Shown here in pieces: positions 1 through 64,000 of a stretch of 64,000 nucleotides of DNA (position 1 is the first letter of the stretch; every line of letters begins with the position of its first letter). A program made the position numbers and the translations under genes. The notes under the pieces are model-generated. The model searched no databases. It was given only the letters and a program-made list of their open reading frames with translations, and was not told where the DNA came from. The stretch is from Sphingomonadales bacterium (GTDB lineage: Bacteria; Bacteroidota; Bacteroidia; Chitinophagales; Chitinophagaceae). The stretch is taken from assembly GCA_016872195.1 (NCBI GenBank), contig VHAT01000009.1, forward strand, positions 1 through 64,000, given 5' to 3'.

Positions 1-249
1 TAGCAGGTCGATCTCTTTTTTTTGCAAGGAGAATAAGGCTGCCTCATTTCCGGCAATCAAAAAAGAGATGATCAGTAATAACAGCAGTAAGATCGTCAGG
101 ACCGCAGCTCCCTGCGGGGCCATCGTCAACAAAACAGAAAACAGATCAATGCTGGCCAATGCAGCGTCCGGGTAAGGATCCAAGAAAAAAAATTTTGAAT
201 AACCGTGTAAAGTTACCGCATTTGAGATTGTCTTCCACGCTGTCGACAT
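1..249 (-). CDS. gldE: Gliding motility-associated protein GldE, N-terminal part (cut by window edge)
   Basis: The first 83 codons of a minus-strand gene that runs off the left end. After a hydrophilic leader of about 25 residues comes a hydrophobic helix (about 47-64) followed by the motif AGNEAALFSL, which matches the start of the DUF21 membrane domain of CNNM/HlyC-type CBS proteins. In Bacteroidota the DUF21 protein near mutY is GldE, a membrane protein needed for gliding and tied to the type IX secretion machinery. The start ATG at 249 is preceded by AGGAGG, one of few strong Shine-Dalgarno sequences in this window. The GldE label rests on the DUF21 motif plus mutY synteny; the CBS and CorC-like domains that would confirm it are outside the window. 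Confidence 0.72.
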   Translation of the reverse strand, partial: MSTAWKTISNAVTLHGYSKFFFLDPYPDAALASIDLFSVLLTMAPQGAAVLTILLLLLLIISFLIAGNEAALFSLQKKEIDLL

Positions 250-434
250 AAGATCCTCCTATGAATACGCCAACAAAGAAGCCAGTGAAGAAGCTATTGG
301 GGAGGCCAAGAAAGAGACCTGCAAAGAGGTAAGTGCAGCAGCAATTGAAGATGTAATGGCAGGCCTAGGTGTAGTGGCACACACCGATAAGGGGCTTTCT
401 GAAAAGACAGCTTATCGTTACGCCCCAACTGCCC
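250..434. other. Gap between gldE and mutY; no supported gene
   Basis: 185 bases between the mutY stop and the gldE start. In many Bacteroidota a single-strand DNA-binding protein gene (ssb) sits between these two genes, but this space is too short for one and none of the minus frames resembles Ssb. On the plus strand a 24-codon frame (261-332) encodes a very basic peptide with a GRPRKRP core that recalls an AT-hook, and a second plus frame stays open to 470, ending inside mutY. Neither has family support. Confidence 0.5.
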
Positions 435-1523
435 TTAGAATAAAGAGGTCTGTCGGCTATTGGCGTTAAGATGCTGATTGATAAACTGCGGAAAGGCCAA
501 CTGCTCAAGACGTTCGTATGAGACCCATTCCCACTCTTTATCAAGCGTCGGCTTTTTCTTAAGCGAAATATGAATGAACTGGCCCGCGATCAATCGGTGC
601 GAGAGCGTTTGTCGATACAGGGCAGATACTTGTTCGGTTTGATAGCCCTGGGGAGAAAGCCACCCTTTTTTTTCGGCAAGTTTAGAAAGAGATGTCCAGG
701 TGGCAGCAGCGCTCGTCTCCAATAATGGGAATTCGTGGAGTCCCTGCCAAATATCTTTTTGGGTACGCACCCGCACCGCTACGCGTCCTCGATAGGTTAA
801 CATTAAAAAATAGAACCAGCGTTGACGCAATGCCAGGGTTTTGGATTTTACAGGCCAGTTAGCTACTTTATTCTTTGCAAGGGCCACACAAGATCTAGCG
901 TAAGGACATTTAGTACACTGTGGCGAAACGGGCTTACAAATAACGGCTCCAAAATCCATGATCGCCTGATTGTACAAGCCGGGTCGTTTCGTATCAAGTA
1001 GCGACTGGGCTAGTTCGCTGAATTTTTGTTTGCCCTCTTTGGAATCAATGGGCAGGTCGATGCCAAAAACACGGGCCAATACCCTGAATACATTCCCATC
1101 CAGTACTGCATAAGGAAGATCATAAGCAAATGAGGCAATAGCAGCGGCTGTATAGGTTCCCACCCCCTTTAAGGCAAGAATCTCCTCGTAGGTAGAGGGG
1201 AATACCCCCTTTTTTTCTTCGGTAATCTGCCTTGCCGAGGCTAGCAGGTTTCGACAACGCGAGTAGTACCCTAACCCTTCCCAAATCTTAAATACTTGAC
1301 TATCATCGGCTTTAGCTAGTTTTTTGATAGTCGGAAAGGCCTTTACCATGCGCTGGTAGTACCCTAGTCCTTGCTCTACCCTGGTTTGCTGTAGAATAAT
1401 CTCACTTAACCAGATCTTATAGGGGTCTTTTTCGCCTTTCCAGGGCATTTTTCGGTCATTTTTGGCCGAATTCCACCTCAAAAGGACCTCAGAAAAGGTA
1501 TTTTTTGCCGATTTCTGCTTCAT
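435..1523 (-). CDS. mutY: A/G-specific adenine glycosylase MutY
   Basis: 362 residues, normal MutY length. It removes adenine mispaired with 8-oxoguanine in the GO base-excision pathway. The N-terminal glycosylase domain carries the helix-hairpin-helix segment LKGVGTYTAAAIASFA followed by the catalytic-Asp region, here LDGNVFRV. Four cysteines spaced C-x6-C-x2-C-x5-C (CKPVSPQCTKCPYARSC, near residues 198-214) form the expected iron-sulfur cluster loop. The C-terminal third is the NUDIX-like domain that reads 8-oxoguanine. It is divergent from the HU gene, with a long inverted repeat between them. The ATG at 1523 begins a typical MutY N-terminus. Confidence 0.96.
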   Translation of the reverse strand: MKQKSAKNTFSEVLLRWNSAKNDRKMPWKGEKDPYKIWLSEIILQQTRVEQGLGYYQRMVKAFPTIKKLAKADDSQVFKIWEGLGYYSRCRNLLASARQITEEKKGVFPSTYEEILALKGVGTYTAAAIASFAYDLPYAVLDGNVFRVLARVFGIDLPIDSKEGKQKFSELAQSLLDTKRPGLYNQAIMDFGAVICKPVSPQCTKCPYARSCVALAKNKVANWPVKSKTLALRQRWFYFLMLTYRGRVAVRVRTQKDIWQGLHEFPLLETSAAATWTSLSKLAEKKGWLSPQGYQTEQVSALYRQTLSHRLIAGQFIHISLKKKPTLDKEWEWVSYERLEQLAFPQFINQHLNANSRQTSLF

Positions 1524-1532
1524 TTCGCCATA

Positions 1533-1583
1533 AAGCTAAAAAAAATTATGCCTAGTTATTTGATTATCACATAATTTTAGCTT
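1533..1583. repeat. Inverted repeat between mutY and the HU gene
   Basis: Left arm AAGCTAAAAAAAATTATG (1533-1550) and right arm CATAATTTTAGCTT (1570-1583) are reverse complements apart from four extra A in the left arm; the spacer is 19 bases. It lies in the divergent promoter region of mutY (minus) and the HU gene (plus). It could form a bulged cruciform or be an operator. There is no gene ending here, so a terminator role is unlikely. Confidence 0.6.
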
Positions 1584-1614
1584 AAATTGGCATTGTAATC
1601 ACAAAACCAACCCC

Positions 1615-1932
1615 ATGAGAAAGGCCGATTTGGTAAATCAGATTGCCGAAAAAACAGGTATTCCCAAAGTGGATGTGCTTGTTACTCTTGAAACCATGTT
1701 CAAAGAAGTAAAAGACACGCTTTCCGCTGGCGAGAACATCTACATCAGAGGTTTTGGAAGTTTCATCACGAAAAAAAGAGCTGCAAAAATCGGCCGCAAC
1801 ATCAAGAAAAATGTAGCCGTGCACATTCCGGAGCACTATATCCCCGCTTTTAAGCCCGCCAAGGAATTTGTTGCAGAAGTGAAGAAACTGAAAGAGCCCA
1901 AGCCCGACACGGGCCCCGGTGATGAACTATAA
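1615..1932 (+). CDS. HU family DNA-binding protein
   Basis: 105 residues. Histone-like HU proteins are dimeric nucleoid proteins that bend DNA and prefer nicked and cruciform forms. The sequence starts MRKADLVNQIAEKTG, has the core IRGFGSFITKKRAAKIGRN and the arm end IPEHYIPAFKPAKEFV, all in family order. It is about 15 residues longer than a standard HU because of a C-terminal tail rich in Lys, Pro and Asp. HU next to mutY is a common order in Bacteroidota. The TPR gene starts 40 bases downstream from its own promoter-like element. Confidence 0.95.
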   Translation: MRKADLVNQIAEKTGIPKVDVLVTLETMFKEVKDTLSAGENIYIRGFGSFITKKRAAKIGRNIKKNVAVHIPEHYIPAFKPAKEFVAEVKKLKEPKPDTGPGDEL

Positions 1933-1943
1933 CGCGTTCAATG

Positions 1944-1959
1944 CGGTACTTTTGTACCG
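1944..1959 (+). promoter_or_regulatory. Promoter-like -7 element inside a perfect hairpin
   Basis: CGGTAC-TTTT-GTACCG is a perfect 6-bp inverted repeat with a 4-base loop. It contains TACTTTTG (1947-1954), a full match to the Bacteroidota -7 consensus TAnnTTTG, 18 bases before the GTG start of the TPR gene. I see no clear TTTG -33 box. The hairpin has no T-run behind it, so promoter or operator is likelier than terminator. Confidence 0.45.
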
Positions 1960-1972
1960 AAATTAATCGCGT

Positions 1973-2818
1973 GTGAAAACTCCTCAATGGATCTTGGCCG
2001 GTAGTGCCTTATTGCTCGTTGTCCTGCTTCTATTATTCGGGAATTTCGTTCCCAAAAAACAAACGACTCCTACCCCCTCTTCGACCGGTGCTACCCAAAT
2101 GGCACCCGCTATTTCTATTGATACCATCCTTACCCTGGCATCGGGCCGACTAAACGAAGAACAAAAACAACGCTTAGCCTTGATCCAAGGTAAAAATGTG
2201 ACCGACGAAAATGGACAACTCGCTGTTTATCACGACTTGGCTCATTTTTGGAGAGACACCGTGGGCATCTTTGAGCCCTATGCCTGGTACGAAGCGGAGG
2301 CGGCAAGATTGGAAAAGTCGGAAAAAACCCTGACCTTTGCAGCCCGATTATTTCTGGACAATCTGCAGTCCGATGATAACCCGACCAGTAGACAATGGAA
2401 GGCATTGCAGGCCAAGGATTTATTCGAACGCTCTTTGACGATCAATCCCAATAACGACTCTGCTCGCGTTGGGCTGGGCGCTTGTTACCTTTTTGGTAAT
2501 ATCAGCACCAACCCGATGGAAGGAATCGCCAAGATTCGGGAAGTATTGGCAGAAGACAGCACCAACCTCTACGCCCAGCTAATGCTGGTACGTGGATCGC
2601 TGCTCTCCGGTCAGTACGATAAAGGCATCAGCCGACTTAATACCGTACTGGGGCTGGCCCCTGACAATGTGGAAGCCACATTGTTGATGGCCGACCTACA
2701 GGAGCGAACCGGCAACAAAAAGTTGGCCGTTGACTGGTATCAGAAAAGTATCCGGCTGATCCCGTCAGAAGAGATAAAGGCCGCGATAAGGGAGAGGATC
2801 AATGAACTGAACAAATAG
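1973..2818 (+). CDS. Membrane-anchored tetratricopeptide repeat protein
   Basis: 281 residues starting at GTG. A single hydrophobic helix (about 7-25) anchors the protein, probably with the rest in the periplasm; a Pro/Thr/Ser-rich linker follows. The C-terminal half has at least three helical TPR units, for example AKDLFERSLTINPNNDSARVG and a later unit ending in APDNVEATLLMADL. TPR domains are protein-interaction scaffolds; the partner is unknown. The gene sits between HU and the COX24-type gene on the same strand. No ATG suits the anchor, so the GTG start is preferred. Confidence 0.85.
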   Translation: MKTPQWILAGSALLLVVLLLLFGNFVPKKQTTPTPSSTGATQMAPAISIDTILTLASGRLNEEQKQRLALIQGKNVTDENGQLAVYHDLAHFWRDTVGIFEPYAWYEAEAARLEKSEKTLTFAARLFLDNLQSDDNPTSRQWKALQAKDLFERSLTINPNNDSARVGLGACYLFGNISTNPMEGIAKIREVLAEDSTNLYAQLMLVRGSLLSGQYDKGISRLNTVLGLAPDNVEATLLMADLQERTGNKKLAVDWYQKSIRLIPSEEIKAAIRERINELNK

Positions 2819-2877
2819 TCTCTATAAACTTTTTAGATAAACGTATTTAATAACAAGATCAAAAAAATTATTCTGGT

Positions 2878-2973
2878 ATGCCTTGTGGTAAAAAAAGAAA
2901 GCGTCATAAGATTGCGACGCACAAGCGTAAAAAAAGACTGAGAAAGAACCGTCACAAGAAGAGAAATAAATAA
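2878..2973 (+). CDS. COX24/AURKAIP1-type very small basic protein, probable ribosome-associated
   Basis: A 31-residue frame beginning MPCGKKRKRHKIATHKRKKR, with about two thirds Lys, Arg or His. This matches from memory a tiny protein present across Bacteroidota and annotated with the AURKAIP1/COX24 domain, the family of mitochondrial small-subunit protein mS38. A role in the ribosome is expected by homology but not shown by the sequence. It lies 59 bases after the TPR gene and is followed by two hairpins, the second terminator-like. It is too short for most gene finders. Confidence 0.85.
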   Translation: MPCGKKRKRHKIATHKRKKRLRKNRHKKRNK

Positions 2974-3066
2974 TAGCAGGTGCCGCCTGGTTGCGGCATC
3001 GCTGTGTTTATTCACAGTCCCCGGTTGTTCTTCGGTATTCCTTTACTTAATTCCCCCTACAGTCCA

Positions 3067-3096
3067 GGTCTGCTTTAGACCGTTTCTGTTTTTTAT
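3067..3096 (+). terminator. Probable rho-independent terminator after the COX24-type gene
   Basis: GGTCT-GCTTT-AGACC (3067-3081) forms a 5-bp stem and is followed by a T-rich stretch with a run of six T. An additional hairpin, TGCCGC-N6-GCGGCA, lies at 2981-2998 directly after the stop codon but lacks a good T-run. Confidence 0.5.
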
Positions 3097-3184
3097 TGGA
3101 TGCGTCGCAACCGGCGTTTACCACCCTCATTCTTTCGGGTTCTCCTGCAAGAAAGGTGAAAGGTAGATACAGTAGTCAAGCTGT

Positions 3185-4744
3185 ATGAACAAAGAACTTA
3201 TTATCAATGCCACTTCGCAAGGTGTCGAGATCGCCTTGCTAGAAGACAAGAAGCTCGTGGAGCTTCATAACGAAAGAAGCGACGCCCGCTTTGCAGTGGG
3301 TGACCTTTATTTAGGCAAGGTCAAGAAGCTGATTCCCGGGCTCAATGCTGCTTTTGTAGATGTGGGGTTCGAGAAAGATGCCTTCTTGCATTATTCCGAC
3401 CTGAGCCCCTATGTAAAATCACTGCTCAAATTCACCCAGTACTGCATACAGGATACCAACGAAACCGTTGCTGACTTTAACAAGTTTACCGTAGAGCCCG
3501 AGATCTTCAAGACCGGAAAGATCAATGAGGTGATGGGCGGCAAACCGCAAGTGTTGGTTCAGATCTTAAAGGAACCAATTGCTGCCAAAGGACCCCGCTT
3601 AAGTTGCGAAATATCATTACCCGGCCGATTTGTGGTCGTTACTCCCTTTAATGACATTGTAGCCGTCTCGCGCAAGATCCATTCGGGCGAAGAACGCAAG
3701 CGCCTGCAAAAGATCGTAGAAGCCATCAAACCCAAAAATTTTGGTGTGATCGTGCGTACTGCGGCCGAAGGAAAAAAGACAGCCGAGTTACACGAAGACC
3801 TCTCCATGCTCATAGAAATGTGGAAGACCATTCAGCGAAATCTCAAAGGTGCCGTGGCCCCCGCCAAGATCCTTAGCGAGCAAACCAAGACCACGAGTAT
3901 CTTACGCGATCTGCTCAATGCCGACTTTAACCGCATTGTCGTCAATGACACAACCATTTTTGCCGATACCAAAAGTTATATCCAGCGTATAGCCCCTGAA
4001 AAAGCAGAGATCGTTTCTTACTACCAGAATGGTTCGGCCTTGTTCGACTCCTTTGGGATCACCAAACAAGTAAAATCATCTTTTGGAAAAACGGTCAATC
4101 TCGACAGTGGGGCCTACATCATTATTGAACATACCGAAGCGCTTCATGTAATAGACGTCAACAGCGGTTATAAAAGTGTGGGCAGCAACCAAGAGCAAAA
4201 TGCACTCGAGACCAACTTGGAAGCCGCCGACGAGATCGCCAGACAATTACGTTTGCGCGATCTGGGTGGAATTATTGTGGTAGACTTTATTGACATGAAG
4301 CTGCCTGACAATAAAAAGAAACTGCTCGATAAGATGGAAGCCTGTATGAAGGCCGATCGGGCCAAGCATACCGTACTTCCGATCTCTAAGTTCGGCATCA
4401 TGCAGATCACTAGGCAACGCATGAAGCCCGAGGTTAATATTAACACCCAAGAAGCTTGCCCCAGTTGTAAAGGAACTGGCAAGATCGGATCGGCCTTGTT
4501 GCTAGAAGATGAGATCGAAAAGAATTTAAGTTATCTGCTTACCCATAAACATACCGGACTCACCCTCATTGTGCATCCCATCGTACATGCTTTTCTTACC
4601 AAGGGTTGGCCCTGGAGCACCAAGATGGCAAAGTGGAATAAAAAATTCGGACAAAAGACAAAGATTCAAGCCGACACCTCTTATCACTTAACAGAATATC
4701 GCTTCTTTGATAAGAATGAAGAAGAGATCAAGTTGTTTAGTTGA
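3185..4744 (+). CDS. rng: Ribonuclease G/E family endoribonuclease
   Basis: 519 residues, the length of RNase G rather than the longer RNase E. It cleaves single-stranded RNA in rRNA maturation and mRNA decay. An S1-like RNA-binding domain lies at about 36-130 (GDLYLGKVKKLIPGLNAAFVDVGF, split by an insertion typical of the family). The catalytic domain shows DVNSG and VVDFIDM, the two acidic motifs that hold magnesium, and CPSCKGTGK, the cysteine pair of the zinc link. It follows the HU and COX24-type genes, a usual Bacteroidota order. Confidence 0.95.
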   Translation: MNKELIINATSQGVEIALLEDKKLVELHNERSDARFAVGDLYLGKVKKLIPGLNAAFVDVGFEKDAFLHYSDLSPYVKSLLKFTQYCIQDTNETVADFNKFTVEPEIFKTGKINEVMGGKPQVLVQILKEPIAAKGPRLSCEISLPGRFVVVTPFNDIVAVSRKIHSGEERKRLQKIVEAIKPKNFGVIVRTAAEGKKTAELHEDLSMLIEMWKTIQRNLKGAVAPAKILSEQTKTTSILRDLLNADFNRIVVNDTTIFADTKSYIQRIAPEKAEIVSYYQNGSALFDSFGITKQVKSSFGKTVNLDSGAYIIIEHTEALHVIDVNSGYKSVGSNQEQNALETNLEAADEIARQLRLRDLGGIIVVDFIDMKLPDNKKKLLDKMEACMKADRAKHTVLPISKFGIMQITRQRMKPEVNINTQEACPSCKGTGKIGSALLLEDEIEKNLSYLLTHKHTGLTLIVHPIVHAFLTKGWPWSTKMAKWNKKFGQKTKIQADTSYHLTEYRFFDKNEEEIKLFS

Positions 4745-4822
4745 GTAGGCATACGGTAGCGCCAGCAACCGGCTTATATTGAAGCGTACTGATTCAATTT
4801 TTTTATACCTTTCAAAAAAAAT

Positions 4823-5335
4823 ATGCTTTTGAACAAGTGGTCATTCCTTTTCCTCTTCCTATTGGTTGGGAGCTACGCAGACAGTCGGATGATACCTAAT
4901 CAGTGGCTAATGGCTGGGATATCCTCTACTTTTGTAACTAACCCCTACTTGTCAAATGATGGAGCGGTTCGAAATAGGAACCCCATCGAATCGGCTAAAG
5001 AAAAACCTACGAGCATGTGCAAGATCTATGGTGGCTCCAGTGGCTATAGCGTAATAGCCCGAGTTGAAAATGGAAAGGTGTACAGTGGTTCATCAGGCTA
5101 TACGGTAATTGCCCGTATTGATGGAACGAAAATTTATTCCGGCTCCTCCGGATATACTGTACTGGCCCGCGTTGATGGTCAAAAGATCTATGGCGGGTCA
5201 TCAGGATATTCTGTTATTGGCAGAATCGATGGTATGAAGTGCTACTCCGGCTCTTCGGGATATACCGTAGCGGCCCGAAGTGAGGGATGCGGAGGAATGA
5301 GTTTCGCCGCTGGTGCTGCGGCGGCGGCGCTCTAA
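4823..5335 (+). CDS. Secreted protein with five 18-residue SGSSGY repeats
   Basis: 170 residues. A signal peptide covers about 1-19, a linker to about 66, then five near-identical 18-residue units (67-156) of the form K-x-Y-s-G-S-S-G-Y-t-V-x-A-R-x-d-G, and an Ala/Gly tail. Each unit would form a beta-hairpin, so five units could close into a small five-fold beta structure; I recall short-repeat families called beta-flower proteins with this look, but cannot confirm membership. Function is unknown. The gene stands alone, 78 bases after the RNase G gene and convergent with the YugP-type gene, 6 bases apart. Confidence 0.85.
   Translation: MLLNKWSFLFLFLLVGSYADSRMIPNQWLMAGISSTFVTNPYLSNDGAVRNRNPIESAKEKPTSMCKIYGGSSGYSVIARVENGKVYSGSSGYTVIARIDGTKIYSGSSGYTVLARVDGQKIYGGSSGYSVIGRIDGMKCYSGSSGYTVAARSEGCGGMSFAAGAAAAAL
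5021..5290 (+). repeat. Five tandem 54-bp coding repeats
   Basis: Five in-frame 54-base units encode the 18-residue repeats. The protein level is far better conserved than the DNA: Ser, Gly and Arg codons differ between units, so the repeat is old or held by selection on protein structure and is not a recent slippage product. Confidence 0.85.
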
Positions 5336-5341
5336 AATCGA

Positions 5342-6019
5342 TCAATCCCGGTCACCCAGGTAGATCATTACATAATGGATCAGCGTCACTACAGCCGCTA
5401 GTGCTGCTACCACATAGGTAGTGGCGGCCCATTTGAGCGCATCCTTAGCCATGGGATACTCTTCGGAATTGGTGATGTTGGTATTATCCAACCAAGCCAG
5501 TGCACGATTGCTGGCATCGAATTCTACAGGTAAGGTCACCAAACTAAATACAACTGTAACGGCCATTAGGATAATACCTAAGAGTAACACTGTGTCATTA
5601 TTAGAAACCGCCAGCATGATCATACCGGCCAATAAGACCCAGTTGACGATATTGGCACTGAACTGAACCAAGGGCACCATACGACTTCTAAAGACCAGAG
5701 GACCATAGGCAGTGGCATGTTGAACAGCGTGTCCGCACTCGTGTGCAGCTACGGCGGCGGCTGAAACGCTGTTTCCGTTATAAACCTCGGGGCTCAGGTT
5801 AACCGTTTTATCCATTGGATTATAGTGGTCTGTCAAAAAGCCCTCCACCGAGGTGACTTTAACATCGTAAATGCCATTTTCGCGCAGCATTTTTTCAGCT
5901 ATCTCCTTGCCGGACAACCCGTTAGTAAGAATTTGCTTGCTGTAACGGGTAAACTTGCCCTTAAGAATAGAAGAGACCAGAAAGCTGATCCCCAAAAAGA
6001 GAAGTGAAATGAATAACAT
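5342..6019 (-). CDS. YugP-type neutral zinc metallopeptidase
   Basis: 225 residues. An N-terminal membrane helix (about 1-20) is followed by the zinc-binding motif AAHECGHAVQHA, the HExxH signature in which two His bind zinc and Glu is the catalytic base. Two or three further hydrophobic segments (about 127-165 and 195-218) complete the membrane core. The family (YugP of Bacillus) is widespread but its substrate is not established. Convergent with the repeat protein gene and divergent from radA across a 356-base region. Confidence 0.9.
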   Translation of the reverse strand: MLFISLLFLGISFLVSSILKGKFTRYSKQILTNGLSGKEIAEKMLRENGIYDVKVTSVEGFLTDHYNPMDKTVNLSPEVYNGNSVSAAAVAAHECGHAVQHATAYGPLVFRSRMVPLVQFSANIVNWVLLAGMIMLAVSNNDTVLLLGIILMAVTVVFSLVTLPVEFDASNRALAWLDNTNITNSEEYPMAKDALKWAATTYVVAALAAVVTLIHYVMIYLGDRD

Positions 6020-6296
6020 GGTTAAAAAGGATTGATTTAATACTCAATATTACAACAAATTTATGGCCAGTGCTACAAGCCCCTTTTTTTTGCGTCTTTT
6101 TGTCACCTCGCGTGAGAAAAATACTTTTTCGGCGCTTTCGTCTGCCTCAAAGCGACAGGAAAAATATTTTTATAACTAACTGATAATCATTTTTATATAA
6201 ATTAAAAAAGCCCTTCTTCAAGTCCGCTGGCAGTCAAAAACTTAAACAGAAAAGTTATGCACAAACGACAAATTTAATTTTAAAAATCCCCCCTCC

Positions 6297-6311
6297 TTGC
6301 TAATTTAGCAA
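6297..6311. repeat. 15-base palindrome upstream of radA
   Basis: TTGCTAA-T-TTAGCAA is a perfect inverted repeat around one base, about 65 bases before the radA start. The size and symmetry suit a dimeric regulator site; the regulator is unknown. Confidence 0.45.
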
Positions 6312-6334
6312 TAGAATTTAATGGGTTAGTAAGC

Positions 6335-6362
6335 AAAGGGTCAGTCGAAAGATTGGCCCTTT
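6335..6362 (+). promoter_or_regulatory. Hairpin just before the radA start
   Basis: AAAGGGTCA (6335-6343) pairs with TTGGCCCTTT (6353-6362) over 9 bp with one G-U pair and a 10-base loop. It ends 13 bases before the ATG, so it would lie in the radA leader or form the end of an upstream transcript. The bases after it (GTATTTTATAGAG) are only weakly T-rich. Confidence 0.45.
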
Positions 6363-6375
6363 GTATTTTATAGAG

Positions 6376-7761
6376 ATGAGTAAGACCAAGAGCAGTTTTT
6401 TTTGCCAGCAATGCGGACACGAGAGTGTAAAATGGATCGGGCAATGTCCGGGCTGCGGTGCATGGAACAGCTTTGTAGAAGAGCTGGTGCATAAGGATAA
6501 ATCAAAAGATTTTGTTGATTGGAAAGAGTTCGGTGGCGAGAAAAGAGCCGGGCGCACCATTACGATCGATGCGGTCAAGAGTAGCGAAGAAAAAAGGATC
6601 ATCACCCCCGATTCCGAACTCAATCGTGTATTGGGTGGCGGTATTGTACCGGGCAGTTTAGTATTAGTTGCCGGAGAGCCCGGTATCGGTAAATCAACTT
6701 TATTCTTGCAAAACGGTCTGGGGCTACACGACACGACCGTATTGTACATTAGTGGCGAAGAAAGCGAACAGCAGATCAAGATGCGTGCCGATCGGTTGCA
6801 AACAAAAAATCCTCTATTCTATTTGCTTACCGAGACCAATACCCAGATCATCTTTCAAGAAATAAAAAAGCTAAAGCCTCAACTGCTGATCGTAGACTCG
6901 ATCCAGACCCTGCAAACCCCGCATATCGATGCCTCTCCCGGATCGATATCGCAGATCCGAGAATGTGCAGCCGAATTTCAGCGCTTTGCCAAAGAGACCA
7001 ATACCCCCGTATTCATGATCGGGCATATTACGAAAGAAGGACAGATCGCAGGTCCCAAGATGCTGGAACATATGGTCGATACCGTGTTGCAGTTCGAGGG
7101 AGATCGCCATTATACATACCGCATCTTGCGTACCCTCAAAAATCGATTTGGCAGCACGGCCGAATTAGGGATATATGAAATGAATGATACCGGGATGAGG
7201 GCAGTGCTGAATCCTAGCGAACTACTACTCACGCAAAAAGACGAACAACTCAGTGGAATTGCCATTGCGGCCACCATGGAGGGGATGCGACCTTTGTTGA
7301 TAGAAGTGCAGGCCCTGGTTACACCTTCGGTCTATGGAACCCCGCAACGGACCGTCAGTGGGTTTGACCTGCGAAGACTGCAATTGCTCTTGGCCGTACT
7401 AGAGAAGAGAGGAGGATTTCAATTCGGGACCAAAGATGTGTTCTTGAATATTGCTGGTGGATTGAAAGTAGAGGATCCGTCTATCGATCTGGCGGTGCTT
7501 TGTGCACTACTCTCTTCTTATGAGGATGTAGCGCTCTCCCCACGACTTTGTTTTACAGGAGAAGTAGGCCTGAGTGGAGAAGTGCGTGCCGTCAATCGAA
7601 TCGATCAGCGTATTGCCGAAGCGGCCAAGCTGGGCTTTGAAAAAATTATCGTCTCGCGCTACAATCAAAAGGACAATAGCGCCAAAAAGAATACAAAAGA
7701 TCGGGGTATCGAGGTCGTGACCATGGCCCGGGTAGAAGATGTTTATCGCTATTTATTTTAA
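6376..7761 (+). CDS. radA: DNA repair protein RadA
   Basis: 461 residues from the ATG at 6376, which begins MSKTKSSFFCQQCG as RadA proteins do; a TTG 15 bases upstream is in frame but not needed. RadA is a RecA-related ATPase that drives branch migration in recombination. In order: a four-Cys zinc ribbon (CQQCG and CPGC, about residues 10-27), Walker A GEPGIGKST, the RadA-specific KNRFG motif, and a C-terminal Lon-protease-like domain. comF follows 24 bases later on the same strand. Confidence 0.97.
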   Translation: MSKTKSSFFCQQCGHESVKWIGQCPGCGAWNSFVEELVHKDKSKDFVDWKEFGGEKRAGRTITIDAVKSSEEKRIITPDSELNRVLGGGIVPGSLVLVAGEPGIGKSTLFLQNGLGLHDTTVLYISGEESEQQIKMRADRLQTKNPLFYLLTETNTQIIFQEIKKLKPQLLIVDSIQTLQTPHIDASPGSISQIRECAAEFQRFAKETNTPVFMIGHITKEGQIAGPKMLEHMVDTVLQFEGDRHYTYRILRTLKNRFGSTAELGIYEMNDTGMRAVLNPSELLLTQKDEQLSGIAIAATMEGMRPLLIEVQALVTPSVYGTPQRTVSGFDLRRLQLLLAVLEKRGGFQFGTKDVFLNIAGGLKVEDPSIDLAVLCALLSSYEDVALSPRLCFTGEVGLSGEVRAVNRIDQRIAEAAKLGFEKIIVSRYNQKDNSAKKNTKDRGIEVVTMARVEDVYRYLF

Positions 7762-7785
7762 GAGAGCCCAATTATTTTCGTTCGT

Positions 7786-8484
7786 ATGGATTTAGTGGCC
7801 GATATCGCTGCGGCGATCACTCATTTATTTTATCCGCATATCTGTCTGGGATGTGGTAGTGACAAAATTGGTCAAGACAGCTCCCTTTGCTGGTATTGTT
7901 TGCATGAGTTGCCGGCCACGGGATTTGCCGATCAACAAGATAATCCCGCCGAAAAGATCCTTTGGGGGCGTTTGAGCGTCGAAGCAGTGCATGCCGGTTT
8001 TTTTCTGAATCGTGATTCGCTGATGGAACAACTCCTCTATCAGCTAAAATATAAGCATCAAAAAAACTTGGGGGAGCAGTTGGGTATGTTGCTGGGCGCC
8101 CAACTAAAAGAAAGCGGACGGTTCAGGGCAGATGCCTTGGTGCCGGTGCCCCTTCATCCTAAAAAATTAAGACAACGAGGATTTAACCAAGCATCGGCTA
8201 TTTGTACCGGAGTAGCCCGCCAACTGGACATCCCGATCATTGAAAATGTTTTGATCAGAAAAAATTTTAATCGCAGTCAGACTCGATTGGGTCGTATTGG
8301 ACGTTGGGAGAATAGCCGCTCCTTGTTTGGTATTGCCCACCCGCACCGACTTTGGAATAAGCGGATTCTACTGATCGATGATGTATTGACAACGGGAGCC
8401 ACGCTCGAATCCTGCGGGCAAGTACTGGCCGAGATACCCGACCTCAAACTAAGCATCGCGACTCTCTGCCTTTCTTCTCTATAA
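7786..8484 (+). CDS. comF: ComF family protein (phosphoribosyltransferase-like)
   Basis: 232 residues. The N-terminal cysteine pairs CLGCG and CWYC form a zinc ribbon; the C-terminal domain has the phosphoribosyltransferase signature ILLIDDVLTTGATL and the family motif PVPLHPKKLRQRGFNQA. ComF proteins support DNA uptake in competent bacteria, but the family is also common in non-competent species where its role is unclear. The gene directly follows radA. A TATTTTCG element ends 5 bases before the ATG and resembles the -7 consensus with one mismatch. Confidence 0.93.
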   Translation: MDLVADIAAAITHLFYPHICLGCGSDKIGQDSSLCWYCLHELPATGFADQQDNPAEKILWGRLSVEAVHAGFFLNRDSLMEQLLYQLKYKHQKNLGEQLGMLLGAQLKESGRFRADALVPVPLHPKKLRQRGFNQASAICTGVARQLDIPIIENVLIRKNFNRSQTRLGRIGRWENSRSLFGIAHPHRLWNKRILLIDDVLTTGATLESCGQVLAEIPDLKLSIATLCLSSL

Positions 8485-8545
8485 TACGAAAGAAACTTCT
8501 AACCTTTTAGTAAATTAGTTGTTGTAAACCTTGAAATTTACCGTT

Positions 8546-9064
8546 ATGAAACTCATCATTACCTTTCTTATGAGCTTACTTAGCTTTTCGACAGGATCCA
8601 TTTATGATTTTACAGTGCCGGGCCTCGAAGGCCAAGACATCCGTTTTGCTGATTATAAGGGCAAAAAGATCCTGATCGTGAACACGGCCTCCCGCTGCGG
8701 ACTTACCCCCCAGTACGAAGGATTGGAGCAGCTTTACAAAACCTATGGCAAAAAGCTGGTGATCATCGGCTTTCCGGCCAATAACTTTATGGGACAAGAA
8801 CCCGGTTCCAACGAAGAGATCAGTGCCTTTTGTAAGCGTAACTATGGCGTGAGTTTTCCCATGGCCGAAAAGATCTCTGTAAAAGGGAATGATACCCACC
8901 CGCTCTACAAATACTTAAAAGAGCAGGCAAAAGCCAAAGATCTCAACGACCCGGTCAGCTGGAATTTTGGAAAATTCCTGCTGAATGAAAAAGGAGAGTT
9001 GATCGCTACTTTTTCGCCCCGCACCGAACCTATGAGTAAAGAGATCACTAAGTGGCTTGAATAA
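8546..9064 (+). CDS. Glutathione peroxidase family protein, exported
   Basis: 172 residues from the ATG at 8546. A hydrophobic N-terminus (about 2-18) predicts a signal peptide or anchor. The thioredoxin-fold peroxidase shows the catalytic cysteine in NTASRCGLTPQY, the Gln-containing loop FPANNFMGQEPG and the Trp motif WNFGKF. In bacteria such enzymes usually reduce hydroperoxides with thioredoxin rather than glutathione. A second family member lies at 31388-32068. A TTG 15 bases upstream is in frame but the ATG gives a better signal peptide. Confidence 0.93.
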   Translation: MKLIITFLMSLLSFSTGSIYDFTVPGLEGQDIRFADYKGKKILIVNTASRCGLTPQYEGLEQLYKTYGKKLVIIGFPANNFMGQEPGSNEEISAFCKRNYGVSFPMAEKISVKGNDTHPLYKYLKEQAKAKDLNDPVSWNFGKFLLNEKGELIATFSPRTEPMSKEITKWLE

Positions 9065-9115
9065 AGTCGAGGGCCCATTTCCACTTTTTCTTTCGGATGA
9101 ACTACATTCGCCTTG

Positions 9116-10261
9116 ATGCATTATCATCAGGTAATTGGACAAGAAGCGCTACAGCGGCGACTGACTGAACTGGTACAACAGAACCGACTCAGCCATGCCT
9201 TACTTTTTTTATCGAAGGAAGGGACCGGTGCGCTTCCTCTGGCTATGAGCTTTGCCCAATATCTTGTATGTGAGACCATCGCTCAACAGGGAGGCTCAGC
9301 ACCTTGTGGCACTTGTCCGGCTTGCCATAAGGCCACAAAGCTTATTCATCCTGATATTCATTACTCCTATCCTACCGTTACCAAAAAACCAGGGGAGAAA
9401 CCCATCGCTACCGATTTTATCACGGAATGGCGCACTTTTATCGAGCTACACCCCTACGGTAACCTATTTGATTGGATCGAAATGATCAAGTCGAAAGAGA
9501 ATAGCCAGGGCAAGATCACTTCCGAAGAATGCAATGATATCAACCGAAAACTAAGTCTCAAAAGTTTTGAAAGCCGCTGGAAGATCCTGATCCTATGGCT
9601 ACCGGAATTGATGGGTAACGAAGGCAATAAGTTGCTGAAACTTATCGAAGAGCCGCCCGCCGATACCTTGATCATGTTGATCAGTGAAAATGAATCGCAA
9701 TTACTGCCTACGATCGTAAGTCGTTGCCAATTGATAAAAGTGCCCTTATTGGATACCGCACAGATCGAAAAGGCCCTGATAGAACGAAATAACACCCCCG
9801 CTTCGCTTGCAGTACAAGTTGCTCCACTTTGCGAGGGTAATTACAGAGAGGCCTTACAATTGGTACAACATGCCGAAGAGGACTGGCAAGTTTTAGTACG
9901 CGACTGGCTCAATGCTATTATCAAAACGGGCCCGGTAGCCCAGACCAAATGGGTAGAGGAGATCAGTCGGCTGGGAAGGGAAAAGCAAAAGCAATTCTTA
10001 CGCTATTTTATTCACTTGCTCGAGCAAGCCGTACAGGTCCGCATGCAGGGGGGGCAATACCGGATCAGTGAAAAAGAAAAAGACTTTGCCGATCGACTCA
10101 ATTCTATCGCTGCCATCGAGCAACAAGAGGCCATGGTCAACGAACTGAACAAGGCTCATTATCAAATAGAACGTAACGCAAATGCGAAGATCTTGTTTCA
10201 CGCCCTTACGATCAGACTTTACCACATCATTGCAGACAAATTCGTATTTTCGCTTACATGA
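9116..10261 (+). CDS. holB: DNA polymerase III subunit delta prime
   Basis: 381 residues from the ATG at 9116. It is the clamp-loader subunit that helps place the sliding clamp on DNA. The AAA+ fold is clear (HYHQVIGQEALQRRL at the start, RWKILILWLPELMGNEGNK-type core, then SENESQLLPTIVSRCQ with the SRC motif). Four cysteines (CGTCPAC plus an upstream Cys) give the zinc module. The P-loop is degenerate (SKEGTGALPL lacks the GKT lysine), as expected for delta prime, which does not bind ATP. Its stop overlaps the ricT start (ATGA). Confidence 0.93.
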   Translation: MHYHQVIGQEALQRRLTELVQQNRLSHALLFLSKEGTGALPLAMSFAQYLVCETIAQQGGSAPCGTCPACHKATKLIHPDIHYSYPTVTKKPGEKPIATDFITEWRTFIELHPYGNLFDWIEMIKSKENSQGKITSEECNDINRKLSLKSFESRWKILILWLPELMGNEGNKLLKLIEEPPADTLIMLISENESQLLPTIVSRCQLIKVPLLDTAQIEKALIERNNTPASLAVQVAPLCEGNYREALQLVQHAEEDWQVLVRDWLNAIIKTGPVAQTKWVEEISRLGREKQKQFLRYFIHLLEQAVQVRMQGGQYRISEKEKDFADRLNSIAAIEQQEAMVNELNKAHYQIERNANAKILFHALTIRLYHIIADKFVFSLT

Positions 10262-11619
10262 GTTGTTCGGGCTGTGGAACTGCAACCGGCAGTAAACCAA
10301 ATGGATGTAAAAGTAACGGTGGATGCAGTTCCGGCGGATGTAACCGCATGAACGCCCATGACTGGCTCAAGAATCTTCCCCTGGCCGATATCGATAGTCA
10401 ATGCCGGGTTATCGAAGTGAGTTTTAGCCAGGGTACCCGTAAAGATTTTTTTGTGAACCCCACGTTGCAGCCCTTAGAGAAGGGAGACCTGATCGCCGTA
10501 GAAGGGGTCAGTGGATTTGATGTGGGCGAAGTATCGCTTACCGGAGAGATCGTACGACTGCAACTAAAGAAAAGAGGGGTCAAGGAAGATCATCCCGAAA
10601 TGAAAAAAGTATTGCGACGGGCCACGGATCGTGATATCGAGCAATGGAAACAAAGCAAAAGTCGTGAACCGGAGGCGGTCATTCGAAGTAGAGCTATTGC
10701 CAAGCAATTACGACTCGATATGAAGATCAGTCAGGTCGAAATGCAGGCCGATGGCAGAAAAGCGACCTTCTTTTACATTGCGGACGGAAGGGTAGATTTT
10801 AGAGAATTGATCAAAATATATGCGACCGAGTTCAAGGTAAAGGTAGAAATGCGCCAGATCGGTGCCAGACAAGAAGCTGGAAAAGTAGGAGGCATCGGCA
10901 GCTGTGGAAGAGAGCTTTGTTGCAGTACCTGGCTTACCGATTTCAAATCGGTCAATACCGCAGCGGCACGTTATCAAAATTTATCGATCAATCAAACCAA
11001 GTTGAGTGGACAATGCGGACGACTTAAATGTTGTCTGAATTATGAACTCGATACGTATTTGGATGCGCTGCAGCATTTTCCGGATAACTGTGATGTATTG
11101 CAAGTAGCAAAGGGAAATGCATTCTTGATCAAAAAAGATATTTTCAAAAATTTGATGTGGTACACCCTGCCCGACAGCAATAAACAATATCCTCTCTCGA
11201 TCGATCGGGTAAAGAAGATCAAAGAACTGAACAGACAAGGCATTCGCCCCGAAGAACTGGAACCGGTCGAGGTCGTCTCCTCCAAGCCCAAAGAAGAAGA
11301 GCCTGAATTTGTAGAGTTGGTCGGACAGATCAGTCTTAAATCGCTGGATCGGGCCGCACAGAAAAAAAGAAGACAGCAAAGCGGAAATCGTCCTGATCAA
11401 CCCCGGCGCAATGGAGGGCAACAACCCCGTGGACCTCAACAAGGTGGCCAAGGACCACAACAGCCACAAGGAAGAGGGCCACAACGAGGACCTGCGCACG
11501 GTGGACCTTCACAAAGAAATAATTCTCCCAGAAGCGGAGGTCCTGCTCGTCAGCAATCACCTCGTGGACCCAGACCCCAACAAGGGCCTCGACCACCGCA
11601 ACAAGATCCTGGAAACTAA
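10258..11619 (+). CDS. ricT: PSP1 domain protein RicT (YaaT)
   Basis: 453 residues, overlapping holB by four bases. RicT works in the RicA/F/T iron-sulfur complex that in Bacillus controls RNase Y activity. The N-terminus is unusually Cys/Gly-rich (11 residues in, already three cysteines). The PSP1 core holds GSCGRELCCSTWL and CGRLKCCLNYE, the conserved cysteine pairs. From about residue 369 the protein becomes a Pro/Gln/Gly/Arg low-complexity tail of 85 residues that is probably disordered. In relatives gldH often follows ricT; here it is at 24.1 kb. Confidence 0.92.
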   Translation: MSCSGCGTATGSKPNGCKSNGGCSSGGCNRMNAHDWLKNLPLADIDSQCRVIEVSFSQGTRKDFFVNPTLQPLEKGDLIAVEGVSGFDVGEVSLTGEIVRLQLKKRGVKEDHPEMKKVLRRATDRDIEQWKQSKSREPEAVIRSRAIAKQLRLDMKISQVEMQADGRKATFFYIADGRVDFRELIKIYATEFKVKVEMRQIGARQEAGKVGGIGSCGRELCCSTWLTDFKSVNTAAARYQNLSINQTKLSGQCGRLKCCLNYELDTYLDALQHFPDNCDVLQVAKGNAFLIKKDIFKNLMWYTLPDSNKQYPLSIDRVKKIKELNRQGIRPEELEPVEVVSSKPKEEEPEFVELVGQISLKSLDRAAQKKRRQQSGNRPDQPRRNGGQQPRGPQQGGQGPQQPQGRGPQRGPAHGGPSQRNNSPRSGGPARQQSPRGPRPQQGPRPPQQDPGN

Positions 11620-11625
11620 GACGGC

Positions 11626-14526
11626 TTATTCATCGGCCCCGATGGCGCTATAGAGGGCATCCTGAATTTTTCCTCTGACCTGCAGTTGAGATAACTTATT
11701 GTTATCGCGCGTAGGATTTACCCGATTGGACAGAAATACATAAACTAGTTCGCGTTGCGGATCGGTCCATACACAGGTTCCTGTAAATCCTGTATGACCA
11801 AAGGTGGTACCAGAAGCCAATAAGGATGGATAAGGATCGCGACGCATTTTATTATCAGGTTCGGGCTTATCAAAACCTAGTCCACGACGACTCCCACTTC
11901 GCTGGTAGTCGGTAAATAGCCGGATCGTTTCGGGTTGCAGATAGCGACGCCCCTGGTAGCTGCCTTGGTTCAAGAGCATTTGGTACAAGATGGCCAGATC
12001 GTAGGCATTCGAGAACAGACCGGCATGTCCGGCCACACCGCCCATCAGAGCCGCTCCTTCGTCGTGTACGTCGCCTCGGGTCGTTTGACCACGAAAATGT
12101 TTTTCACGCTCGGTGGGTACCAGACGGTCGAGTGCAAAACGTTCGCGAGGGGTAAAGCCGGTAGCATACATTCCTAAGGGACGATAAAAATGCTCTTGAC
12201 AATAGGCATCAAGCGATCGACCTGAGAGCTGCTCAACGATATGTCCCAAAAAAATAAAATCGTTATCACTGTAAACATATTTTCCGGCAGGCCCGACAGG
12301 ACTTTGCAGTATACGCTGCCGGATGGTATCTTGCCAGTCGTTTCGCACATATAAACGATCGGCTACCCGAATCGTAAATCCTGGACGAGCTTGTGTAGAG
12401 AAAAGGAGGGTATCGGGTGTGCCCGAAGCAGAAAGGGTCTCTTTATAAAAAGGAATAAAGGGAACCAGCCCTGCTTGATGCAACAAAATATCACGAACAA
12501 GTAAGTTTTCTTTATTGGTGCCCCGCACATAGGGAAGATATTCGCCCAATCGGGCATCGAGTCGCAGCTTTCCTTCTTCGTACAATTTCATTATGGCAAT
12601 GGTCGTAGCGGAGATCTTGGTGACGGAGGCTAGGTCAAAAATACTTTCAGGCGTTACGGCTTGCGTTTTTTCGTAATCATAATATCCAAAGGCCTTATGA
12701 TACAAGATCTCTCCTTTGCGAACGGCCATAACAACACATCCGGGAAAAGCCTTTTTAACAATGGCCTCTTGTACAGTGGTCTCGATCCGCTCAAAGGCCG
12801 CATCCATTTTACGATTCGATACAGGCATCGACTTTTGCTGTATACCCGCTCCCATAGGATATCGACAAACGGAGACAGGCAGTACCCCCCTGGCAGGGAA
12901 TTCACCCAGTAGCCATTGAGCCGCTACCGATTGAGTGATATCATCATCTTGATGAGCCGCTACCACAAGACGAGCCTCACAGATATGCTTTAGGGCCTGC
13001 ACATTCCCAAATAGAACACTAATGGTAGAATCGCCGTTGAGGGCCTTGTGCAAGGTCAGCACACGTTCACCGATGCCAAAATTATTCATGGGCTTATTGG
13101 AATAGCCCTGCAGCCCAACGATAAACAGGTTGTAACGACCACTTCCCTTTAGCACCTGAAGAAGACTATCTACGTTTACTGTACTGTCTTGAAGGGCCAG
13201 ACGAAAAGTATCGGCCTGATATTGCTCTTGTACTTTTTTCCCGAAAATACCAATAGAAGAACCACCCAGTTGAACAAAGGCCACACGACGATCCTCCTTT
13301 TTAAGAGGCCAAACAATCGAAGAGGAAATCGTACCCAGTACGGTTAAGCTCTTACGTGCTACCTCTTCGCGAATAGCATCGGTGGCGGCATTAAGATCGG
13401 TTACTAACCGCGTGGTATCAATTATCTGAGGACGATATAACCCCAGATCATATTTTGCTGCTAATACCTTTTTTACTTTACTGTCAATATCGACTTGTTG
13501 CAAACGTCCTTCTTGAAGCGCCGTTTTGATGGCAGCGATCGACTCGGACACACTGGCCGGAAGACAAAGCATATCGTTACCGGCTATGATCGCCTCTACC
13601 GAAATGGTGCCGCCCGGAAAGTATTTGGCAACGCCCTTCATCTCAAGGGCATCGGTAAAACTGATCCCGTTGTATTGCAATTTGTTTCGAAGTAATTCGG
13701 TTACATTGTTACGAGAAATAGAAGTGGCCCGCTTGGCCGTGGTATCAATGGCCGGTATGGCCAAGTGCGCGATCATCACACTCCCGACCCCCGCCGCAAA
13801 AAGGGCTCTGAACGGAACTAATTCCATAGAATCGAGTTGTGCCATCGATTTATTGATGACAGGCAGGTCGTAATGAGAATCGACGGCCACATCACCATGC
13901 CCGGGAAAATGTTTGGCGCAGGCCATAATACCTGCATCCTGCATCCCCTTCATGTAGGCCACGCCCCATCGACTTACCTTATCGCGGTCTTCGCCAAAAG
14001 ATCGAAATCCAATTACCGGATTATCAGGATTATTATTGACGTCGACCACAGGGGCGTAATTGACATGCACCCCAATTCGCTTACATTGTTCACCAACGGC
14101 TACTCCCATTCGATAGACCAGCCCCTCGTCCTGTAAGGCCCCCAATGTTAGTTGATAGGGAAAACGGGTAACACTATCCAACCGCATTCCCAAACCCCAT
14201 TCGCCATCGATGGTCACCATCAAGGGGGTGCGAGCCAATTGCTGATAACGGTTGGTAAGTTGCGCCTGCCGAACAGGTCCGCCCTGAAAAAAACAGAGTG
14301 CCCCTACATTATAATCGACAATATCTCGCTCTACTTTGGCAATATGCTCAGGCCCCAAGTTAGAATGCGCTCGTATGACCATTAATTGAGCGATCTGTTG
14401 GTCTTGGGTCAGGCTGTTAAATACGCTGTCTACCCATTGCTGTCGAGATGATTGAGCAAGTGGTTGCGCCTCTAACGTTTGCCAAGAGAAGGTAACCAAT
14501 AGGGAAAAGGCCAAAAGTATTCGCAT
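11626..14526 (-). CDS. GH3 beta-N-acetylglucosaminidase fused to a beta-lactamase/DD-peptidase domain
   Basis: 966 residues from the ATG at 14526, which starts a signal peptide (about 1-21). The GH3 domain has KHFPGHG (205-211) followed by DSH (216-218), the NagZ-type His/Asp dyad, and TDALEMKG with the nucleophile Asp292. From about residue 575 a serine hydrolase domain of the beta-lactamase type begins, with SVTK (634-637), a YSDN motif and FGHTGFTG. This suggests cleavage of GlcNAc from muropeptides plus action on the peptide or an ester. Such fusions are known in Bacteroidota. Convergent with ricT, divergent from mutL. Confidence 0.93.
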   Translation of the reverse strand: MRILLAFSLLVTFSWQTLEAQPLAQSSRQQWVDSVFNSLTQDQQIAQLMVIRAHSNLGPEHIAKVERDIVDYNVGALCFFQGGPVRQAQLTNRYQQLARTPLMVTIDGEWGLGMRLDSVTRFPYQLTLGALQDEGLVYRMGVAVGEQCKRIGVHVNYAPVVDVNNNPDNPVIGFRSFGEDRDKVSRWGVAYMKGMQDAGIMACAKHFPGHGDVAVDSHYDLPVINKSMAQLDSMELVPFRALFAAGVGSVMIAHLAIPAIDTTAKRATSISRNNVTELLRNKLQYNGISFTDALEMKGVAKYFPGGTISVEAIIAGNDMLCLPASVSESIAAIKTALQEGRLQQVDIDSKVKKVLAAKYDLGLYRPQIIDTTRLVTDLNAATDAIREEVARKSLTVLGTISSSIVWPLKKEDRRVAFVQLGGSSIGIFGKKVQEQYQADTFRLALQDSTVNVDSLLQVLKGSGRYNLFIVGLQGYSNKPMNNFGIGERVLTLHKALNGDSTISVLFGNVQALKHICEARLVVAAHQDDDITQSVAAQWLLGEFPARGVLPVSVCRYPMGAGIQQKSMPVSNRKMDAAFERIETTVQEAIVKKAFPGCVVMAVRKGEILYHKAFGYYDYEKTQAVTPESIFDLASVTKISATTIAIMKLYEEGKLRLDARLGEYLPYVRGTNKENLLVRDILLHQAGLVPFIPFYKETLSASGTPDTLLFSTQARPGFTIRVADRLYVRNDWQDTIRQRILQSPVGPAGKYVYSDNDFIFLGHIVEQLSGRSLDAYCQEHFYRPLGMYATGFTPRERFALDRLVPTEREKHFRGQTTRGDVHDEGAALMGGVAGHAGLFSNAYDLAILYQMLLNQGSYQGRRYLQPETIRLFTDYQRSGSRRGLGFDKPEPDNKMRRDPYPSLLASGTTFGHTGFTGTCVWTDPQRELVYVFLSNRVNPTRDNNKLSQLQVRGKIQDALYSAIGADE

Positions 14527-14685
14527 GAAAAGTAGTTTACAAGATCCGGTATTAAAAATACTCCTTTTCGGCAATACCCTTACTGCCAAGTGAATAGTGA
14601 TCGCCCTACTAAATAGCAAGTCAGATTAACCCCACTATCCGATAAAAAAGCGGGCTGTTCGCCCAAGGGATAGAGGGCAATACCG

Positions 14686-14693
14686 TATTTTTG
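14686..14693 (+). promoter_or_regulatory. Candidate -7 promoter element of mutL
   Basis: TATTTTTG matches TAnnTTTG and ends 23 bases before the TTG start of mutL. No clear TTTG box is visible at the -33 distance. Confidence 0.35.
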
Positions 14694-14716
14694 AAAGCTT
14701 AATCGGTCTACACCCC

Positions 14717-16510
14717 TTGATCACCATTTTACCTGACCATATTGCTAATCAGATCGCTGCCGGAGAGGTTATTCAGCGTCCGGCCAGTGCGGTCAAGGAA
14801 CTACTGGAAAATGCCGTAGATGCCGGAGCCACCGCTATACAGTTGATCGTAAACGATGCCGGTAAATCACTGGTGCAAGTCGTCGACAATGGAAGAGGTA
14901 TGAATGAGGCCGATGCCAGACTTTGCTTCGGAAGACATGCTACCTCCAAGATCAGTCGTATCGAAGATCTTTTTTGTATTCAGACCATGGGCTTTCGTGG
15001 GGAGGCCCTGGCATCGATAGCGGCAGTAGCCCAAGTGGAGCTGCGAACCCGAACGGCAGAAAACGAGTTAGGCTTTTATGTAGAGGTAGAAAACAGCCAG
15101 CTGATCAAAACCGAACCCATTGCTGCGCCTGTAGGTACCAGTGTGGCCATGAAAAATCTTTTTTTCAATGTGCCGGCCCGCCGCAATTTTTTAAAGAGTC
15201 ATGCGGCTGAGATGCGTCATATTATCGATGAGTTTACAAGAGTGGCGCTGGCCTTTCCTTCCATTGCCTTTAGTTTGCATGCCAACCATCAACAACTCTT
15301 TCAGCTCGATAGCGGCACACTCAAACAACGTATTGTGCAGTTGATGGGCGCTTCTTACGAATCGAGATTGGTTACCGTTAAGGAAGAGACCGATTACCTG
15401 ACCATCCGCGGTTTTGTCGGTAAGCCCGACACGGCTCGCAAGACGCGCGGAGAACAATACTTCTTTGTCAACAATCGCTTTATAAAAAGCTCCTACTTGC
15501 ATCATGCTATTATGAATGCCTTTCAAGGGATGTTGGCACCTGATCATTTTCCACTCTATGTTCTTTTTATCGATCTGGACCCACAGCAGATCGATATCAA
15601 TGTACACCCCACGAAGCAAGAAATTAAATTTGAGGATGAAAAGATCGTTTATGCATTTGTTCAAGCAGCGGTAAAACATGCCTTGGCGCAATTTAGTATA
15701 ATGCCCACCCTTGACTTTGATCTGGATGCCTCCATTCAGCAATTATCATCGATACAACAACCGTTTACAGAAGAAAAAAAATCGGCTGCCACTGATAGTG
15801 CCCTATTCAGAAGTTTTACCCAGAAGAACCAGGCACACCTGATACAACCTAGTGGCTTTAGATCGTATCGCTCCGAATGGGAGGCTCAGGAACCAGAGTC
15901 GACCCCCTCAAATCCCCTCTTGAATCTAGCAGCTTCCGAACCCGTGCAAAACCTAATCGGGCTACTCAATACATATATTGTATACCCTCATCGGGAGGGC
16001 CTGTGGCTGATAGACCAGCAACGGGCACACGAACGAATCCTCTACGAACAACTTCAGCAAAGCAGTGCCGAAAAACCGGTGGCCACCCAACGATCCATGT
16101 TTCCGGTAACGCTTTCTGTGCCCGTGGCCGATACGGTACTATTGAGCGAACTCTGTATTCCGCTTAGTACACTGGGCTTTCTTCTGGAACCCGGCGCAAC
16201 GGGTGAATTTACCATTCAGGGAACGCCCAGCGATTTGTCGCCCGGGCAAGAGAAAACCATCATTGAGCAGTTATTGGAGGAGTATAAACACTTTAATGCA
16301 GATGCGAATTTTACTTTGCGCGAAAAACTGATCCGTTCAATGGTCAAACAACGACGACTCAAGGCTGGCACGTCGCTAACGGAGAAAGAAATGCAAGAGC
16401 TGGTCGCCCAACTTTTAGCTTGTCAACAACCCGGACAAACACCCGACGGAAAACCGACCTATCTGTCTATCAGCAAATCCTATCTCGATAATTTTTTTGG
16501 AAGAGAATAA
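14717..16510 (+). CDS. mutL: DNA mismatch repair protein MutL
   Basis: 597 residues. MutL links MutS mismatch recognition to strand incision. The N-terminal GHKL ATPase is clear: ANQIAAGEVIQRPASAVKEL, ENAVDAGAT, DNGRGM and GFRGEALASI, then NVPARRNFLK. The start appears to be TTG (MITILPDHIANQ); a stop codon lies 21 bases upstream and no ATG fits. The C-terminal endonuclease motifs look degenerate: DQQRAHERILYE (433-444) instead of DQHA-x2-E-x4-E, and TPDGKPT (575-581) where CPHGRPT is typical. Divergent from the GH3 fusion. Confidence 0.95.
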   Translation: MITILPDHIANQIAAGEVIQRPASAVKELLENAVDAGATAIQLIVNDAGKSLVQVVDNGRGMNEADARLCFGRHATSKISRIEDLFCIQTMGFRGEALASIAAVAQVELRTRTAENELGFYVEVENSQLIKTEPIAAPVGTSVAMKNLFFNVPARRNFLKSHAAEMRHIIDEFTRVALAFPSIAFSLHANHQQLFQLDSGTLKQRIVQLMGASYESRLVTVKEETDYLTIRGFVGKPDTARKTRGEQYFFVNNRFIKSSYLHHAIMNAFQGMLAPDHFPLYVLFIDLDPQQIDINVHPTKQEIKFEDEKIVYAFVQAAVKHALAQFSIMPTLDFDLDASIQQLSSIQQPFTEEKKSAATDSALFRSFTQKNQAHLIQPSGFRSYRSEWEAQEPESTPSNPLLNLAASEPVQNLIGLLNTYIVYPHREGLWLIDQQRAHERILYEQLQQSSAEKPVATQRSMFPVTLSVPVADTVLLSELCIPLSTLGFLLEPGATGEFTIQGTPSDLSPGQEKTIIEQLLEEYKHFNADANFTLREKLIRSMVKQRRLKAGTSLTEKEMQELVAQLLACQQPGQTPDGKPTYLSISKSYLDNFFGRE

Positions 16511-16538
16511 AGAACCAGGCCGATCGAACTGAATCAAC

Positions 16539-17879
16539 TTAGTATCGCGCCCGCACTGCCAATAAAAATTTCTCTATTTTTCTCCGTATCTCGGTCGCAG
16601 TAGATTGATGGTTATTGACCAAGACCGAAAAGACCAGCCATTTTCCTTTGCGCGTCTGCAAAAACCCGCTAAGGGCTACCACGCCACTCAAGGTGCCGGT
16701 CTTAGCAAAGATGGCACTGCTATCTTTCACATAATAACCGCTCAAGGTACCTTCATTGCCACGCGGAAAGATCGTTTGGATCCGCTCCCAGCCAAATTCT
16801 CGCTGCATCCGATCCAATATACTGACCATGTCTTGTGGTGTAAACAGGTTATAGCGACTAAGCCCCGATCCATCTACCCAGCGAGGTGCTTGTGGCAAGT
16901 CAGCGAGATCGGTCGCTAAAACAGTATCGATAAGGGCACGATCGCTCATATACCCCAGCAGACGCTGGCTGACCATGAGCAAACTCTGCTCTGCAAAAAA
17001 GTTATCGCTACGGTGCATCAAGGGAGTCAATAAGGAGTCGGTCGGATGCGAATACAATGGTGTCCCCTCTACCGGTAAGCCACTTACACTCACGGAGGAA
17101 CGAAGCCCTAATTGCTGCAAGGTGTCTTGCAAGAAAATATAATTGGTTACACCCCGATTGGTCTTATAGGGAATTGCCGACTTGCCAAAGGTCTTATTAC
17201 CTCTTTTTATGGAAAATAGATTCTCATCTTGGCTGCGTGAAAGATCGAACTTACCCCCTGTACCCACCAGTTGTACGAGTGCTTCTTTCATAAAAGGGGG
17301 GCGCAAAGCCAACGAAGGAAGCGCTTCTAAGCGCTGATCGCGCGCTTGAAAATAAACCAGATTTCCGTAGACAGGAAAAGCGCTTCGCTCGGCGAGATAG
17401 GGTTCCTGAAAATCATCCCAAGACCACCCACTACCATAGGGCTCAACCCGATCACGAATAGAATAGCGTAAAGCAATATGCTTTTGGCCCTGTAGCATTC
17501 GTTGCAACAAAGGTTGCGTTACAAAGTCAGGATGTAAAAAAGTGGGATCCCCTTGCGGTTGTACATAGAGGGTGTCGTTTGTTTCTTGTAAGACAGCCCC
17601 CACAAGGCGATCTTCCAGGTATTTCATGGCCACATAGCAAGTGGGGATCTTGACATTGCTGGCCGGCACAAAATATTTATGCCCGTTTTGATTGTACCAA
17701 TAGGTCTGCGTAGAGAGTTCCATAATGCTGACACCCCAATGCGCATTGTCGAATGACTTAGCGCTTGCTATTTCTCGTTGAGCCAGCTGTTGCACCTGGC
17801 GTTGTAAACTACACGATGTTAAAGCAAAGAAGAACAGCCAAGAGAACTGTATACGATTTGACAAAAAAGAAAAATGCAT
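16539..17879 (-). CDS. dacB: D-alanyl-D-alanine carboxypeptidase/endopeptidase, PBP4 type
   Basis: 446 residues with a lipoprotein-like or signal-peptide N-terminus (hydrophobic to about 22, with Cys in LTSCS). It trims or cuts peptide cross-links of peptidoglycan in the periplasm. Penicillin-binding motifs are in order: SNVK (SxxK) in VPASNVKIPT, SDN in HRSDNFFAEQ, and KTG in FAKTGTLSG. The domain between the first two motifs is the insertion typical of class C PBP4 enzymes. It converges on mutL and is downstream of the arginase-like gene on the same strand. LTSC suggests a possible lipid anchor. Confidence 0.93.
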   Translation of the reverse strand: MHFSFLSNRIQFSWLFFFALTSCSLQRQVQQLAQREIASAKSFDNAHWGVSIMELSTQTYWYNQNGHKYFVPASNVKIPTCYVAMKYLEDRLVGAVLQETNDTLYVQPQGDPTFLHPDFVTQPLLQRMLQGQKHIALRYSIRDRVEPYGSGWSWDDFQEPYLAERSAFPVYGNLVYFQARDQRLEALPSLALRPPFMKEALVQLVGTGGKFDLSRSQDENLFSIKRGNKTFGKSAIPYKTNRGVTNYIFLQDTLQQLGLRSSVSVSGLPVEGTPLYSHPTDSLLTPLMHRSDNFFAEQSLLMVSQRLLGYMSDRALIDTVLATDLADLPQAPRWVDGSGLSRYNLFTPQDMVSILDRMQREFGWERIQTIFPRGNEGTLSGYYVKDSSAIFAKTGTLSGVVALSGFLQTRKGKWLVFSVLVNNHQSTATEIRRKIEKFLLAVRARY

Positions 17880-17903
17880 TGATTGATTTTTTTGTTGGTA
17901 CGA

Positions 17904-19040
17904 CTACCCTCTCTCTTGGGCGCGCAACCAACGCTCAGGGATCTCATTACTGCTGGCCAATAAATAGTCTTTATAGCTACAGGCGATAAACTGCTTGTTG
18001 GGCAATTGCATCCACCAGCGGCCGGTTTTTTTGCTTTGCAAAAAGATCGTCTCTACTTCGGCAAAGGCCATATAATACTCATTGAATGAATCTTTCTCTT
18101 GCAAGGAAGCTTCTCTGCGACCGCGGCTTCTACCGTCAAGTAAATACCAAAGCATTTGTGCGACCTGCTTGGCGCTAAGGTCTTGCCGATCGGCACGAGG
18201 ATCGTATCCGTATACCCCCACCGTATTGACCGTTGGACTCATGCCTGCATAGCGAAACAGGGTGCAGGCCTCCTCTCCCGTAAACCCATTGGGAGAAATA
18301 GTGCTGGCAGGAGAGTAGGCATTGGCCAACGAAGAAAGATCAAAACTGAATAGATGGCTGTTGCGAATAACCGGTTCCATTTCGTCGGGCGCTTCCTTTA
18401 CATTCCCAACCCGAAAGCAATCGAAGCGAAGCTTGTCGAGCGTTTCGAGTAATTGAGGATTGACACAATAGCTCTGAAACCCTATATGATTATAATGCCT
18501 TATAAAATTGGGCGTGGCCGTCAGCATATCCATCAAAAAATGATCAGCCGGTAAGATCGCCTCCGGATCCAGATCGATAAGAGCATCCACCAAGGTGGCC
18601 TCTATCAGTTGACGGCTGTGAACATACGCTTGGTACTGCGCCGTGGTCAGATCGTGAGAACCGCCTAAGATGATGACTGTTTTCCCTTCTCCGATCAACG
18701 CTGATACAACCGTACGCAAGGCAGCATAGGTATCAGGAAGTGTAGCACCGGTACGAATATTACCCACATCGGCCAGCACCAGATCGGAATGCCAGTAGAA
18801 TAAATTATAGAATTGACGTCGAATCGCATCCGGACCCATGGTTTGATGCTGCTCAATACCCGCTCCCCGATGATCGGGACATCCTACAATGACCAACTGA
18901 GTCTCATCCAAATCCGGAAGAGATTGCTCATGCAAATGAATACTGTACCCGATCTGCCCCTCTTTGTATCCCCGGTCTTGCGAGAGCATCGCCCTGTTGA
19001 CCGGGTCCAGGAAATCTTCAATACCAAGATGATCTGCCAT
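17904..19040 (-). CDS. Arginase/formimidoylglutamase family protein with degenerate metal site
   Basis: 378 residues. The ureohydrolase fold is recognisable from GCPDHRGAGI near residue 53, ILGGSHDLT (124-132), VDALIDLDPE and FSFDLSSL. True enzymes use six ligands for two manganese ions: GGxH, DAHxD and SxDxD. Here GGSHD keeps its His, but DAHxD reads DALID (His lost) and SxDxD reads SFDLS (second Asp lost), leaving four of six. Bacteroidota carry such divergent members, usually annotated as formimidoylglutamase; activity is doubtful. Divergent from pheS with 44 bases between starts. Confidence 0.85.
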   Translation of the reverse strand: MADHLGIEDFLDPVNRAMLSQDRGYKEGQIGYSIHLHEQSLPDLDETQLVIVGCPDHRGAGIEQHQTMGPDAIRRQFYNLFYWHSDLVLADVGNIRTGATLPDTYAALRTVVSALIGEGKTVIILGGSHDLTTAQYQAYVHSRQLIEATLVDALIDLDPEAILPADHFLMDMLTATPNFIRHYNHIGFQSYCVNPQLLETLDKLRFDCFRVGNVKEAPDEMEPVIRNSHLFSFDLSSLANAYSPASTISPNGFTGEEACTLFRYAGMSPTVNTVGVYGYDPRADRQDLSAKQVAQMLWYLLDGRSRGRREASLQEKDSFNEYYMAFAEVETIFLQSKKTGRWWMQLPNKQFIACSYKDYLLASSNEIPERWLRAQERG

Positions 19041-19072
19041 ACTTGCAAGATAATTAATTGCCGGTTTGGACT

Positions 19073-19080
19073 TACTTTTG
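19073..19080 (+). promoter_or_regulatory. -7 promoter element of pheS, four bases from the start codon
   Basis: TACTTTTG fits TAnnTTTG exactly. Only TCGT separates it from the pheS ATG, so the mRNA would start at or next to the AUG. No clear -33 box is visible. Confidence 0.45.
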
Positions 19081-19084
19081 TCGT

Positions 19085-20110
19085 ATGGAGAATCTATGGC
19101 AACAAATTGATGCCCTCCGCAGTGAGATCGGCAGCTTCGCCACCACCCGGGCCGACGAGGTAGAGGCTTTTCGGATCAAGTACCTGGGAACAAAAGGGGT
19201 GGTCAAGCAACTGATGACCGCCATGAAAGAGGTGCCTGTCGAAAAAAAGAAAGAAGCAGGGCAGTTGCTCAATGACTTCAAATCGTTCGTTACCGCCCAT
19301 TATGAGCAACTTCTGACAGGGATCATATCCGATAAAGATGCGTCCACTATCGATCTGAGTTTACCGGGACAACCCTTTCCGATCGGGTCGCGTCATCCAG
19401 TCACCTTAATGAAAAATCGCATCATCTCCATATTTCAGCGGCTGGGCTTTGCCGTAGCAGAAGGACCAGAGATCGAAGATGATTGGCACAATTTTGGCGC
19501 CCTCAATTTGCCGGCCCATCACCCGGCAAGGGATATGCAAGACACGTTTTACATTCAGCAAAATCCCGATTGGGTATTGCGCACGCATACCAGTAGTGTA
19601 CAGATACGCGAAATGGAAAAGGGCCAGCTACCCATTCGCATGCTGATGCCGGGCCGGGTCTTTCGTAACGAAACGGTCAGTGCCCGTAGCCATTGTTTCT
19701 TTCATCAGATAGAAGGATTGTATATAGATGAAAACGTCTCGTTTGCCGACCTGAAGCAAACACTTTACTTCTTTGTCAAGGAAATGTATGGGCCCAATGC
19801 CCAAGTTCGTTTTCGCCCCTCTTATTTTCCGTTCACCGAACCCAGTGCCGAAATGGATGTGAGCTGCTTTATTTGCGCCGGAAAAGGATGCACCGTATGT
19901 AAAAGATCGGGGTGGGTAGAAATATTGGGTTGTGGCATGGTGCATCCCAATGTATTGAGTAATTGCGGCATCGATCCTGAAAAATACAGCGGCTTTGCCT
20001 TTGGTATGGGGGTAGAAAGACCGGCAATGCTCAAATACGGTGTCAACGATCTACGCTTATTCAGTGAGAACGACATCCGCTTCTTACGACAATTTGCAGC
20101 AGCCACCTGA
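19085..20110 (+). CDS. pheS: Phenylalanine-tRNA ligase alpha subunit
   Basis: 341 residues from the ATG at 19085 (MENLWQQIDALRSEI), the normal PheS N-terminus. It charges tRNA-Phe as part of an alpha2-beta2 enzyme. An N-terminal coiled coil (about 1-85) for tRNA binding precedes the class II catalytic core: GPEIEDDWHNF, motif 2 RVFRNETVSARSHCFFHQIEG in abbreviated form RVFRNE...HQIEG, and motif 3 GFAFGMGVERPAML. The beta-subunit gene pheT is not next to it. A 3-hydroxyacyl-CoA dehydrogenase gene follows after 12 bases. Confidence 0.96.
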   Translation: MENLWQQIDALRSEIGSFATTRADEVEAFRIKYLGTKGVVKQLMTAMKEVPVEKKKEAGQLLNDFKSFVTAHYEQLLTGIISDKDASTIDLSLPGQPFPIGSRHPVTLMKNRIISIFQRLGFAVAEGPEIEDDWHNFGALNLPAHHPARDMQDTFYIQQNPDWVLRTHTSSVQIREMEKGQLPIRMLMPGRVFRNETVSARSHCFFHQIEGLYIDENVSFADLKQTLYFFVKEMYGPNAQVRFRPSYFPFTEPSAEMDVSCFICAGKGCTVCKRSGWVEILGCGMVHPNVLSNCGIDPEKYSGFAFGMGVERPAMLKYGVNDLRLFSENDIRFLRQFAAAT

Positions 20111-20122
20111 TAAGCTTCCCCT

Positions 20123-20977
20123 ATGGACATCAATACGATCGGAGTATGTGGCGCAGGTACGATGGGCAGAGGGATCGCCTTAACGGCTGCATTGGCCGGA
20201 TTCAATACAAGACTCTTTGATCTGCAGCCCGCCGCGTTAGAAAGGGCAAAAGAGCAACTACAAAAAGAGCTCAAGAAAAGTATCGAAAAAGGAAAATACA
20301 CCGAAGCCTTTGCCGCACAGGCCTTGGCGCGCATTGAATTTACCGAAGATATCGATGCTTGTGTAGGCGAGATCTTTATCGAGGCGATTGTGGAGCAAGC
20401 CGAACCCAAGATCGCCCTTTTCAATCAACTTGCTGAACGTAATCACAGTGATTGCATTTTTGCTAGCAATACCTCATCGCTCTCCATTACTGAAATGGCC
20501 AAGGCCATTCAACACCCCGAGCGTGTTATCGGCTTACATTTTTTTAACCCGGCCACCCTTATGAAACTGGTCGAGGTCGTTACCACTCCCTTTACCGCCC
20601 CTTCGGTACAAGAAATAGCCTGGAAACTGATGCAGGACTTTCAAAAGACCCCTGTGCTGTGTATCGATTCACCGGGATTTATCGTCAATCGGGTCGCCCG
20701 GCCTTTTTATATAGAATCACTTCGGCTGCTAGAAGAAAAAAAAGCCGGCATGCAACAGTTGGATCGCATCCTTACTGCAGCCGGATTTAAAATGGGACCC
20801 TTTGCCCTGATGGATCTGATCGGTAATGATATTAACTATGCCGTAAGCTGCTCGGTCTATGATCAACTCGGAAAACCAGAACGACTCCGACCTTCTTCGA
20901 TCCAGCAACAGCTGGTGCAAACAGGCAAATGGGGACAGAAATCCGGCGAGGGGTATTATCAATACAAATCAGGCTAA
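20123..20977 (+). CDS. 3-hydroxybutyryl-CoA dehydrogenase family protein
   Basis: 284 residues, standard for the single-domain enzyme. It oxidises 3-hydroxyacyl-CoA with NAD in fatty-acid or butanoate metabolism. The N-terminal Rossmann motif is GVCGAGTMGRGIA; the catalytic His lies in VIGLHFFNPATLMKLVEV and the C-terminal dimer domain has DSPGFIVNRVARPF. The stop codon overlaps the next ATG by one base (TAATG), so the pair is co-translated. Confidence 0.93.
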   Translation: MDINTIGVCGAGTMGRGIALTAALAGFNTRLFDLQPAALERAKEQLQKELKKSIEKGKYTEAFAAQALARIEFTEDIDACVGEIFIEAIVEQAEPKIALFNQLAERNHSDCIFASNTSSLSITEMAKAIQHPERVIGLHFFNPATLMKLVEVVTTPFTAPSVQEIAWKLMQDFQKTPVLCIDSPGFIVNRVARPFYIESLRLLEEKKAGMQQLDRILTAAGFKMGPFALMDLIGNDINYAVSCSVYDQLGKPERLRPSSIQQQLVQTGKWGQKSGEGYYQYKSG

Positions 20978-21990
20978 TGGCTAAAAAAGTATTAGTGACC
21001 GGGGCCAGTGGCTTTTTAGGTTCTTACTTGCTATTGGCCCTATTGAAGCAGGGCTATCAGGTAAGAGGCATGGTGCGTCAACAAAAAAGACCCACCTGGA
21101 TCGATCCGGCTGCACTCGAAGGAGTAGAGTGGTTCGAAGGCGATATACTGGATATTCTCTCACTCGAAGAAGCGATGGACGGCATGGATGCGGTTATTCA
21201 CTGTGCGGCCCTGGTTTCGTTTGCCCCCCAAGACCGTCAATTACTTTATCAGGTTAATACGAATGGGACCGCCAACGTGGTCAATGCGGCCCTCGAAAAA
21301 AAAATCAATCGACTGATACATATCAGTTCAGTCGCGGCACTCGGTCGGATAGCGGGGGGCGGCGTGGTCAATGAAAATGCCAAATGGAAAGAGGGCCCCT
21401 TACACACTCATTATGCACGCAGCAAATTTCAGGCAGAATTGCAGGCCTGGCGCGGTTTTGCGGAAGGACTCGATACGGTCATCCTGAATCCCAGCACCAT
21501 TTTAGGATATGGAAATTGGGAGCAAAGCAGCTGCGCCATCTTTAAGCAACTCTATGATGGGTTTCGCTGGTACACCAGTGGATTAAATGGATTTGTGGAT
21601 GTGCGTGATGTGGCTCGCGCCGCCGTGATGCTCTTAGAGAAAGCAACGGGGGGACAACGTTATATTGTAAACGGTGATAATTGGACCTTTCAGCAACTGC
21701 AGTTTTGCATTGCCGATGGATTCAATCGTAAAAGACCCTCCGCAAGGGCCCATGGCCTTTTATTAGGTCTTGCCTGGCGGATAGAGGCCATACGGTCTTT
21801 CTTAACGGGTAAGCGTCCTTTACTGACACGCGAAAGCGCAAGAGTGGCTCGCAGTGCCACCCGCTTCGATAACAGTAAATTACTAAACGACTTTTCAGCA
21901 TTTTCGTATACCCCGCTGCAACAGACCATACAAGAGGCCTGCAGACAATATGCTGAGCGAGCGTCTTATTTAGCGGAAGCTACACCCTGA
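20977..21990 (+). CDS. NAD-dependent epimerase/dehydratase (dihydroflavonol reductase-like)
   Basis: 337 residues from the ATG at 20977, one base overlapping the previous stop. An extended short-chain dehydrogenase: nucleotide motif VTGASGFLGSYL at the start and the catalytic Tyr-Lys pair in HTHYARSKFQAE (YxxxK). The substrate is unknown; similar proteins reduce ketones or aldehydes on sterol-like or flavonoid-like molecules. The overlap with the 3-hydroxyacyl-CoA dehydrogenase gene suggests a shared pathway, but I cannot name it. Convergent with the LpxD-like gene. Confidence 0.9.
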   Translation: MAKKVLVTGASGFLGSYLLLALLKQGYQVRGMVRQQKRPTWIDPAALEGVEWFEGDILDILSLEEAMDGMDAVIHCAALVSFAPQDRQLLYQVNTNGTANVVNAALEKKINRLIHISSVAALGRIAGGGVVNENAKWKEGPLHTHYARSKFQAELQAWRGFAEGLDTVILNPSTILGYGNWEQSSCAIFKQLYDGFRWYTSGLNGFVDVRDVARAAVMLLEKATGGQRYIVNGDNWTFQQLQFCIADGFNRKRPSARAHGLLLGLAWRIEAIRSFLTGKRPLLTRESARVARSATRFDNSKLLNDFSAFSYTPLQQTIQEACRQYAERASYLAEATP

Positions 21991-22027
21991 CCAACGACTT
22001 TATCTGATCACCGAAAATGTTCTCTGC

Positions 22028-22978
22028 TCAGCGAAAACTTGTTTTTAGCTTTTCCCAAATCTGGGGAATCCGCTTAACCCAAACCAACTCTTTTTTCTTC
22101 TCTTGGAAATCTATGGCAGGGGTACCCCAATAGGTCTTGTTCCCCGATATGGTGCTAGCCACTCCGCTTTGCCCCATTACGACCGCGCCTTTACCTATGG
22201 TCAGGGTCTTGTTAACGCCCACTTGTCCCCACAGCACGGCCTCGTCTTCGAGTACGACTGCGCCGGCAAGTCCCACTTGAGCCGCTATTAGACAATTACG
22301 TCCTATCACACAATCATGTCCAATATGCACCTGGTTATCGATCTTGGTTCCGGCTCCTATCGAGGTATCGGCGGTTACCCCTCGATCGATCGTACAGCCC
22401 GCCCCGATCTCTACCTGATCGGCAATAACAACACGTCCGCAACTTTTCATCTTGCGATACTGGACCGGAAGCGCTTTCTTTCGATTGTAATAAAAAGCAT
22501 CACTGCCAATAACGGTGCCAGCCTGTACGATCACGTCATCACCGAGTTGACAATGATCCAGAATGGTCACCTGAGGATGAATCAGGCAATTCTTTCCGAT
22601 CGTCACTTGGTTGCCGATATAGGCGCCCGGCATCACGATTGTATTGCTTCCAATAACGGCCGTTTCACTAATGGGTTGCAATGAGGGAACAAATGGACGA
22701 TAGGTGTCAACGATACGGAGATAAGCCGCGAACGGATCACTGACCACCAAGAGTGATTTACCGGGTGGAACGGCTATCTGCTGATCGATGATGATACAGG
22801 ATGCAGCAGAGCGAATGCATTTATCATAATATTTGGGATGGTCCACAAAAACCAAATCTCCCACTTGTACTTTATGAATTTCATTGATACCCGTAACGCT
22901 ACCGGTTGCATCTCCAACAAGAGTAGCCTGTATTAATTCGGCCAATGATGTAAGTGAAACCGGCTTTTCAAATTGCAT
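22028..22978 (-). CDS. LpxD-like UDP-3-O-acylglucosamine N-acyltransferase
   Basis: 316 residues. LpxD adds the N-linked hydroxy fatty acid in lipid A synthesis. The N-terminal domain (about 1-95) resembles the LpxD uridine-binding part; the rest is a left-handed beta-helix of hexapeptide repeats. NQVHIGHDCVIGRNCLIAAQ aligns with the catalytic His segment of LpxD. It stands alone, not with lpxC, lpxA or fabZ, so it may be a second LpxD-type enzyme with another acceptor. TACCTTTG on the minus strand supplies a -7 element. Confidence 0.85.
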   Translation of the reverse strand: MQFEKPVSLTSLAELIQATLVGDATGSVTGINEIHKVQVGDLVFVDHPKYYDKCIRSAASCIIIDQQIAVPPGKSLLVVSDPFAAYLRIVDTYRPFVPSLQPISETAVIGSNTIVMPGAYIGNQVTIGKNCLIHPQVTILDHCQLGDDVIVQAGTVIGSDAFYYNRKKALPVQYRKMKSCGRVVIADQVEIGAGCTIDRGVTADTSIGAGTKIDNQVHIGHDCVIGRNCLIAAQVGLAGAVVLEDEAVLWGQVGVNKTLTIGKGAVVMGQSGVASTISGNKTYWGTPAIDFQEKKKELVWVKRIPQIWEKLKTSFR

Positions 22979-22994
22979 GATGTACTATTTTTCA

Positions 22995-23002
22995 CAAAGG
23001 TA
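22995..23002 (-). promoter_or_regulatory. -7 promoter element of the LpxD-like gene
   Basis: On the minus strand the bases read TACCTTTG, a full match to TAnnTTTG, 16 bases before the ATG. Confidence 0.45.
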
Positions 23003-23044
23003 GTAGGCGTAATGTCACCTTTGCTTTTTTGCGTTTATCCACAA

Positions 23045-23060
23045 AACATTTTAAAATGTT
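23045..23060. repeat. 16-base perfect palindrome upstream of the candidate small RNA
   Basis: AACATTTTAAAATGTT is fully self-complementary. It lies about 25 bases before the TTTG box of the small-RNA promoter and 43 bases behind the LpxD-like -7 element, a position suited to a regulator of either transcript. Confidence 0.5.
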
Positions 23061-23083
23061 GATAATTCAAAACAAAAAAATTT

Positions 23084-23113
23084 TTTGGATATTTAAAATA
23101 AATACTAATATTG
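23084..23113 (+). promoter_or_regulatory. Promoter of the candidate small RNA
   Basis: TTTG (23084-23087), 18 bases, then TAATATTG (23106-23113), which matches TAnnTTTG with one mismatch. The layout fits the Bacteroidota -33/-7 promoter. Confidence 0.5.
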
Positions 23114-23117
23114 TGTA

Positions 23118-23187
23118 GGGAAATTTATTTCCCAGTACTTACTAACCCATCCATATAGGATCCCTCCGTTTTCGGAGGGATTTTTTG
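23118..23187 (+). ncRNA. Candidate small RNA of about 70 nt ending in a strong terminator
   Basis: A promoter-like pair is followed by hairpin GGGAAA-TTTA-TTTCCC (23118-23133), a 26-base single-stranded linker, and a 9-bp terminator hairpin (23160-23181, stem ATCCCTCCG with CGGAGGGAT, loop TTTT) with a run of T. No gene lies on the plus strand before it, so the terminator needs its own transcript. It could instead be a leader that attenuates yicC, whose ATG is 62 bases further on; however TACCTTTA at 23225 may be a separate yicC promoter. Confidence 0.5.
23160..23186 (+). terminator. Strong rho-independent terminator upstream of yicC
   Basis: A 9-bp GC-rich stem with a TTTT loop (23160-23181) followed directly by six T (23181-23186). 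It is the best terminator in the window. Confidence 0.85.
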
Positions 23188-23248
23188 TTTGCATACGGCT
23201 CTCCCTTCACATGCGCTTTTAAAATACCTTTACGCAAAGTTCATCCCT

Positions 23249-24124
23249 ATGATCAAATCAATGACCGGCTTTGGAAGAGCCGAAATGCGGGCGGGAGAAA
23301 AATTATTTGTGATCGATATCAAATCGCTCAATGGAAAGCAATTCGATCTGCAACTACGACTGCCTGCCTTGCTTAAGCCTTACGAATTCGATATTCGTCG
23401 TTGGCTGGCCACGGAGCTCGATCGCGGGACGGTCGACTGTAGCATCAGTCTAAAAGAGACCGGCGGGTCGCAACCCGTATCCATCAATACGCAACTGGCT
23501 AAAGCCTACTACGGATCATTGTCCAAACTGGCCTCCGAATTGCAACTCGACACCTCACAATTGCTGACGGCCCTTTTAAAATTGCCCGAGGTCATTACCA
23601 CCGGGGCCGATGTCCTGCAAGCTGAAGAATGGGAGCAGTGTAAAACAGGCATTGCGCAAGCTGTCAAGCAGCTCAATATGCATCGCGAAACAGAGGGAAA
23701 AGCGCTGGAAACCGATCTGCGAAACCGCATCCATACGATCGTGTCGTTGCAAAAGGAGATCAGCCAGCTCGATCCGCTGCGACGAGTGAAACTACGGCAG
23801 GGTATCACCAAAGTGCTGGAAGAAAGCCTGAGAGGCGAAGGATACGATCAAACCCGGCTGGAACAAGAGCTGATTTACTACATAGAGAAAATGGATATCA
23901 GCGAAGAGCAGGTGCGACTACTAAATCACTGCGACTATTTTATACAGCAACTCGACGAAAAGAACGAGAGTAAAGGCAAAAAACTCTCCTTTATCTTACA
24001 GGAGATCGGACGGGAGATCAATACGACAGGCTCAAAGGCCTATGATGCCTCCATACAACGGCTGGTGGTCCAGATGAAGGATGAGCTCGAAAAAGCCAAA
24101 GAGCAAATCTTAAATGTGATGTAA
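23249..24124 (+). CDS. yicC: YicC/YloC family endoribonuclease
   Basis: 291 residues from the ATG at 23249, which starts the conserved MIKSMTGFGRAE; an upstream in-frame start would add 20 non-conserved residues. The family cuts RNA, in E. coli including the small RNA RyhB. N-terminal YicC domain (about 1-155) and the C-terminal DUF1732 part with GKKLSFILQEIGREINTTGSK are both present. In many bacteria yicC is followed by gmk; here gmk is 25 kb away and gldH comes next after 9 bases. Confidence 0.94.
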   Translation: MIKSMTGFGRAEMRAGEKLFVIDIKSLNGKQFDLQLRLPALLKPYEFDIRRWLATELDRGTVDCSISLKETGGSQPVSINTQLAKAYYGSLSKLASELQLDTSQLLTALLKLPEVITTGADVLQAEEWEQCKTGIAQAVKQLNMHRETEGKALETDLRNRIHTIVSLQKEISQLDPLRRVKLRQGITKVLEESLRGEGYDQTRLEQELIYYIEKMDISEEQVRLLNHCDYFIQQLDEKNESKGKKLSFILQEIGREINTTGSKAYDASIQRLVVQMKDELEKAKEQILNVM

Positions 24125-24133
24125 TTTTATAGT

Positions 24134-24631
24134 ATGCCAAATGCGAATCGCTGGTCATTACCAACCCTGATCCTATGTGGACTGCTTGGTGCCCTTAGCG
24201 GGTGTACGTCGTTGGAATTATACGAACGAACGGTCCCCCTACCAGCCCAGCAATGGAAAAGTGAATACACCCCTTCCTTTGACTTTGATATTGCCGATAC
24301 CACCGCCCGCTACGACGTGGCCCTGGTATTACGCCATAGGGATCGTTATCACTATAACAATATCTGGTTGCAGCTCTCCCTTACCGACCCGCAAGGAGAA
24401 AGCTACTCCTTTGAAACCGACTTTGTATTAGGCACCAATGAAACCGGCTGGCTAGGAGCCGGAATGGACGATATTTACGAGCACCGCATTTCGCTGCAAA
24501 AAGAGCTGGTGGCACAGGGGATTTCTTTTCGGCAGGCCGGCACTTACCGCTTTCGTATAAAACAACTGATGCGCGAAGATCCACTAGAGGAAGTCATGAA
24601 TATCGGCATACGAATAGAAAAGAAACCCTGA
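24134..24631 (+). CDS. gldH: Gliding motility lipoprotein GldH
   Basis: 165 residues. A lipoprotein signal peptide ends in LSGC (Cys24). GldH is required for gliding in Flavobacterium and for stability of the motility apparatus. Family marks include ERTVPLPAQQW, ALVLRHRDRYHYNNIWLQ and the C-terminal GWLGAGMDDIYEHRI, which I recognise as GldH hallmarks. It lies 9 bases after yicC and 10 before the histidine kinase gene, so the four genes yicC-gldH-HK-RR look like one transcription unit. Confidence 0.9.
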   Translation: MPNANRWSLPTLILCGLLGALSGCTSLELYERTVPLPAQQWKSEYTPSFDFDIADTTARYDVALVLRHRDRYHYNNIWLQLSLTDPQGESYSFETDFVLGTNETGWLGAGMDDIYEHRISLQKELVAQGISFRQAGTYRFRIKQLMREDPLEEVMNIGIRIEKKP

Positions 24632-24641
24632 CCCTTCGCTT

Positions 24642-25631
24642 ATGCCAGATGTCATCAAAAAAAAATGGAGACGTACTACCCTTATCTATTGGGCGTTGCT
24701 GTTGTATGTGCTGGCAGCCCTGTTGTGGTGGCTGATCTCCTTGCAGCAGCAAAACCGACAGATCACCCAAGAGAAGATCGAATCGCTGGAGTGGCGATCA
24801 ACTACGCTCAGCCCACAAACTCGTTCGGCCATGCGTCAGGAGATCGAAAATGTATTTGAAAGGAATCAGAATAAATATATCAGCGAAGGAATTACTTTTT
24901 TATTGGTCATCATGATCGGGGCCGTATTTATTTATAGGGCCGTGGGTCGACAATTCAAGATGCAATTACAACAGCAACATTTTATGATGGCTGTTACGCA
25001 CGAACTTAAGACCCCCATTGCCGTAGCCAAGCTAAATCTGGAGACCCTTCAGAAATACCAATTGGAGCCCGATAAACAACAGAAGCTGATCCGTACAACG
25101 CTGGACGAAACGGCCCGTCTGGATTTTCTGACCAACAATATCTTAGTGTCGGCCCAATTGGACAATAAAGGATTCGTCAGCAGCAAAGAAGAGCTAGACT
25201 TCTCTTCGTTGCTACAAGCATGCATTGCTGCTATTCAAAAAAGGTTCCCGGATAGGATCATCGAGACCTCTATCGAAGAAGAGATAGACCTGAGAGGCGA
25301 TGCCCTTCTTTTGCAGATCCTGATCAATAACCTACTGGAAAATGCCATTAAATATGCCCCGGGCAGCTCCCCGATCAAAACGGTATTGGATCGTAACGAA
25401 AAGGAGATCGTGCTGACCGTGGCCGATCAGGGTCCGGGCATCCCTGATAGCGAAAAAGGAAAGGTCTTTGATCGATTCTACCGAATCGGGAATGAACAAA
25501 TGCGAACGACCAAGGGCACCGGACTGGGTCTTTACCTCTGCCAGCGGATCGCCAAAGACCATGGGGGTCGCATCGAGATAAAAGATAACCATCCGAGCGG
25601 CAGTGTTTTCAATGTTATCTTTGCCGCATGA
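24642..25631 (+). CDS. Membrane sensor histidine kinase
   Basis: 329 residues. Two membrane helices (about 14-34 and 83-101) enclose a short periplasmic loop of roughly 48 residues; there is no clear HAMP domain. The dimerisation helix carries the phospho-accepting His120 in MMAVTHELKTPIAV. The ATPase domain has NNLLENAIKYAP (N box), VADQGPGIPD (G1) and GTGLGLYLC (G2). The small sensor loop suggests it senses membrane or protein signals. Its stop overlaps the response regulator start (ATGA). The stimulus is not shown by the sequence. Confidence 0.94.
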   Translation: MPDVIKKKWRRTTLIYWALLLYVLAALLWWLISLQQQNRQITQEKIESLEWRSTTLSPQTRSAMRQEIENVFERNQNKYISEGITFLLVIMIGAVFIYRAVGRQFKMQLQQQHFMMAVTHELKTPIAVAKLNLETLQKYQLEPDKQQKLIRTTLDETARLDFLTNNILVSAQLDNKGFVSSKEELDFSSLLQACIAAIQKRFPDRIIETSIEEEIDLRGDALLLQILINNLLENAIKYAPGSSPIKTVLDRNEKEIVLTVADQGPGIPDSEKGKVFDRFYRIGNEQMRTTKGTGLGLYLCQRIAKDHGGRIEIKDNHPSGSVFNVIFAA

Positions 25632-26335
25632 GCGAAGAGAAACCATCCTCCATTTTGTTGGTCGAAGACGAAGAGAACCTGCACGAAGCACTCAAACTCA
25701 ACTTAGAGCTCGAAGGGTACGAGGTAACATCTGCTTTTGACGGGGCCGCTGCCTTAAAAGCCATTGACGAGGCCTATTTCGATCTGATCATTTTAGATGT
25801 AATGCTGCCCGTTGTGGATGGCATACAAGTAGCCGAGACCATCCGCATAAGCAATAACGATACCCCTATTTTGATGCTGAGTGCCCGCAATAGTAGTGCC
25901 GACCGTGTTGCCGGGCTCAAAAAGGGGGCAGATGACTACCTGACCAAGCCCTTTAATTTGGAGGAGTTGCTGCTACGCGTCTCTAAACTGATCAATAAAA
26001 ATTTAAAGCTACAAGACAGGTCGACCGTTAGCGATCTATATCAATTTGGGGCCAATCAGATCGATTTTAAAGCACAAGAGGCCACCGGATTTGATGGGAC
26101 CACCATTCGGCTGAGCAAAAAAGAGACGATGCTCTTGAAGCTGCTGATCGAAAATAAAAATGAAGTGGTGCCCCGCGAAAAGATATTACAAGCGGTGTGG
26201 GGCTATCAGGTCTATCCTACGACCCGCACCATCGATAATTTTATCCTGAACTTTCGAAAATATTTCGAAGAGGACTCTCGTAATCCCCGCTACTTTCACT
26301 CGGTACGAGGAGTCGGTTATAAATACGCCGAATAA
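25628..26335 (+). CDS. OmpR/PhoB-type response regulator
   Basis: 235 residues, overlapping the kinase gene by four bases. The receiver domain has the acidic pair E13/D14, phospho-acceptor Asp57 in LILDVMLP, and the conserved Lys in DYLTKPFN. The C-terminal winged-helix DNA-binding domain (about 135-235) has ENKNEVVPREKILQAVWG and RTIDNFILNFRKYFE. It is the cognate regulator of the preceding kinase. Targets are unknown; gldH and yicC upstream are candidates by position only. Confidence 0.95.
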   Translation: MSEEKPSSILLVEDEENLHEALKLNLELEGYEVTSAFDGAAALKAIDEAYFDLIILDVMLPVVDGIQVAETIRISNNDTPILMLSARNSSADRVAGLKKGADDYLTKPFNLEELLLRVSKLINKNLKLQDRSTVSDLYQFGANQIDFKAQEATGFDGTTIRLSKKETMLLKLLIENKNEVVPREKILQAVWGYQVYPTTRTIDNFILNFRKYFEEDSRNPRYFHSVRGVGYKYAE

Positions 26336-26336
26336 T

Positions 26337-27077
26337 TTAAAGATCGCCCAACCGCGGACGCATCACGATCTCCTCTACACAAGCTTGCGGAGATAAGTGA
26401 GCGGTCTGAAAGACCATCTTGGCTACATCGGATGGCTCCATGATTCGACCATTGCTGTTGTCGAAATTGCCCCAACTATCGGTAAGAACGGCCCCAGGAT
26501 AAACCCCCGTTACTTTAACACCGGTTGGCTTAAGCTCTTCGCGCAAATTTTGGGTAAATCCATGCAAGGCATATTTACTAATGCTGTATGAACCTCCTTG
26601 TACATAGGGCTTCAGCGAAGCGATGGAGCAGATGGTAAAGATGTGCCCACTGCCACGCTGTATCATATCGGGTAGTAGTGTACGCGTCAAATGGTAGGCG
26701 CTGTATAGATTCACGGCCATTTGCTGCTCTAATTGGCCAGATGGCTCCTCGGCCAGTGAGCCCGGTAAGAACTGACCGGCATTATTGATGAGAATATCTG
26801 GCTCCCCATAACTCAAACACCAACGTCCAAAGTCGATCGCCTCTTGAGCAATACGCAGATCAGCGGCGCGGCCATGGATTACAGCTTCGGGACAGGCGGC
26901 CGCTAATTCCTCCACTGTCTTTTGTAAGCGCGTCGGATCGCTGGCTGTAAGCAACAACCGATACCCAGCCTTAGCAAATAACCACGCGATCTCTTTACCG
27001 ATACCTCGTGATCCTCCGGTTACGATCACGGTCAAGGCATTGGCAGAACGAGGAGAAGTTGAAGCATCCATACTCAT
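26337..27077 (-). CDS. Short-chain dehydrogenase/reductase
   Basis: 246 residues from the ATG at 27077; ATG at 27068 is an alternative. The classical SDR pattern is present: VTGGSRGIGKEIA cofactor loop, NNAG, and the catalytic Ser, Tyr, Lys in CSIASLKPYVQGGSYSISK. The substrate is unknown. Convergent with the response regulator gene and divergent from the YjjG gene; TAACTTTG on the minus strand gives its -7 element. Confidence 0.92.
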   Translation of the reverse strand: MSMDASTSPRSANALTVIVTGGSRGIGKEIAWLFAKAGYRLLLTASDPTRLQKTVEELAAACPEAVIHGRAADLRIAQEAIDFGRWCLSYGEPDILINNAGQFLPGSLAEEPSGQLEQQMAVNLYSAYHLTRTLLPDMIQRGSGHIFTICSIASLKPYVQGGSYSISKYALHGFTQNLREELKPTGVKVTGVYPGAVLTDSWGNFDNSNGRIMEPSDVAKMVFQTAHLSPQACVEEIVMRPRLGDL

Positions 27078-27095
27078 CAATTAAATTGTACATTG

Positions 27096-27103
27096 CAAAG
27101 TTA
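27096..27103 (-). promoter_or_regulatory. -7 promoter element of the SDR gene
   Basis: The minus strand reads TAACTTTG, an exact TAnnTTTG match, 18 bases before the ATG, with CTTG about 18 bases further upstream as a weak -33 box. Confidence 0.45.
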
Positions 27104-27130
27104 TTGACCTCTTCTTACAATCAAGATACT

Positions 27131-27853
27131 TTGTTATCCGCACTTCGCTATCAGCACCTTTTTTTTGATCTGGATCACACCTTGTGGGATTTTGAAGCCA
27201 ACGCACGGGCAACCCTGGCACAACTCTACACCGAACTAGATCTGAACAGATTAGGAATAGATGATTTTGAGCGTTTTTACCGACAATATCTAGAGCACAA
27301 CGAAAAATTATGGGATCGTTACCGAAAGGGCTTTATCAAACAAGAAGAGCTCCGTATCAAACGTATGCGACTGGCCTTACTCGATTTTGGGGTCGTTAAC
27401 GAAGAGGTGGCCGCTAACATGAATATCCGCTTTTTGGATCTCTTGCCCACCCGAACGATCTTATTTCCATATACAAAAGAACTACTTGACTACCTATTGC
27501 AAAAAGGGTATCAGTTGCATCTGATCACTAATGGCTTTGAAAAAACACAGCATAGTAAACTGCTTTACTCGGGATTAGCCCCCTATTTTACAGCCGTCAT
27601 TACCTCGGAAGGATCGGGTAGTCTAAAACCGAAGCCTGAGATCTTTTCGTATGCCCTTGAACAAACTAGAGCTACTAAAGAGAATAGTATCATGATCGGG
27701 GATACGCCCGAAGTAGATATCTGGGGCGCCAAGAATGCCGGTATCGATCAGATTCATGTCAATCACCTCAGCCAAGAGCGCATAGCCTTATCCGATGGAA
27801 GCTATCCGACCCATACGGTTTATTCTTTGCAAGAGATTATGCAGATACTCTAG
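27131..27853 (+). CDS. YjjG-type HAD pyrimidine nucleotidase
   Basis: 240 residues from a TTG start at 27131; there is no ATG near the conserved N-terminus RYQHLFFDLDHTLWDFEANAR, so a non-ATG start is required. HAD phosphatase motifs: DLDHT (nucleophile Asp), LITNGFEKTQ (motif II with conserved Thr), the motif III Lys in SGSLKPKPEIF, and MIGDTPEVDIWGAKNAG (motif IV). YjjG enzymes remove phosphate from non-canonical pyrimidine nucleotides. Divergent from the SDR gene. Confidence 0.88.
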   Translation: MLSALRYQHLFFDLDHTLWDFEANARATLAQLYTELDLNRLGIDDFERFYRQYLEHNEKLWDRYRKGFIKQEELRIKRMRLALLDFGVVNEEVAANMNIRFLDLLPTRTILFPYTKELLDYLLQKGYQLHLITNGFEKTQHSKLLYSGLAPYFTAVITSEGSGSLKPKPEIFSYALEQTRATKENSIMIGDTPEVDIWGAKNAGIDQIHVNHLSQERIALSDGSYPTHTVYSLQEIMQIL

Positions 27854-27909
27854 GATTAGGTCAATGCGCTAAGAACGTGCCATAGTAAGTACGCTAAATA
27901 AGAGTCGCA

Positions 27910-28566
27910 TTACCAGGTGGCAATTTCGGTAACGCCTCCCAACGGACGGTCTCCGATCTTGACCTTAATAACAGCATCGAGCGGAAGCAAGAGATCGACC
28001 CTAGAGCCGAACTTGATAAATCCCATTTCGGCGTTTTGTTGCACGGTCTGCCCCGGCTGCAGGTAATTGACAATGCGACGGGCTAAGGCGCCGGCGATCT
28101 GCTTTACTAAAATTTCGCGACCATTCTTTTGATAGACCACCGAGTGGCGTTCATTTTCGGTAGAGGACTTTGGATGCCAGGCCACTAAATACTTACCGGG
28201 ATGATAAGTAGAATAGACCACGGTGCCGCTTATGGGATTACGATTTACATGCACATTGAAAGGGCTCATGAAGATAGAGACCTGAATGCGACGATCGTTG
28301 AAATATTCATCGGGTTCTACTTCTTCGATCACCACCACTTCACCATCGGCGGGGGCGATGATGCTATTTTCCGATTGAGTATGAATACGAGAGGGGACTC
28401 GAAAAAAAGAAAGAATAAACCCCCAGAAAAGAACCGATATAAGTAAGATCGAGATAAAGACCACCCCATACGACGCAGACAAAAAATAATAACTGGCCGT
28501 ATTACCCAGCCCCAAAAAAAGGGTTACGATAGCAATGGTAGGGTAGCCTTCGCGGTGAATAGTCAT
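27910..28566 (-). CDS. psd: Phosphatidylserine decarboxylase
   Basis: 218 residues, the short form common in Bacteroidota and archaea. It makes phosphatidylethanolamine from phosphatidylserine after cleaving itself to create a pyruvoyl group. The cleavage site is the Gly-Ser in MGFIKFGSRVDLLLP near residue 185; the segment IFMSPFNVHVNRNP carries the conserved FxVHxxR motif. Two helices (about 9-25 and 32-52) anchor it. It lies 45 bases after cdsA on the same strand, giving two steps of phospholipid synthesis together. Confidence 0.95.
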   Translation of the reverse strand: MTIHREGYPTIAIVTLFLGLGNTASYYFLSASYGVVFISILLISVLFWGFILSFFRVPSRIHTQSENSIIAPADGEVVVIEEVEPDEYFNDRRIQVSIFMSPFNVHVNRNPISGTVVYSTYHPGKYLVAWHPKSSTENERHSVVYQKNGREILVKQIAGALARRIVNYLQPGQTVQQNAEMGFIKFGSRVDLLLPLDAVIKVKIGDRPLGGVTEIATW

Positions 28567-28611
28567 GAAGTAAAAAATTAAAGGGGCAAAGATAATGATT
28601 GCCCTCGCTGC

Positions 28612-29313
28612 TTACAGAAAGAGTCTGGCATAAAGCCAGACCACCGGAGTGGCCCAGAGCAACGAGTCGAAGCGATCGAGCCATCCACCATGTCCGGGCA
28701 AAATACGGCCACTGTCTTTAACCCCTGCCATGCGCTTTAACTTCGACTCAAAGAGATCGCCGGCCGTACCCATCACCGCAGCGCCAAAAGCCATCAGGTA
28801 ACTATCTAGTGTTCTCAACGGCATGATAGCGTCAACAGAGAGCAAAGAAGACACAATAGCAGGCAATGTATAGCCTGCGACCAGCACCGTGAGTACGACA
28901 CCGCCTATGGTGCCCTCCCAGGTCTTTTTTGGAGATACCGGACTCAGCGGTGTGCGCCCTATGAGCGAGCCGACCATATAAGCCATCGTATCATTGATCC
29001 ACATACAGGCCAATACGAACAAGGGCAGCACCGGCCACGATGTGGACATGACCGCTGCCAGCGGGTCATGCAATTTCGAATCGATAAATAAAGTCCAGGA
29101 AAGCGACAAATAGAAAAACCCAAGCAGCATATACCGAACGGGAAAGCGGAAAGCAGAATACAGTTGCTCGTATTCTACCCAGCATCCAGCATGGATAACC
29201 AAGACCAACAGTAAAAAACTCCAGTTGCTCCAACAAAGGCCAGCCAGCATCACCGCTACAAAAAAAACGGAGGTAACTGCCCGTTGCGAAAAAACCTGCC
29301 GGTTAAATGCCAT
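28612..29313 (-). CDS. cdsA: Phosphatidate cytidylyltransferase
   Basis: 233 residues with about six membrane segments, somewhat shorter than the E. coli enzyme. It makes CDP-diacylglycerol, precursor of all phospholipids. The family signature is complete: KRMAGVKDSGRILPGHGGWL with DRFDSLL following, which holds metal-binding Asp residues. Upstream motif SPKKTWEGTIGG is also typical. psd is next downstream and a CPBP protease gene is upstream by 8 bases. Confidence 0.95.
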   Translation of the reverse strand: MAFNRQVFSQRAVTSVFFVAVMLAGLCWSNWSFLLLVLVIHAGCWVEYEQLYSAFRFPVRYMLLGFFYLSLSWTLFIDSKLHDPLAAVMSTSWPVLPLFVLACMWINDTMAYMVGSLIGRTPLSPVSPKKTWEGTIGGVVLTVLVAGYTLPAIVSSLLSVDAIMPLRTLDSYLMAFGAAVMGTAGDLFESKLKRMAGVKDSGRILPGHGGWLDRFDSLLWATPVVWLYARLFL

Positions 29314-29321
29314 TAGTCAAA

Positions 29322-30320
29322 TTATGATTTCAGATCGGAAGAGGCGCTGGAATGATCCTGATCTTCGTTGGTTCGGGTATGACGAAGCATCCAATGTATG
29401 TGCAAGGTCACGATAAGGGTGCTTACTAAACCGGTTACCATCAGGGTTTGCATATCTACGACAGGTTCTTCTTGTAATAGGACGGGTCTTTGATACACCA
29501 GCACGATCAACAAAGCATCATAAGCGAAATGCGCCAGCATGGCCGTTAACAAACTACCGCTATACCAATACAGTGCCCCCAAGACGATACCTAAAACGAA
29601 ACGGGGTAAAAATCCATAGAATTGCATGTGCATGGCCGAGAATAAAAATGCGGACAATAAAATAGCAGGCCAAACACTTCCAAATAGTCGTTGAAACAAT
29701 TGCTGTAAGACCCCTCTGAACAAGAGCTCTTCGCCGATACCGGCCAAGCCTGCCAAAAAAATGATATTGAGCAAAAGGTCCTTCGTAGTATGTAATCCTA
29801 GCAATGACTGTACGGTATCATTTGCCTCGTTCTCTTTTGCCTTCATCCACTCTGCGATGACCGGAGGAAATTCCACGGCCTGGTTGAGTTCACCGAGCCA
29901 TTGCACTAAGGGAATAGAAAAAAACAGGGCTGATACCCCGACCAACCAAAAACCAGGATGAAATGGCTTGGACAGGTTCAGGTATTGCCGGGCGGGAGCC
30001 TCCGAGAACAAGCGGGCAGCCAGCAGCGAGGGTATTAAAAACAATCCTACGAATTGAACGAACTGCAGCGCCCTGATCACTACTCCTAGTTGAGAGGGAT
30101 TTGTTTTTAAGGAGCCAAGAGAGGATAATTGATCTATAGGAATACCGCTCAGGACCGAAAGCAGCAAAGTGCCAAAAATCCCAACGAAAAAAACACTAAA
30201 AAATGCCAGGGCTAGTAAAATAAAAAATTGTTCGATGGGCGATCTATCCTGATAATATCCTTTTTTAAACACGAGGAAAATTTTGATTGTACATTTGTCA
30301 GCCCGGTTTGGCCGGCGCAT
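29322..30320 (-). CDS. CPBP family intramembrane metalloprotease
   Basis: 332 residues from the ATG at 30320; a GTG at 30272 is an equally reasonable start just before the first helix. About eight membrane helices. The ABI/CAAX-protease motifs are present: EELLFRGVLQQ (EExxxR), FSAMHMQFYG (FxxxH) and AHFAYDALL. These proteins cleave substrates within the membrane; the target is unknown. It sits 8 bases before cdsA in the minus-strand direction and is divergent from dusB. Confidence 0.92.
   Translation of the reverse strand: MRRPNRADKCTIKIFLVFKKGYYQDRSPIEQFFILLALAFFSVFFVGIFGTLLLSVLSGIPIDQLSSLGSLKTNPSQLGVVIRALQFVQFVGLFLIPSLLAARLFSEAPARQYLNLSKPFHPGFWLVGVSALFFSIPLVQWLGELNQAVEFPPVIAEWMKAKENEANDTVQSLLGLHTTKDLLLNIIFLAGLAGIGEELLFRGVLQQLFQRLFGSVWPAILLSAFLFSAMHMQFYGFLPRFVLGIVLGALYWYSGSLLTAMLAHFAYDALLIVLVYQRPVLLQEEPVVDMQTLMVTGLVSTLIVTLHIHWMLRHTRTNEDQDHSSASSDLKS
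30290..30297 (+). promoter_or_regulatory. Candidate -7 promoter element of dusB
   Basis: TACATTTG matches TAnnTTTG, 49 bases before the dusB ATG. A GC-rich inverted segment (CCGG...CCGG around 30303-30315) lies in the resulting leader. Confidence 0.35.
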
Positions 30321-30346
30321 TGAACAAATTTAGGTAAAACACCAAG

Positions 30347-31387
30347 ATGGTAAAGATTGGCCCTGTAACCCTTCCTGATTTTCCGCTCTTGCTGGCCCCC
30401 ATGGAAGACGTGAGTGACCCTCCGTTTCGGGCCGTATGCAAAGACAAGGGAGCCGATCTGATGTACACCGAGTTCATCTCTTCTGAGGGACTCATCCGAG
30501 ATGCGATCAAGAGTAAGAAGAAGTTGGACATCTTCGATTACGAAAGACCGGTAGGGATACAAATCTTTGGTGGGGATGAAGAAAGCCTGGGGCTGGCGGC
30601 TAAAATAGTAGAAGTTACACAGCCCGATCTGCTGGATATCAATTTTGGTTGCCCTGTCAAAAAAGTAGCGCTAAAAGGCGCCGGGGCGGGGGTATTACGA
30701 GATGTAGACCTGATGGTACGACTCACTAAGGCCGTGGTTAGATCTACATCGCTGCCCGTAACGGTCAAGACTCGATTAGGATGGGACGATCAAAATAAAA
30801 ATATTGAGGAGGTCGCCGAAAGACTGCAGGATGTAGGTATTCAAGCACTGGCCATACATGGTCGGACCCGCGTACAGATGTATAAGGGAGAGGCCGACTG
30901 GACCCTCATCGGTAAGATCAAGAATAATCCCCGCATTACTATCCCGATTTTTGGCAATGGGGATATTGACTCTCCCGAAAAAGCCCTAGCCTACAAGAAT
31001 CGATATGGCGTAGATGGTGTGATGATAGGAAGAGCAGCCATTGGCTATCCTTGGATATTCAACGAGATCAAACATTTTATAAAAACAGGGGAGCACCTAC
31101 CCGCCCCCAATATCGAAGACCGATTGGCTGTGTGTAGAAAACATTTGCGGTATTCGATCGAGTGGAAAAATCCCGTGGTCGGCATCAATGAAATGAGAAG
31201 GCACTATGCCAATTACCTAAAAGGACTTCCCAATATCAAAGAATACCGCAATAAGCTGGTTACCTTAAAGACCGAAGAAGAACTTTGCGCCGTGTTCGAC
31301 GAAATGGCTCGCGTATACGAGGGATTCCAATTTGAAAAAACGCCTATCTCCCTGATCAATTATCACGAAAATTGTCCGGTGGACTAA
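30347..31387 (+). CDS. dusB: tRNA-dihydrouridine synthase DusB
   Basis: 346 residues. It reduces uridine to dihydrouridine in tRNA with FMN. The barrel starts LLLAPMEDVSDPPFR; the catalytic Cys is in DINFGCPVKKVALKGAGAG and the substrate/FMN residues in LAIHGRTRVQMYKG and GNGDI. A C-terminal helical tRNA-binding domain covers the last 100 residues. Convergent with the second glutathione peroxidase gene, with no gap between stops. Confidence 0.95.
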   Translation: MVKIGPVTLPDFPLLLAPMEDVSDPPFRAVCKDKGADLMYTEFISSEGLIRDAIKSKKKLDIFDYERPVGIQIFGGDEESLGLAAKIVEVTQPDLLDINFGCPVKKVALKGAGAGVLRDVDLMVRLTKAVVRSTSLPVTVKTRLGWDDQNKNIEEVAERLQDVGIQALAIHGRTRVQMYKGEADWTLIGKIKNNPRITIPIFGNGDIDSPEKALAYKNRYGVDGVMIGRAAIGYPWIFNEIKHFIKTGEHLPAPNIEDRLAVCRKHLRYSIEWKNPVVGINEMRRHYANYLKGLPNIKEYRNKLVTLKTEEELCAVFDEMARVYEGFQFEKTPISLINYHENCPVD

Positions 31388-32068
31388 TCACTGCAAGGCC
31401 TGTATGATCGACTCATCGAGGGGAGAAACAGAAGGATCGAAATAATGGGTCAGTCGTCCTTGCTCATCGACCAGGTATTTTGAGAAATTCCAAGAGGGTG
31501 CTTTGCTGTTCCAGCCGTTTTGAGCGGGGTCGGTCAGCCATCGATAGATCGGATCTTGCTGCGTACCCGGCACGACCGAGGTTTTTTGCATCAGTAAGAA
31601 ACGAACCCCATAGTTGCGTTGACAAAAAGAAGCGATCGATACATTATCGCCTTGTTCTTGCTCCTTAAAATCATTCGCCGGAAATCCAATCACGACCAAG
31701 CGGTCTGCAAAACGATCTTGTAAGGTTTGTAGCGTTGCATATTGTGCGGTATACCCACAATCGCTGGCCGTGTTGACCAATAATACTTTTTTGCCGCGAA
31801 GCAAAGTCCAATCAACGGGCTTCCCCTCAATGGAAACAGCAGATAATCCGTAGAACGAAACGGGTGGTGTTTGCGCCGAATGGGTAATGATGTCGTTGTT
31901 CTTACCGACCAGGCGGGTCACCCACATCAGGGCCGGATATGCGAATTTCAAAAGTCGTTGACGAAGGGTCATATCATGTCGCGATTGTAGTAGTTCTAAA
32001 GATCCTAAGGTAATAATGAATAGGACAAGGATCAGCAAGAGCCAGCGACGCAAAGGCCTTTTTCTCAT
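31388..32068 (-). CDS. Membrane-anchored glutathione peroxidase
   Basis: 226 residues. An N-terminal helix (about 8-25) flanked by Arg residues anchors the enzyme, so the catalytic domain is probably periplasmic. The peroxidase core begins around residue 73: catalytic Cys in NTASDCGYTAQY, then FPANDFKEQEQG and WNFSKYLVDEQG. It is about 54 residues longer than the other glutathione peroxidase here. Its ATG overlaps the stop of the aldehyde dehydrogenase gene (ATGA), so both are translated together. That links peroxide reduction to aldehyde removal. Confidence 0.92.
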   Translation of the reverse strand: MRKRPLRRWLLLILVLFIITLGSLELLQSRHDMTLRQRLLKFAYPALMWVTRLVGKNNDIITHSAQTPPVSFYGLSAVSIEGKPVDWTLLRGKKVLLVNTASDCGYTAQYATLQTLQDRFADRLVVIGFPANDFKEQEQGDNVSIASFCQRNYGVRFLLMQKTSVVPGTQQDPIYRWLTDPAQNGWNSKAPSWNFSKYLVDEQGRLTHYFDPSVSPLDESIIQALQ

Positions 32069-33438
32069 CCGATCAATTTTTTTAAAAGCCCTAGCTTTCC
32101 TTTAAAGGGAGGATACTTGATAGCAGGATCGATCCAACTGGGCGTGCGTAATACACTTTTAAAATGCGAAAAGGTATTGAAGGAATGTTTTCCATGATAC
32201 ATCCCAAAACCACTGTTACCTCTTCCTCCAAACGGAAGACGATGATTCAAAAAATGAAAGACCGAATTATTGACACATGCGCCACCGGCGGGTACTTGTT
32301 CTAACCATTTTTTTTCTTTTTGCCGACTCTCGGTATATACATAGAAAGAGAGCGGATTGGCATGACGGTCAATAATGGCCTTGGCTTCTTCGAAGTGCTG
32401 ATAGCTAAGGATGGGTAACAGTGGGCCAAAGATCTCCTCTTGCATTATGGGCGCATCAAGCGATACATCGGTAAGGACCGTTGGAGAAATATAGCAATGA
32501 TCCCTATCGTGTTGCCCCCCACAAACAATATTACCAGACGATAAATAAGATACCAGCCGGTCAAATTGTCGAGTATTGATGATCCGCCCATAGTGATCGC
32601 AACGGGCCGGATTGTTCGTGTAAAACATTTCGATCACGCGTTGGAGCGCTTCGATGAAACGTTCGCGTACGCTTTGATGTACCAAGATATAATCGGGCGC
32701 AATACAGGTTTGTCCGGCATTGTTCCATTTGGCTAGGGCAATACGTTTGGCCGCCACTTCAATATTCGCATCGCTCTCGATCACACAGGGACTTTTTCCA
32801 CCCAGCTCTAGCGTAACAGGTGTAAGCTGCTCGGCCGCCATACGATAAACGATCTTTCCTACCGCTGTGCTACCGGTATAAAATAAATGATCGAAGCGAA
32901 ACGATCCCATCAGCGAAGGCACCACGCTGGCGCCGTCTCCTTCTATCAACCACACATAGCGCTCGTCAAAAACGCGTTCGATGATCTTTTTCATCAACGC
33001 TGCGGTGGCAGGAGTAAACTCACTGGGCTTTAAGACCACACAATTGCCCGCAGCCAAGGCCCCTACTAAGGGACCCAGTAATAATTCAAGGGGGTAATTC
33101 CAGGGGGCGACGATCAATACGACGCCAAGTGGCTCGGGCATAATATGGCTAGAAGAAGGGATATTAGCTAAATTGGTACGTACCCGCTCCGGACGGGTCC
33201 ACTGGTCTAGTTTTTTTAGGGCCAGCTTGCATTCTGCCAGTACGAGACCTGTTTCAGATACCCATACTTCTTCTGGACTCTTGTGCAGATCTTGATAAAG
33301 CGCTTCGTTGATGGCCTGCTCATGTTCCAACAGACAATCCTTCAAAAGACGGATCTGTTGCTTTCTGAATTCGATCGGGCGGGTGGCCCCTGATGAGAAA
33401 TAATCCCGCATCTTTGTCAGTGTAGGCAGATAGGACAT
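32065..33438 (-). CDS. Aldehyde dehydrogenase, fatty-aldehyde type
   Basis: 457 residues, the length of class 3 enzymes that oxidise medium and long-chain aldehydes. Catalytic Glu in VTLELGGKSPC, catalytic Cys in NAGQTCIAPDYIL, and the cofactor loop TGSTAVGK. The C-terminus FPPFKGKLGLLKKL resembles the membrane-associated end of fatty aldehyde dehydrogenases. It is the first gene of a two-gene unit with the anchored glutathione peroxidase; together they would deal with lipid peroxides and the aldehydes they give. Divergent from tadA. Confidence 0.93.
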   Translation of the reverse strand: MSYLPTLTKMRDYFSSGATRPIEFRKQQIRLLKDCLLEHEQAINEALYQDLHKSPEEVWVSETGLVLAECKLALKKLDQWTRPERVRTNLANIPSSSHIMPEPLGVVLIVAPWNYPLELLLGPLVGALAAGNCVVLKPSEFTPATAALMKKIIERVFDERYVWLIEGDGASVVPSLMGSFRFDHLFYTGSTAVGKIVYRMAAEQLTPVTLELGGKSPCVIESDANIEVAAKRIALAKWNNAGQTCIAPDYILVHQSVRERFIEALQRVIEMFYTNNPARCDHYGRIINTRQFDRLVSYLSSGNIVCGGQHDRDHCYISPTVLTDVSLDAPIMQEEIFGPLLPILSYQHFEEAKAIIDRHANPLSFYVYTESRQKEKKWLEQVPAGGACVNNSVFHFLNHRLPFGGRGNSGFGMYHGKHSFNTFSHFKSVLRTPSWIDPAIKYPPFKGKLGLLKKLIG

Positions 33439-33476
33439 AGCAGAAATTTTGTGACAAGTTAGTAAAACGATAGAGG

Positions 33477-33914
33477 ATGGATGATGTTCATTTCATGAAG
33501 CAAGCCTTACAAGAGGCCCAAAGGGCCATGGAAGAAGAGGAAGTGCCCGTAGGGGCCGTGGTGGTAATGAATGGAAAGATCATTGCCCGGGGGCATAATA
33601 TGACCGAAAAACTGCAGGACCCCACTGCACATGCCGAAATGATCGCGCTTACCGCTGCTTTTAATGCCCTTGGAAGCAAATACTTGCCCGATGCGACCCT
33701 ATATGTAACCTTGGAGCCCTGCCCCATGTGTGCCGGGGCGCTCTATTGGAGTAAGATCGGACGCATTGTATATGGGGCCGAGGATGTTAAAAATGGATAT
33801 AAAAAAGTGGCAGGCGATCGCTGGCCCTTTCATAAGAGCACAACCCTGACAACAGGATGCTGCGCCGAAGAAGGGAGCCAACTCATGAAGGATTTCTTTC
33901 AACAAAAACGCTGA
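33477..33914 (+). CDS. tadA: tRNA-specific adenosine deaminase TadA
   Basis: 145 residues. It converts adenosine 34 of tRNA-Arg to inosine. The zinc deaminase motifs are HAEMIAL (His ligand and catalytic Glu) and [10 protein letters not shown] (two Cys ligands). The N-terminus [22 protein letters not shown] is typical of TadA; a guanine deaminase role is less likely. Followed by sodA after 47 bases, which has its own promoter element. Confidence 0.93.
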
Positions 33915-33930
33915 GCTGCCCGCTGCACAG

Positions 33931-33938
33931 TACCTTTG
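33931..33938 (+). promoter_or_regulatory. -7 promoter element of the superoxide dismutase gene
   Basis: TACCTTTG, an exact TAnnTTTG match, lies between tadA and the dismutase gene, 23 bases before the ATG. Confidence 0.5.
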
Positions 33939-33961
33939 CAGTATCTAAAAACTATATTGAT

Positions 33962-34567
33962 ATGCCCTTTACACTCGCGCCCCTCCCGTACCCCCATGAT
34001 GCACTAGAGCCACACATCGATACGCTTACCATGCAGATCCATCATGGTAAACATCATCAAGCTTACGTTGATAATCTCAATAAAGCCATTGCAGGAACCC
34101 CCAACGAAAATCTTTCTCTCGAATCGTTGGTAGCCAGCGCTGGCAGTATATCGCCCGCCGTTCGCAACAACGGAGGTGGGCACTGGAATCATACCTTCTT
34201 TTGGGAAAGCCTGGCTCCTCAATCCGGTGGTACCCCTTCAGGAAAACTAGCTGATGCCATCAATGCATCTTTTGGATCGTTCGATAGCTTCAAAGAAAAA
34301 TTCGCTACCGCCGGTATGACCCGTTTTGGAAGCGGATGGGCCTGGCTGATCGTGAACAATGGAAAAGTGGAGATCTGCTCTACCCCCAATCAAGATAATC
34401 CGCTGATGGATATTGCGGAAACAAAAGGAACTCCGCTACTTGGCGTAGACGTATGGGAACATGCCTATTACCTGAAATACCAAAATCGCCGTGCCGATTA
34501 TTTAGCGGCCTTCTGGCAAGTGGTCAATTGGAACGTAGTGGCCGACCGCTACGAAAAAGCCAACTAA
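33962..34567 (+). CDS. Superoxide dismutase, Mn/Fe family
   Basis: 201 residues from the ATG at 33962. It converts superoxide to oxygen and hydrogen peroxide. Four metal ligands are visible: His in [17 protein letters not shown], His in GHWNHTFFW, and Asp and His in [20 protein letters not shown] and residues near the metal do not decide manganese or iron. There is no signal peptide, so it is cytoplasmic. Convergent with yidD. Confidence 0.96.
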
Positions 34568-34576
34568 GAACACTGT

Positions 34577-34822
34577 TTACGGAACCGGATCATAGCCGCT
34601 GCTTCCCCAAGGATGACAGCGGCTAATTCTTTTTAGGGTCAACCAGCTACCCTTAAATAATCCATGTCGCTTTAAAGCTGTTACAGCATAATGAGAGCAG
34701 GTTGGCGTATAGCGGCAAGAAGGGCCAAGCCAAGGCGAAATGATCCATTGGTAAAGCTTGATCAATACCAAAAAAGGAAAGATCAATAAACGCTTGAATA
34801 GAGTCGCCAGCTTGGTTAGCAT
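34577..34822 (-). CDS. yidD: Membrane protein insertion efficiency factor YidD
   Basis: 81 residues. A small membrane-associated protein that helps YidC-dependent insertion. The family signature is [21 protein letters not shown] plus [12 protein letters not shown] at the end (given here in two pieces because of length: [14 protein letters not shown], then GSSGYDPVP). It follows rnpA by one base and rpmH beyond it, the classic rpmH-rnpA-yidD order; yidC is not in the window. Confidence 0.95.
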
Positions 34823-34823
34823 A

Positions 34824-35204
34824 TTATCCCGCTTGATAAATGGTCACTAATTTGGTGAGCCCCTTTTGCAGGTGGGCAAAAAGCTGCGCATAGTCGGGCA
34901 TCTCCTTATCGGTATAAATAAAAAAAATATCGATCCCGGCAGTGGGAGCTATTCGCTCCGATAAGATGTTTTTTTGTAACCGATAACACTCCCGTAGCTG
35001 CCGCTTGATCCGATTACGGTCCACCGCGCGTCGAAATAATTTAGAGGAGACCCCCACCCCAACGCGAATACCGGGTTCGCTGGAGCGCGCATGCAAAATA
35101 CGTAGCGTTCCTACGCTGTGTCGCTGCCCGTTAAGGAACAAGGCATCGATCGACTTTTTGCTTTTTAGTCGCTCAGTTGATGGTAATGTATAGCGATGGG
35201 TCAA
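34824..35204 (-). CDS. rnpA: Ribonuclease P protein component
   Basis: 126 residues. It assists the RNase P RNA in removing tRNA 5' leaders. Conserved parts: [16 protein letters not shown] at the start and [18 protein letters not shown], the RNR motif that contacts RNA. It sits between rpmH and yidD. Two hairpins, one with a run of seven T, separate it from rpmH and may reduce read-through. Confidence 0.95.
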
Positions 35205-35236
35205 GCGCGCGTATTTCTGATAAAAAGAGATCTCAT

Positions 35237-35262
35237 AAAAAAAGCTCCGGAAATTCCGGCGC
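35237..35262 (-). terminator. Terminator-like hairpin between rpmH and rnpA
   Basis: On the minus strand GCGCCGG-AATTT-CCGGAGC forms a stem with one mismatch and is followed by seven T. It lies in the transcription direction after rpmH and 32 bases before rnpA, so it is probably an attenuator between the two genes. Confidence 0.6.
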
Positions 35263-35279
35263 TATAAAATTATCAAAAC

Positions 35280-35295
35280 CTCCGGCAGCCCGGAG
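35280..35295 (-). terminator. Second hairpin downstream of rpmH
   Basis: CTCCGG-GCTG-CCGGAG on the minus strand, 9 bases after the rpmH stop, followed by GTTTTG. The T-run is weak; it may instead be an RNA processing or stability element. Confidence 0.5.
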
Positions 35296-35303
35296 AGGGA
35301 TCG

Positions 35304-35459
35304 TTATTTTAGTTTGCGCTCGTCGGAGACCGTCAATTTCTTGCGACCCTTGGCACGACGAGAGGCTAATACTTTACGCCCGTTAGCTGTTTCCATGCGC
35401 TTGCGAAAACCATGTACGGTCTTGCGACGCTTACGGTGAGGTTGAAATGTACGTTTCAT
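35304..35459 (-). CDS. rpmH: 50S ribosomal protein L34
   Basis: 51 residues starting [18 protein letters not shown] and including [20 protein letters not shown], an exact match to the L34 pattern. It is a little longer than most L34 (44-47) by a [11 protein letters not shown] tail. A promoter element TACCTTTG lies about 100 bases upstream; its leader holds a small hairpin GACCG-N6-CGGTC at 35494-35509. Confidence 0.96.
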
Positions 35460-35561
35460 AGTGTGTTCGTTTTTTCACTCATTTAGAAAAATAGACCGGG
35501 AGAACGGTCCGGGTTTCCTTTTACGTCAGGTCACCACACCCGTCGTATTGTGAAAGGACCG

Positions 35562-35569
35562 CAAAGGTA
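35562..35569 (-). promoter_or_regulatory. Candidate -7 promoter element of rpmH
   Basis: The minus strand reads TACCTTTG (exact TAnnTTTG), giving a leader of about 95 nt before the rpmH ATG. Confidence 0.4.
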
Positions 35570-35620
35570 AGGGATCGAAAGGAGATCGGAAAGAAAATTA
35601 AACCATTGTTTTTCAATGCA

Positions 35621-36466
35621 CTAGATGACCGTTCCGGCTAAATTGACCGTATAGGCGCGTACCGGGGCGCCAAAGAATTGTGCGGCCTGGGCATCAAAAT
35701 CGGGGGCCGAGTCGGTGGTAAAAAATTTAAGCTCCCCCTTTCGGGTGCATCGATCGCTGATCTCAGGATGGCGGTGTAGATAACTGGCCAAACTTGAAGC
35801 CACGATCTCTCCTTGCGAGATCAAGCGAACGGCCTTGGGAAGATGCCTCTCTATAACAGGACGAAGCAATGGATAATGTGTGCAGGCCAGCAATAGAGTG
35901 TCGATGTCCTTATCTTTTTTTAAGATGGCCTCTACATGCTTTTTTACAAAATAATCGGCACCCTCGCTCAGGTGCTCGTTATTCTCGATCAAGGGAACCC
36001 ACATCGGGCAGGCCTCTTGAAAAACGGTCACGTCAGGAAAGAACTTTGCGATCTCCAATGGATAAGAGTCAGAAGTAACGGTACCTTGTGTGGCCAACAC
36101 GCCCACCTTCCCCTTTTTAGTGTATTGCCCGATCACTTCGGCCGTGGGGCGAATGACCCCAAGCACCCGATTGTGGGGCGCCAATTTAGGAAGATCATTT
36201 TGCTGTATCGTCCGAAGTGCCTTGGCCGAGGCTGTATTACAGGCCAAGATAACCAGCGGACAGCCTTGTTTGAAAAACCATTGTACGCATTGCAAGGTAT
36301 ATTGATAGACGGTGGCAAAAGAGCGATTCCCATACGGAGCACGCGCACTATCTCCCAAATAACAATAATCATATTCAGGCAGAGCGGTCACCAGATCGCG
36401 CAATACGGTCAACCCTCCGTAACCCGAATCAAATACACCGATCGGCCCTTTTGATAATGCCTGCAT
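35621..36466 (-). CDS. murI: Glutamate racemase
   Basis: 281 residues. It makes D-glutamate for peptidoglycan. The two catalytic cysteines are in LACNTASAKAL and LLACTHYPLL; the N-terminus GPIGVFDSGYGGLTVLRDL is the family hallmark. It follows the bamA-skp-skp block on the same strand, a common Bacteroidota order, but a terminator and its own TACATTTG element separate it from that block. Confidence 0.96.
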   Translation of the reverse strand: MQALSKGPIGVFDSGYGGLTVLRDLVTALPEYDYCYLGDSARAPYGNRSFATVYQYTLQCVQWFFKQGCPLVILACNTASAKALRTIQQNDLPKLAPHNRVLGVIRPTAEVIGQYTKKGKVGVLATQGTVTSDSYPLEIAKFFPDVTVFQEACPMWVPLIENNEHLSEGADYFVKKHVEAILKKDKDIDTLLLACTHYPLLRPVIERHLPKAVRLISQGEIVASSLASYLHRHPEISDRCTRKGELKFFTTDSAPDFDAQAAQFFGAPVRAYTVNLAGTVI

Positions 36467-36470
36467 GTCA

Positions 36471-36478
36471 CAAATGTA
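36471..36478 (-). promoter_or_regulatory. -7 promoter element of murI, four bases from the start codon
   Basis: The minus strand reads TACATTTG and then TGAC before the ATG at 36466. The transcript would be leaderless or nearly so. Confidence 0.5.
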
Positions 36479-36494
36479 CTCTGCTAAAACAAAA

Positions 36495-36521
36495 ATGCCC
36501 GATCTACAAGAGACCGGGCAT
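36495..36521 (-). terminator. Bidirectional terminator after the uppS-bamA-skp block
   Basis: ATGCCCG (36495-36501) pairs with CGGGCAT (36515-36521), with a further TCT/AGA pairing inside. On the minus strand it is followed by TTTTTGTTTT; on the plus strand by a run of eight T. It ends the envelope operon about 20 bases after the last skp stop. Confidence 0.75.
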
Positions 36522-36540
36522 GAATTTTTTTTACGTTCGC

Positions 36541-37083
36541 TTACCTTCCGGGTGCGTTCGGAGCAGCCGGCTTGGGTAATGATAATTTCAACTTGGCCGC
36601 CACGGCAGCGATCATATCATCCGTTTCGGGGGCTACCAGTAAACCCTCTTTATTGAGTACATGGGTATACCCTTTTTCTTTGGCTACGGCGCGAATGGCA
36701 TCGTAGATCTTACGATAAAGGGGAGCCAGCAATTCATTTTGCTTGGCTTCCATGGCCTGGTTAACGATCTGTTGCCAGTTTTGGATGGTATTGATCAGCT
36801 GAGGAAGTTCCTCTTCGAGTTGCTTCTTAACGGCAGCAGGCGGAGGCTTCAGCGTGTCTTTGTACATACTGTCTTTGTACTGATAGGTCTGGATCAACGA
36901 GGCATACTGAGGGTTGATGGAATCAGCTTGGTAACGAGACAAGATCGAATCGAACTTGCTGATCTCGGGCATCAGCGAGAGTACGTTCTCTACACTAATG
37001 TATCCGATCTTGGTCTGTGCCGATGCGATACCGGTAAGACCCAGCATACCAGCAATGGCTAAAATCACGACTAGGTTTTTCAT
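36541..37083 (-). CDS. OmpH/Skp family periplasmic chaperone (second copy)
   Basis: 180 residues with a clear signal peptide (cleavage after ASA at about 22). Skp holds unfolded outer-membrane proteins on their way to BamA. The mature part starts TKIGYISVENVLSLMPEI and is dominated by long helices that would form the tentacle-like coiled coil, with a Pro/Ala-rich end. It is the last gene of the uppS-bamA-skp-skp unit, 33 bases after the other skp. Confidence 0.9.
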   Translation of the reverse strand: MKNLVVILAIAGMLGLTGIASAQTKIGYISVENVLSLMPEISKFDSILSRYQADSINPQYASLIQTYQYKDSMYKDTLKPPPAAVKKQLEEELPQLINTIQNWQQIVNQAMEAKQNELLAPLYRKIYDAIRAVAKEKGYTHVLNKEGLLVAPETDDMIAAVAAKLKLSLPKPAAPNAPGR

Positions 37084-37116
37084 GTTGCGTATAGTTTAAA
37101 ACAGTTGTAATGACAT

Positions 37117-37626
37117 TTATTTGATCCCTAACTCACGAAGCACATCTTCGCTTTTGTCCAGTTTGGGGTCGGCAAATATAACGGTTATTCCTTCACTTTT
37201 GTCCAGCACAAAATCGTAGCCGCGGGCACTGGCCATTTTCTGTATGGCGTTGTATACTTTGTCTTGCACGGGCTTTACAAGCTCCTGCCGCTTTTTGAAC
37301 AGATCGCCTTCAAAACCAAATCGACGACGCTGCAGATCGCGGAGTTCCTTTTCTCTTGCGAAAAGTTGGTCTTCTCTGCGTTTTTTCAGCTCGGGGGTGA
37401 GCATTACTTGTTCCGCTTCAAAATCGCGGTACATTTTGTCGAGGGATACCTGCATACTGTCGATCTGCATTTGCCAAACAGCCGCCATCCGGTCGAGCGA
37501 TTGCTGGGCTGCCTTGTACTCGGGCATGCGGTCTAAGATGTAACGCGTATCGATAACAGCGTATTTCTGTGCCCCGGCCAGAAAACCAAGCATCAAGAAA
37601 CCAATGGCAAAGAAGATATTTTTCAT
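37117..37626 (-). CDS. OmpH/Skp family periplasmic chaperone (first copy)
   Basis: 169 residues with a signal peptide (about 1-19). The start of the mature part, KYAVIDTRYILDRMPEY, and the charged coiled coil (about 40-120) are typical of Skp. It lies 12 bases after bamA on the same strand. Two skp genes in a row after bamA is the usual Bacteroidota arrangement, and the two copies differ well in sequence, so they may serve different clients. Confidence 0.92.
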   Translation of the reverse strand: MKNIFFAIGFLMLGFLAGAQKYAVIDTRYILDRMPEYKAAQQSLDRMAAVWQMQIDSMQVSLDKMYRDFEAEQVMLTPELKKRREDQLFAREKELRDLQRRRFGFEGDLFKKRQELVKPVQDKVYNAIQKMASARGYDFVLDKSEGITVIFADPKLDKSEDVLRELGIK

Positions 37627-37638
37627 GTACGATAATTT

Positions 37639-40377
37639 CTATTCCGGCTCAAAGCCCAGCATAAAGGTAAATCGCGAGATCCCTTTGAGACCTGTTTGTC
37701 CGGGCACAGCACGATCCAGTCCCAGACCGTAATCGAAACCAAGTAAGCCGAACATGGGAAGAAAGAAACGCATACCAGCTCCTACGCTGCGGCGCAAACG
37801 AAACGGATTATAATCTTTGTAATTGTACCAACCATTCGCAGCCTCAAAGAAGGTAAGCGCATAAATGGTGCTGCTGGGATTGGTCACCAAGGGGAATCGA
37901 GCCTCGAGCTGGTATTTATTGAAGATGGTAAAGAACTGACTGGCACTTTGCTGATCGGGATTCACTGTAGGGTCCGAGGTCTGATAGACCGGATAGCCAC
38001 GGTGTGCGACGATATCGAAGCCAAGTAATCCGAAGTTATTGGTAAGACCGGCATCCCCCACCTGAAAACGTTCGAAGGGTGAGAACGGAAGGTCTTTGTT
38101 ATAGCGTCCCATAAATCCAAACTTGGCAGCCATCTTGACCACGAATTGGCGATTTTTCTCTGCGCCCAAGGGCTTACCGATCGGAACATACCACTCCGCA
38201 TTAAAACGCCACTTGTGGTACTCAGGTCGGCGATACGCATTGTAACCCGCCCCGACCCCGCTCATCAACGAATAAGGTGGCGTCAATTGTACACTTCCTA
38301 AAAAGTTAGAACCACTGGTAGGGAAGATGGGATTGAAAACAGAAGATCGCTGCAAAGCAAGCTTGATACTTACGTTGCTCGAGGTACCACTGGTAAAATC
38401 ACTGCTGAAGATGGGATAGTTCATCAGCTTGTACTGCGTAAGATTGAAGGTAAAGACCAGGTTAAAATAGTCGTCTGGCCATTTAAGTTGCTTTCCGAAG
38501 GCTACCGATATACCACTTGTGTTCAGATAATTCGTATCGGAACGCGCTTTATCGATACGGCCTGTAAAGGGATCGAAAGCATTGGAGAAACGACTGCTAT
38601 TGAACCCAAGGGTCAATGAATTTCTTTTCTTACCACCCAACCAAGGTTCGGTAAAAGAGGCGCTATACGAGCGATAGGCTCGACCGTTCGATTGTAAACG
38701 AACACTCAGCTTCTGACCATCCCCCGTAGGAAGTGGATCCCATGCCGATTTTTTCCATATGTTTCGAACGGAAAAATTATTGAACGTAACACCCATGGTA
38801 CCGGTTAGACCGATGCCTCCTCCCCAACCGGCGGAGAGTTCAAGTTGGTCAGCCGATTTTTCTTCTAACTGCCAGTTGATATCCACGGTGCCATCCTCCG
38901 GATTGGGCACCACCCCTGGATTGATCTTTTCTTGATTGAAGAACTGAAGATTACCCAGCTCGCGTTGAGAGCGAATCAATTGAGAACGGCTGAACAATTC
39001 ACCCGGTACGGTACGCAATTCGCGGCGTACTACATAGTCCTTTGTTTTTTCGTTGCCCGCAATCGTAACATTCTTGATACGCGCCTGAGGACCTTCCATG
39101 ATGCGGATCTCGTAATCAATCGTATCGTTGTAGACCGCCATTTCGATGGGCTCGGCCCGGAAGAAAAGATAACCATCGTCCATGTAGTAACCACTGATAT
39201 CGCCACCTTCCTGCGCGGCTTCTTTACCTAATCGCTTGTTCAATAACCCTACGTTGTAGATATCACCTTTGTTGATACCCAACAACACATTGAGGATCGA
39301 ATCGGAATACTTTGAATTTCCTTTCCAAACGATATCGCCAAAGTAATAACGGTTTCCCTCCGTGATCTTAAAATCGACATTCAAACGTCCGTTGTCGGTC
39401 ATGTATTGGGTATCGGCTACAATTTGAGCGTCGCGATATCCGTTGGCATTATAGTAATTGAGTATTTTCTCTTTATCCTCCTCGTATTTCTTGGTATCGA
39501 ATTTTGCTGAGCTCAGCAACTTGAAACGGAAATAAGGATCAAGTACCCGCTTGGTCTTGGAGATCGATAAAAATCCCCAATCCTTTACGTACTCGTTAAA
39601 CGAAACAGGATGGCGGTTGCCATAGGGGCTTTGGGTACTGTCACGCTTCAGGGTAATGCGTGTCATTTCCTTGGTTCCCTTCAGTTGTTTTTTGAGTTTT
39701 AGATTATCGAGAGCGGTATTACCATAGAAATTGATATCCCCGATCAAGACCTTCGATCCTTTCTCTACACGGATCAATAAAAAATTAGAGTTGGCAAAGG
39801 TGGGATCAGGCTTCTCTTCGATCAACACCTTTACATTGCGAAATCCTTTTTCGGCATAATGCTTCTTGATCTTTTCAACGATCTCCCTTCTGGTATTCTC
39901 CGTAATGATGGTTTGCTTCGATAAAGTAAGTTTGGTCAGCAAGTCTTCTTCTTCCGATTTACGGATACCGGCAAACTTGTAATTACCCAGTCTGGGGCGC
40001 TCCTGTACATTGATCTCGACCCACACCTTATCGTCCTCGATGCGTGTGACCAATACTTGTGCTCCGGAAAAAAGTTTCTGTCTCCACAGATTATTGATGG
40101 CCTTGCCAAAGATCTCTGCTCCGGGATGCACGAACTTATCACCAGGCTGCAGGTTGGCAATGGATAATACAATGGCAGTATCGAGATAACGAATACCCGT
40201 GATCTTGACATCGGCAATCACAAATTCCTTTACGATGCGGGCATTTTGCCACTCGAGCAACTTGGGATCGACCGAAGTGGGTCGAGTCGTATCGGGGACT
40301 TCCTGTGCCCTCAAAAGAGACTGGGCGGCCATCAAACCCGCGAACAAACAAATCCAATAAAAAGAGAAATTACGCAA
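37639..40377 (-). CDS. bamA: Outer membrane protein assembly factor BamA
   Basis: 912 residues, longer than the E. coli protein (about 810) as usual in this phylum. Signal peptide about 1-24. Five POTRA domains follow (about 40-490), then a 16-strand barrel. VRRELRTVPGELFSR marks the last POTRA, and the lid-loop motif is seen as the VRF/IGF-like AKFGFMGRY region. It folds beta-barrel proteins into the outer membrane. It stands between uppS and the two skp genes. Confidence 0.95.
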   Translation of the reverse strand: MRNFSFYWICLFAGLMAAQSLLRAQEVPDTTRPTSVDPKLLEWQNARIVKEFVIADVKITGIRYLDTAIVLSIANLQPGDKFVHPGAEIFGKAINNLWRQKLFSGAQVLVTRIEDDKVWVEINVQERPRLGNYKFAGIRKSEEEDLLTKLTLSKQTIITENTRREIVEKIKKHYAEKGFRNVKVLIEEKPDPTFANSNFLLIRVEKGSKVLIGDINFYGNTALDNLKLKKQLKGTKEMTRITLKRDSTQSPYGNRHPVSFNEYVKDWGFLSISKTKRVLDPYFRFKLLSSAKFDTKKYEEDKEKILNYYNANGYRDAQIVADTQYMTDNGRLNVDFKITEGNRYYFGDIVWKGNSKYSDSILNVLLGINKGDIYNVGLLNKRLGKEAAQEGGDISGYYMDDGYLFFRAEPIEMAVYNDTIDYEIRIMEGPQARIKNVTIAGNEKTKDYVVRRELRTVPGELFSRSQLIRSQRELGNLQFFNQEKINPGVVPNPEDGTVDINWQLEEKSADQLELSAGWGGGIGLTGTMGVTFNNFSVRNIWKKSAWDPLPTGDGQKLSVRLQSNGRAYRSYSASFTEPWLGGKKRNSLTLGFNSSRFSNAFDPFTGRIDKARSDTNYLNTSGISVAFGKQLKWPDDYFNLVFTFNLTQYKLMNYPIFSSDFTSGTSSNVSIKLALQRSSVFNPIFPTSGSNFLGSVQLTPPYSLMSGVGAGYNAYRRPEYHKWRFNAEWYVPIGKPLGAEKNRQFVVKMAAKFGFMGRYNKDLPFSPFERFQVGDAGLTNNFGLLGFDIVAHRGYPVYQTSDPTVNPDQQSASQFFTIFNKYQLEARFPLVTNPSSTIYALTFFEAANGWYNYKDYNPFRLRRSVGAGMRFFLPMFGLLGFDYGLGLDRAVPGQTGLKGISRFTFMLGFEPE

Positions 40378-40457
40378 TTAGTTAGTTTTCAGCTTATTAA
40401 TGAGAATTCATTCGAAACAATGGCTGGCAAATTAAGTGTAAAAATCGAAAGTCTTTG

Positions 40458-41198
40458 TTAAAGCTGCTCACTGGTCTTTCCGAACCTTCTTTCGCGCTGT
40501 TGATAGTCGATCAGGGCCTCATACAAATTCTCTTTTCTGAAATCGGGCCAGCGAACGGGTGTAAAGTAGAGTTCGGCATAGGCCAATTGATACAGTAAGA
40601 AATTACTGATGCGGTACTCTCCACTGGTTCTGATCATGAGCTCAGGATCAGGGAACTTGCTGGTAGTCAAGTAGTTTTGTAGAGTATCTTGGTTAATGTC
40701 CTCAATGGCCAATCTCTCCTTTTTTACCTCGTAGGCGATATTTTTGACAGCGTTCAACAGCTCCCAACGACCACTGTAGCTAAGGGCCATAATCAAGTTG
40801 AGTCCCGTATTCTTGCTGGTCATCTCCAGGGCCTCTTCGAGCTCCTTTCGGGCATAATCGGGTAACATGCCCATGTCTCCGATCACATGCAACCGAATAT
40901 TGTTTCTTCCCAAGCTCTCTACTTCTTTTCGAATGGTGCTGACCAGCAATTCCATCAACCCAATTACCTCGTATTCGGGACGATCCCAATTCTCGGTAGA
41001 AAAAGCATAGAGTGTGAGATATTCGATGCCCAACTCGGCACAGCCCTCTACAATGTTGCGTACACTTTCTACCCCCTGGTAATGACCAAACAGCCTGTCC
41101 TCGCCTTTTTCCTTGGCCCACCTGCCATTCCCATCCATGATAATGGCGATATGCCGAGGCAATCTTTCCTTTTCAATTTGATCGAGCAAGGCCTGCAT
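40458..41198 (-). CDS. uppS: Isoprenyl transferase (undecaprenyl diphosphate synthase)
   Basis: 246 residues. It builds the C55 lipid carrier for peptidoglycan and surface sugars. The substrate motif is IIMDGNGRWAKEKG near the N-terminus; TLYAFSTENW and DPELMIRTSGEYRISNFL (in part RTSGE, RISNF) are the other family blocks. It precedes bamA by 80 bases on the minus strand and follows porG. Confidence 0.96.
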   Translation of the reverse strand: MQALLDQIEKERLPRHIAIIMDGNGRWAKEKGEDRLFGHYQGVESVRNIVEGCAELGIEYLTLYAFSTENWDRPEYEVIGLMELLVSTIRKEVESLGRNNIRLHVIGDMGMLPDYARKELEEALEMTSKNTGLNLIMALSYSGRWELLNAVKNIAYEVKKERLAIEDINQDTLQNYLTTSKFPDPELMIRTSGEYRISNFLLYQLAYAELYFTPVRWPDFRKENLYEALIDYQQRERRFGKTSEQL

Positions 41199-41311
41199 AA
41201 AGGTGGAAGGTTTAATGAGGGAGCAAAATTACCCCGAATTTTTGGGTTTAAGTTTTAGCGGCCATTGATATCAGTTTCCCGGCTGGTTGGCCAGCGGGCA
41301 AGGCTATGGCA

Positions 41312-42181
41312 TTAATCCGCTACAGGGCATCGGTAAGTCGAAAGGTTAAAGCTAAGAGTGACCATGGCCGTTACGAACTGGTCTTTTTGACGACTGCCAT
41401 TTCCTCTTTCTCGACCTGGCAATCCAATGGGCGTGATCCCTAGCTCACCGGAGCGATCACTGAGCAACTGTGCCACCGACACTCCCCCGGGCGGCTTGGG
41501 AAAGGCGGCCGGATCGACATAGATCGCACTGACATCATCAAGGTAGTCAGTGGTCGTAAAGCGATGCAGCACCTCAAAGGAAATATTCATACGGCCTCCG
41601 CTCAATTCATATTTGATCCCGCCTCCAAAGGGAATGCTAAAGGCCGAAGGGGCATACATTTTTCGTTCCGGATACAACGGGCTGTTCTGGCCCTCGGTCC
41701 CTACCGGCAATTCCCTGAAATAATATCGTTCCCCTTGTAAGTCGGTGTAGGGATTGTATCCAAATACACCGACACCCAATGTCATGTACGGCGTAAAAGA
41801 AGCGCCGGGATCGCCGGGTACAAATCTGAAAAAATTAAAATCGCCCTGTAGGGCTACCTCCCAGACGGGAGACCTAAAGTCGAGATTGCGCGAACGCATC
41901 ACTTCATTTTGTGTATTAAAACGATCGGCAAAACCCAGTTGCGCATAGGTCAGAGAAGCCCGGGCTGCAATATAGCGGCCCATATTTTTTTTAAAAAAGA
42001 GGGTGGCCGCTTGCGCCGGATGGTTCAGCTTGGTGGTGGCATTCAAATCCCCAAAATAATGGGCGGCCCCCAGACCTATTCCGATCTCGGCCGCTGCCTG
42101 ATCCCCATATTGTGCGCGTAGGGGTAAGACCCGCAGCGCGGCAAAGACCAAGAGCATTCCTAAGCGAAAAATAGTCGACAT
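41312..42181 (-). CDS. porG: DUF6089 outer-membrane barrel protein, probable PorG
   Basis: 289 residues with a signal peptide (about 1-23). The mature part begins with EIGIGLGAAHYFGDLN and alternates polar and hydrophobic strands as in a small barrel. In Porphyromonas the T9SS protein PorG (PG0189) is encoded just before uppS and bamA; the same order here, nadK-porG-uppS-bamA-skp-skp, is the main reason for the symbol. PorG helps hold the PorK/PorN ring at the outer membrane. The symbol is an inference from synteny and family. Confidence 0.78.
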   Translation of the reverse strand: MSTIFRLGMLLVFAALRVLPLRAQYGDQAAAEIGIGLGAAHYFGDLNATTKLNHPAQAATLFFKKNMGRYIAARASLTYAQLGFADRFNTQNEVMRSRNLDFRSPVWEVALQGDFNFFRFVPGDPGASFTPYMTLGVGVFGYNPYTDLQGERYYFRELPVGTEGQNSPLYPERKMYAPSAFSIPFGGGIKYELSGGRMNISFEVLHRFTTTDYLDDVSAIYVDPAAFPKPPGGVSVAQLLSDRSGELGITPIGLPGRERGNGSRQKDQFVTAMVTLSFNLSTYRCPVAD

Positions 42182-42229
42182 AAAGGTTTGTGATCTATCA
42201 AACGAAAAAAAGAAGCAATTCGTATGCGG

Positions 42230-43108
42230 TCAATTTCGTTTGTCGAGCCCCCAGGTAAGTTTATTGTGAAGGGTTTGTAAAAAATTATTCTCACTCAGTC
42301 GGATCAGACTTACCGCAAATTTTTCTTTTCGTACGGCCAACTGTACATCTTTATGTACGATCTCACGACGGGCATCGAGGGCACAGATTACCTGATCGCT
42401 GCGGCTTTCTATGGAAAAAGAAATTACATGATCGTCGGGTACTACAATGGGCCTCACATTTAAATTATGCGGCGCTACGGGTGTGATCATAAAACTATTG
42501 GCCTCCGGAAATACGATCGGTCCATTACAGCTGAGAGAATACCCCGTCGATCCGGTCGGCGTGGCCACGATCAACCCATCGGCCCAATAGGTATTCAAAA
42601 ACTCGCCGTTCAAATACGTATGGATCTTGATCATAGAAGTAACATCGCGCTTATGGATCGAAAATTCATTGAGCCCATAGGGCACTTCCCCAAACAAGGG
42701 GATATTGGAATCAAGGTGAATCAGCGAACGTTTGTCTTCGATATAGGTGCGCTCTGCCACGGCTTTGACCGCCACATCAACCTGGTCTTTGCCAATCCCT
42801 GCCAAGAAACCAAGCCGTCCAAAATTGATTCCCATTACAGCGATCTTCTTATCGCGAATCAATGTGATCGTATCCAACAAGGTACCGTCTCCTCCCAAAC
42901 TGATGATCACTTCGATACCATCGGTAAGCTCTGCAGACTGCGAGAAGGTAGCGATTGACGCCGGAAAATCGATGCGGTCTTTGATCTGTTGGTAAAAAGG
43001 GGCATACAATACCGGCTCGATCTGACGAAGACGCAAGGCCTCGAAAAAAAGTTGAAGGGGCAAGTGCTGATCCTCCTCAATGACACGACTATAAATGGCA
43101 ACCCGCAT
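42230..43108 (-). CDS. nadK: NAD kinase
   Basis: 292 residues. It phosphorylates NAD to NADP. The family motif GGDGTLLD is at about 74-81 and the second block TPTGSTGYSLSCNGPIV at about 180-196, where substrate binding occurs. It starts 2 bases after the stop of the neighbouring Omp85 gene, so they are likely co-transcribed, and is followed by porG. Confidence 0.96.
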   Translation of the reverse strand: MRVAIYSRVIEEDQHLPLQLFFEALRLRQIEPVLYAPFYQQIKDRIDFPASIATFSQSAELTDGIEVIISLGGDGTLLDTITLIRDKKIAVMGINFGRLGFLAGIGKDQVDVAVKAVAERTYIEDKRSLIHLDSNIPLFGEVPYGLNEFSIHKRDVTSMIKIHTYLNGEFLNTYWADGLIVATPTGSTGYSLSCNGPIVFPEANSFMITPVAPHNLNVRPIVVPDDHVISFSIESRSDQVICALDARREIVHKDVQLAVRKEKFAVSLIRLSENNFLQTLHNKLTWGLDKRN

Positions 43109-43110
43109 GA

Positions 43111-44631
43111 TCAGAAACTAATATTGCGATGCAAAAATAGTCCGTTTTGCCCTAACTGATTAAAGCTATACTCAAATCGAAAGGTAATGTCGTAGAGCGT
43201 CAATAGATCAATACCGATGCCCCCGGCCTGTAATACTCTGTTATTAAGTTGATTGAGCCCGTGCTGTGGATTATGCACGTACCCACTGTTGGCAAATACC
43301 CTGGCAAAAATCCGGACAGGTACATGGGATACCCCTTTTTTTCTTCTGATGACCCCAGGAACAGGAACACGCAACTCAGTCAACTCTCTTGTAAGCGAAG
43401 TGCAAACATATCCTCCAGCCACACCATCGATCACATAATATTCGAAGCCACGCAAGAAGATATCGCCATACCCTAAAAAGCGGCGATTGAAAAAGGGTTG
43501 CGTAAACGGTAGCTTAATGCCCGCATAGGCCTGCACCGATAAAAAATAATCGGGTCCCAGCGGCCAACTGCGAAAAGCCTCTCCATGCAATTGCCATACC
43601 CTTGTATCCTTGCTCCACCCTCCCTTGCTGAATCGTATTCTGTAGGCTTTCCCGATTAAGGGATAGGGGATATAGTCTACCTGTTGGTAAGAGAATCGAT
43701 AAGATAATTCCGGAAACCGCACCCGGGTGGCCCCACCAGAGAAATAGGTTGGATTCAATTGCGAAATCGTATCCAATATCTGCTCCGAGAAATATGTAAT
43801 TCCGAATTGATGACGGGCAAATAATTTTTTTCTGTAGGTCAACTCGGCACTAACACTTGAAAATTGACGGGCATATTGGTCATCGCTGCGCCAAAAGACT
43901 TGTTTATCATCTACCGTATTATAGTTGATCTCTTTGGCCTTTCCCCTATTCATCGATAAACGATATCCCCAGCGCAGCTTCCGATCAAAATAATGTCGCT
44001 CGTAGCTAAAGGAGAATTGCTGTGTATACCCGGTAAATAACCAAACCCGTATCTTATCGTTTCTACCCGTTACATTGTTGTACAAGAGTTTGGTTCCATA
44101 ATTGACCCGCTTAAAACTGGCCCCTTGGTCGATCAACCATTGATTGAAGTTGCGATCGATCAGTTTAAAATAGGGAAAAGGAAAAATATACCAACGCTCC
44201 ACCACATTGACAACGACTTCAACACAATTACCATCGAAGCGACCGGCTGCCACCGTAACCGAGTGAAACAAGGTCGTATTCATCAATTGTTGCTGGGCGG
44301 TTTCGAAAAGGTCGGCCAATTGCTGTAAACCATATGTCTGACCAGGTTCAAAAGGGATCTCGCGCGTAATAATCGAAGACTTGGTCTTTTTATTCCCATT
44401 GATCGTAAGAGAGGCTACTAGTAATTTAGCACCCGCCGGCACCATCACTACTTCTGTCGATGTCCCGTTACGAAAAACAGATGGCACCGAGTCTTGCAAG
44501 AGTGGAAGTGAAGTCTGTTCAACGGCAGGTGTATCTTGCTGGGCATAGACCGATCGGCCGAGCCAACAGCAAATTAGTAGTATTGATAATCGAAGAAAGG
44601 CAGGTTTCAATGCAAGGGCAAAGTTCAGCAT
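43111..44631 (-). CDS. Second Omp85/BamA-TamA-like outer membrane protein
   Basis: 506 residues, much shorter than BamA. Signal peptide about 1-30. One or two POTRA domains are suggested by LVASLTINGNKKTKSSIITR and the following segment, ahead of a barrel with repeated aromatic strands that ends YSFNQLGQNGLFLHRNISF, a proper terminal Phe. It could be an assembly factor for a special substrate or a two-partner-type transporter. It lies directly before nadK. The function cannot be assigned from sequence alone. Confidence 0.82.
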   Translation of the reverse strand: MLNFALALKPAFLRLSILLICCWLGRSVYAQQDTPAVEQTSLPLLQDSVPSVFRNGTSTEVVMVPAGAKLLVASLTINGNKKTKSSIITREIPFEPGQTYGLQQLADLFETAQQQLMNTTLFHSVTVAAGRFDGNCVEVVVNVVERWYIFPFPYFKLIDRNFNQWLIDQGASFKRVNYGTKLLYNNVTGRNDKIRVWLFTGYTQQFSFSYERHYFDRKLRWGYRLSMNRGKAKEINYNTVDDKQVFWRSDDQYARQFSSVSAELTYRKKLFARHQFGITYFSEQILDTISQLNPTYFSGGATRVRFPELSYRFSYQQVDYIPYPLIGKAYRIRFSKGGWSKDTRVWQLHGEAFRSWPLGPDYFLSVQAYAGIKLPFTQPFFNRRFLGYGDIFLRGFEYYVIDGVAGGYVCTSLTRELTELRVPVPGVIRRKKGVSHVPVRIFARVFANSGYVHNPQHGLNQLNNRVLQAGGIGIDLLTLYDITFRFEYSFNQLGQNGLFLHRNISF

Positions 44632-44670
44632 TCCTGCGAAAGATCGGGCATTTGAGTCGATAATGCGGGG

Positions 44671-45333
44671 TCAGATCTTAAGATAATGCATCAGGTGATC
44701 GTAATGGCTGCGGAGCTGGTTGGTATATTGCTCTTCACCGACATAGAAGCAAACCTTATAATCGTAGCGCTGAAAAGTGGCAACGAGGTCGGAGACCTCG
44801 GGTTTATTGATCCGAAGGGTAATTTGTACCACCCCGGTTTGCGGATCGTTATAGGTATTCAACTGGGTTACCTGCGCATCGTTGGTCTCCACAAGCTTGC
44901 TGATCTCCCCAAAAGAATATTGATTCGATTCTCTTTCCAGCACGATCAACCCTCCTCCTTCTTGCAACCCCATAAAACGAGATAATGCTTGTATCAAAGA
45001 TGAAAGCGTAAGTAAGCCTACCAATTCCTTTTCATCTCCCAGTACCGGCACCACCACCAGTTGCTGAGCGGCGGCCACACTGAGGGCCTGTAAAAAATGT
45101 TGATCGCTATTTACAGCAGGAGCGAACGACAGGGGTAAGAGCGTCTCCAGCGTATCGTCCACTGACGAATGCTCCAAGAGTTCATCTTCTGAAATAAGAC
45201 CCACATACTGCGCCGCTTCCACTACGGGCAGCTGTTCGCCATGATGATCTTGCATCAACTGAAGGGCCTCGGCAACCGTATCAGACGTCTGCAGCCAGGG
45301 GAGCGATGAGGAGGGTAGATCTCGTACCAGCAT
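44671..45333 (-). CDS. CBS domain protein with C-terminal ACT-like region
   Basis: 220 residues from the ATG at 45333; the family begins close to MLVRDLP, so the longer in-frame extension is not used. Two CBS motifs (about 1-60 and 68-130) probably sense adenine nucleotides. The last 75 residues (KLVETNDAQVTQLNTY on) look like an ACT-like regulatory fold. Such proteins stand near nadK and porG in many Bacteroidota, with unknown role. Confidence 0.85.
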   Translation of the reverse strand: MLVRDLPSSSLPWLQTSDTVAEALQLMQDHHGEQLPVVEAAQYVGLISEDELLEHSSVDDTLETLLPLSFAPAVNSDQHFLQALSVAAAQQLVVVPVLGDEKELVGLLTLSSLIQALSRFMGLQEGGGLIVLERESNQYSFGEISKLVETNDAQVTQLNTYNDPQTGVVQITLRINKPEVSDLVATFQRYDYKVCFYVGEEQYTNQLRSHYDHLMHYLKI

Positions 45334-45392
45334 TTGAAGGATCGTTAATAGAAGGGCGAGCAGGCAATACACCTGTCCTTTATAATAACCCG

Positions 45393-46157
45393 TTAGCTTG
45401 ATTTTAGTTTGGCCAAAAAACCGGCTAAGATAGAATTGAATGCTTCGGGAACTTCCATCATTGGAGCATGACCGCACTTATCTATAAAATGCAATTCGCT
45501 ATTGGGAATCAACTTATGAAATTCTTGCCCTACAAAGGGCGGGGTGATGGTATCATTATTGCCCCATACCAGCAAGGTGGGTACCTGTATCTGATTGAGC
45601 TCTTCGCCCAGATTATTCCGGATGGCACTTTTAGCCAGGGCGATGATCTTGATGACCTTTAAGCGGTTATTTGTAATACTGTATACCTCATCGACCAACT
45701 CTTTAGTGGCCATATTGGGATCGTAAAATGTAAGAGCGGTCTTATTCTTGATGTACTCGTAATCGCCTCTGCGGGGATAGCTGTCTCCCATACCATTCTC
45801 AAATAGGCCAGAACTACCGGTCAAGATCAGTGACCGAACGCGCTCCGGATGTTTGAGTGTATACACCAATGCCACATGCCCTCCCAACGAGTTGCCGAGT
45901 ACATGAACCCCCTTTAGATCCATGGTCTCAAAAAAACGATGGACATATTTTGAAAGACCTCCTACCGAGGTGTGCAAAATATCCATATCCAGTAAGGGAA
46001 GTATGGGAACGATAACACGATGAGAAGCACGAAAATGCTCAATAAGTCCGGCAAAGTTACTCAGGGCTCCAAAGAGTCCGTGCAGTAAGACCAGCGGCTC
46101 TCCAACTCCTTCCTCTACATAGCGGAACTTATCTTTTTCTCTGATCTCATACTTCAT
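45393..46157 (-). CDS. Alpha/beta hydrolase
   Basis: 254 residues. Oxyanion region VLLHGLFGALSNF, nucleophile motif LGNSLGGHVAL (GxSxG), Asp in LLVWGNNDTITPP and catalytic His in CGHAPMMEVPEAF. The family includes esterases, lipases and hydrolases of small molecules; the substrate is unknown. It lies 59 bases before the CBS gene on the minus strand, in the envelope block. Confidence 0.93.
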   Translation of the reverse strand: MKYEIREKDKFRYVEEGVGEPLVLLHGLFGALSNFAGLIEHFRASHRVIVPILPLLDMDILHTSVGGLSKYVHRFFETMDLKGVHVLGNSLGGHVALVYTLKHPERVRSLILTGSSGLFENGMGDSYPRRGDYEYIKNKTALTFYDPNMATKELVDEVYSITNNRLKVIKIIALAKSAIRNNLGEELNQIQVPTLLVWGNNDTITPPFVGQEFHKLIPNSELHFIDKCGHAPMMEVPEAFNSILAGFLAKLKSS

Positions 46158-46245
46158 AGGCTGGCGGTAAGGCTTATTCCGTTGCTAAAATAGTCGTTTT
46201 GTTTCAATCGGCTGTAAACAGCAATGCCAATATAGAAACCCATCG

Positions 46246-46788
46246 TTATCTGCCTGGGATAGCGTTGGGGACCTCGGCAAAGAATTCTTTAAGGGAAGCG
46301 AACATGTCTTGCAAGAAAGGGAATAGCGTACCCATACCCTCTATGGTGCTGGGGCCCAGGGTTTGTAAGGTCTCGAATGTCAGGGAAGCATCTGTAGTAT
46401 TCTTCCCCAACACCCCCATCGAGGAAAGATAAAAAAGGATAACACTATAGACGAGCGTATACAATGCTGTGTAAAAAAATATACCGCCGATCTTATTGAA
46501 CCAGCCCAACATCACTACGCTGGCCGCTCCTTCGATGGCCTTGGCCCCTAATCGAATCAATACATAAACTGCGAAAAAAACTAGTAAAAAAGAAAGCAAC
46601 GGTACCCAGATACCGGATATATTAAAGTGTTGTTTCAGGTATCCGGCCGCTACCACGGAGAGCTTTACGGCAGCCGCCAATCCCACCCAGACCGCTACAA
46701 AGGAAAAAACGCCGACGATCAGACCTCGTCTATACCCCTTAACACTGGCCAGGAGTAAAAGAAATAATAAAATAATATCGATCAGCAT
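46246..46788 (-). CDS. CvpA family membrane protein
   Basis: 180 residues with four membrane helices (about 3-15, 20-43, 60-80 and 98-125). CvpA was found in colicin V production; in most bacteria it affects cell envelope stress. The start IDIILLFLLLLASVKGYRRG is typical for the family. Followed 457 bases later by the hydrolase gene; the YqeY gene precedes it by 18 bases. Confidence 0.92.
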   Translation of the reverse strand: MLIDIILLFLLLLASVKGYRRGLIVGVFSFVAVWVGLAAAVKLSVVAAGYLKQHFNISGIWVPLLSFLLVFFAVYVLIRLGAKAIEGAASVVMLGWFNKIGGIFFYTALYTLVYSVILFYLSSMGVLGKNTTDASLTFETLQTLGPSTIEGMGTLFPFLQDMFASLKEFFAEVPNAIPGR

Positions 46789-46806
46789 GTCAGTAAAGAT
46801 ACTGTA

Positions 46807-47262
46807 CTATTGAGAAGACAGGAGCTCTTTTACGATAGAGGCGATCGTCTTCCCATCGGCCTTTCCTGCCAGCTCCTTATTGGCCATCCCCATTACTTTA
46901 CCCATATCGGCGGCCGAAACGGCGCCCACCTTACCCATGATCTCCTTCAATATCGTACGCAAGGCGGCTTCGTCAAGTTGTCGGGGAAGAAATTTTTCAA
47001 TCACAGCGATCTCCTCAATTTCTTTTTGAGCCAGCTCCGGACGAGACTGCTGCTGAAAGATCTCAAGCGAATCCTTTCGTTGCTTGACCATTTTCTGTAG
47101 CAATTTAATCTCGGCCTCTTCACTAAGGTCGCCTGTGGCACCTTCTGCTGTTTTTGCCAATAAAATAGCTGCTTTGATGGCACGAAGACTACGCAAGGCG
47201 GCTTCATCCTTGGCCAACATGGCCGCTTTTAGATCGGCCATTATCTTTTGTTCAAGAGACAT
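46807..47262 (-). CDS. GatB/YqeY domain protein
   Basis: 151 residues. It corresponds to the tRNA-binding tail domain of the amidotransferase subunit GatB. Conserved parts: LRSLRAIKAAILLAKT, EIAVIEKFLPRQL and GKVMGMANKELAGKADGK. The single-domain version is common and its role is not known. It lies between gldC (5 bases) and cvpA (18 bases) on the same strand. Confidence 0.95.
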   Translation of the reverse strand: MSLEQKIMADLKAAMLAKDEAALRSLRAIKAAILLAKTAEGATGDLSEEAEIKLLQKMVKQRKDSLEIFQQQSRPELAQKEIEEIAVIEKFLPRQLDEAALRTILKEIMGKVGAVSAADMGKVMGMANKELAGKADGKTIASIVKELLSSQ

Positions 47263-47267
47263 GGTAC

Positions 47268-47618
47268 TTATTGTGCTTTATTTTCTTTGAGTTGCTTTTC
47301 GCGAAAACGGGTATAAAACTGACGAGCAAACTGCTTCATCTCTTCTACCTCCTCGTTGTGTTGGGTAGCCCTTCCGTAGGTGTCAGCCATGGTCATGAGT
47401 GTCTGGTAAAAAAAATCAGCCATCTCATCGACCATCATGTCTTGGGTCCACAGATCGATCCGCAAAGCGGCTTTCTCGGCCGCATCCCAAAAAGCGATCA
47501 TCATCGCTTTGGCCGCTTGCTTTTTGTCGGCCCCGGTATCGGAAGCGCTCCATTGGATGGAAGAGGGAATTTTCTTTTCGTCGGTATGAACGTCTATTGT
47601 AATAGAAGATAGGCCCAT
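47268..47618 (-). CDS. gldC: Gliding motility protein GldC
   Basis: 116 residues from the ATG at 47618, which starts the conserved segment; a longer in-frame extension upstream is not conserved. GldC is a soluble protein needed for full gliding in Flavobacterium. The hallmark residues are IQWSASDTG, RIDLWTQDMMVDEM and TMADTYGRAT. It is the first gene in the run gldC-yqeY-cvpA. GldB, its usual partner, is not next to it. Confidence 0.9.
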   Translation of the reverse strand: MGLSSITIDVHTDEKKIPSSIQWSASDTGADKKQAAKAMMIAFWDAAEKAALRIDLWTQDMMVDEMADFFYQTLMTMADTYGRATQHNEEVEEMKQFARQFYTRFREKQLKENKAQ

Positions 47619-47652
47619 GTATAAAAGTATATGCGGCAAAGATAGGCAACGA

Positions 47653-48642
47653 TCAATAAGCACTGGGGTCGGCTACGCCTTGTATAAATTGCTGAAGCTG
47701 TTCGTAAAGAGCCGCCGTTATACGGTGTTGGTCCAACTCGTTGACCCGCTGCTGACCCTTTCGGATCAGTTCTAATCGAAGGGACTCATCTTTATAGATC
47801 TGCATCATGATGGTCGCGAGCGCTTCTTTTGTATCAGCCGTGGCATATAAGACCGATTCGCCTGCAGCCGCTTCCAGATCGTTATCTTGTATGGACAGTA
47901 AAGGAACTCCTACTTGCCAAGCCTGAAGGCAAGCGATCAATGCCGCGCCAGGGGTTCCTATCGCTATCAATGAATAGGCAGACCCGGCCAACTGTACAAC
48001 TTGCTGGGGAGATAGCATTTCGGTAATGATTAATGAACTTCTGTATTTGTATTGATCGATCTTTTTAGCAAGTGCGGGATAGTAGGCAGAAAGCGAAAAC
48101 GGTAAGACCAGTCTCAGCCCCGTTTGCTGACGATGCTTAAAGAGTGAGAAGGCCTGTAAGAGCAGGGTCAGCTGCGCCTCGGAAGGCAAGGGACCGGTCA
48201 GCATAAAAAATTCCCGGCCAAAAGACCATTGCTCCTTGATCGTATGCTTCTCTTCGGCAGATAAGACCGAGACCTGCGAAAAAGAAAGCGGCATAAACCT
48301 GTCTGTGGTAGAACGCGTCTCAAAGCGAGCCATCGGGCCAACCCGAACTTTTTTCCACCGAGCCATAAGACGAGATTCCGCAAGGGTATGAACCAAGAGA
48401 TCTGGTTTAAAAGTCCTTAGCTTTTTATAGAGCACCCAATGAGACCAGGCAGACAACAAGGAGTATCGGCGGGGTAATCGCTCCAGTTGTATGTTGTTAT
48501 CAAGGGGACTCGAAAGGATACTGTCCGTAAGCAACATAAAACGGTCCGAGGGGTATTGTGTGGACAGTTGTTGTACCCAAGAAAGGGCAATGGCCGACAC
48601 ACCGTCGGTCAATGGATCACCAATATGAAAAGCCACGCGCAT
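47653..48642 (-). CDS. Glycosyltransferase, GT-B fold
   Basis: 329 residues. The N-terminal region MRVAFHIGDPLTDGVSAIAL and the C-terminal part with a Glu-rich EMLSPQQVVQLAG and GTPGAALIACLQAWQVGVPLL follow the layout of family 4 transferases, but the canonical EGFGLP motif is replaced. The donor and acceptor are unknown. It stands between gldC and DUF4290 with no other sugar genes near it. Confidence 0.75.
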   Translation of the reverse strand: MRVAFHIGDPLTDGVSAIALSWVQQLSTQYPSDRFMLLTDSILSSPLDNNIQLERLPRRYSLLSAWSHWVLYKKLRTFKPDLLVHTLAESRLMARWKKVRVGPMARFETRSTTDRFMPLSFSQVSVLSAEEKHTIKEQWSFGREFFMLTGPLPSEAQLTLLLQAFSLFKHRQQTGLRLVLPFSLSAYYPALAKKIDQYKYRSSLIITEMLSPQQVVQLAGSAYSLIAIGTPGAALIACLQAWQVGVPLLSIQDNDLEAAAGESVLYATADTKEALATIMMQIYKDESLRLELIRKGQQRVNELDQHRITAALYEQLQQFIQGVADPSAY

Positions 48643-48696
48643 TCAGGGCAAAGGTAGGGTCCAAGCCAGCCAGTTGTCTACTCATGCTGTCTTTCT

Positions 48697-48704
48697 TACC
48701 TTTG
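48697..48704 (+). promoter_or_regulatory. Promoter of the DUF4290 gene, near-leaderless
   Basis: TACCTTTG matches the consensus; GTTG lies 20 bases upstream (48673-48676) as a -33 box. Six bases separate it from ATG 48711. Confidence 0.55.
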
Positions 48705-48710
48705 TTTCTT

Positions 48711-49388
48711 ATGGATGCTCAAAACATGGAGTACAATACCACCCGCAATTACCTGATCATGCGGGAATACGGCCGGCATGTACAACGAATGATCGAACAT
48801 GTACAGCAGATCGAAGATCCCGAAAGACGCCAACGTAACGCTCAGGCGGTAATTGAGTTGATGGGATTTTTGAATCCGCAGCTAAAAAACATGGAGGATT
48901 TCAGGCATAAATTATGGGATCATCTTTTTTTGATCTCCGATTTTAACCTTGATGTAGAGTCTCCGTACCCGATCCCCACGCGCGAGACCCTCAAGGCTAA
49001 ACCCAAGCCGCTCTCCTATCCTAAACGATACCCTCGCTATTCTCACTTGGGTAAAAACCTGGAGTTGATCATCAACAAAGCCCTCGAAGAGCAACAAGCC
49101 GATAAAAAACTAGGCTTCGCCAATGCGATCGCCTATTATATGAAACTGGCCTATAATAACTGGCACAAAGAACTTGTTAACGATGATGCCATTCAAAGCG
49201 AGCTCAACGCGATCACCGATGGTCAATTGACCTTTACCAACACGCCCTTTATCAAAGCTTACCGTCCACACCAAGAAGGTCGGGATATGGGCCGAGGGGG
49301 CTATGGAAAAGGAAGAGGAAAGTATCGTCCCGGCAATGGCCGCAGAGATAATCGTCCGGGAGGCAACTTCAAGAAAAAACGCTACTGA
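48711..49388 (+). CDS. DUF4290 family protein
   Basis: 225 residues from the ATG at 48711; the family begins at MEYNTTRNYL (ATG 48726), so the later start is also possible. A Bacteroidota-specific helical protein with LREYGRHVQRMIEH-type start and the segment ISDFNLDVESPYPIP. The C-terminal 45 residues are Gly/Arg-rich and probably disordered, with RGGYGKGRGKYRPG. Function is unknown. gmk follows 24 bases later. Confidence 0.9.
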   Translation: MDAQNMEYNTTRNYLIMREYGRHVQRMIEHVQQIEDPERRQRNAQAVIELMGFLNPQLKNMEDFRHKLWDHLFLISDFNLDVESPYPIPTRETLKAKPKPLSYPKRYPRYSHLGKNLELIINKALEEQQADKKLGFANAIAYYMKLAYNNWHKELVNDDAIQSELNAITDGQLTFTNTPFIKAYRPHQEGRDMGRGGYGKGRGKYRPGNGRRDNRPGGNFKKKRY

Positions 49389-49412
49389 TCTTCTTAGGCA
49401 GAAGATCGCACT

Positions 49413-49988
49413 ATGTCGCCGCTGCAACATAAGATCATCATTATTGCTGCTCCCTCCGGAGCGGGTAAGACCTCGATCGTCAAACATCTTTTAGCCGCCT
49501 TACCCGGTCAATTGAACTTTTCCGTGTCTTGTGCTACCCGCAGTCCACGGCCGCAAGAGACCCATGGGGTCGACTATTATTTTATTAGCCCCGCTGAATT
49601 TACGCAACGGATAGAAGCTGGCGAATTTGCCGAATGGGAAATGGTTTATGAAGGAAAATATTACGGCACGCTACACAGCGAACTGACACGCATTTGGAAC
49701 CAACAACAAACACCGCTACTCGATATTGATGTAAAGGGCGGGCTGCGCATCAAGCAACACTATCCCGATAGTTTGTCCCTGTTCATTGAGCCACCATCAC
49801 TCGATGTATTACGAGACCGTCTTACCGCCCGGGGTACCGAGTCGGCCTCATCATTACAAATGCGCTTAGATAAAGCCCGCGAAGAATGCGGCTATCGCGA
49901 TCGATTCGATCATGTTATCATCAACGATCAATTGACCGTGGCTTGTCAACAGGCCTTGGCGCTGGTGCAGGACTATTTAGCGAAATAA
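49413..49988 (+). CDS. gmk: Guanylate kinase
   Basis: 191 residues. It makes GDP from GMP. P-loop APSGAGKTS at about 13-21; GMP-binding residues in CATRSPRPQETHGVDY-type block and RLTARGTESASSLQMRL in the lid. It follows DUF4290 and precedes the CNNM-type gene by 4 bases. In many bacteria gmk follows yicC; here they are 25 kb apart. Confidence 0.96.
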   Translation: MSPLQHKIIIIAAPSGAGKTSIVKHLLAALPGQLNFSVSCATRSPRPQETHGVDYYFISPAEFTQRIEAGEFAEWEMVYEGKYYGTLHSELTRIWNQQQTPLLDIDVKGGLRIKQHYPDSLSLFIEPPSLDVLRDRLTARGTESASSLQMRLDKAREECGYRDRFDHVIINDQLTVACQQALALVQDYLAK

Positions 49989-49992
49989 GGTC

Positions 49993-51240
49993 ATGGAATG
50001 GGAATCGCTCATATGGTTTTTGATCACCCTGGTCCTGATGGGCTTTTTTGCTGGTTTCGAAATGGCTTTTTATAGTGCCAACCGAGTAGGACTCGAGCTA
50101 CGCAAAAAACAACAGCAGCGGTCGCATCGGATCATCAGTCAATATGATGAGCATCCCGATCGCTTGTTGGCCACCACACGATTGGGCTTTACCTTTTTCT
50201 TAGTCCTGCTGGGACTTCAATTGAGCGGCGTGACACAATTTATTTGGGCGCACTTTCAGATCGGCAATGATATTGGGCGCCTCTTGACGGAGATCGTTTT
50301 AGTAACCCTGATCGTACTTTATTTCGTCGAATTTATTCCACGCGCCATCTTTCGGGCGCAGGCCAATCGCTTGCTGTTGGCTACCGCCCCCTTCTTTCAC
50401 CTTTTTTTTAGTGTACTAGAACCGATCGCCGTAAGCCTGATGAACTTTTCGGAATGGCTATTGGTCTATGTCTTTAATGTCCGAGTGGACCCGCACAAAA
50501 AGACCTTGACTCGATCGGACCTGAAAGGACTCTTCTGGCCCCATCACAAAGAAGAAAGAGAAGAACGCAGTGCGCAATTAATGGAAAATGCGCAGGAGCT
50601 CCCTAAGGTGCGGATTCGACAGTGCCTGGTACCTCGTAAAGAGATCGTGGGAATCGAGCAGGGAGCCACCATCGAACAACTAAAGCAACAATTTATAGAT
50701 ACCAAACTCAGTCGGCTTGTCGTGTACAATAAGAATATTGACCATATTGTAGGCTACGTACATCAGCTCGATCTCTTTGCCGCGCCAACTTCCATCAGCG
50801 AGATCCTATACCCCATTCCTGCAGTTCCGGAGAGTATGAGTGCAGCCGACCTGATCAGTAAATTTACCCGCGAAAGAAAAAGTATCGCCTGGGTCGTAGA
50901 TGAGTTCGGAGGGACAGCAGGGATCATTACCATGGAAGATGTACTCGAAGAACTCTTTGGAGAGATCCAAGATGAATATGATACCGAAGAATTGTTGGAG
51001 AAGAAAGTAAATGACGAGGAGTTCCTTTTTTCGGGCCGCATCGAATTGGATTACCTTGCCGAAAAGTACGGACTGGAATGGGGCCAGGAAGAGGCCGAGA
51101 CACTCTCGGGCTACATCATCCATTACCACGAAAAAATTCCCAGTCAAAAAGAGCGTATCATCATCGATGGGTACGAGTTCGAGATCGTTCAGGTATCAGA
51201 TACCCGTATCGAGATCGTCAAGCTAAAAAGACTTCGCTGA
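49993..51240 (+). CDS. CNNM/HlyC-type hemolysin family protein with CBS domains
   Basis: 415 residues, a paralogue of the GldE family. The DUF21 membrane domain (about 5-160) has GFFAGFEMAFYSANRVGLEL, two CBS motifs follow (about 195-320), and a C-terminal CorC-HlyC domain holds EELFGEIQDEYD and GRIELDYLAEKYGL. Members are linked to magnesium or cobalt export. It starts 4 bases after gmk. Confidence 0.92.
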   Translation: MEWESLIWFLITLVLMGFFAGFEMAFYSANRVGLELRKKQQQRSHRIISQYDEHPDRLLATTRLGFTFFLVLLGLQLSGVTQFIWAHFQIGNDIGRLLTEIVLVTLIVLYFVEFIPRAIFRAQANRLLLATAPFFHLFFSVLEPIAVSLMNFSEWLLVYVFNVRVDPHKKTLTRSDLKGLFWPHHKEEREERSAQLMENAQELPKVRIRQCLVPRKEIVGIEQGATIEQLKQQFIDTKLSRLVVYNKNIDHIVGYVHQLDLFAAPTSISEILYPIPAVPESMSAADLISKFTRERKSIAWVVDEFGGTAGIITMEDVLEELFGEIQDEYDTEELLEKKVNDEEFLFSGRIELDYLAEKYGLEWGQEEAETLSGYIIHYHEKIPSQKERIIIDGYEFEIVQVSDTRIEIVKLKRLR

Positions 51241-51267
51241 CCGTTGAGGGCTATAAAGGGGTACTCG

Positions 51268-51275
51268 TATATTTG
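51268..51275 (+). promoter_or_regulatory. Promoter of tatC
   Basis: TATATTTG is an exact TAnnTTTG match; GTTG lies 21 bases upstream (51243-51246) as -33 box. Sixteen bases separate it from the tatC ATG. Confidence 0.55.
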
Positions 51276-51291
51276 TTCCCTGTAAGCAACT

Positions 51292-52146
51292 ATGTCGTTA
51301 TTCAGTTTTTTCAATAAACGCGATACCACCCCTTCTGGAGAGATGACCTTTATCGATCATCTCGAAGAGTTGCGCTGGCATCTGATCCGGGCGGTCATTG
51401 CCGTGATCATTTGCGCCATTGTGATATTTATCAACTCGGACTACATCGTTAGCGAATTGATCTTTGGCCCTACCCGCGCCGACTTTATCTCGGCCAAATG
51501 GCTCTGTACTATGGGGCAGAAGATCGGTATCGGAGAGGCGCTTTGCTTTCAGCAGGTAGAAGCCAAATTTTTGGAAACGACCATGACCGGGCAATTCGTA
51601 GCCTCTTTTACCCTGGCCTTTATTGGCGGATTCATCTTGGCCTTTCCATATATCTTTTGGGAATTCTGGCGCTTTGTCAGACCGGCCCTGTCCGCAAAAG
51701 AGCTCAAAGAAACAAGAGGTGTTATTTTTTGGGTGTCGCTACTTTTTTTTACAGGTGTCCTTTTCGGATACTATATCCTGACACCCTTTATGGTCAACTT
51801 TTATTTCAATTATAAGTTGAGTGATCAAATTCAGATCATGCCGACCTTCTCCGACTATCTGGAGAACCTGATCTATACCACCGCGGGAATCGGCTTACTC
51901 TTTCAGATGCCTTTGTTGATGAGCTTGCTGGCCCGTCTCGGTATTTTATCGGCTCGCTACTTACGTCAGTACCGCCGCCACGCGTTTATCATCATTTTGA
52001 TCGCAGCAGCCATTATTACTCCCTCAACCGATCCGTTTAGTTTAACGATTGTTACCATACCGCTCTATTTACTCTTCGAGGCCAGCATTATCATTACCGC
52101 CCGAATCGATAAGCGACGCGCCCGAGAAGAACAACAATGGAGTTAA
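51292..52146 (+). CDS. tatC: Sec-independent protein translocase TatC
   Basis: 284 residues with six membrane helices. TatC recognises the twin-arginine signal of folded exported proteins. The family start FIDHLEELRWHLIRAV and the periplasmic loop WEFWRFVRPALSAKELKETR are clear. tatA/tatB are not in the window. rpiB follows after 12 bases. Confidence 0.96.
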   Translation: MSLFSFFNKRDTTPSGEMTFIDHLEELRWHLIRAVIAVIICAIVIFINSDYIVSELIFGPTRADFISAKWLCTMGQKIGIGEALCFQQVEAKFLETTMTGQFVASFTLAFIGGFILAFPYIFWEFWRFVRPALSAKELKETRGVIFWVSLLFFTGVLFGYYILTPFMVNFYFNYKLSDQIQIMPTFSDYLENLIYTTAGIGLLFQMPLLMSLLARLGILSARYLRQYRRHAFIIILIAAAIITPSTDPFSLTIVTIPLYLLFEASIIITARIDKRRAREEQQWS

Positions 52147-52158
52147 TTAGTACCTATT

Positions 52159-52614
52159 ATGTCTACCGAATTCGATCGTACCCTGCCCGTTGCCATTGGA
52201 TGCGACCATGCCGGGTTTGCCTACAAAGAAAAGATCAGTGCCCTGCTTCGTGAACAGGGCTGGACGCTAAAAGACCATGGTGCCTACAGCACCGACTCGG
52301 TAGACTATCCAGATATGGCCCACCCCGTGGCCCGACAAGTAGCGGCTGGCGAGGCTGCCTTTGGAATCCTTATCTGTGGAAGTGGAAACGGCGTTGCCAT
52401 TACCGCCAATAAAGAGCCTCGTATCAGAGCTGCCCTTTGCTGGGAGTCCGAATTAGCGCAACTGGCCCGCGCTCATAACAATGCTAATATTATTTGTTTG
52501 CCTGCCCGTTTTGTTTCGGAAGAATTGGCGCAAAAAATGGTACTTGATTTTATCGCAACTCCATTTGAAGGAGGAAGACACCAGAATCGCGTCAATAAAA
52601 TATCCGGCTGCTGA
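52159..52614 (+). CDS. rpiB: Ribose-5-phosphate isomerase B
   Basis: 151 residues. It interconverts ribose-5-phosphate and ribulose-5-phosphate. The catalytic Cys lies in ILICGSGNGVAI; IGCDHAGFAYKEKI at the start and AHNNANIICLPARF are the other family blocks. Downstream of tatC, upstream of the M28 peptidase by 39 bases. Confidence 0.95.
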   Translation: MSTEFDRTLPVAIGCDHAGFAYKEKISALLREQGWTLKDHGAYSTDSVDYPDMAHPVARQVAAGEAAFGILICGSGNGVAITANKEPRIRAALCWESELAQLARAHNNANIICLPARFVSEELAQKMVLDFIATPFEGGRHQNRVNKISGC

Positions 52615-52653
52615 GCCCTCTACATTTTTTATCTTCAATCAAATTTTGATATT

Positions 52654-54195
52654 ATGAAAAAGATCTTTTTCATTTTGATCGTGCTTACTCCTGCCATCCT
52701 CTTTGCCCAGAAAAAAGATAAAGCGGCCCTACAGGCCGCGGCTACGATTACGGCACAAGACATGCAAAAACATTTGTATACCCTGGCGGGTCCCGAAATG
52801 GAAGGTAGAGATACCCCTTCTCCCGGGTTAGAAAAAGCCGCTAATTATATCGAAGATCATTTTCGCAAATTAGGATTGACACCTGGCAACAACGGAAGTT
52901 ATAGACAACCGTATGCCCTGTATAAAGATTCCATGACCGCGGCCTCGCTCGAGATCAATGGAGTGGCCTATGGATTGAACGAAGATTTTCAACCCCTACC
53001 CGGAAATTATAGCGCCTCTATGCGGTTCTCAGAGATCGTCTTTGCCGGATTTGGTATCAGTGATGGCGACCTGCGTAACGATTATAAAGACTTGCCCGTT
53101 ACCGGAAAACTGGTCTTGATCATGGATGGAATGCCTGAAGGATACAAACCCAGCGTAGGAGGATTTTCTTCTCCTGCCTCGATGAATGGCAAATTAAATG
53201 CAGCCCTGAGCAGAGGGGCGGCAGGACTGCTGATCATTCACAGTAATTTTCCACGCAGGGCCCAGCCGGTAACCAGTAACTGGAGTTTGAACGGATTCAA
53301 AGCCACACAGTCTTTGTTTGGATTTTATGTATCGGCCAAGGCTGCTGCGACCATACTCAATACAGAGGCAGCGTCCCTGATTCAAAAAATAAAATCGAAT
53401 TCCTTTACCCATAAACCCTATAAGAGTCTTACCTCGGTTAGCTATAGTAAACAGACCATCACCGCTCCCGTATCGAATGTAATCGGTCTCATTGAGGGTA
53501 CGGATAAAAAAGATGAATATGTTTTTATTACAGCGCACTACGACCATGTGGGCAAACGAAACGATGGCACCATCTACTACGGCGCTGATGATGATGGAAG
53601 CGGGACCACAGGCATTTTGGAGTTGGCCGAAGCATTTACTGCTGCCAAGAAAGCAGGAGCAGGCCCTCGCCGCACGATCGTACTGATGCCGGTAAGCGGA
53701 GAAGAAAAGGGATTATGGGGTAGTCAGTATTATGCAGAGAACCCCATTTTTCCTCTGGAGAAAACATCGGTTGACCTGAATATTGACATGATCGGTCGGA
53801 TCGGCACCGATTACCTTACCGATAAAGATTCCGTCAATTATGTATACACCATCGGAGACGATAAATTAAGCTCCGACCTGGCCCCCATTACGCAACAGGT
53901 AAACAATACATACCTAAAGATGAAACTGGATGGCAAATACAACGATCCAAAAGATCCGAATCGATTTTATTATCGCAGCGATCACTACAATTTTGCCGCA
54001 AAGGGAGTACCCATCATTTTTTATTTCAATGGAGTGCATGCCGATTACCACAAACCCACCGATACACCCGACAAGATCAATTATCCCCTGTTGGCCAAGC
54101 GTACGCAACTGGTATTTTATACCGCATGGGAAATGGCGAATAGAGAGGCCATGCTAAAAAGGGACATGCCCTTGGGAATGCCTCCAAGCCGCTAA
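52654..54195 (+). CDS. Secreted M28 family zinc aminopeptidase
   Basis: 513 residues with a signal peptide (about 1-18). An N-terminal PA-like insertion (about 110-225) precedes the catalytic domain. Zinc ligands are visible: His in ITAHYDHVGK, Asp in YGADDDGSGTTG, Glu-Glu in VSGEEKGLWGSQYY, Asp in LNIDMIGR, and His in SDHYNFAAKGVP. It removes N-terminal residues from peptides in the periplasm or outside. Convergent with the deoxyhypusine-synthase-like gene. Confidence 0.94.
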   Translation: MKKIFFILIVLTPAILFAQKKDKAALQAAATITAQDMQKHLYTLAGPEMEGRDTPSPGLEKAANYIEDHFRKLGLTPGNNGSYRQPYALYKDSMTAASLEINGVAYGLNEDFQPLPGNYSASMRFSEIVFAGFGISDGDLRNDYKDLPVTGKLVLIMDGMPEGYKPSVGGFSSPASMNGKLNAALSRGAAGLLIIHSNFPRRAQPVTSNWSLNGFKATQSLFGFYVSAKAAATILNTEAASLIQKIKSNSFTHKPYKSLTSVSYSKQTITAPVSNVIGLIEGTDKKDEYVFITAHYDHVGKRNDGTIYYGADDDGSGTTGILELAEAFTAAKKAGAGPRRTIVLMPVSGEEKGLWGSQYYAENPIFPLEKTSVDLNIDMIGRIGTDYLTDKDSVNYVYTIGDDKLSSDLAPITQQVNNTYLKMKLDGKYNDPKDPNRFYYRSDHYNFAAKGVPIIFYFNGVHADYHKPTDTPDKINYPLLAKRTQLVFYTAWEMANREAMLKRDMPLGMPPSR

Positions 54196-54226
54196 GAGAA
54201 AAGGAGAAAGCTACGCTGGATTGATT

Positions 54227-55201
54227 TTACCAGCCCAGCACCCAGGCAAAGATCAATGGCGCCACGATAGTCGCATCGCTTTCAACGATGAACTTCGGGG
54301 TATGAATATCAAGTTTCCCCCATGTGATCTTTTCGTTGGGAACCGCCCCTGAGTAAGACCCATAAGAGGTGGTAGAATCGCTGATCTGACAGAAATAACT
54401 CCAGAAGGGAACGTCATGCCACTCCAGGTCTTGATACATCATGGGCACCACACAGATCGGAAAATCGCCGGCGATACCGCCCCCGATCTGAAAAAAGCCG
54501 ACACCTTTTCCGGAAGAGTTAGCACGGTACCATTCAGTGAGCCAGGCCATGTATTCAATACCGCTTTTTACGGTGGAGGCCTTTAATTCTCCCTTAATGA
54601 CATAACTGGCAAAGATGTTACCGGTAGTGGAATCTTCCCAGCCGGGTACCACGATTGGCAGATTACGTTCTGCAGCTGCTACGATCCAACTGTCCTTGGG
54701 ATCGATCTCGTAGTACTGCTTCAATTCGCCCGACAATACCACTTTGTATAAAAACTCGTGAGGGAAGTATCGCTCTCCTTTTGCTTCGGCATCCTTCCAC
54801 TGCTTGACCAGGTGCTTTTGTAAGCGGCGAAAAGCCTCTTCCTCGGGGATACAAGTATCCGTAACCCGGTTGTAGTGATTTTCGAGCAGGTCCCACTCCT
54901 CTTGCGGTGTCAGGTCGCGGTAGTTGGGTATTCTCTTATAATGTGAATGCGCAACCAGGTTCATTACATCTTCTTCGAGATTTGCCCCGGTACAGCTGAT
55001 AATATCCACCTTACCCTGTCGGATCATTTCAGCGAGGGAGACACCCAGCTCGGCCGTGCTCATAGCACCGGCCAGGGTGATCATCATTTTACCACCTTCG
55101 AGCAGATGTTGCTCGTACCCCTTGGCGGCATCGACTAAGGCAGCGGCATTAAAATGTCTGTAATGATGTTGTACAAAGTGAGAGATCGGTCCTTTTTGCA
55201 T
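54227..55201 (-). CDS. Deoxyhypusine synthase-like protein without the active-site lysine
   Basis: 324 residues. The fold is clear from SCTGANLEEDVMN (70-81), SGAVPNEKITWGKLD near 284 and the C-terminal block ATIVAPLIFAWVL. Eukaryotic and archaeal deoxyhypusine synthase holds its spermidine-derived intermediate on Lys in GGGVVKHH; the matching site here is IGGGIAGDFP (239-248), with no Lys. Bacteria have no eIF5A, so the substrate is different. Its role may lie in polyamine chemistry, but this is unproven. Divergent from the hydrolase at 55307. Confidence 0.88.
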   Translation of the reverse strand: MQKGPISHFVQHHYRHFNAAALVDAAKGYEQHLLEGGKMMITLAGAMSTAELGVSLAEMIRQGKVDIISCTGANLEEDVMNLVAHSHYKRIPNYRDLTPQEEWDLLENHYNRVTDTCIPEEEAFRRLQKHLVKQWKDAEAKGERYFPHEFLYKVVLSGELKQYYEIDPKDSWIVAAAERNLPIVVPGWEDSTTGNIFASYVIKGELKASTVKSGIEYMAWLTEWYRANSSGKGVGFFQIGGGIAGDFPICVVPMMYQDLEWHDVPFWSYFCQISDSTTSYGSYSGAVPNEKITWGKLDIHTPKFIVESDATIVAPLIFAWVLGW

Positions 55202-55258
55202 GGAGGATGATTTTTATCCGCCTTCAGATCACAAAAGGGTGAGACATTGCGGGCGCTG

Positions 55259-55266
55259 CAAAGATA
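55259..55266 (-). promoter_or_regulatory. -7 promoter element of the deoxyhypusine-synthase-like gene
   Basis: The minus strand reads TATCTTTG, an exact TAnnTTTG match, 57 bases before the ATG. Confidence 0.4.
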
Positions 55267-55306
55267 AAGGATCAATAAAATGCGAAATACATGCAACTTT
55301 GCTAAC

Positions 55307-56344
55307 ATGAACAAGAATTGGTTCTCTCACGGGTGCATGCTCTCTATGCTTGTTACGCTCCCGATTGTATCGATGCAGATACTGGCAGGGCAAACTCAGC
55401 ATTCGCAAGTCACCGCTGGGCAGTTCGCTTCCGTGCAACCTAAACTGTTTCGGCAGCAAGAAGCGGAATTAGTGATATCCGGCGGGTCATTGCGCGGAAC
55501 GTTGTTTATCCCGAATGGTGTTAAAAGACCGCCTGTCGTGCTTATCATTGCCGGATCGGGCCCCACGGACCGAGACGGTAATAGCCCCATGCTACCCGGA
55601 AAAAATAATTCACTGCTTCAATTAGCCGATAGCCTCGCAACACGGGGTATTGCCTCCCTTCGTTACGATAAAAGAGGAGTGGCCAAAAGTCAGATCAAGG
55701 GACTGAAAGAAGAGCAAATGGTATTCAGCGATGGAGTAGATGATGTTATTGGTTGGATCCGGTGGCTGCGGCAACAGGGCTTTCGAAAGATATTTATAGC
55801 TGGGCATAGTGAAGGCTCGTTGGTGGGTCTTATAGCCGCACAAACCGAAAAGATCAATGGATTTATCAGTATTGCCGGAGTGGGACGCCCCATCGACAAG
55901 GTCTTACGAGAACAAATTGGAGTCGGTGCGGGCCCTGATTCCCTGAAAAAGCTGGCGGGCCGTTATCTCGATACGCTACTGATGGGACAGCGTATTGTCA
56001 AACCGAATCCGATGCTGCTGTCTATCTTTCGCCCTTCGGTACAACCGTATATGATCTCTTGGCTTGGCTACGATCCACAAGTATTGATGCGATCGCTCCC
56101 CACCCGCGCCATTATTCTTCAGGGCACCCTCGACCTGCAAGTAAAAGAGACCGATGCTCATTTATTGGCCAAGGCCAATCCCAAAGCCAAACTGGTCATC
56201 ATTCCCCAGATGAATCATGTCTTAAAAAAGATCGAAACTACGGGGAGTGCCGAAAATATTGCCAGTTATTCCAATCCGAACCTACCTGTCATGGCAGCGT
56301 TAGTAGAACCCATCTGTTCGTTTGTGAAAGGAAAATTCAATTAA
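55307..56344 (+). CDS. Secreted alpha/beta hydrolase
   Basis: 345 residues from the ATG at 55307, which gives a signal peptide (about 1-30); an in-frame start 27 bases upstream is less suitable. It resembles serine aminopeptidase/esterase-like hydrolases: oxyanion region IIAGSGPTDRDGN, nucleophile in FIAGHSEGSLVGL, Asp in LQGTLDLQVKETDA and His in PQMNHVLKK. The substrate is unknown. The near-consensus element CAACTTTG ends 5 bases before the ATG. Confidence 0.9.
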   Translation: MNKNWFSHGCMLSMLVTLPIVSMQILAGQTQHSQVTAGQFASVQPKLFRQQEAELVISGGSLRGTLFIPNGVKRPPVVLIIAGSGPTDRDGNSPMLPGKNNSLLQLADSLATRGIASLRYDKRGVAKSQIKGLKEEQMVFSDGVDDVIGWIRWLRQQGFRKIFIAGHSEGSLVGLIAAQTEKINGFISIAGVGRPIDKVLREQIGVGAGPDSLKKLAGRYLDTLLMGQRIVKPNPMLLSIFRPSVQPYMISWLGYDPQVLMRSLPTRAIILQGTLDLQVKETDAHLLAKANPKAKLVIIPQMNHVLKKIETTGSAENIASYSNPNLPVMAALVEPICSFVKGKFN

Positions 56345-56418
56345 TTTTGAAACGCCTACATACTATAGTGTAAGGCATACTCCCTACTACACTTAATTAC
56401 CCTCCGAAACATATCCTT

Positions 56419-57579
56419 ATGGCAGCGCAAGAAAAAAAATGGGGCAACAATACCACTTTCGTACACGCAGGAACCCATCCCGATCCATCGACCGGAGCCA
56501 TTATGACTCCGATCTATCAAACCTCTACCTATGTGCAAGAGGCCCCGGGTGTAAACCAGGGGTTCGAATATGCCCGCAGCCAAAACCCTACGCGCAAAGC
56601 ACTGGAAGAAGCCATTGCAATGCTCGAGAACGCCAAACATGGCTTGGTATTTAGTAGCGGAGTGGCTGCTACCGATGCCGTTATCAAACTACTACAAGTA
56701 GGCGATGAGGTGATCTGCGGAAATGATATGTACGGCGGTACGTACCGCTTGTTCACCAAGATCTTCACGAAACTGGGTATTGTATTTCATCAAGTCAACA
56801 CGGCACAGGTAGACGAAGTGAGAAAGAAGGTCAATGCTAAGACCAGACTCATTTGGATCGAGACGCCGACCAATCCATTGATGAACATCTCTGATATTAC
56901 AGCTATTGCCTCGCTGGCCAAAGAGAACGGAATATGGTTGGCCGTTGACAATACATTTGCTTCTCCCGCCCTGCAACAACCTCTATTACTGGGTGCCGAT
57001 ATTGTAATGCATTCTGCGACCAAGTACCTGGGTGGCCATAGCGATGTTATTCAAGGCGCGCTTGCCACCAATGACGATGCCTTACGAGAGCAACTCTATT
57101 TTATTCAGAAAAGCAGTGGGGCCGTACCCGGACCGATGGATTGTTTTTTGGTGTTGCGCGGTATCAAGACATTGGGTCTCCGCATGAAAGCGCATTGCGA
57201 AAATGGAGCTGTTATTGCGAAATGGTTAGCTGATCATCCTAAGGTTGAAAAAGTGTACTGGCCCGGCTTCGCATCACATCCCGGTCATGCCATAGCACAA
57301 AAACAAATGAAAGGATTTGGAGGAATGATCTCTTTCGAATTAAAAGACAACGATCCTGCCGCTACTAAAAAAGTATTATCGAGTACCCGACTGTTCTCGC
57401 TGGCAGAGAGCTTAGGAGGAGTGGAATCACTCATCAATCATCCCGCCACCATGACACATGCTTCGATACCCCGCGAAGAGAGATTACGAAATGGCCTCTC
57501 CGATAAACTGATCCGCTTAAGCGTAGGGATCGAAGATGTTGCCGATCTCATCGACGATCTGTCGAGGGCCATTGGGTAA
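56419..57579 (+). CDS. Cystathionine gamma-synthase family PLP enzyme
   Basis: 386 residues. Either cystathionine gamma-synthase (methionine synthesis) or a closely related lyase. The PLP lysine is in MHSATKYLGGHSDV (SATKY). PIYQTSTY, SQNPTRKALEEAIA, and the C-terminal MTHASIPREER are family marks. Sequence alone cannot separate synthase from gamma-lyase. Convergent with the hydroxylase-like gene; a weak hairpin (57585-57600) sits between the stops. Confidence 0.93.
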   Translation: MAAQEKKWGNNTTFVHAGTHPDPSTGAIMTPIYQTSTYVQEAPGVNQGFEYARSQNPTRKALEEAIAMLENAKHGLVFSSGVAATDAVIKLLQVGDEVICGNDMYGGTYRLFTKIFTKLGIVFHQVNTAQVDEVRKKVNAKTRLIWIETPTNPLMNISDITAIASLAKENGIWLAVDNTFASPALQQPLLLGADIVMHSATKYLGGHSDVIQGALATNDDALREQLYFIQKSSGAVPGPMDCFLVLRGIKTLGLRMKAHCENGAVIAKWLADHPKVEKVYWPGFASHPGHAIAQKQMKGFGGMISFELKDNDPAATKKVLSSTRLFSLAESLGGVESLINHPATMTHASIPREERLRNGLSDKLIRLSVGIEDVADLIDDLSRAIG

Positions 57580-57619
57580 GAGAAGATCGTTTTAGCGATC
57601 ATTGATTAGTACCCAGTCT

Positions 57620-58288
57620 CTACGACCGCTTTTCAAATTGAAGGGCTTTGACCTTTTCTTTGTCTTCTTTTTCGTTCTTGAGATCGAACATGGTTCCGAA
57701 AACCCAATCCCAGAGCGTAGAGCTTACGCCAAAGCCCTGGTGCTCGTTCTTATAATGATGCAAATGATGATTGCGCCATAATGGTTTCATCCATTTGAAT
57801 GGTGGGTTCCAGGCGTGAATGGCATAATGCATAGACGCATAGAGAAGATATCCTAGCAAAAAGCCCGGAAAGAACAATAAGGCGTAGGACCCCATCATCC
57901 AGTAAAACAAACCGAACAGAGCAGAAGAGATCAATACACTGGGAATCGGGGGCATAAAAAGTCGTTGCCGATCGCGAGGAAAATGATGATGATTTCCGTG
58001 CACGGTGTAGACCACCTTGGTAGCGAAGGGTGTCTTTGGCATCCAATGAAAAAGAAAACGATGCGCGATATACTCAAAGAGGGTCCAGCAAAAAATACCT
58101 ACAAAAAAGTACAGGGCCAGCGAAGAAGCTCCAAAATGATACTGAGCATAGGCCAGATACGGCAAATAAATCAGGACAGGAAGATACATTCCCCAGATCA
58201 CCATGGGGTGAGCCTTGGTGAGCATTTCGAGAAAATCACTTTTAAAGAGTCGAGCCTGCCCTTTATTGTGTATTTTTTCAAATTCCAT
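57620..58288 (-). CDS. Sterol desaturase/fatty acid hydroxylase superfamily protein
   Basis: 222 residues with four membrane helices. The iron-binding histidine clusters are complete: HRFLFH, HGNHHHFPRD, HYAIH and HHLHHYKNEHQGFG. The spacing resembles fatty acid 2-hydroxylases. Bacteroidota make sphingolipids and hydroxylated fatty acids, so a lipid substrate is likely but not shown. Only four bases lie between its TATCTTTG element and the ATG. Confidence 0.92.
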   Translation of the reverse strand: MEFEKIHNKGQARLFKSDFLEMLTKAHPMVIWGMYLPVLIYLPYLAYAQYHFGASSLALYFFVGIFCWTLFEYIAHRFLFHWMPKTPFATKVVYTVHGNHHHFPRDRQRLFMPPIPSVLISSALFGLFYWMMGSYALLFFPGFLLGYLLYASMHYAIHAWNPPFKWMKPLWRNHHLHHYKNEHQGFGVSSTLWDWVFGTMFDLKNEKEDKEKVKALQFEKRS

Positions 58289-58292
58289 GTTG

Positions 58293-58300
58293 CAAAGATA
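58293..58300 (-). promoter_or_regulatory. -7 promoter element of the hydroxylase-like gene, four bases from the ATG
   Basis: The minus strand reads TATCTTTG (exact TAnnTTTG), then CAAC, then ATG. The mRNA would have almost no leader. Confidence 0.5.
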
Positions 58301-58395
58301 CTATGCAAAAAGAAAATTTAAAACTGACCGTTGTCATAACAAGCTCTTAAAATCGCGTCAACCTTGTTACCTTAGCGCCAGCGAAATCGCCGCCA

Positions 58396-59412
58396 ATGAA
58401 ATTACTCAGTTACCAACGAGACGACAGGGAACAACTAGGGGTTCTTATAGATGAGTATATTTACGATGTAGAGCAGCTGCACCCCGATCTGCCCGGCAGC
58501 ATGAACCTGTTTTTGAATTACTGGGATGATTTTTTTCCTATCGCACAGGCAGCAGAACGGGTCATTCGCAAGGGAGGACCGTTTGCAAAGCAGGGTATAC
58601 CGGTCGGACAGGTACATTTACTAGCCCCTGTCCCCTATCCTTCTTCTTGCCGCGATGGATATGCTTTTCGCCAACATGTGGCCGCGGCACGTAGAAACAG
58701 AAAGGTAGAGATGATACCGCAATTCGATGAGTACCCTATCTTTTATTTTACCAATCATCATAGCATTCAAGGCCCCGGGCCCATTCGCTGCATGCCCGAT
58801 CACTTTGAAAAACTCGATTTTGAACTAGAAGCGGCCATTGTGATCGGACGTCCAGGTCGCAATATCCGGGCCAGCGAAGCCGATCAGCATATTGCCGGAC
58901 TGCTGATCATGAACGATATGAGTGCAAGGACCCTTCAGATGGAAGAAATGTTATTGAACCTGGGGCCCGCCAAAGGCAAAGATTTCTCTACGGTCATTGG
59001 TCCCTGGCTGGTCACACTCGACGAGTTACAACCGTTTGAGATCGCTGCCAAACCCGGGCATACCGGAAAGAATTGGAATCTCGAAATGCGTTGCCAGGTC
59101 AATGGCAAACAGGTCAGTCAGGGCAATCTGGGCGATATGGACTGGACCTTTGCCGAGATCATAGAACGCGCATCCTATGGCGTTGACCTCTATCCCGGTG
59201 ATGTAATTGGAAGCGGTACAGTCGGAACTGGTTGCTTCTTGGAATTAAATGGAACCGGTAAACTACAAGATCCTACTTACACCGAGCAATGGCTGCAACC
59301 CGGAGACATCGTTGAAATGACCATCGATGGCCTCGGTACTCTTACCAATATAATTGTAAAAGAAGAGACCGACTGGAGTATTTTACAGCAGAAAAAAAAG
59401 CAGGCCAGTTAA
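58396..59412 (+). CDS. Fumarylacetoacetate hydrolase family protein
   Basis: 338 residues, longer than the single-domain FAH family. It resembles the two-domain fumarylacetoacetase of tyrosine and homogentisate breakdown. Metal-binding residues are in the ELEAAIVIG segment (Glu pair), FELEAAIVIGRPGRNI, and DMDWTFAEIIERAS in the C-terminal part. The flavin reductase gene starts one base after its stop, so the pair is one unit. An aromatic degradation role fits both. Confidence 0.9.
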   Translation: MKLLSYQRDDREQLGVLIDEYIYDVEQLHPDLPGSMNLFLNYWDDFFPIAQAAERVIRKGGPFAKQGIPVGQVHLLAPVPYPSSCRDGYAFRQHVAAARRNRKVEMIPQFDEYPIFYFTNHHSIQGPGPIRCMPDHFEKLDFELEAAIVIGRPGRNIRASEADQHIAGLLIMNDMSARTLQMEEMLLNLGPAKGKDFSTVIGPWLVTLDELQPFEIAAKPGHTGKNWNLEMRCQVNGKQVSQGNLGDMDWTFAEIIERASYGVDLYPGDVIGSGTVGTGCFLELNGTGKLQDPTYTEQWLQPGDIVEMTIDGLGTLTNIIVKEETDWSILQQKKKQAS

Positions 59413-59413
59413 T

Positions 59414-60292
59414 ATGCAATTCGATCTGTCCCTTTTACCCGCCATCGAAAAGCAGTATTATCTGCAACAGGTTGTTGCGCCCAGACCTATTTGCTTTGCT
59501 TCTACCATTTCTGCCGCTGGAGAGGTAAACCTAAGTCCGTTCAGTTTCTTCAATGTCTTTTCTGCCCAACCCCCAATAGTCATTTTTTCGCCTGCCCGTC
59601 GAGTACGAGATAATACGACCAAACACACGCTCGAGAATGTGCAGCAGATCCCAGAAGTGGTCATCCATATGGTCACAGCCGATATGGTGCAGCAGCAATC
59701 TTTGGCCAGTTGTGAATATCCGCGCAACGTGAATGAGTTCGTAAAAGCGGGCTTTACACCCGAACCGGCCACAAAAGTGCGGCCCCCGATGATCAAAGAA
59801 TGCAAGGTTAAAATGGAATGCAGGGTGCAAGAGATCAAACCGCTTGGGAACGAGGGGGGGGCAGGCAACCTGGTCATCTGCGAAGTATTGGTTATTCATA
59901 TAGATGATAGTCTGCTCGACCAAAATAAAAAAATGGATCCCCGTCGGCTGCCACTCGTAGCGCGACTAGGAGGAGACTGGTACAGTGTGGTCAATGAGCA
60001 AAATCTGTTTGAGGTTGCCAAACCCAACACCCAGCTAGGTATGGGAATGGATGCCCTGCCCGTTGCTATACGCAACAGCCAGATCTTTTCTGGCAACGAC
60101 CTTGGCCAATTGGCCAATTGCACCCGTATTCCCGATCTGGATCCTTCTTTTGATGATGCCCATTTAAAACAGATCATTCAATATTTTTCCATCAATCCAG
60201 AGGAAATGGAAAAGGAATTGCACCATTATGCCAAGGAGCGATTACAAAAGGGGGATGTACAGGGAGCCTGGCAGATCTTGTTGGCGAGCTAG
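59414..60292 (+). CDS. Flavin reductase family protein
   Basis: 292 residues. The split-barrel FMN-binding domain starts near the N-terminus: QQVVAPRPICFASTISAAG and NLSPFSFFNVFSAQPP are the conserved blocks. In Bacteroidota this gene commonly follows the FAH gene in aromatic amino acid breakdown loci. The C-terminal 60 residues form a charged helical region that is not part of the flavin domain. The FAH gene ends 1 base before it. Confidence 0.9.
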   Translation: MQFDLSLLPAIEKQYYLQQVVAPRPICFASTISAAGEVNLSPFSFFNVFSAQPPIVIFSPARRVRDNTTKHTLENVQQIPEVVIHMVTADMVQQQSLASCEYPRNVNEFVKAGFTPEPATKVRPPMIKECKVKMECRVQEIKPLGNEGGAGNLVICEVLVIHIDDSLLDQNKKMDPRRLPLVARLGGDWYSVVNEQNLFEVAKPNTQLGMGMDALPVAIRNSQIFSGNDLGQLANCTRIPDLDPSFDDAHLKQIIQYFSINPEEMEKELHHYAKERLQKGDVQGAWQILLAS

Positions 60293-60393
60293 AACAAGTT
60301 CGCAGAGCAGAATTTTTTTAAATAATTGATATACATTCAATTACGTGCAATTTGAACTTTAGCTCTTCTGGTGGTCATTTAGCAAAACCTATT

Positions 60394-60401
60394 TATCTTT
60401 G
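60394..60401 (+). promoter_or_regulatory. -7 promoter element of the outer-membrane barrel gene
   Basis: TATCTTTG matches the consensus, 68 bases before the ATG, giving a leader of about 60 nt. Confidence 0.45.
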
Positions 60402-60469
60402 CGCGCAACGTACTAAGGGATAAATCCTTACCTTAGAAAAGCGTTTTCAAACGAACCAAATACACTGAT

Positions 60470-61141
60470 ATGAAAAAACTGTGTTTTCTGCTAGCTGCTG
60501 CGGCCCTATTTTCTACTTCTTCTTTTGCCCAAAAAGCCAGCGTTGGCTTTAGTGGAGGTATTACCATGGCCAATCAATACGGTAAGAAAGGTGGAAAGCT
60601 GATCACCGACGATCAAAAGGTCGGGTACACTGTTGGGTTAGAGATGGATGCCCCCATGTGCAAAGGTAAATTCAGTTTTCATCCCGGTATTTTCTATTCA
60701 CAAAAAGGCCGGATCGAAAATGTCAGCTTCAGAGAGAAAACCTACTGGAGTCTTCGCTATGCAGAATTGCAGGCTAACTTCTTGTACAATATGCCTCACA
60801 ATAAGTCGAATGTTTTCTATGTAGGAGGTGGTCCTGCTTTCGCTGTTGACCTTCCTTCTTTTGCCGAAACACGTTTGCTCAATGGCGATCCACTCTTGAG
60901 TAACGACTTTGTAAAGAGCGGAAAGCGTTCTGTCAATTTCGGCACTCTTTCTAACTCCGATTTCGTAGGTCCGGACTGGGGTGTGAATCTGATGATCGGA
61001 TATCGCGTTAAAAATGGCTGGTCTGTAGGATACAACTACACGGTCGGTCTTCGCAATATCAATCCCAATGCTACCGGCAGCGATGGTCTTCGCAATCACT
61101 TTATGGGATTGCGGATCGGCTATTTGGTAAAAAATAAATAA
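60470..61141 (+). CDS. Outer-membrane beta-barrel protein (PorT-like fold family)
   Basis: 223 residues with a signal peptide (about 1-20). The sequence from KASVGFSGGITMANQ shows alternating strands with aromatic caps and ends SDGLRNHFMGLRIGYLVKNK, like other eight-strand barrels. The family includes PorT, but the label here is only for the fold, since PorT itself is usually found elsewhere. It has its own promoter and two terminator hairpins, so it is a single-gene unit. Confidence 0.85.
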   Translation: MKKLCFLLAAAALFSTSSFAQKASVGFSGGITMANQYGKKGGKLITDDQKVGYTVGLEMDAPMCKGKFSFHPGIFYSQKGRIENVSFREKTYWSLRYAELQANFLYNMPHNKSNVFYVGGGPAFAVDLPSFAETRLLNGDPLLSNDFVKSGKRSVNFGTLSNSDFVGPDWGVNLMIGYRVKNGWSVGYNYTVGLRNINPNATGSDGLRNHFMGLRIGYLVKNK

Positions 61142-61146
61142 TCAGG

Positions 61147-61190
61147 CCCGCTTTTGCGGGATACAGAAAGCCTCCTTTACGGGAGGCTTT
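61147..61190 (+). terminator. Tandem terminator hairpins after the barrel gene
   Basis: CCCGC-TTTT-GCGGG (61147-61160) and AAAGCCTCC-N6-GGAGGCTTT (61167-61190). The second is a 9-bp stem in the same region just before lysS, with its T at the end. Confidence 0.7.
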
Positions 61191-61193
61191 CGC

Positions 61194-61224
61194 TTTGTAA
61201 CCCCATGACGAACCGATAACTTTG
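61194..61224 (+). promoter_or_regulatory. Promoter of lysS
   Basis: TTTG (61194-61197), 19 bases, then TAACTTTG (61217-61224). This is the best Bacteroidota promoter in the window. The ATG follows after 20 bases. Confidence 0.75.
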
Positions 61225-61244
61225 CGCCCGAAAACCTGGTATAC

Positions 61245-62792
61245 ATGAGTGCTCCGATCCTTTCAGAACAAGAACAGTTGCGTCGCGAAAAACTAGCCGA
61301 ACTCATTATGATGGGGATCGAACCCTATCCGGCGGCCTTGTTTCCCGTAAACACCTACTCTACGGACATTAAAGAACAATTCAGTGATGAGCAAGCCGCC
61401 CAATTCGCTGATTGCTGCGTAGCGGGTCGTATCATGAGCGTACGCGATATGGGCAAAGCGAATTTTGCCGTTATACAAGATGCCAAAGGCAGAATTCAAC
61501 TGTATATAAAACGCGAAGAGATCTGCCCCGGTGACGACAAATCACTTTATGATATTGTATGGAAGAAGTTGCTCGATATAGGTGATTTCATTGGCATCAA
61601 AGGATATGCCTTTCGTACCAAGACCGGCGAGATCACCCTACACGTAAAAGAATTTACGCTGCTGAGTAAATCGCTGCGTCCACTTCCGATCGTAAAAGAA
61701 GCCGAGGGTCACACATTCGATGCGGTAACGGATCCTGAATTCAAGTATCGTCAGCGATATGCCGACCTGATCATTAATCCATCGGTCAGAGAAACATTCA
61801 TCAAGAGAACCAAGCTGGTCAATTCCATTCGCGCCTTTTTAAATGAACGCGGCGCCTTGGAAGTAGATACGCCGGTGTTACAATCCATTCCCGGTGGTGC
61901 GGCCGCTCGCCCCTTTATTACGCATCATAACGCACTTGATATCCCCTTGTATTTGCGTATTGCCAATGAACTTTACTTAAAACGCCTGATCGTAGGGGGA
62001 TTTGATTGGGTATACGAGTTCAGTCGTAATTTTCGTAACGAAGGCATGGACCGTACGCATAATCCTGAATTTACCATCCTGGAATTTTATACTGCCTACA
62101 AGGATTATTTCTGGATGATGGAAACCACCGAACAATTACTGGAGCGCGCCGCCATTGATGTTTGTGGCACTACCGATGTTACCGTTGGCAATAAACAACT
62201 CTCTTTTAAGGCCCCCTTTAAACGCATCAGCATTTTTGACGCTATTCAGGAACATACCGGTTTTGATGTAAGCCGAATGAGCGAAGATCAACTACGTTCC
62301 GTTTGTAAACAACTGCATATTGCCGTCGATCCTACCATGGGAAAAGCTAAGTTGATCGACACGATCTTCGGTGAAAAGTGCGAGAAACAATACATACAGC
62401 CCACCTTTATTGTTGACTACCCTGTAGAAATGAGTCCGCTTACCAAAAAACATCGCACGAAACAGGGACTTGTCGAGCGCTTCGAGTTAATGATCAATGG
62501 AAAAGAAGTAGCGAACGCATACAGCGAATTGAACGATCCCATCGACCAACGTGAACGCTTCGAAGAGCAAGCACTACTGGCTGCCCGAGGCGATGATGAA
62601 GCCATGTTCATCGATCAGGACTTTCTACGCGCCCTCGAATACGGGATGCCTCCTACTGCCGGTATTGGATTTGGTATCGACCGCCTCTGTATGCTACTGA
62701 CCAATAGTCCTTCTATTCAAGATGTGTTGCTGTTTCCACAGATGAGACCCGAGAAGCAACAGACAGAGCAAACCACGGAAGGAGAGGTGTAA
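61245..62792 (+). CDS. lysS: Lysine-tRNA ligase, class II
   Basis: 515 residues. It charges tRNA-Lys. The N-terminal OB domain (about 60-150) has [20 protein letters not shown] and the class II core holds [20 protein letters not shown] in two pieces, motif 2 (FRNEG) and [13 protein letters not shown] (motif 3). Length and order are normal. Transcribed from the strong promoter upstream. Convergent with the SDR gene. Confidence 0.97.
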
Positions 62793-62815
62793 TAGCGTTC
62801 AAGGAATAAAAGGCC

Positions 62816-63637
62816 TTACCCTACAAAAAGATCATTGAACAATTCTGCCCCGGGCACTACCGAATAACCCGATAGATCTGTAATACCTTCTTTGGCCAAT
62901 ACGGCTTCGTCGATAAATAAATTACCTGTACAGCTGGCGGCGGACTGTCGCAAGATATAATAGGCGGCATCAGCCAGTATCTCGGGGGTTCGACTCATAT
63001 TAGCCAACGCTTGCCCTCCTAACAGATTGCGAACCGCAGCCGTATCGATGGTGGTACGGGGCCATAGTGAATTAGCGGCAATACCCGCTTCTTTGAACTC
63101 AGCGGCCCATCCAAGGGACATCATGCTCATATTATACTTACTCATGGTATAGGCCACGTGCCCCTTGAGCCATTTAGGTTGCAGATCGATGGGGGGAGAA
63201 AGGGTCAGGATATGCGGATTATTCCCCTTTCGTAAAAAAGGGATACAAGCCTTGGTCATCAAAAAAGTACCACGCACATTAATATCGTGCATCAGGTCGA
63301 AGCGCTTGGCTTCTGTCTTTTCGGTATCGGTAAGCGAGATGGCCGATGCGTTGTTGATAAGAATATCAATGCCACCGAATCTTTCTACGGTCTTAGCAAC
63401 CACTTGTTGGATTTGATCTTCGAAACGAATATCACACGCAACGGCCAGCGCCTTGCCTCCCGCTGCCTCCATTTCGGCTGCGGCCGAAAAGATAGTGCCG
63501 CCCAGCTTGGGATTTTCTTCTACACTCTTAGCGGCAATAACAATATGGGCGCCTTCGCGAGCCAAACGAAGACCCATGGCCTTTCCGATACCACGGGTGG
63601 CACCGGTAATCAGGACCGTTTTATTGGCAAAAGACAT
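62816..63637 (-). CDS. HSDL2-like short-chain dehydrogenase
   Basis: 273 residues. Cofactor motif ITGATRGIGKAMG, NNASAISL, and the catalytic Tyr-Lys in HVAYTMSKYNMSMM. The pattern LAREGAHIVIAAKSVEENP is that of the hydroxysteroid dehydrogenase-like 2 group, which acts on an unknown lipid substrate; here the sterol-carrier domain is absent. Followed by the aldo/keto reductase on the same strand. Confidence 0.92.
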   Translation of the reverse strand: MSFANKTVLITGATRGIGKAMGLRLAREGAHIVIAAKSVEENPKLGGTIFSAAAEMEAAGGKALAVACDIRFEDQIQQVVAKTVERFGGIDILINNASAISLTDTEKTEAKRFDLMHDINVRGTFLMTKACIPFLRKGNNPHILTLSPPIDLQPKWLKGHVAYTMSKYNMSMMSLGWAAEFKEAGIAANSLWPRTTIDTAAVRNLLGGQALANMSRTPEILADAAYYILRQSAASCTGNLFIDEAVLAKEGITDLSGYSVVPGAELFNDLFVG

Positions 63638-63705
63638 AGTATATCAATTTAAAAGATCAAGGCCAGATCAATAGGGGATGGATGTATCGATCCAACGAAA
63701 ATTTA

Positions 63706-64000
63706 TCAATACTCGGGTAATATTGGTTTGGTTTGAACGATCGCTTCTATCTGTTGCATAACAGCGGGCGTTAATTTTTCTACAACGGCCAGTGCGGCGA
63801 GATTCTCCACTAATTGCTCTTTTTTGGTGGCGCCCAAGATAGCGGTGGTCACATTCGGATTTTTGATACACCAAGCAATACTCAATTGAGAGGGCGTAAC
63901 GGAAAGTTCAGCTGCTAATTCGCCGATCTTGGCGGCCTTGGCAATGGCTTGCTCTTGCATCAGGCGGTCGCGTAACCACTCAAAGCCCGGAATAGCTAAG
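63706..64000 (-). CDS. Aldo/keto reductase, C-terminal part (cut by window edge)
   Basis: The last 97 codons of a gene that enters from the right edge. The sequence FEWLRDRL...IGELAAELSVTPSQLSIAWCIKNPNVTTAILGATK matches the C-terminal end of the potassium-channel beta-subunit-like aldo/keto reductases, with the NADP-binding GAT-K segment. The catalytic Tyr is outside the window. It lies 69 bases upstream of the SDR gene in transcription order. Confidence 0.88.
   Translation of the reverse strand, partial: LAIPGFEWLRDRLMQEQAIAKAAKIGELAAELSVTPSQLSIAWCIKNPNVTTAILGATKKEQLVENLAALAVVEKLTPAVMQQIEAIVQTKPILPEY

Follow-up and report, generated by a model that had tools for sequence, protein, structure and literature searches.

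Does the otherwise empty space between two divergent genes of a Chitinophagaceae contig hold an independent small RNA, and if it does, what could such an RNA pair with? The locus lies in a window of 64,000 nucleotides, by which we mean the whole stretch of DNA that was analysed, and it is flanked by an lpxD-like acyltransferase gene and by yicC (Table 1). An earlier note on this DNA had proposed a promoter-like pair of boxes, a first hairpin, a linker and a strong terminator at 23084-23187, and all of these elements are present as described. We call the predicted RNA that they delimit RNA A. From its conservation in relatives we find it very likely that the flagged spot is a real small RNA, common to nearly all the genomes of the family that we examined. 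Moreover, we consider it probable that RNA A is a trans-acting small RNA of the Chitinophagaceae that pairs with a second RNA, RNA B, and with the 3′ ends of recA.

Table 1. Coordinates of the features discussed (positions in the window, except for the last three lines, which refer to viral contigs).
Feature	Position	Strand	Basis
-7-like box TAATTTAG of RNA B	6301..6308	+	resemblance only
RNA B, predicted short RNA and apparent radA leader, with motif complement and terminator	6313..6369	+	model R2
AUGGGUUAGUAAG, exact complement of the RNA A motif	6321..6333	+	sequence
Terminator hairpin and T-run of RNA B	6333..6369	+	fold, covariation
radA (sms), DNA repair protein RadA	6376..7761	+	TIGR00416, E 3e-174
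lpxD-like acyltransferase gene, divergent neighbour	22028..22978	-	PF04613, TIGR01853
DnaA-box-like site 1, TTATCCACA	23035..23043	+	conserved pair, 13-bp spacing
DnaA-box-like site 2, TTATCAACA, inverted	23057..23065	-	conserved pair
-33 promoter element TTTG of RNA A	23084..23087	+	sequence; conserved position across loci
-7 promoter element TAATATTG of RNA A	23106..23113	+	invariant in 32 rows of alignment A1
RNA A, predicted small RNA of about 70 nt	23118..23187	+	promoter/terminator anatomy, model R1, covariation
5′ hairpin of RNA A, GGGAAA-UUUA-UUUCCC	23118..23133	+	covariation
Pairing motif CUUACUAACCCAU of RNA A, nearly invariant	23138..23150	+	conservation
Intrinsic terminator of RNA A (hairpin 23158-23185, T-run to 23187)	23158..23187	+	terminator scan, covariation
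yicC, downstream neighbour	23249..24124	+	PF03755/PF08340, TIGR00255
B-type element, viral contig L426	8880-8940		
B-type element, viral contig L509	3127-3190		
B-type element, viral contig L507	2070-2130		

In the window, the -33 element and the -7 box of RNA A are 18 bp apart, and the linker between the 5′ hairpin and the terminator measures about 24 nt, where 26 bases had been claimed. The terminator had been called the best of the window; it has the longest stem among the 27 sites of a scan of 19 kb (15000-34000), and the claim stands for the stretch scanned. The strand from 23115 to 23188 has a predicted folding energy of -26.2 kcal/mol (z = -4.15) that beats all 200 shuffles. No Rfam family reaches its gathering score anywhere in the 64 kb window, and the best sub-threshold match is Phe_leader, at 26.1 bits versus a gathering score of 55.

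Most of our locus counts are based on 144 dereplicated RNA A loci. Excluded from the counts are two chance matches in coding DNA (L149, L170), loci more than 90% identical to another, loci with too short a flank, and two true RNA A loci (L302, L303) whose deviant motif is missed by the regular expression. The -33 position reads TTTG in 73 of the 144 loci and either TTTG or TTTT in 122, and the gap from the -7 box to the start of the hairpin, as counted from the sequence, is 4 nt in 127. The -7 box differs by one letter from the sigma-A consensus TAnnTTTG quoted in an excerpt of a study of Flavobacterium psychrophilum (PMC9723704), and the same excerpt places the sigma-A box at -12 to -5, from which the predicted +1 of RNA A would be 23118, the first G of the hairpin. 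As predicted from these boxes, RNA A has its own promoter, as an independent small RNA gene should.

How widely is this element conserved? We take the family to be the Chitinophagaceae, assigned by its named members. The earlier note had called for a covariance search in Chitinophagaceae relatives, and the search came out in favour of an RNA: a covariance model (R1) finds RNA A in 85 of the 85 family genomes of our order sample, with one strong copy each and a weakest E-value of 8.9e-6, and both stems covary. Presence in all 85 genomes is conservation far above chance. In the 213 remaining genomes of the order sample the best R1 E-value is 8.6e-4, and the best outside the family in a phylum sample of 395 genomes is 5.2e-4; the motif is absent from the 15 outside-family loci of the phylum sample that we inspected, 14 of which were at the R1 match. 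By these matches RNA A is restricted to its family, with no convincing match beyond it in the samples. There are exceptions among the family genomes beyond the 85. G046 (99% complete) and G735 (79%) have no RNA A, G736 (99% complete) has a doubtful match with an E-value of 0.043, and G004 has a short BLAST match only.

Other ways of searching agree with the model. In most genomes of the family, BLAST places the element next to an lpxD-like gene, which lies upstream and divergent in 128 of the 144 loci. A pattern scan of named genomes gives at least 80 loci, in Chitinophaga, Niabella, Niastella, Sediminibacterium, Ferruginibacter and others, and among the pattern matches listed 78 of 80 fit model R1. 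The exact 13-mer CTTACTAACCCAT is found in 78 of 83 dereplicated RNA A loci that had been collected by BLAST or by the model and then filtered.

In terms of structure, we observe double changes at all 15 pairs of RNA A in 92 distinct sequences. The alignment was fitted with the model and hence favours the structure, and in it 96.6% of the cells are paired, compared with 68.7% in shuffles and with 30-67% in versions of the alignment that were slid. The 5′ hairpin contributes 6 of 6 pairs with double changes (94.7% of cells paired), and the terminator 9 of 9 (97.9%). The terminator sequence varies freely among the loci and the linker core does not. A predicted terminator of its own, with a covarying stem, is the other feature that RNA A shares with independent small RNA genes, and the proposal of an independent small RNA gains support from the conservation in the 85 genomes, from the covarying stems and from the gene order.

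A hairpin is present 5′ of the motif in 134 of the 144 loci. One lineage is missing it (L136, L162, L178, L293, L294, L296, L299, L301), and there, as judged by eye, the motif is spanned by an AGGAU/AUCCU stem and becomes its loop; L059 likewise has no 5′ hairpin. In predicted folds, at least 11 of the 13 nucleotides of the motif are unpaired in 89 of the 144 RNA A loci and in 27 of 32 RNA B leaders.

The candidate partners of RNA A come from following its motif across genomes. The motif 13-mer occurs in 56 of 60 genera of the family, at two places in 32 of them, at three or four in 17 and at one in 7, and a control with the reversed 13-mer gives 10 hits across all 60 genomes. One site per genome is normally RNA A itself. 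We chose and fetched 40 other sites from 32 genomes. At 31 of the 40, by eye, the complement AUGGGUUAGUAAG lies in the sense direction 5′ of radA and is followed by a terminator. This radA-leader complement is present in 31 of the 32 fetched genomes, one per genome. The surrounding letters were not selected for by the search, and GAATTTA before the complement is identical in 32 of 32 rows; the TA that follows it is nearly invariant in the same 32 rows. We call this element RNA B. Both sequence elements, their conservation and their complementarity are direct observations. A conserved complement is thus found in other transcripts, namely the predicted radA leaders and the recA 3′ sites described below, which is what one looks for in a trans-acting small RNA.

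Model R2 finds RNA B in 80 of the 85 family genomes at E-values up to 5e-6, and in 82 at E-values up to 0.1. The three genomes with no R2 match (G235, G304, G266) all keep RNA A, as do G741 (86% complete) and G030 (72%), which have RNA A and no RNA B among 20 further genomes that we chose, one of which, G059, is from another family. G046 and G735 have neither. The terminator of RNA B has 38 cells with double changes versus 13.7 in shuffles, while for further pair types 51 of 500 shuffles reach the observed number, so that, as aligned, it covaries by most measures. The RNA B element of the window (6313-6369) has no Rfam match.

In the window, 6 nt separate the end of RNA B from the start codon of radA; in L369 it is about 25 nt. 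With no apparent room for another radA promoter in either, radA would be read through RNA B, which would make RNA B also a leader. Where RNA B is close to radA, it seems from this arrangement to be the radA leader. The element does not need radA nearby to be kept: in G230 and G332 motif and terminator are kept without radA within about 1.5 kb, and in G042 radA is about 1.4 kb away.

The nine fetched sites that are not at radA include three that are 3′ of recA (L383, L388, L392) and one, in L361, that is 3′ of a gene for an HTH-Peptidase_S24 (LexA-like) regulator; at three others (L357, L370, L372) there is nothing clear. The search with RNA B added two more sites: one at the recA of G332 (L415) and, in G197 (L409), which is of another genus than L361, a complement with one mismatch 3′ of an HTH and Peptidase_S24 gene. 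A recA 3′ site is present in 5 of the 5 recA loci that we could examine; it has 0-2 mismatches in 15 and lies within 250 nt of the gene. Four of the five loci were found via the motif or the RNA B model and none is the recA of the window's genome. The fifth, L287, came from the stretches used for GC skew, unselected by motif or model, and it carries the site. The site of L383 is separated from recA by 236 nt and, apparently, by an earlier terminator. As a control, the best of 78 viral recA loci has 3 mismatches.

When RNA A changes, do its partners follow? In genus g63, RNA A reads CUUACUAACACAU, a change that is matched by the UGUGUUAGUAAG of one member, G332, at its recA site. The RNA B of g63 has an A-A mismatch with RNA A. 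In G230, of the same genus, the 12-mer exact to the changed RNA A occurs only in RNA A and in one place without a terminator, and recA was not located. Elsewhere, pairing is kept by wobble in G054 and G306, an A-G mismatch is found in G310, and there is one mismatch in G042. Sites with one mismatch show, by eye, no clear excess family-wide over the reversed control.

The predicted cofold of RNA A and RNA B has an energy of -66.6 kcal/mol, compared with -48.5 kcal/mol for the two RNAs apart, and keeps all hairpins. When the 4264 tiles of the window are ordered by duplex energy, RNA B takes the 7th place, and somewhere in the window its energy is attained by 3 of 8 shuffled linkers. Duplex energy in the window is thus uninformative, and the case for pairing rests on conservation. 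A search of the RNA's own genome for 20-nt complements with at most 3 mismatches returns RNA A itself only; RNA B is seen only with the 13-mer. We found no other conserved targets of RNA A. Base pairing is the best explanation that we have for the strict conservation of the motif.

We infer the transcription of RNA A and RNA B, their pairing in the cell and its outcome from sequence, and the mechanism that we propose is as follows. RNA A would be transcribed independently, with the 5′ hairpin and the terminator framing the single-stranded motif GUACUUACUAACCCAU. Over 13-16 nt, this motif would pair with two kinds of partner: the short, terminated RNA B that precedes radA, and the similar site that lies 3′ of recA just before a terminator. 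Such pairing would require no hairpin to unfold in either RNA. As for the outcome, our first choice is post-transcriptional control, in which RNA A would mask or remove the radA leader and the recA 3′ end, and the B-type RNAs would in turn titrate RNA A.

That last step could also be the whole story. RNA B and the recA 3′ sites may be decoys that sequester or destroy RNA A, the real mRNA targets of RNA A may use a shorter seed, and phages may carry RNA B to disarm RNA A. We give this alternative not quite an even chance. It would account well for the RNA B elements that keep motif and terminator without an adjacent radA (G230, G332, G042), for the extra B-type sites 3′ of recA and of the HTH-S24 regulator, and for the viral sequences. 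The sequence TTTAATGGGTTAGTAAG is present in 6 contigs classed as viral by IMG/VR. In two of them, L507 and L509, which are identical around the site, our script finds a terminator behind it; in L426, which encodes terminase subunits, the terminator is found by eye and not by the script; and the other three have TTTAATGGGTTAGTAAG without a terminator behind it. At the 34 other places where viral contigs carry the motif, the same script finds no terminator. As read from these sequences, at least two kinds of viral contig carry B-type elements that are not accompanied by radA, and some phages seem to copy one arm of the RNA circuit. The pattern of RNA A itself has no match in the viral contigs. 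On the other hand, where it ends 6 nt (the window) or about 25 nt (L369) before the start of radA, RNA B would also be a leader, and no other conserved targets came up for RNA A to act on. The position of RNA B near radA, as its apparent leader, favours control of radA by RNA A, while for an RNA B that stands alone, behind recA or on a viral contig, a sponge of RNA A is the simpler reading. Control of radA by RNA A and a sponge role of RNA B may both hold.

A different outcome of the same pairing, which we think unlikely, is attenuation. By pairing with the radA leader beside its terminator, while the leader is still being made, RNA A would set the amount of read-through; it could either mask an AUG-GGU-UAG mini-ORF or prevent an antiterminator helix from forming. 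The site is indeed directly 5′ of the terminator stem in 31 radA leaders, and in several genomes the leader terminator closely precedes radA. But pairing the GGGUUAG of the motif elsewhere in the leader has a median cost of 8 kcal/mol (minimum 2), so that an antiterminator of the pT181 type is disfavoured by folding energy, and the recA sites are 3′ of their gene, where this mechanism cannot work.

It is also conceivable that RNA A mainly binds a protein via its invariant linker, and that the complement to RNA B is secondary. A linker core this conserved could equally be a protein site, and in the second lineage the core forms, by eye, the loop of an AGGAU/AUCCU stem. This reading leaves unexplained the exact complements before radA and after recA, as well as the matched change in G332, and we regard it as quite improbable.

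Could the DNA be conserved here, and not the RNA? Upstream of RNA A there is a conserved inverted pair of sites, TTWTCCACA-N13-TGTGNATAA, assigned by a consensus that we take to be that of the DnaA box. In the 144 loci we count 244 TTWTNMACA sites versus 15.6 expected from shuffles, a count inflated by related loci, and at least one such site is present in 143 of the 144. The spacing between the two sites is 13 bp in 100 of 125 loci, and the distance from the second site to the -7 box is 49 bp in 97 of 137, both figures being inflated by kinship. The distance to lpxD ranges between 96 and 1056 bp. Because the geometry of the boxes is fixed relative to the promoter of RNA A while the distance to lpxD varies, the sites appear tied to RNA A. 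Going by their resemblance and position, these are DnaA-box-like sites at a fixed place, as expected of a DnaA-regulated promoter, and having two of them at its promoter suggests that RNA A may follow the replication state. In the window, the pair (23035-23065) measures 22 bp from centre to centre. Other matches to the DnaA-box pair occur.

These paired sites, with their excess over shuffles and their preferred spacing, are also what speaks for the region between lpxD and RNA A as a replication origin or another DnaA-binding DNA site, together with a GC skew that switches some 157 kb (G342), some 160 kb (G212) or 300-450 kb (G161) from the locus, in genomes of 3.1-3.7 Mb. Yet the cumulative skew minimum of G342 is 157 kb off, within the 400 kb read, the sign of the skew is unchanged at the locus in G212 and G161, and an RNA is indicated by the stems, which covary, and by the terminator. 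Skew in these three genomes rules out a replication origin at the locus, and the reading of the region as a DNA site is in our view very improbable. In G045 the skew is too noisy to place the switch. The earlier note had also proposed that a 16-base palindrome just upstream (23050-23065) regulates the unit. It is present in 1 of the 144 loci, which rules it out as an operator and marks it as incidental, a chance spacer sequence in the genome of the window.

That RNA A is a leader or attenuator of yicC, the other option that had been offered, is scarcely credible, since a same-strand yicC is 3′ of RNA A in just 91 of the 144 loci, the window included, and the 53 others keep RNA A with yicC not found in the downstream flank examined (at least 1.4 kb of it in 49), a gene order that rules out such a leader as the general function. 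YicC acts on RyhB, and a functional tie between RNA A and YicC had been suggested on such grounds; we found nothing to support it.

Taken together, the complementarity of the motif suggests that an RNA circuit, so far unrecognised, operates around DNA recombination. A bolder version, which we regard as doubtful, would be a circuit common to the family and made up of RNA A, RNA B and the 3′ end of recA. It would link recombination (radA and recA, with an S24-type LexA-like repressor in some places) to replication via the DnaA boxes, with the B-type decoys of phages switching RNA A off during infection.

To our knowledge, few of the small RNAs with defined partners come from bacteria other than Proteobacteria and Firmicutes. 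In the open-licence part of PubMed Central we found no small RNA of Chitinophagaceae, the papers being on Flavobacterium and Bacteroides only, and nothing that describes the pair of RNA A and RNA B. The closest analogy may be with GcvB, reportedly a trans-encoded base-pairing small RNA, and AgvB, said to be its phage-borne anti-sRNA or sponge partner. As in that type of system, we have here a short independent RNA, a terminator, a complement that could titrate it and a phage copy of the partner, and in the predicted folds of 89 of the 144 loci the seed is exposed. The differences are that RNA A and its partner are both conserved across one Bacteroidota family, that the complement is of 13-16 nt and nearly invariant, and that the partners are at radA and recA. 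SroC is a sponge RNA derived from a 3′-UTR, and the recA sites resemble this type in having the complement 3′ of a gene and just before the terminator, whereas the element of RNA B is also a radA leader and on viral contigs, and is known here from sequence alone. In countertranscript-driven attenuation of the pT181 type, the countertranscripts are cis-encoded. RNA A is similar in being complementary to a leader near its terminator, but it is trans-encoded, and the antiterminator helix is energetically disfavoured here.

Two further systems are compared by excerpts of their descriptions. Rfp18 of Flavobacterium psychrophilum is described in part of PMC9723704 as widely conserved in its genus, with a third stem-loop predicted to pair with protease mRNAs. 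Like RNA A, it is by that account a conserved Bacteroidota small RNA with a strong predicted structure and predicted mRNA pairing; by the same description, RNA A differs from it in having two hairpins and in being confined, as far as the phylum sample shows, to its family. In SymR/SymE, an antisense RNA is tied to an SOS-related gene (PMC1891008, in excerpt). SymR is there cis-encoded opposite its target, whereas RNA A is encoded elsewhere on the chromosome.

What makes RNA A worth pursuing is that it occurs in nearly all family genomes examined, with a near-invariant core and candidate partners at two central recombination genes. If true, an RNA circuit of radA and recA with viral copies of one arm would be an unfamiliar layer in the control of DNA repair, and also in the conflict between phage and host.

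Finally, in two genera we observe an element with the opposite orientation of the motif. Behind one shared gene in L374 and L378 (~1200) there is a motif in the sense of RNA A followed by a terminator, and this element is possibly a mimic of RNA A.
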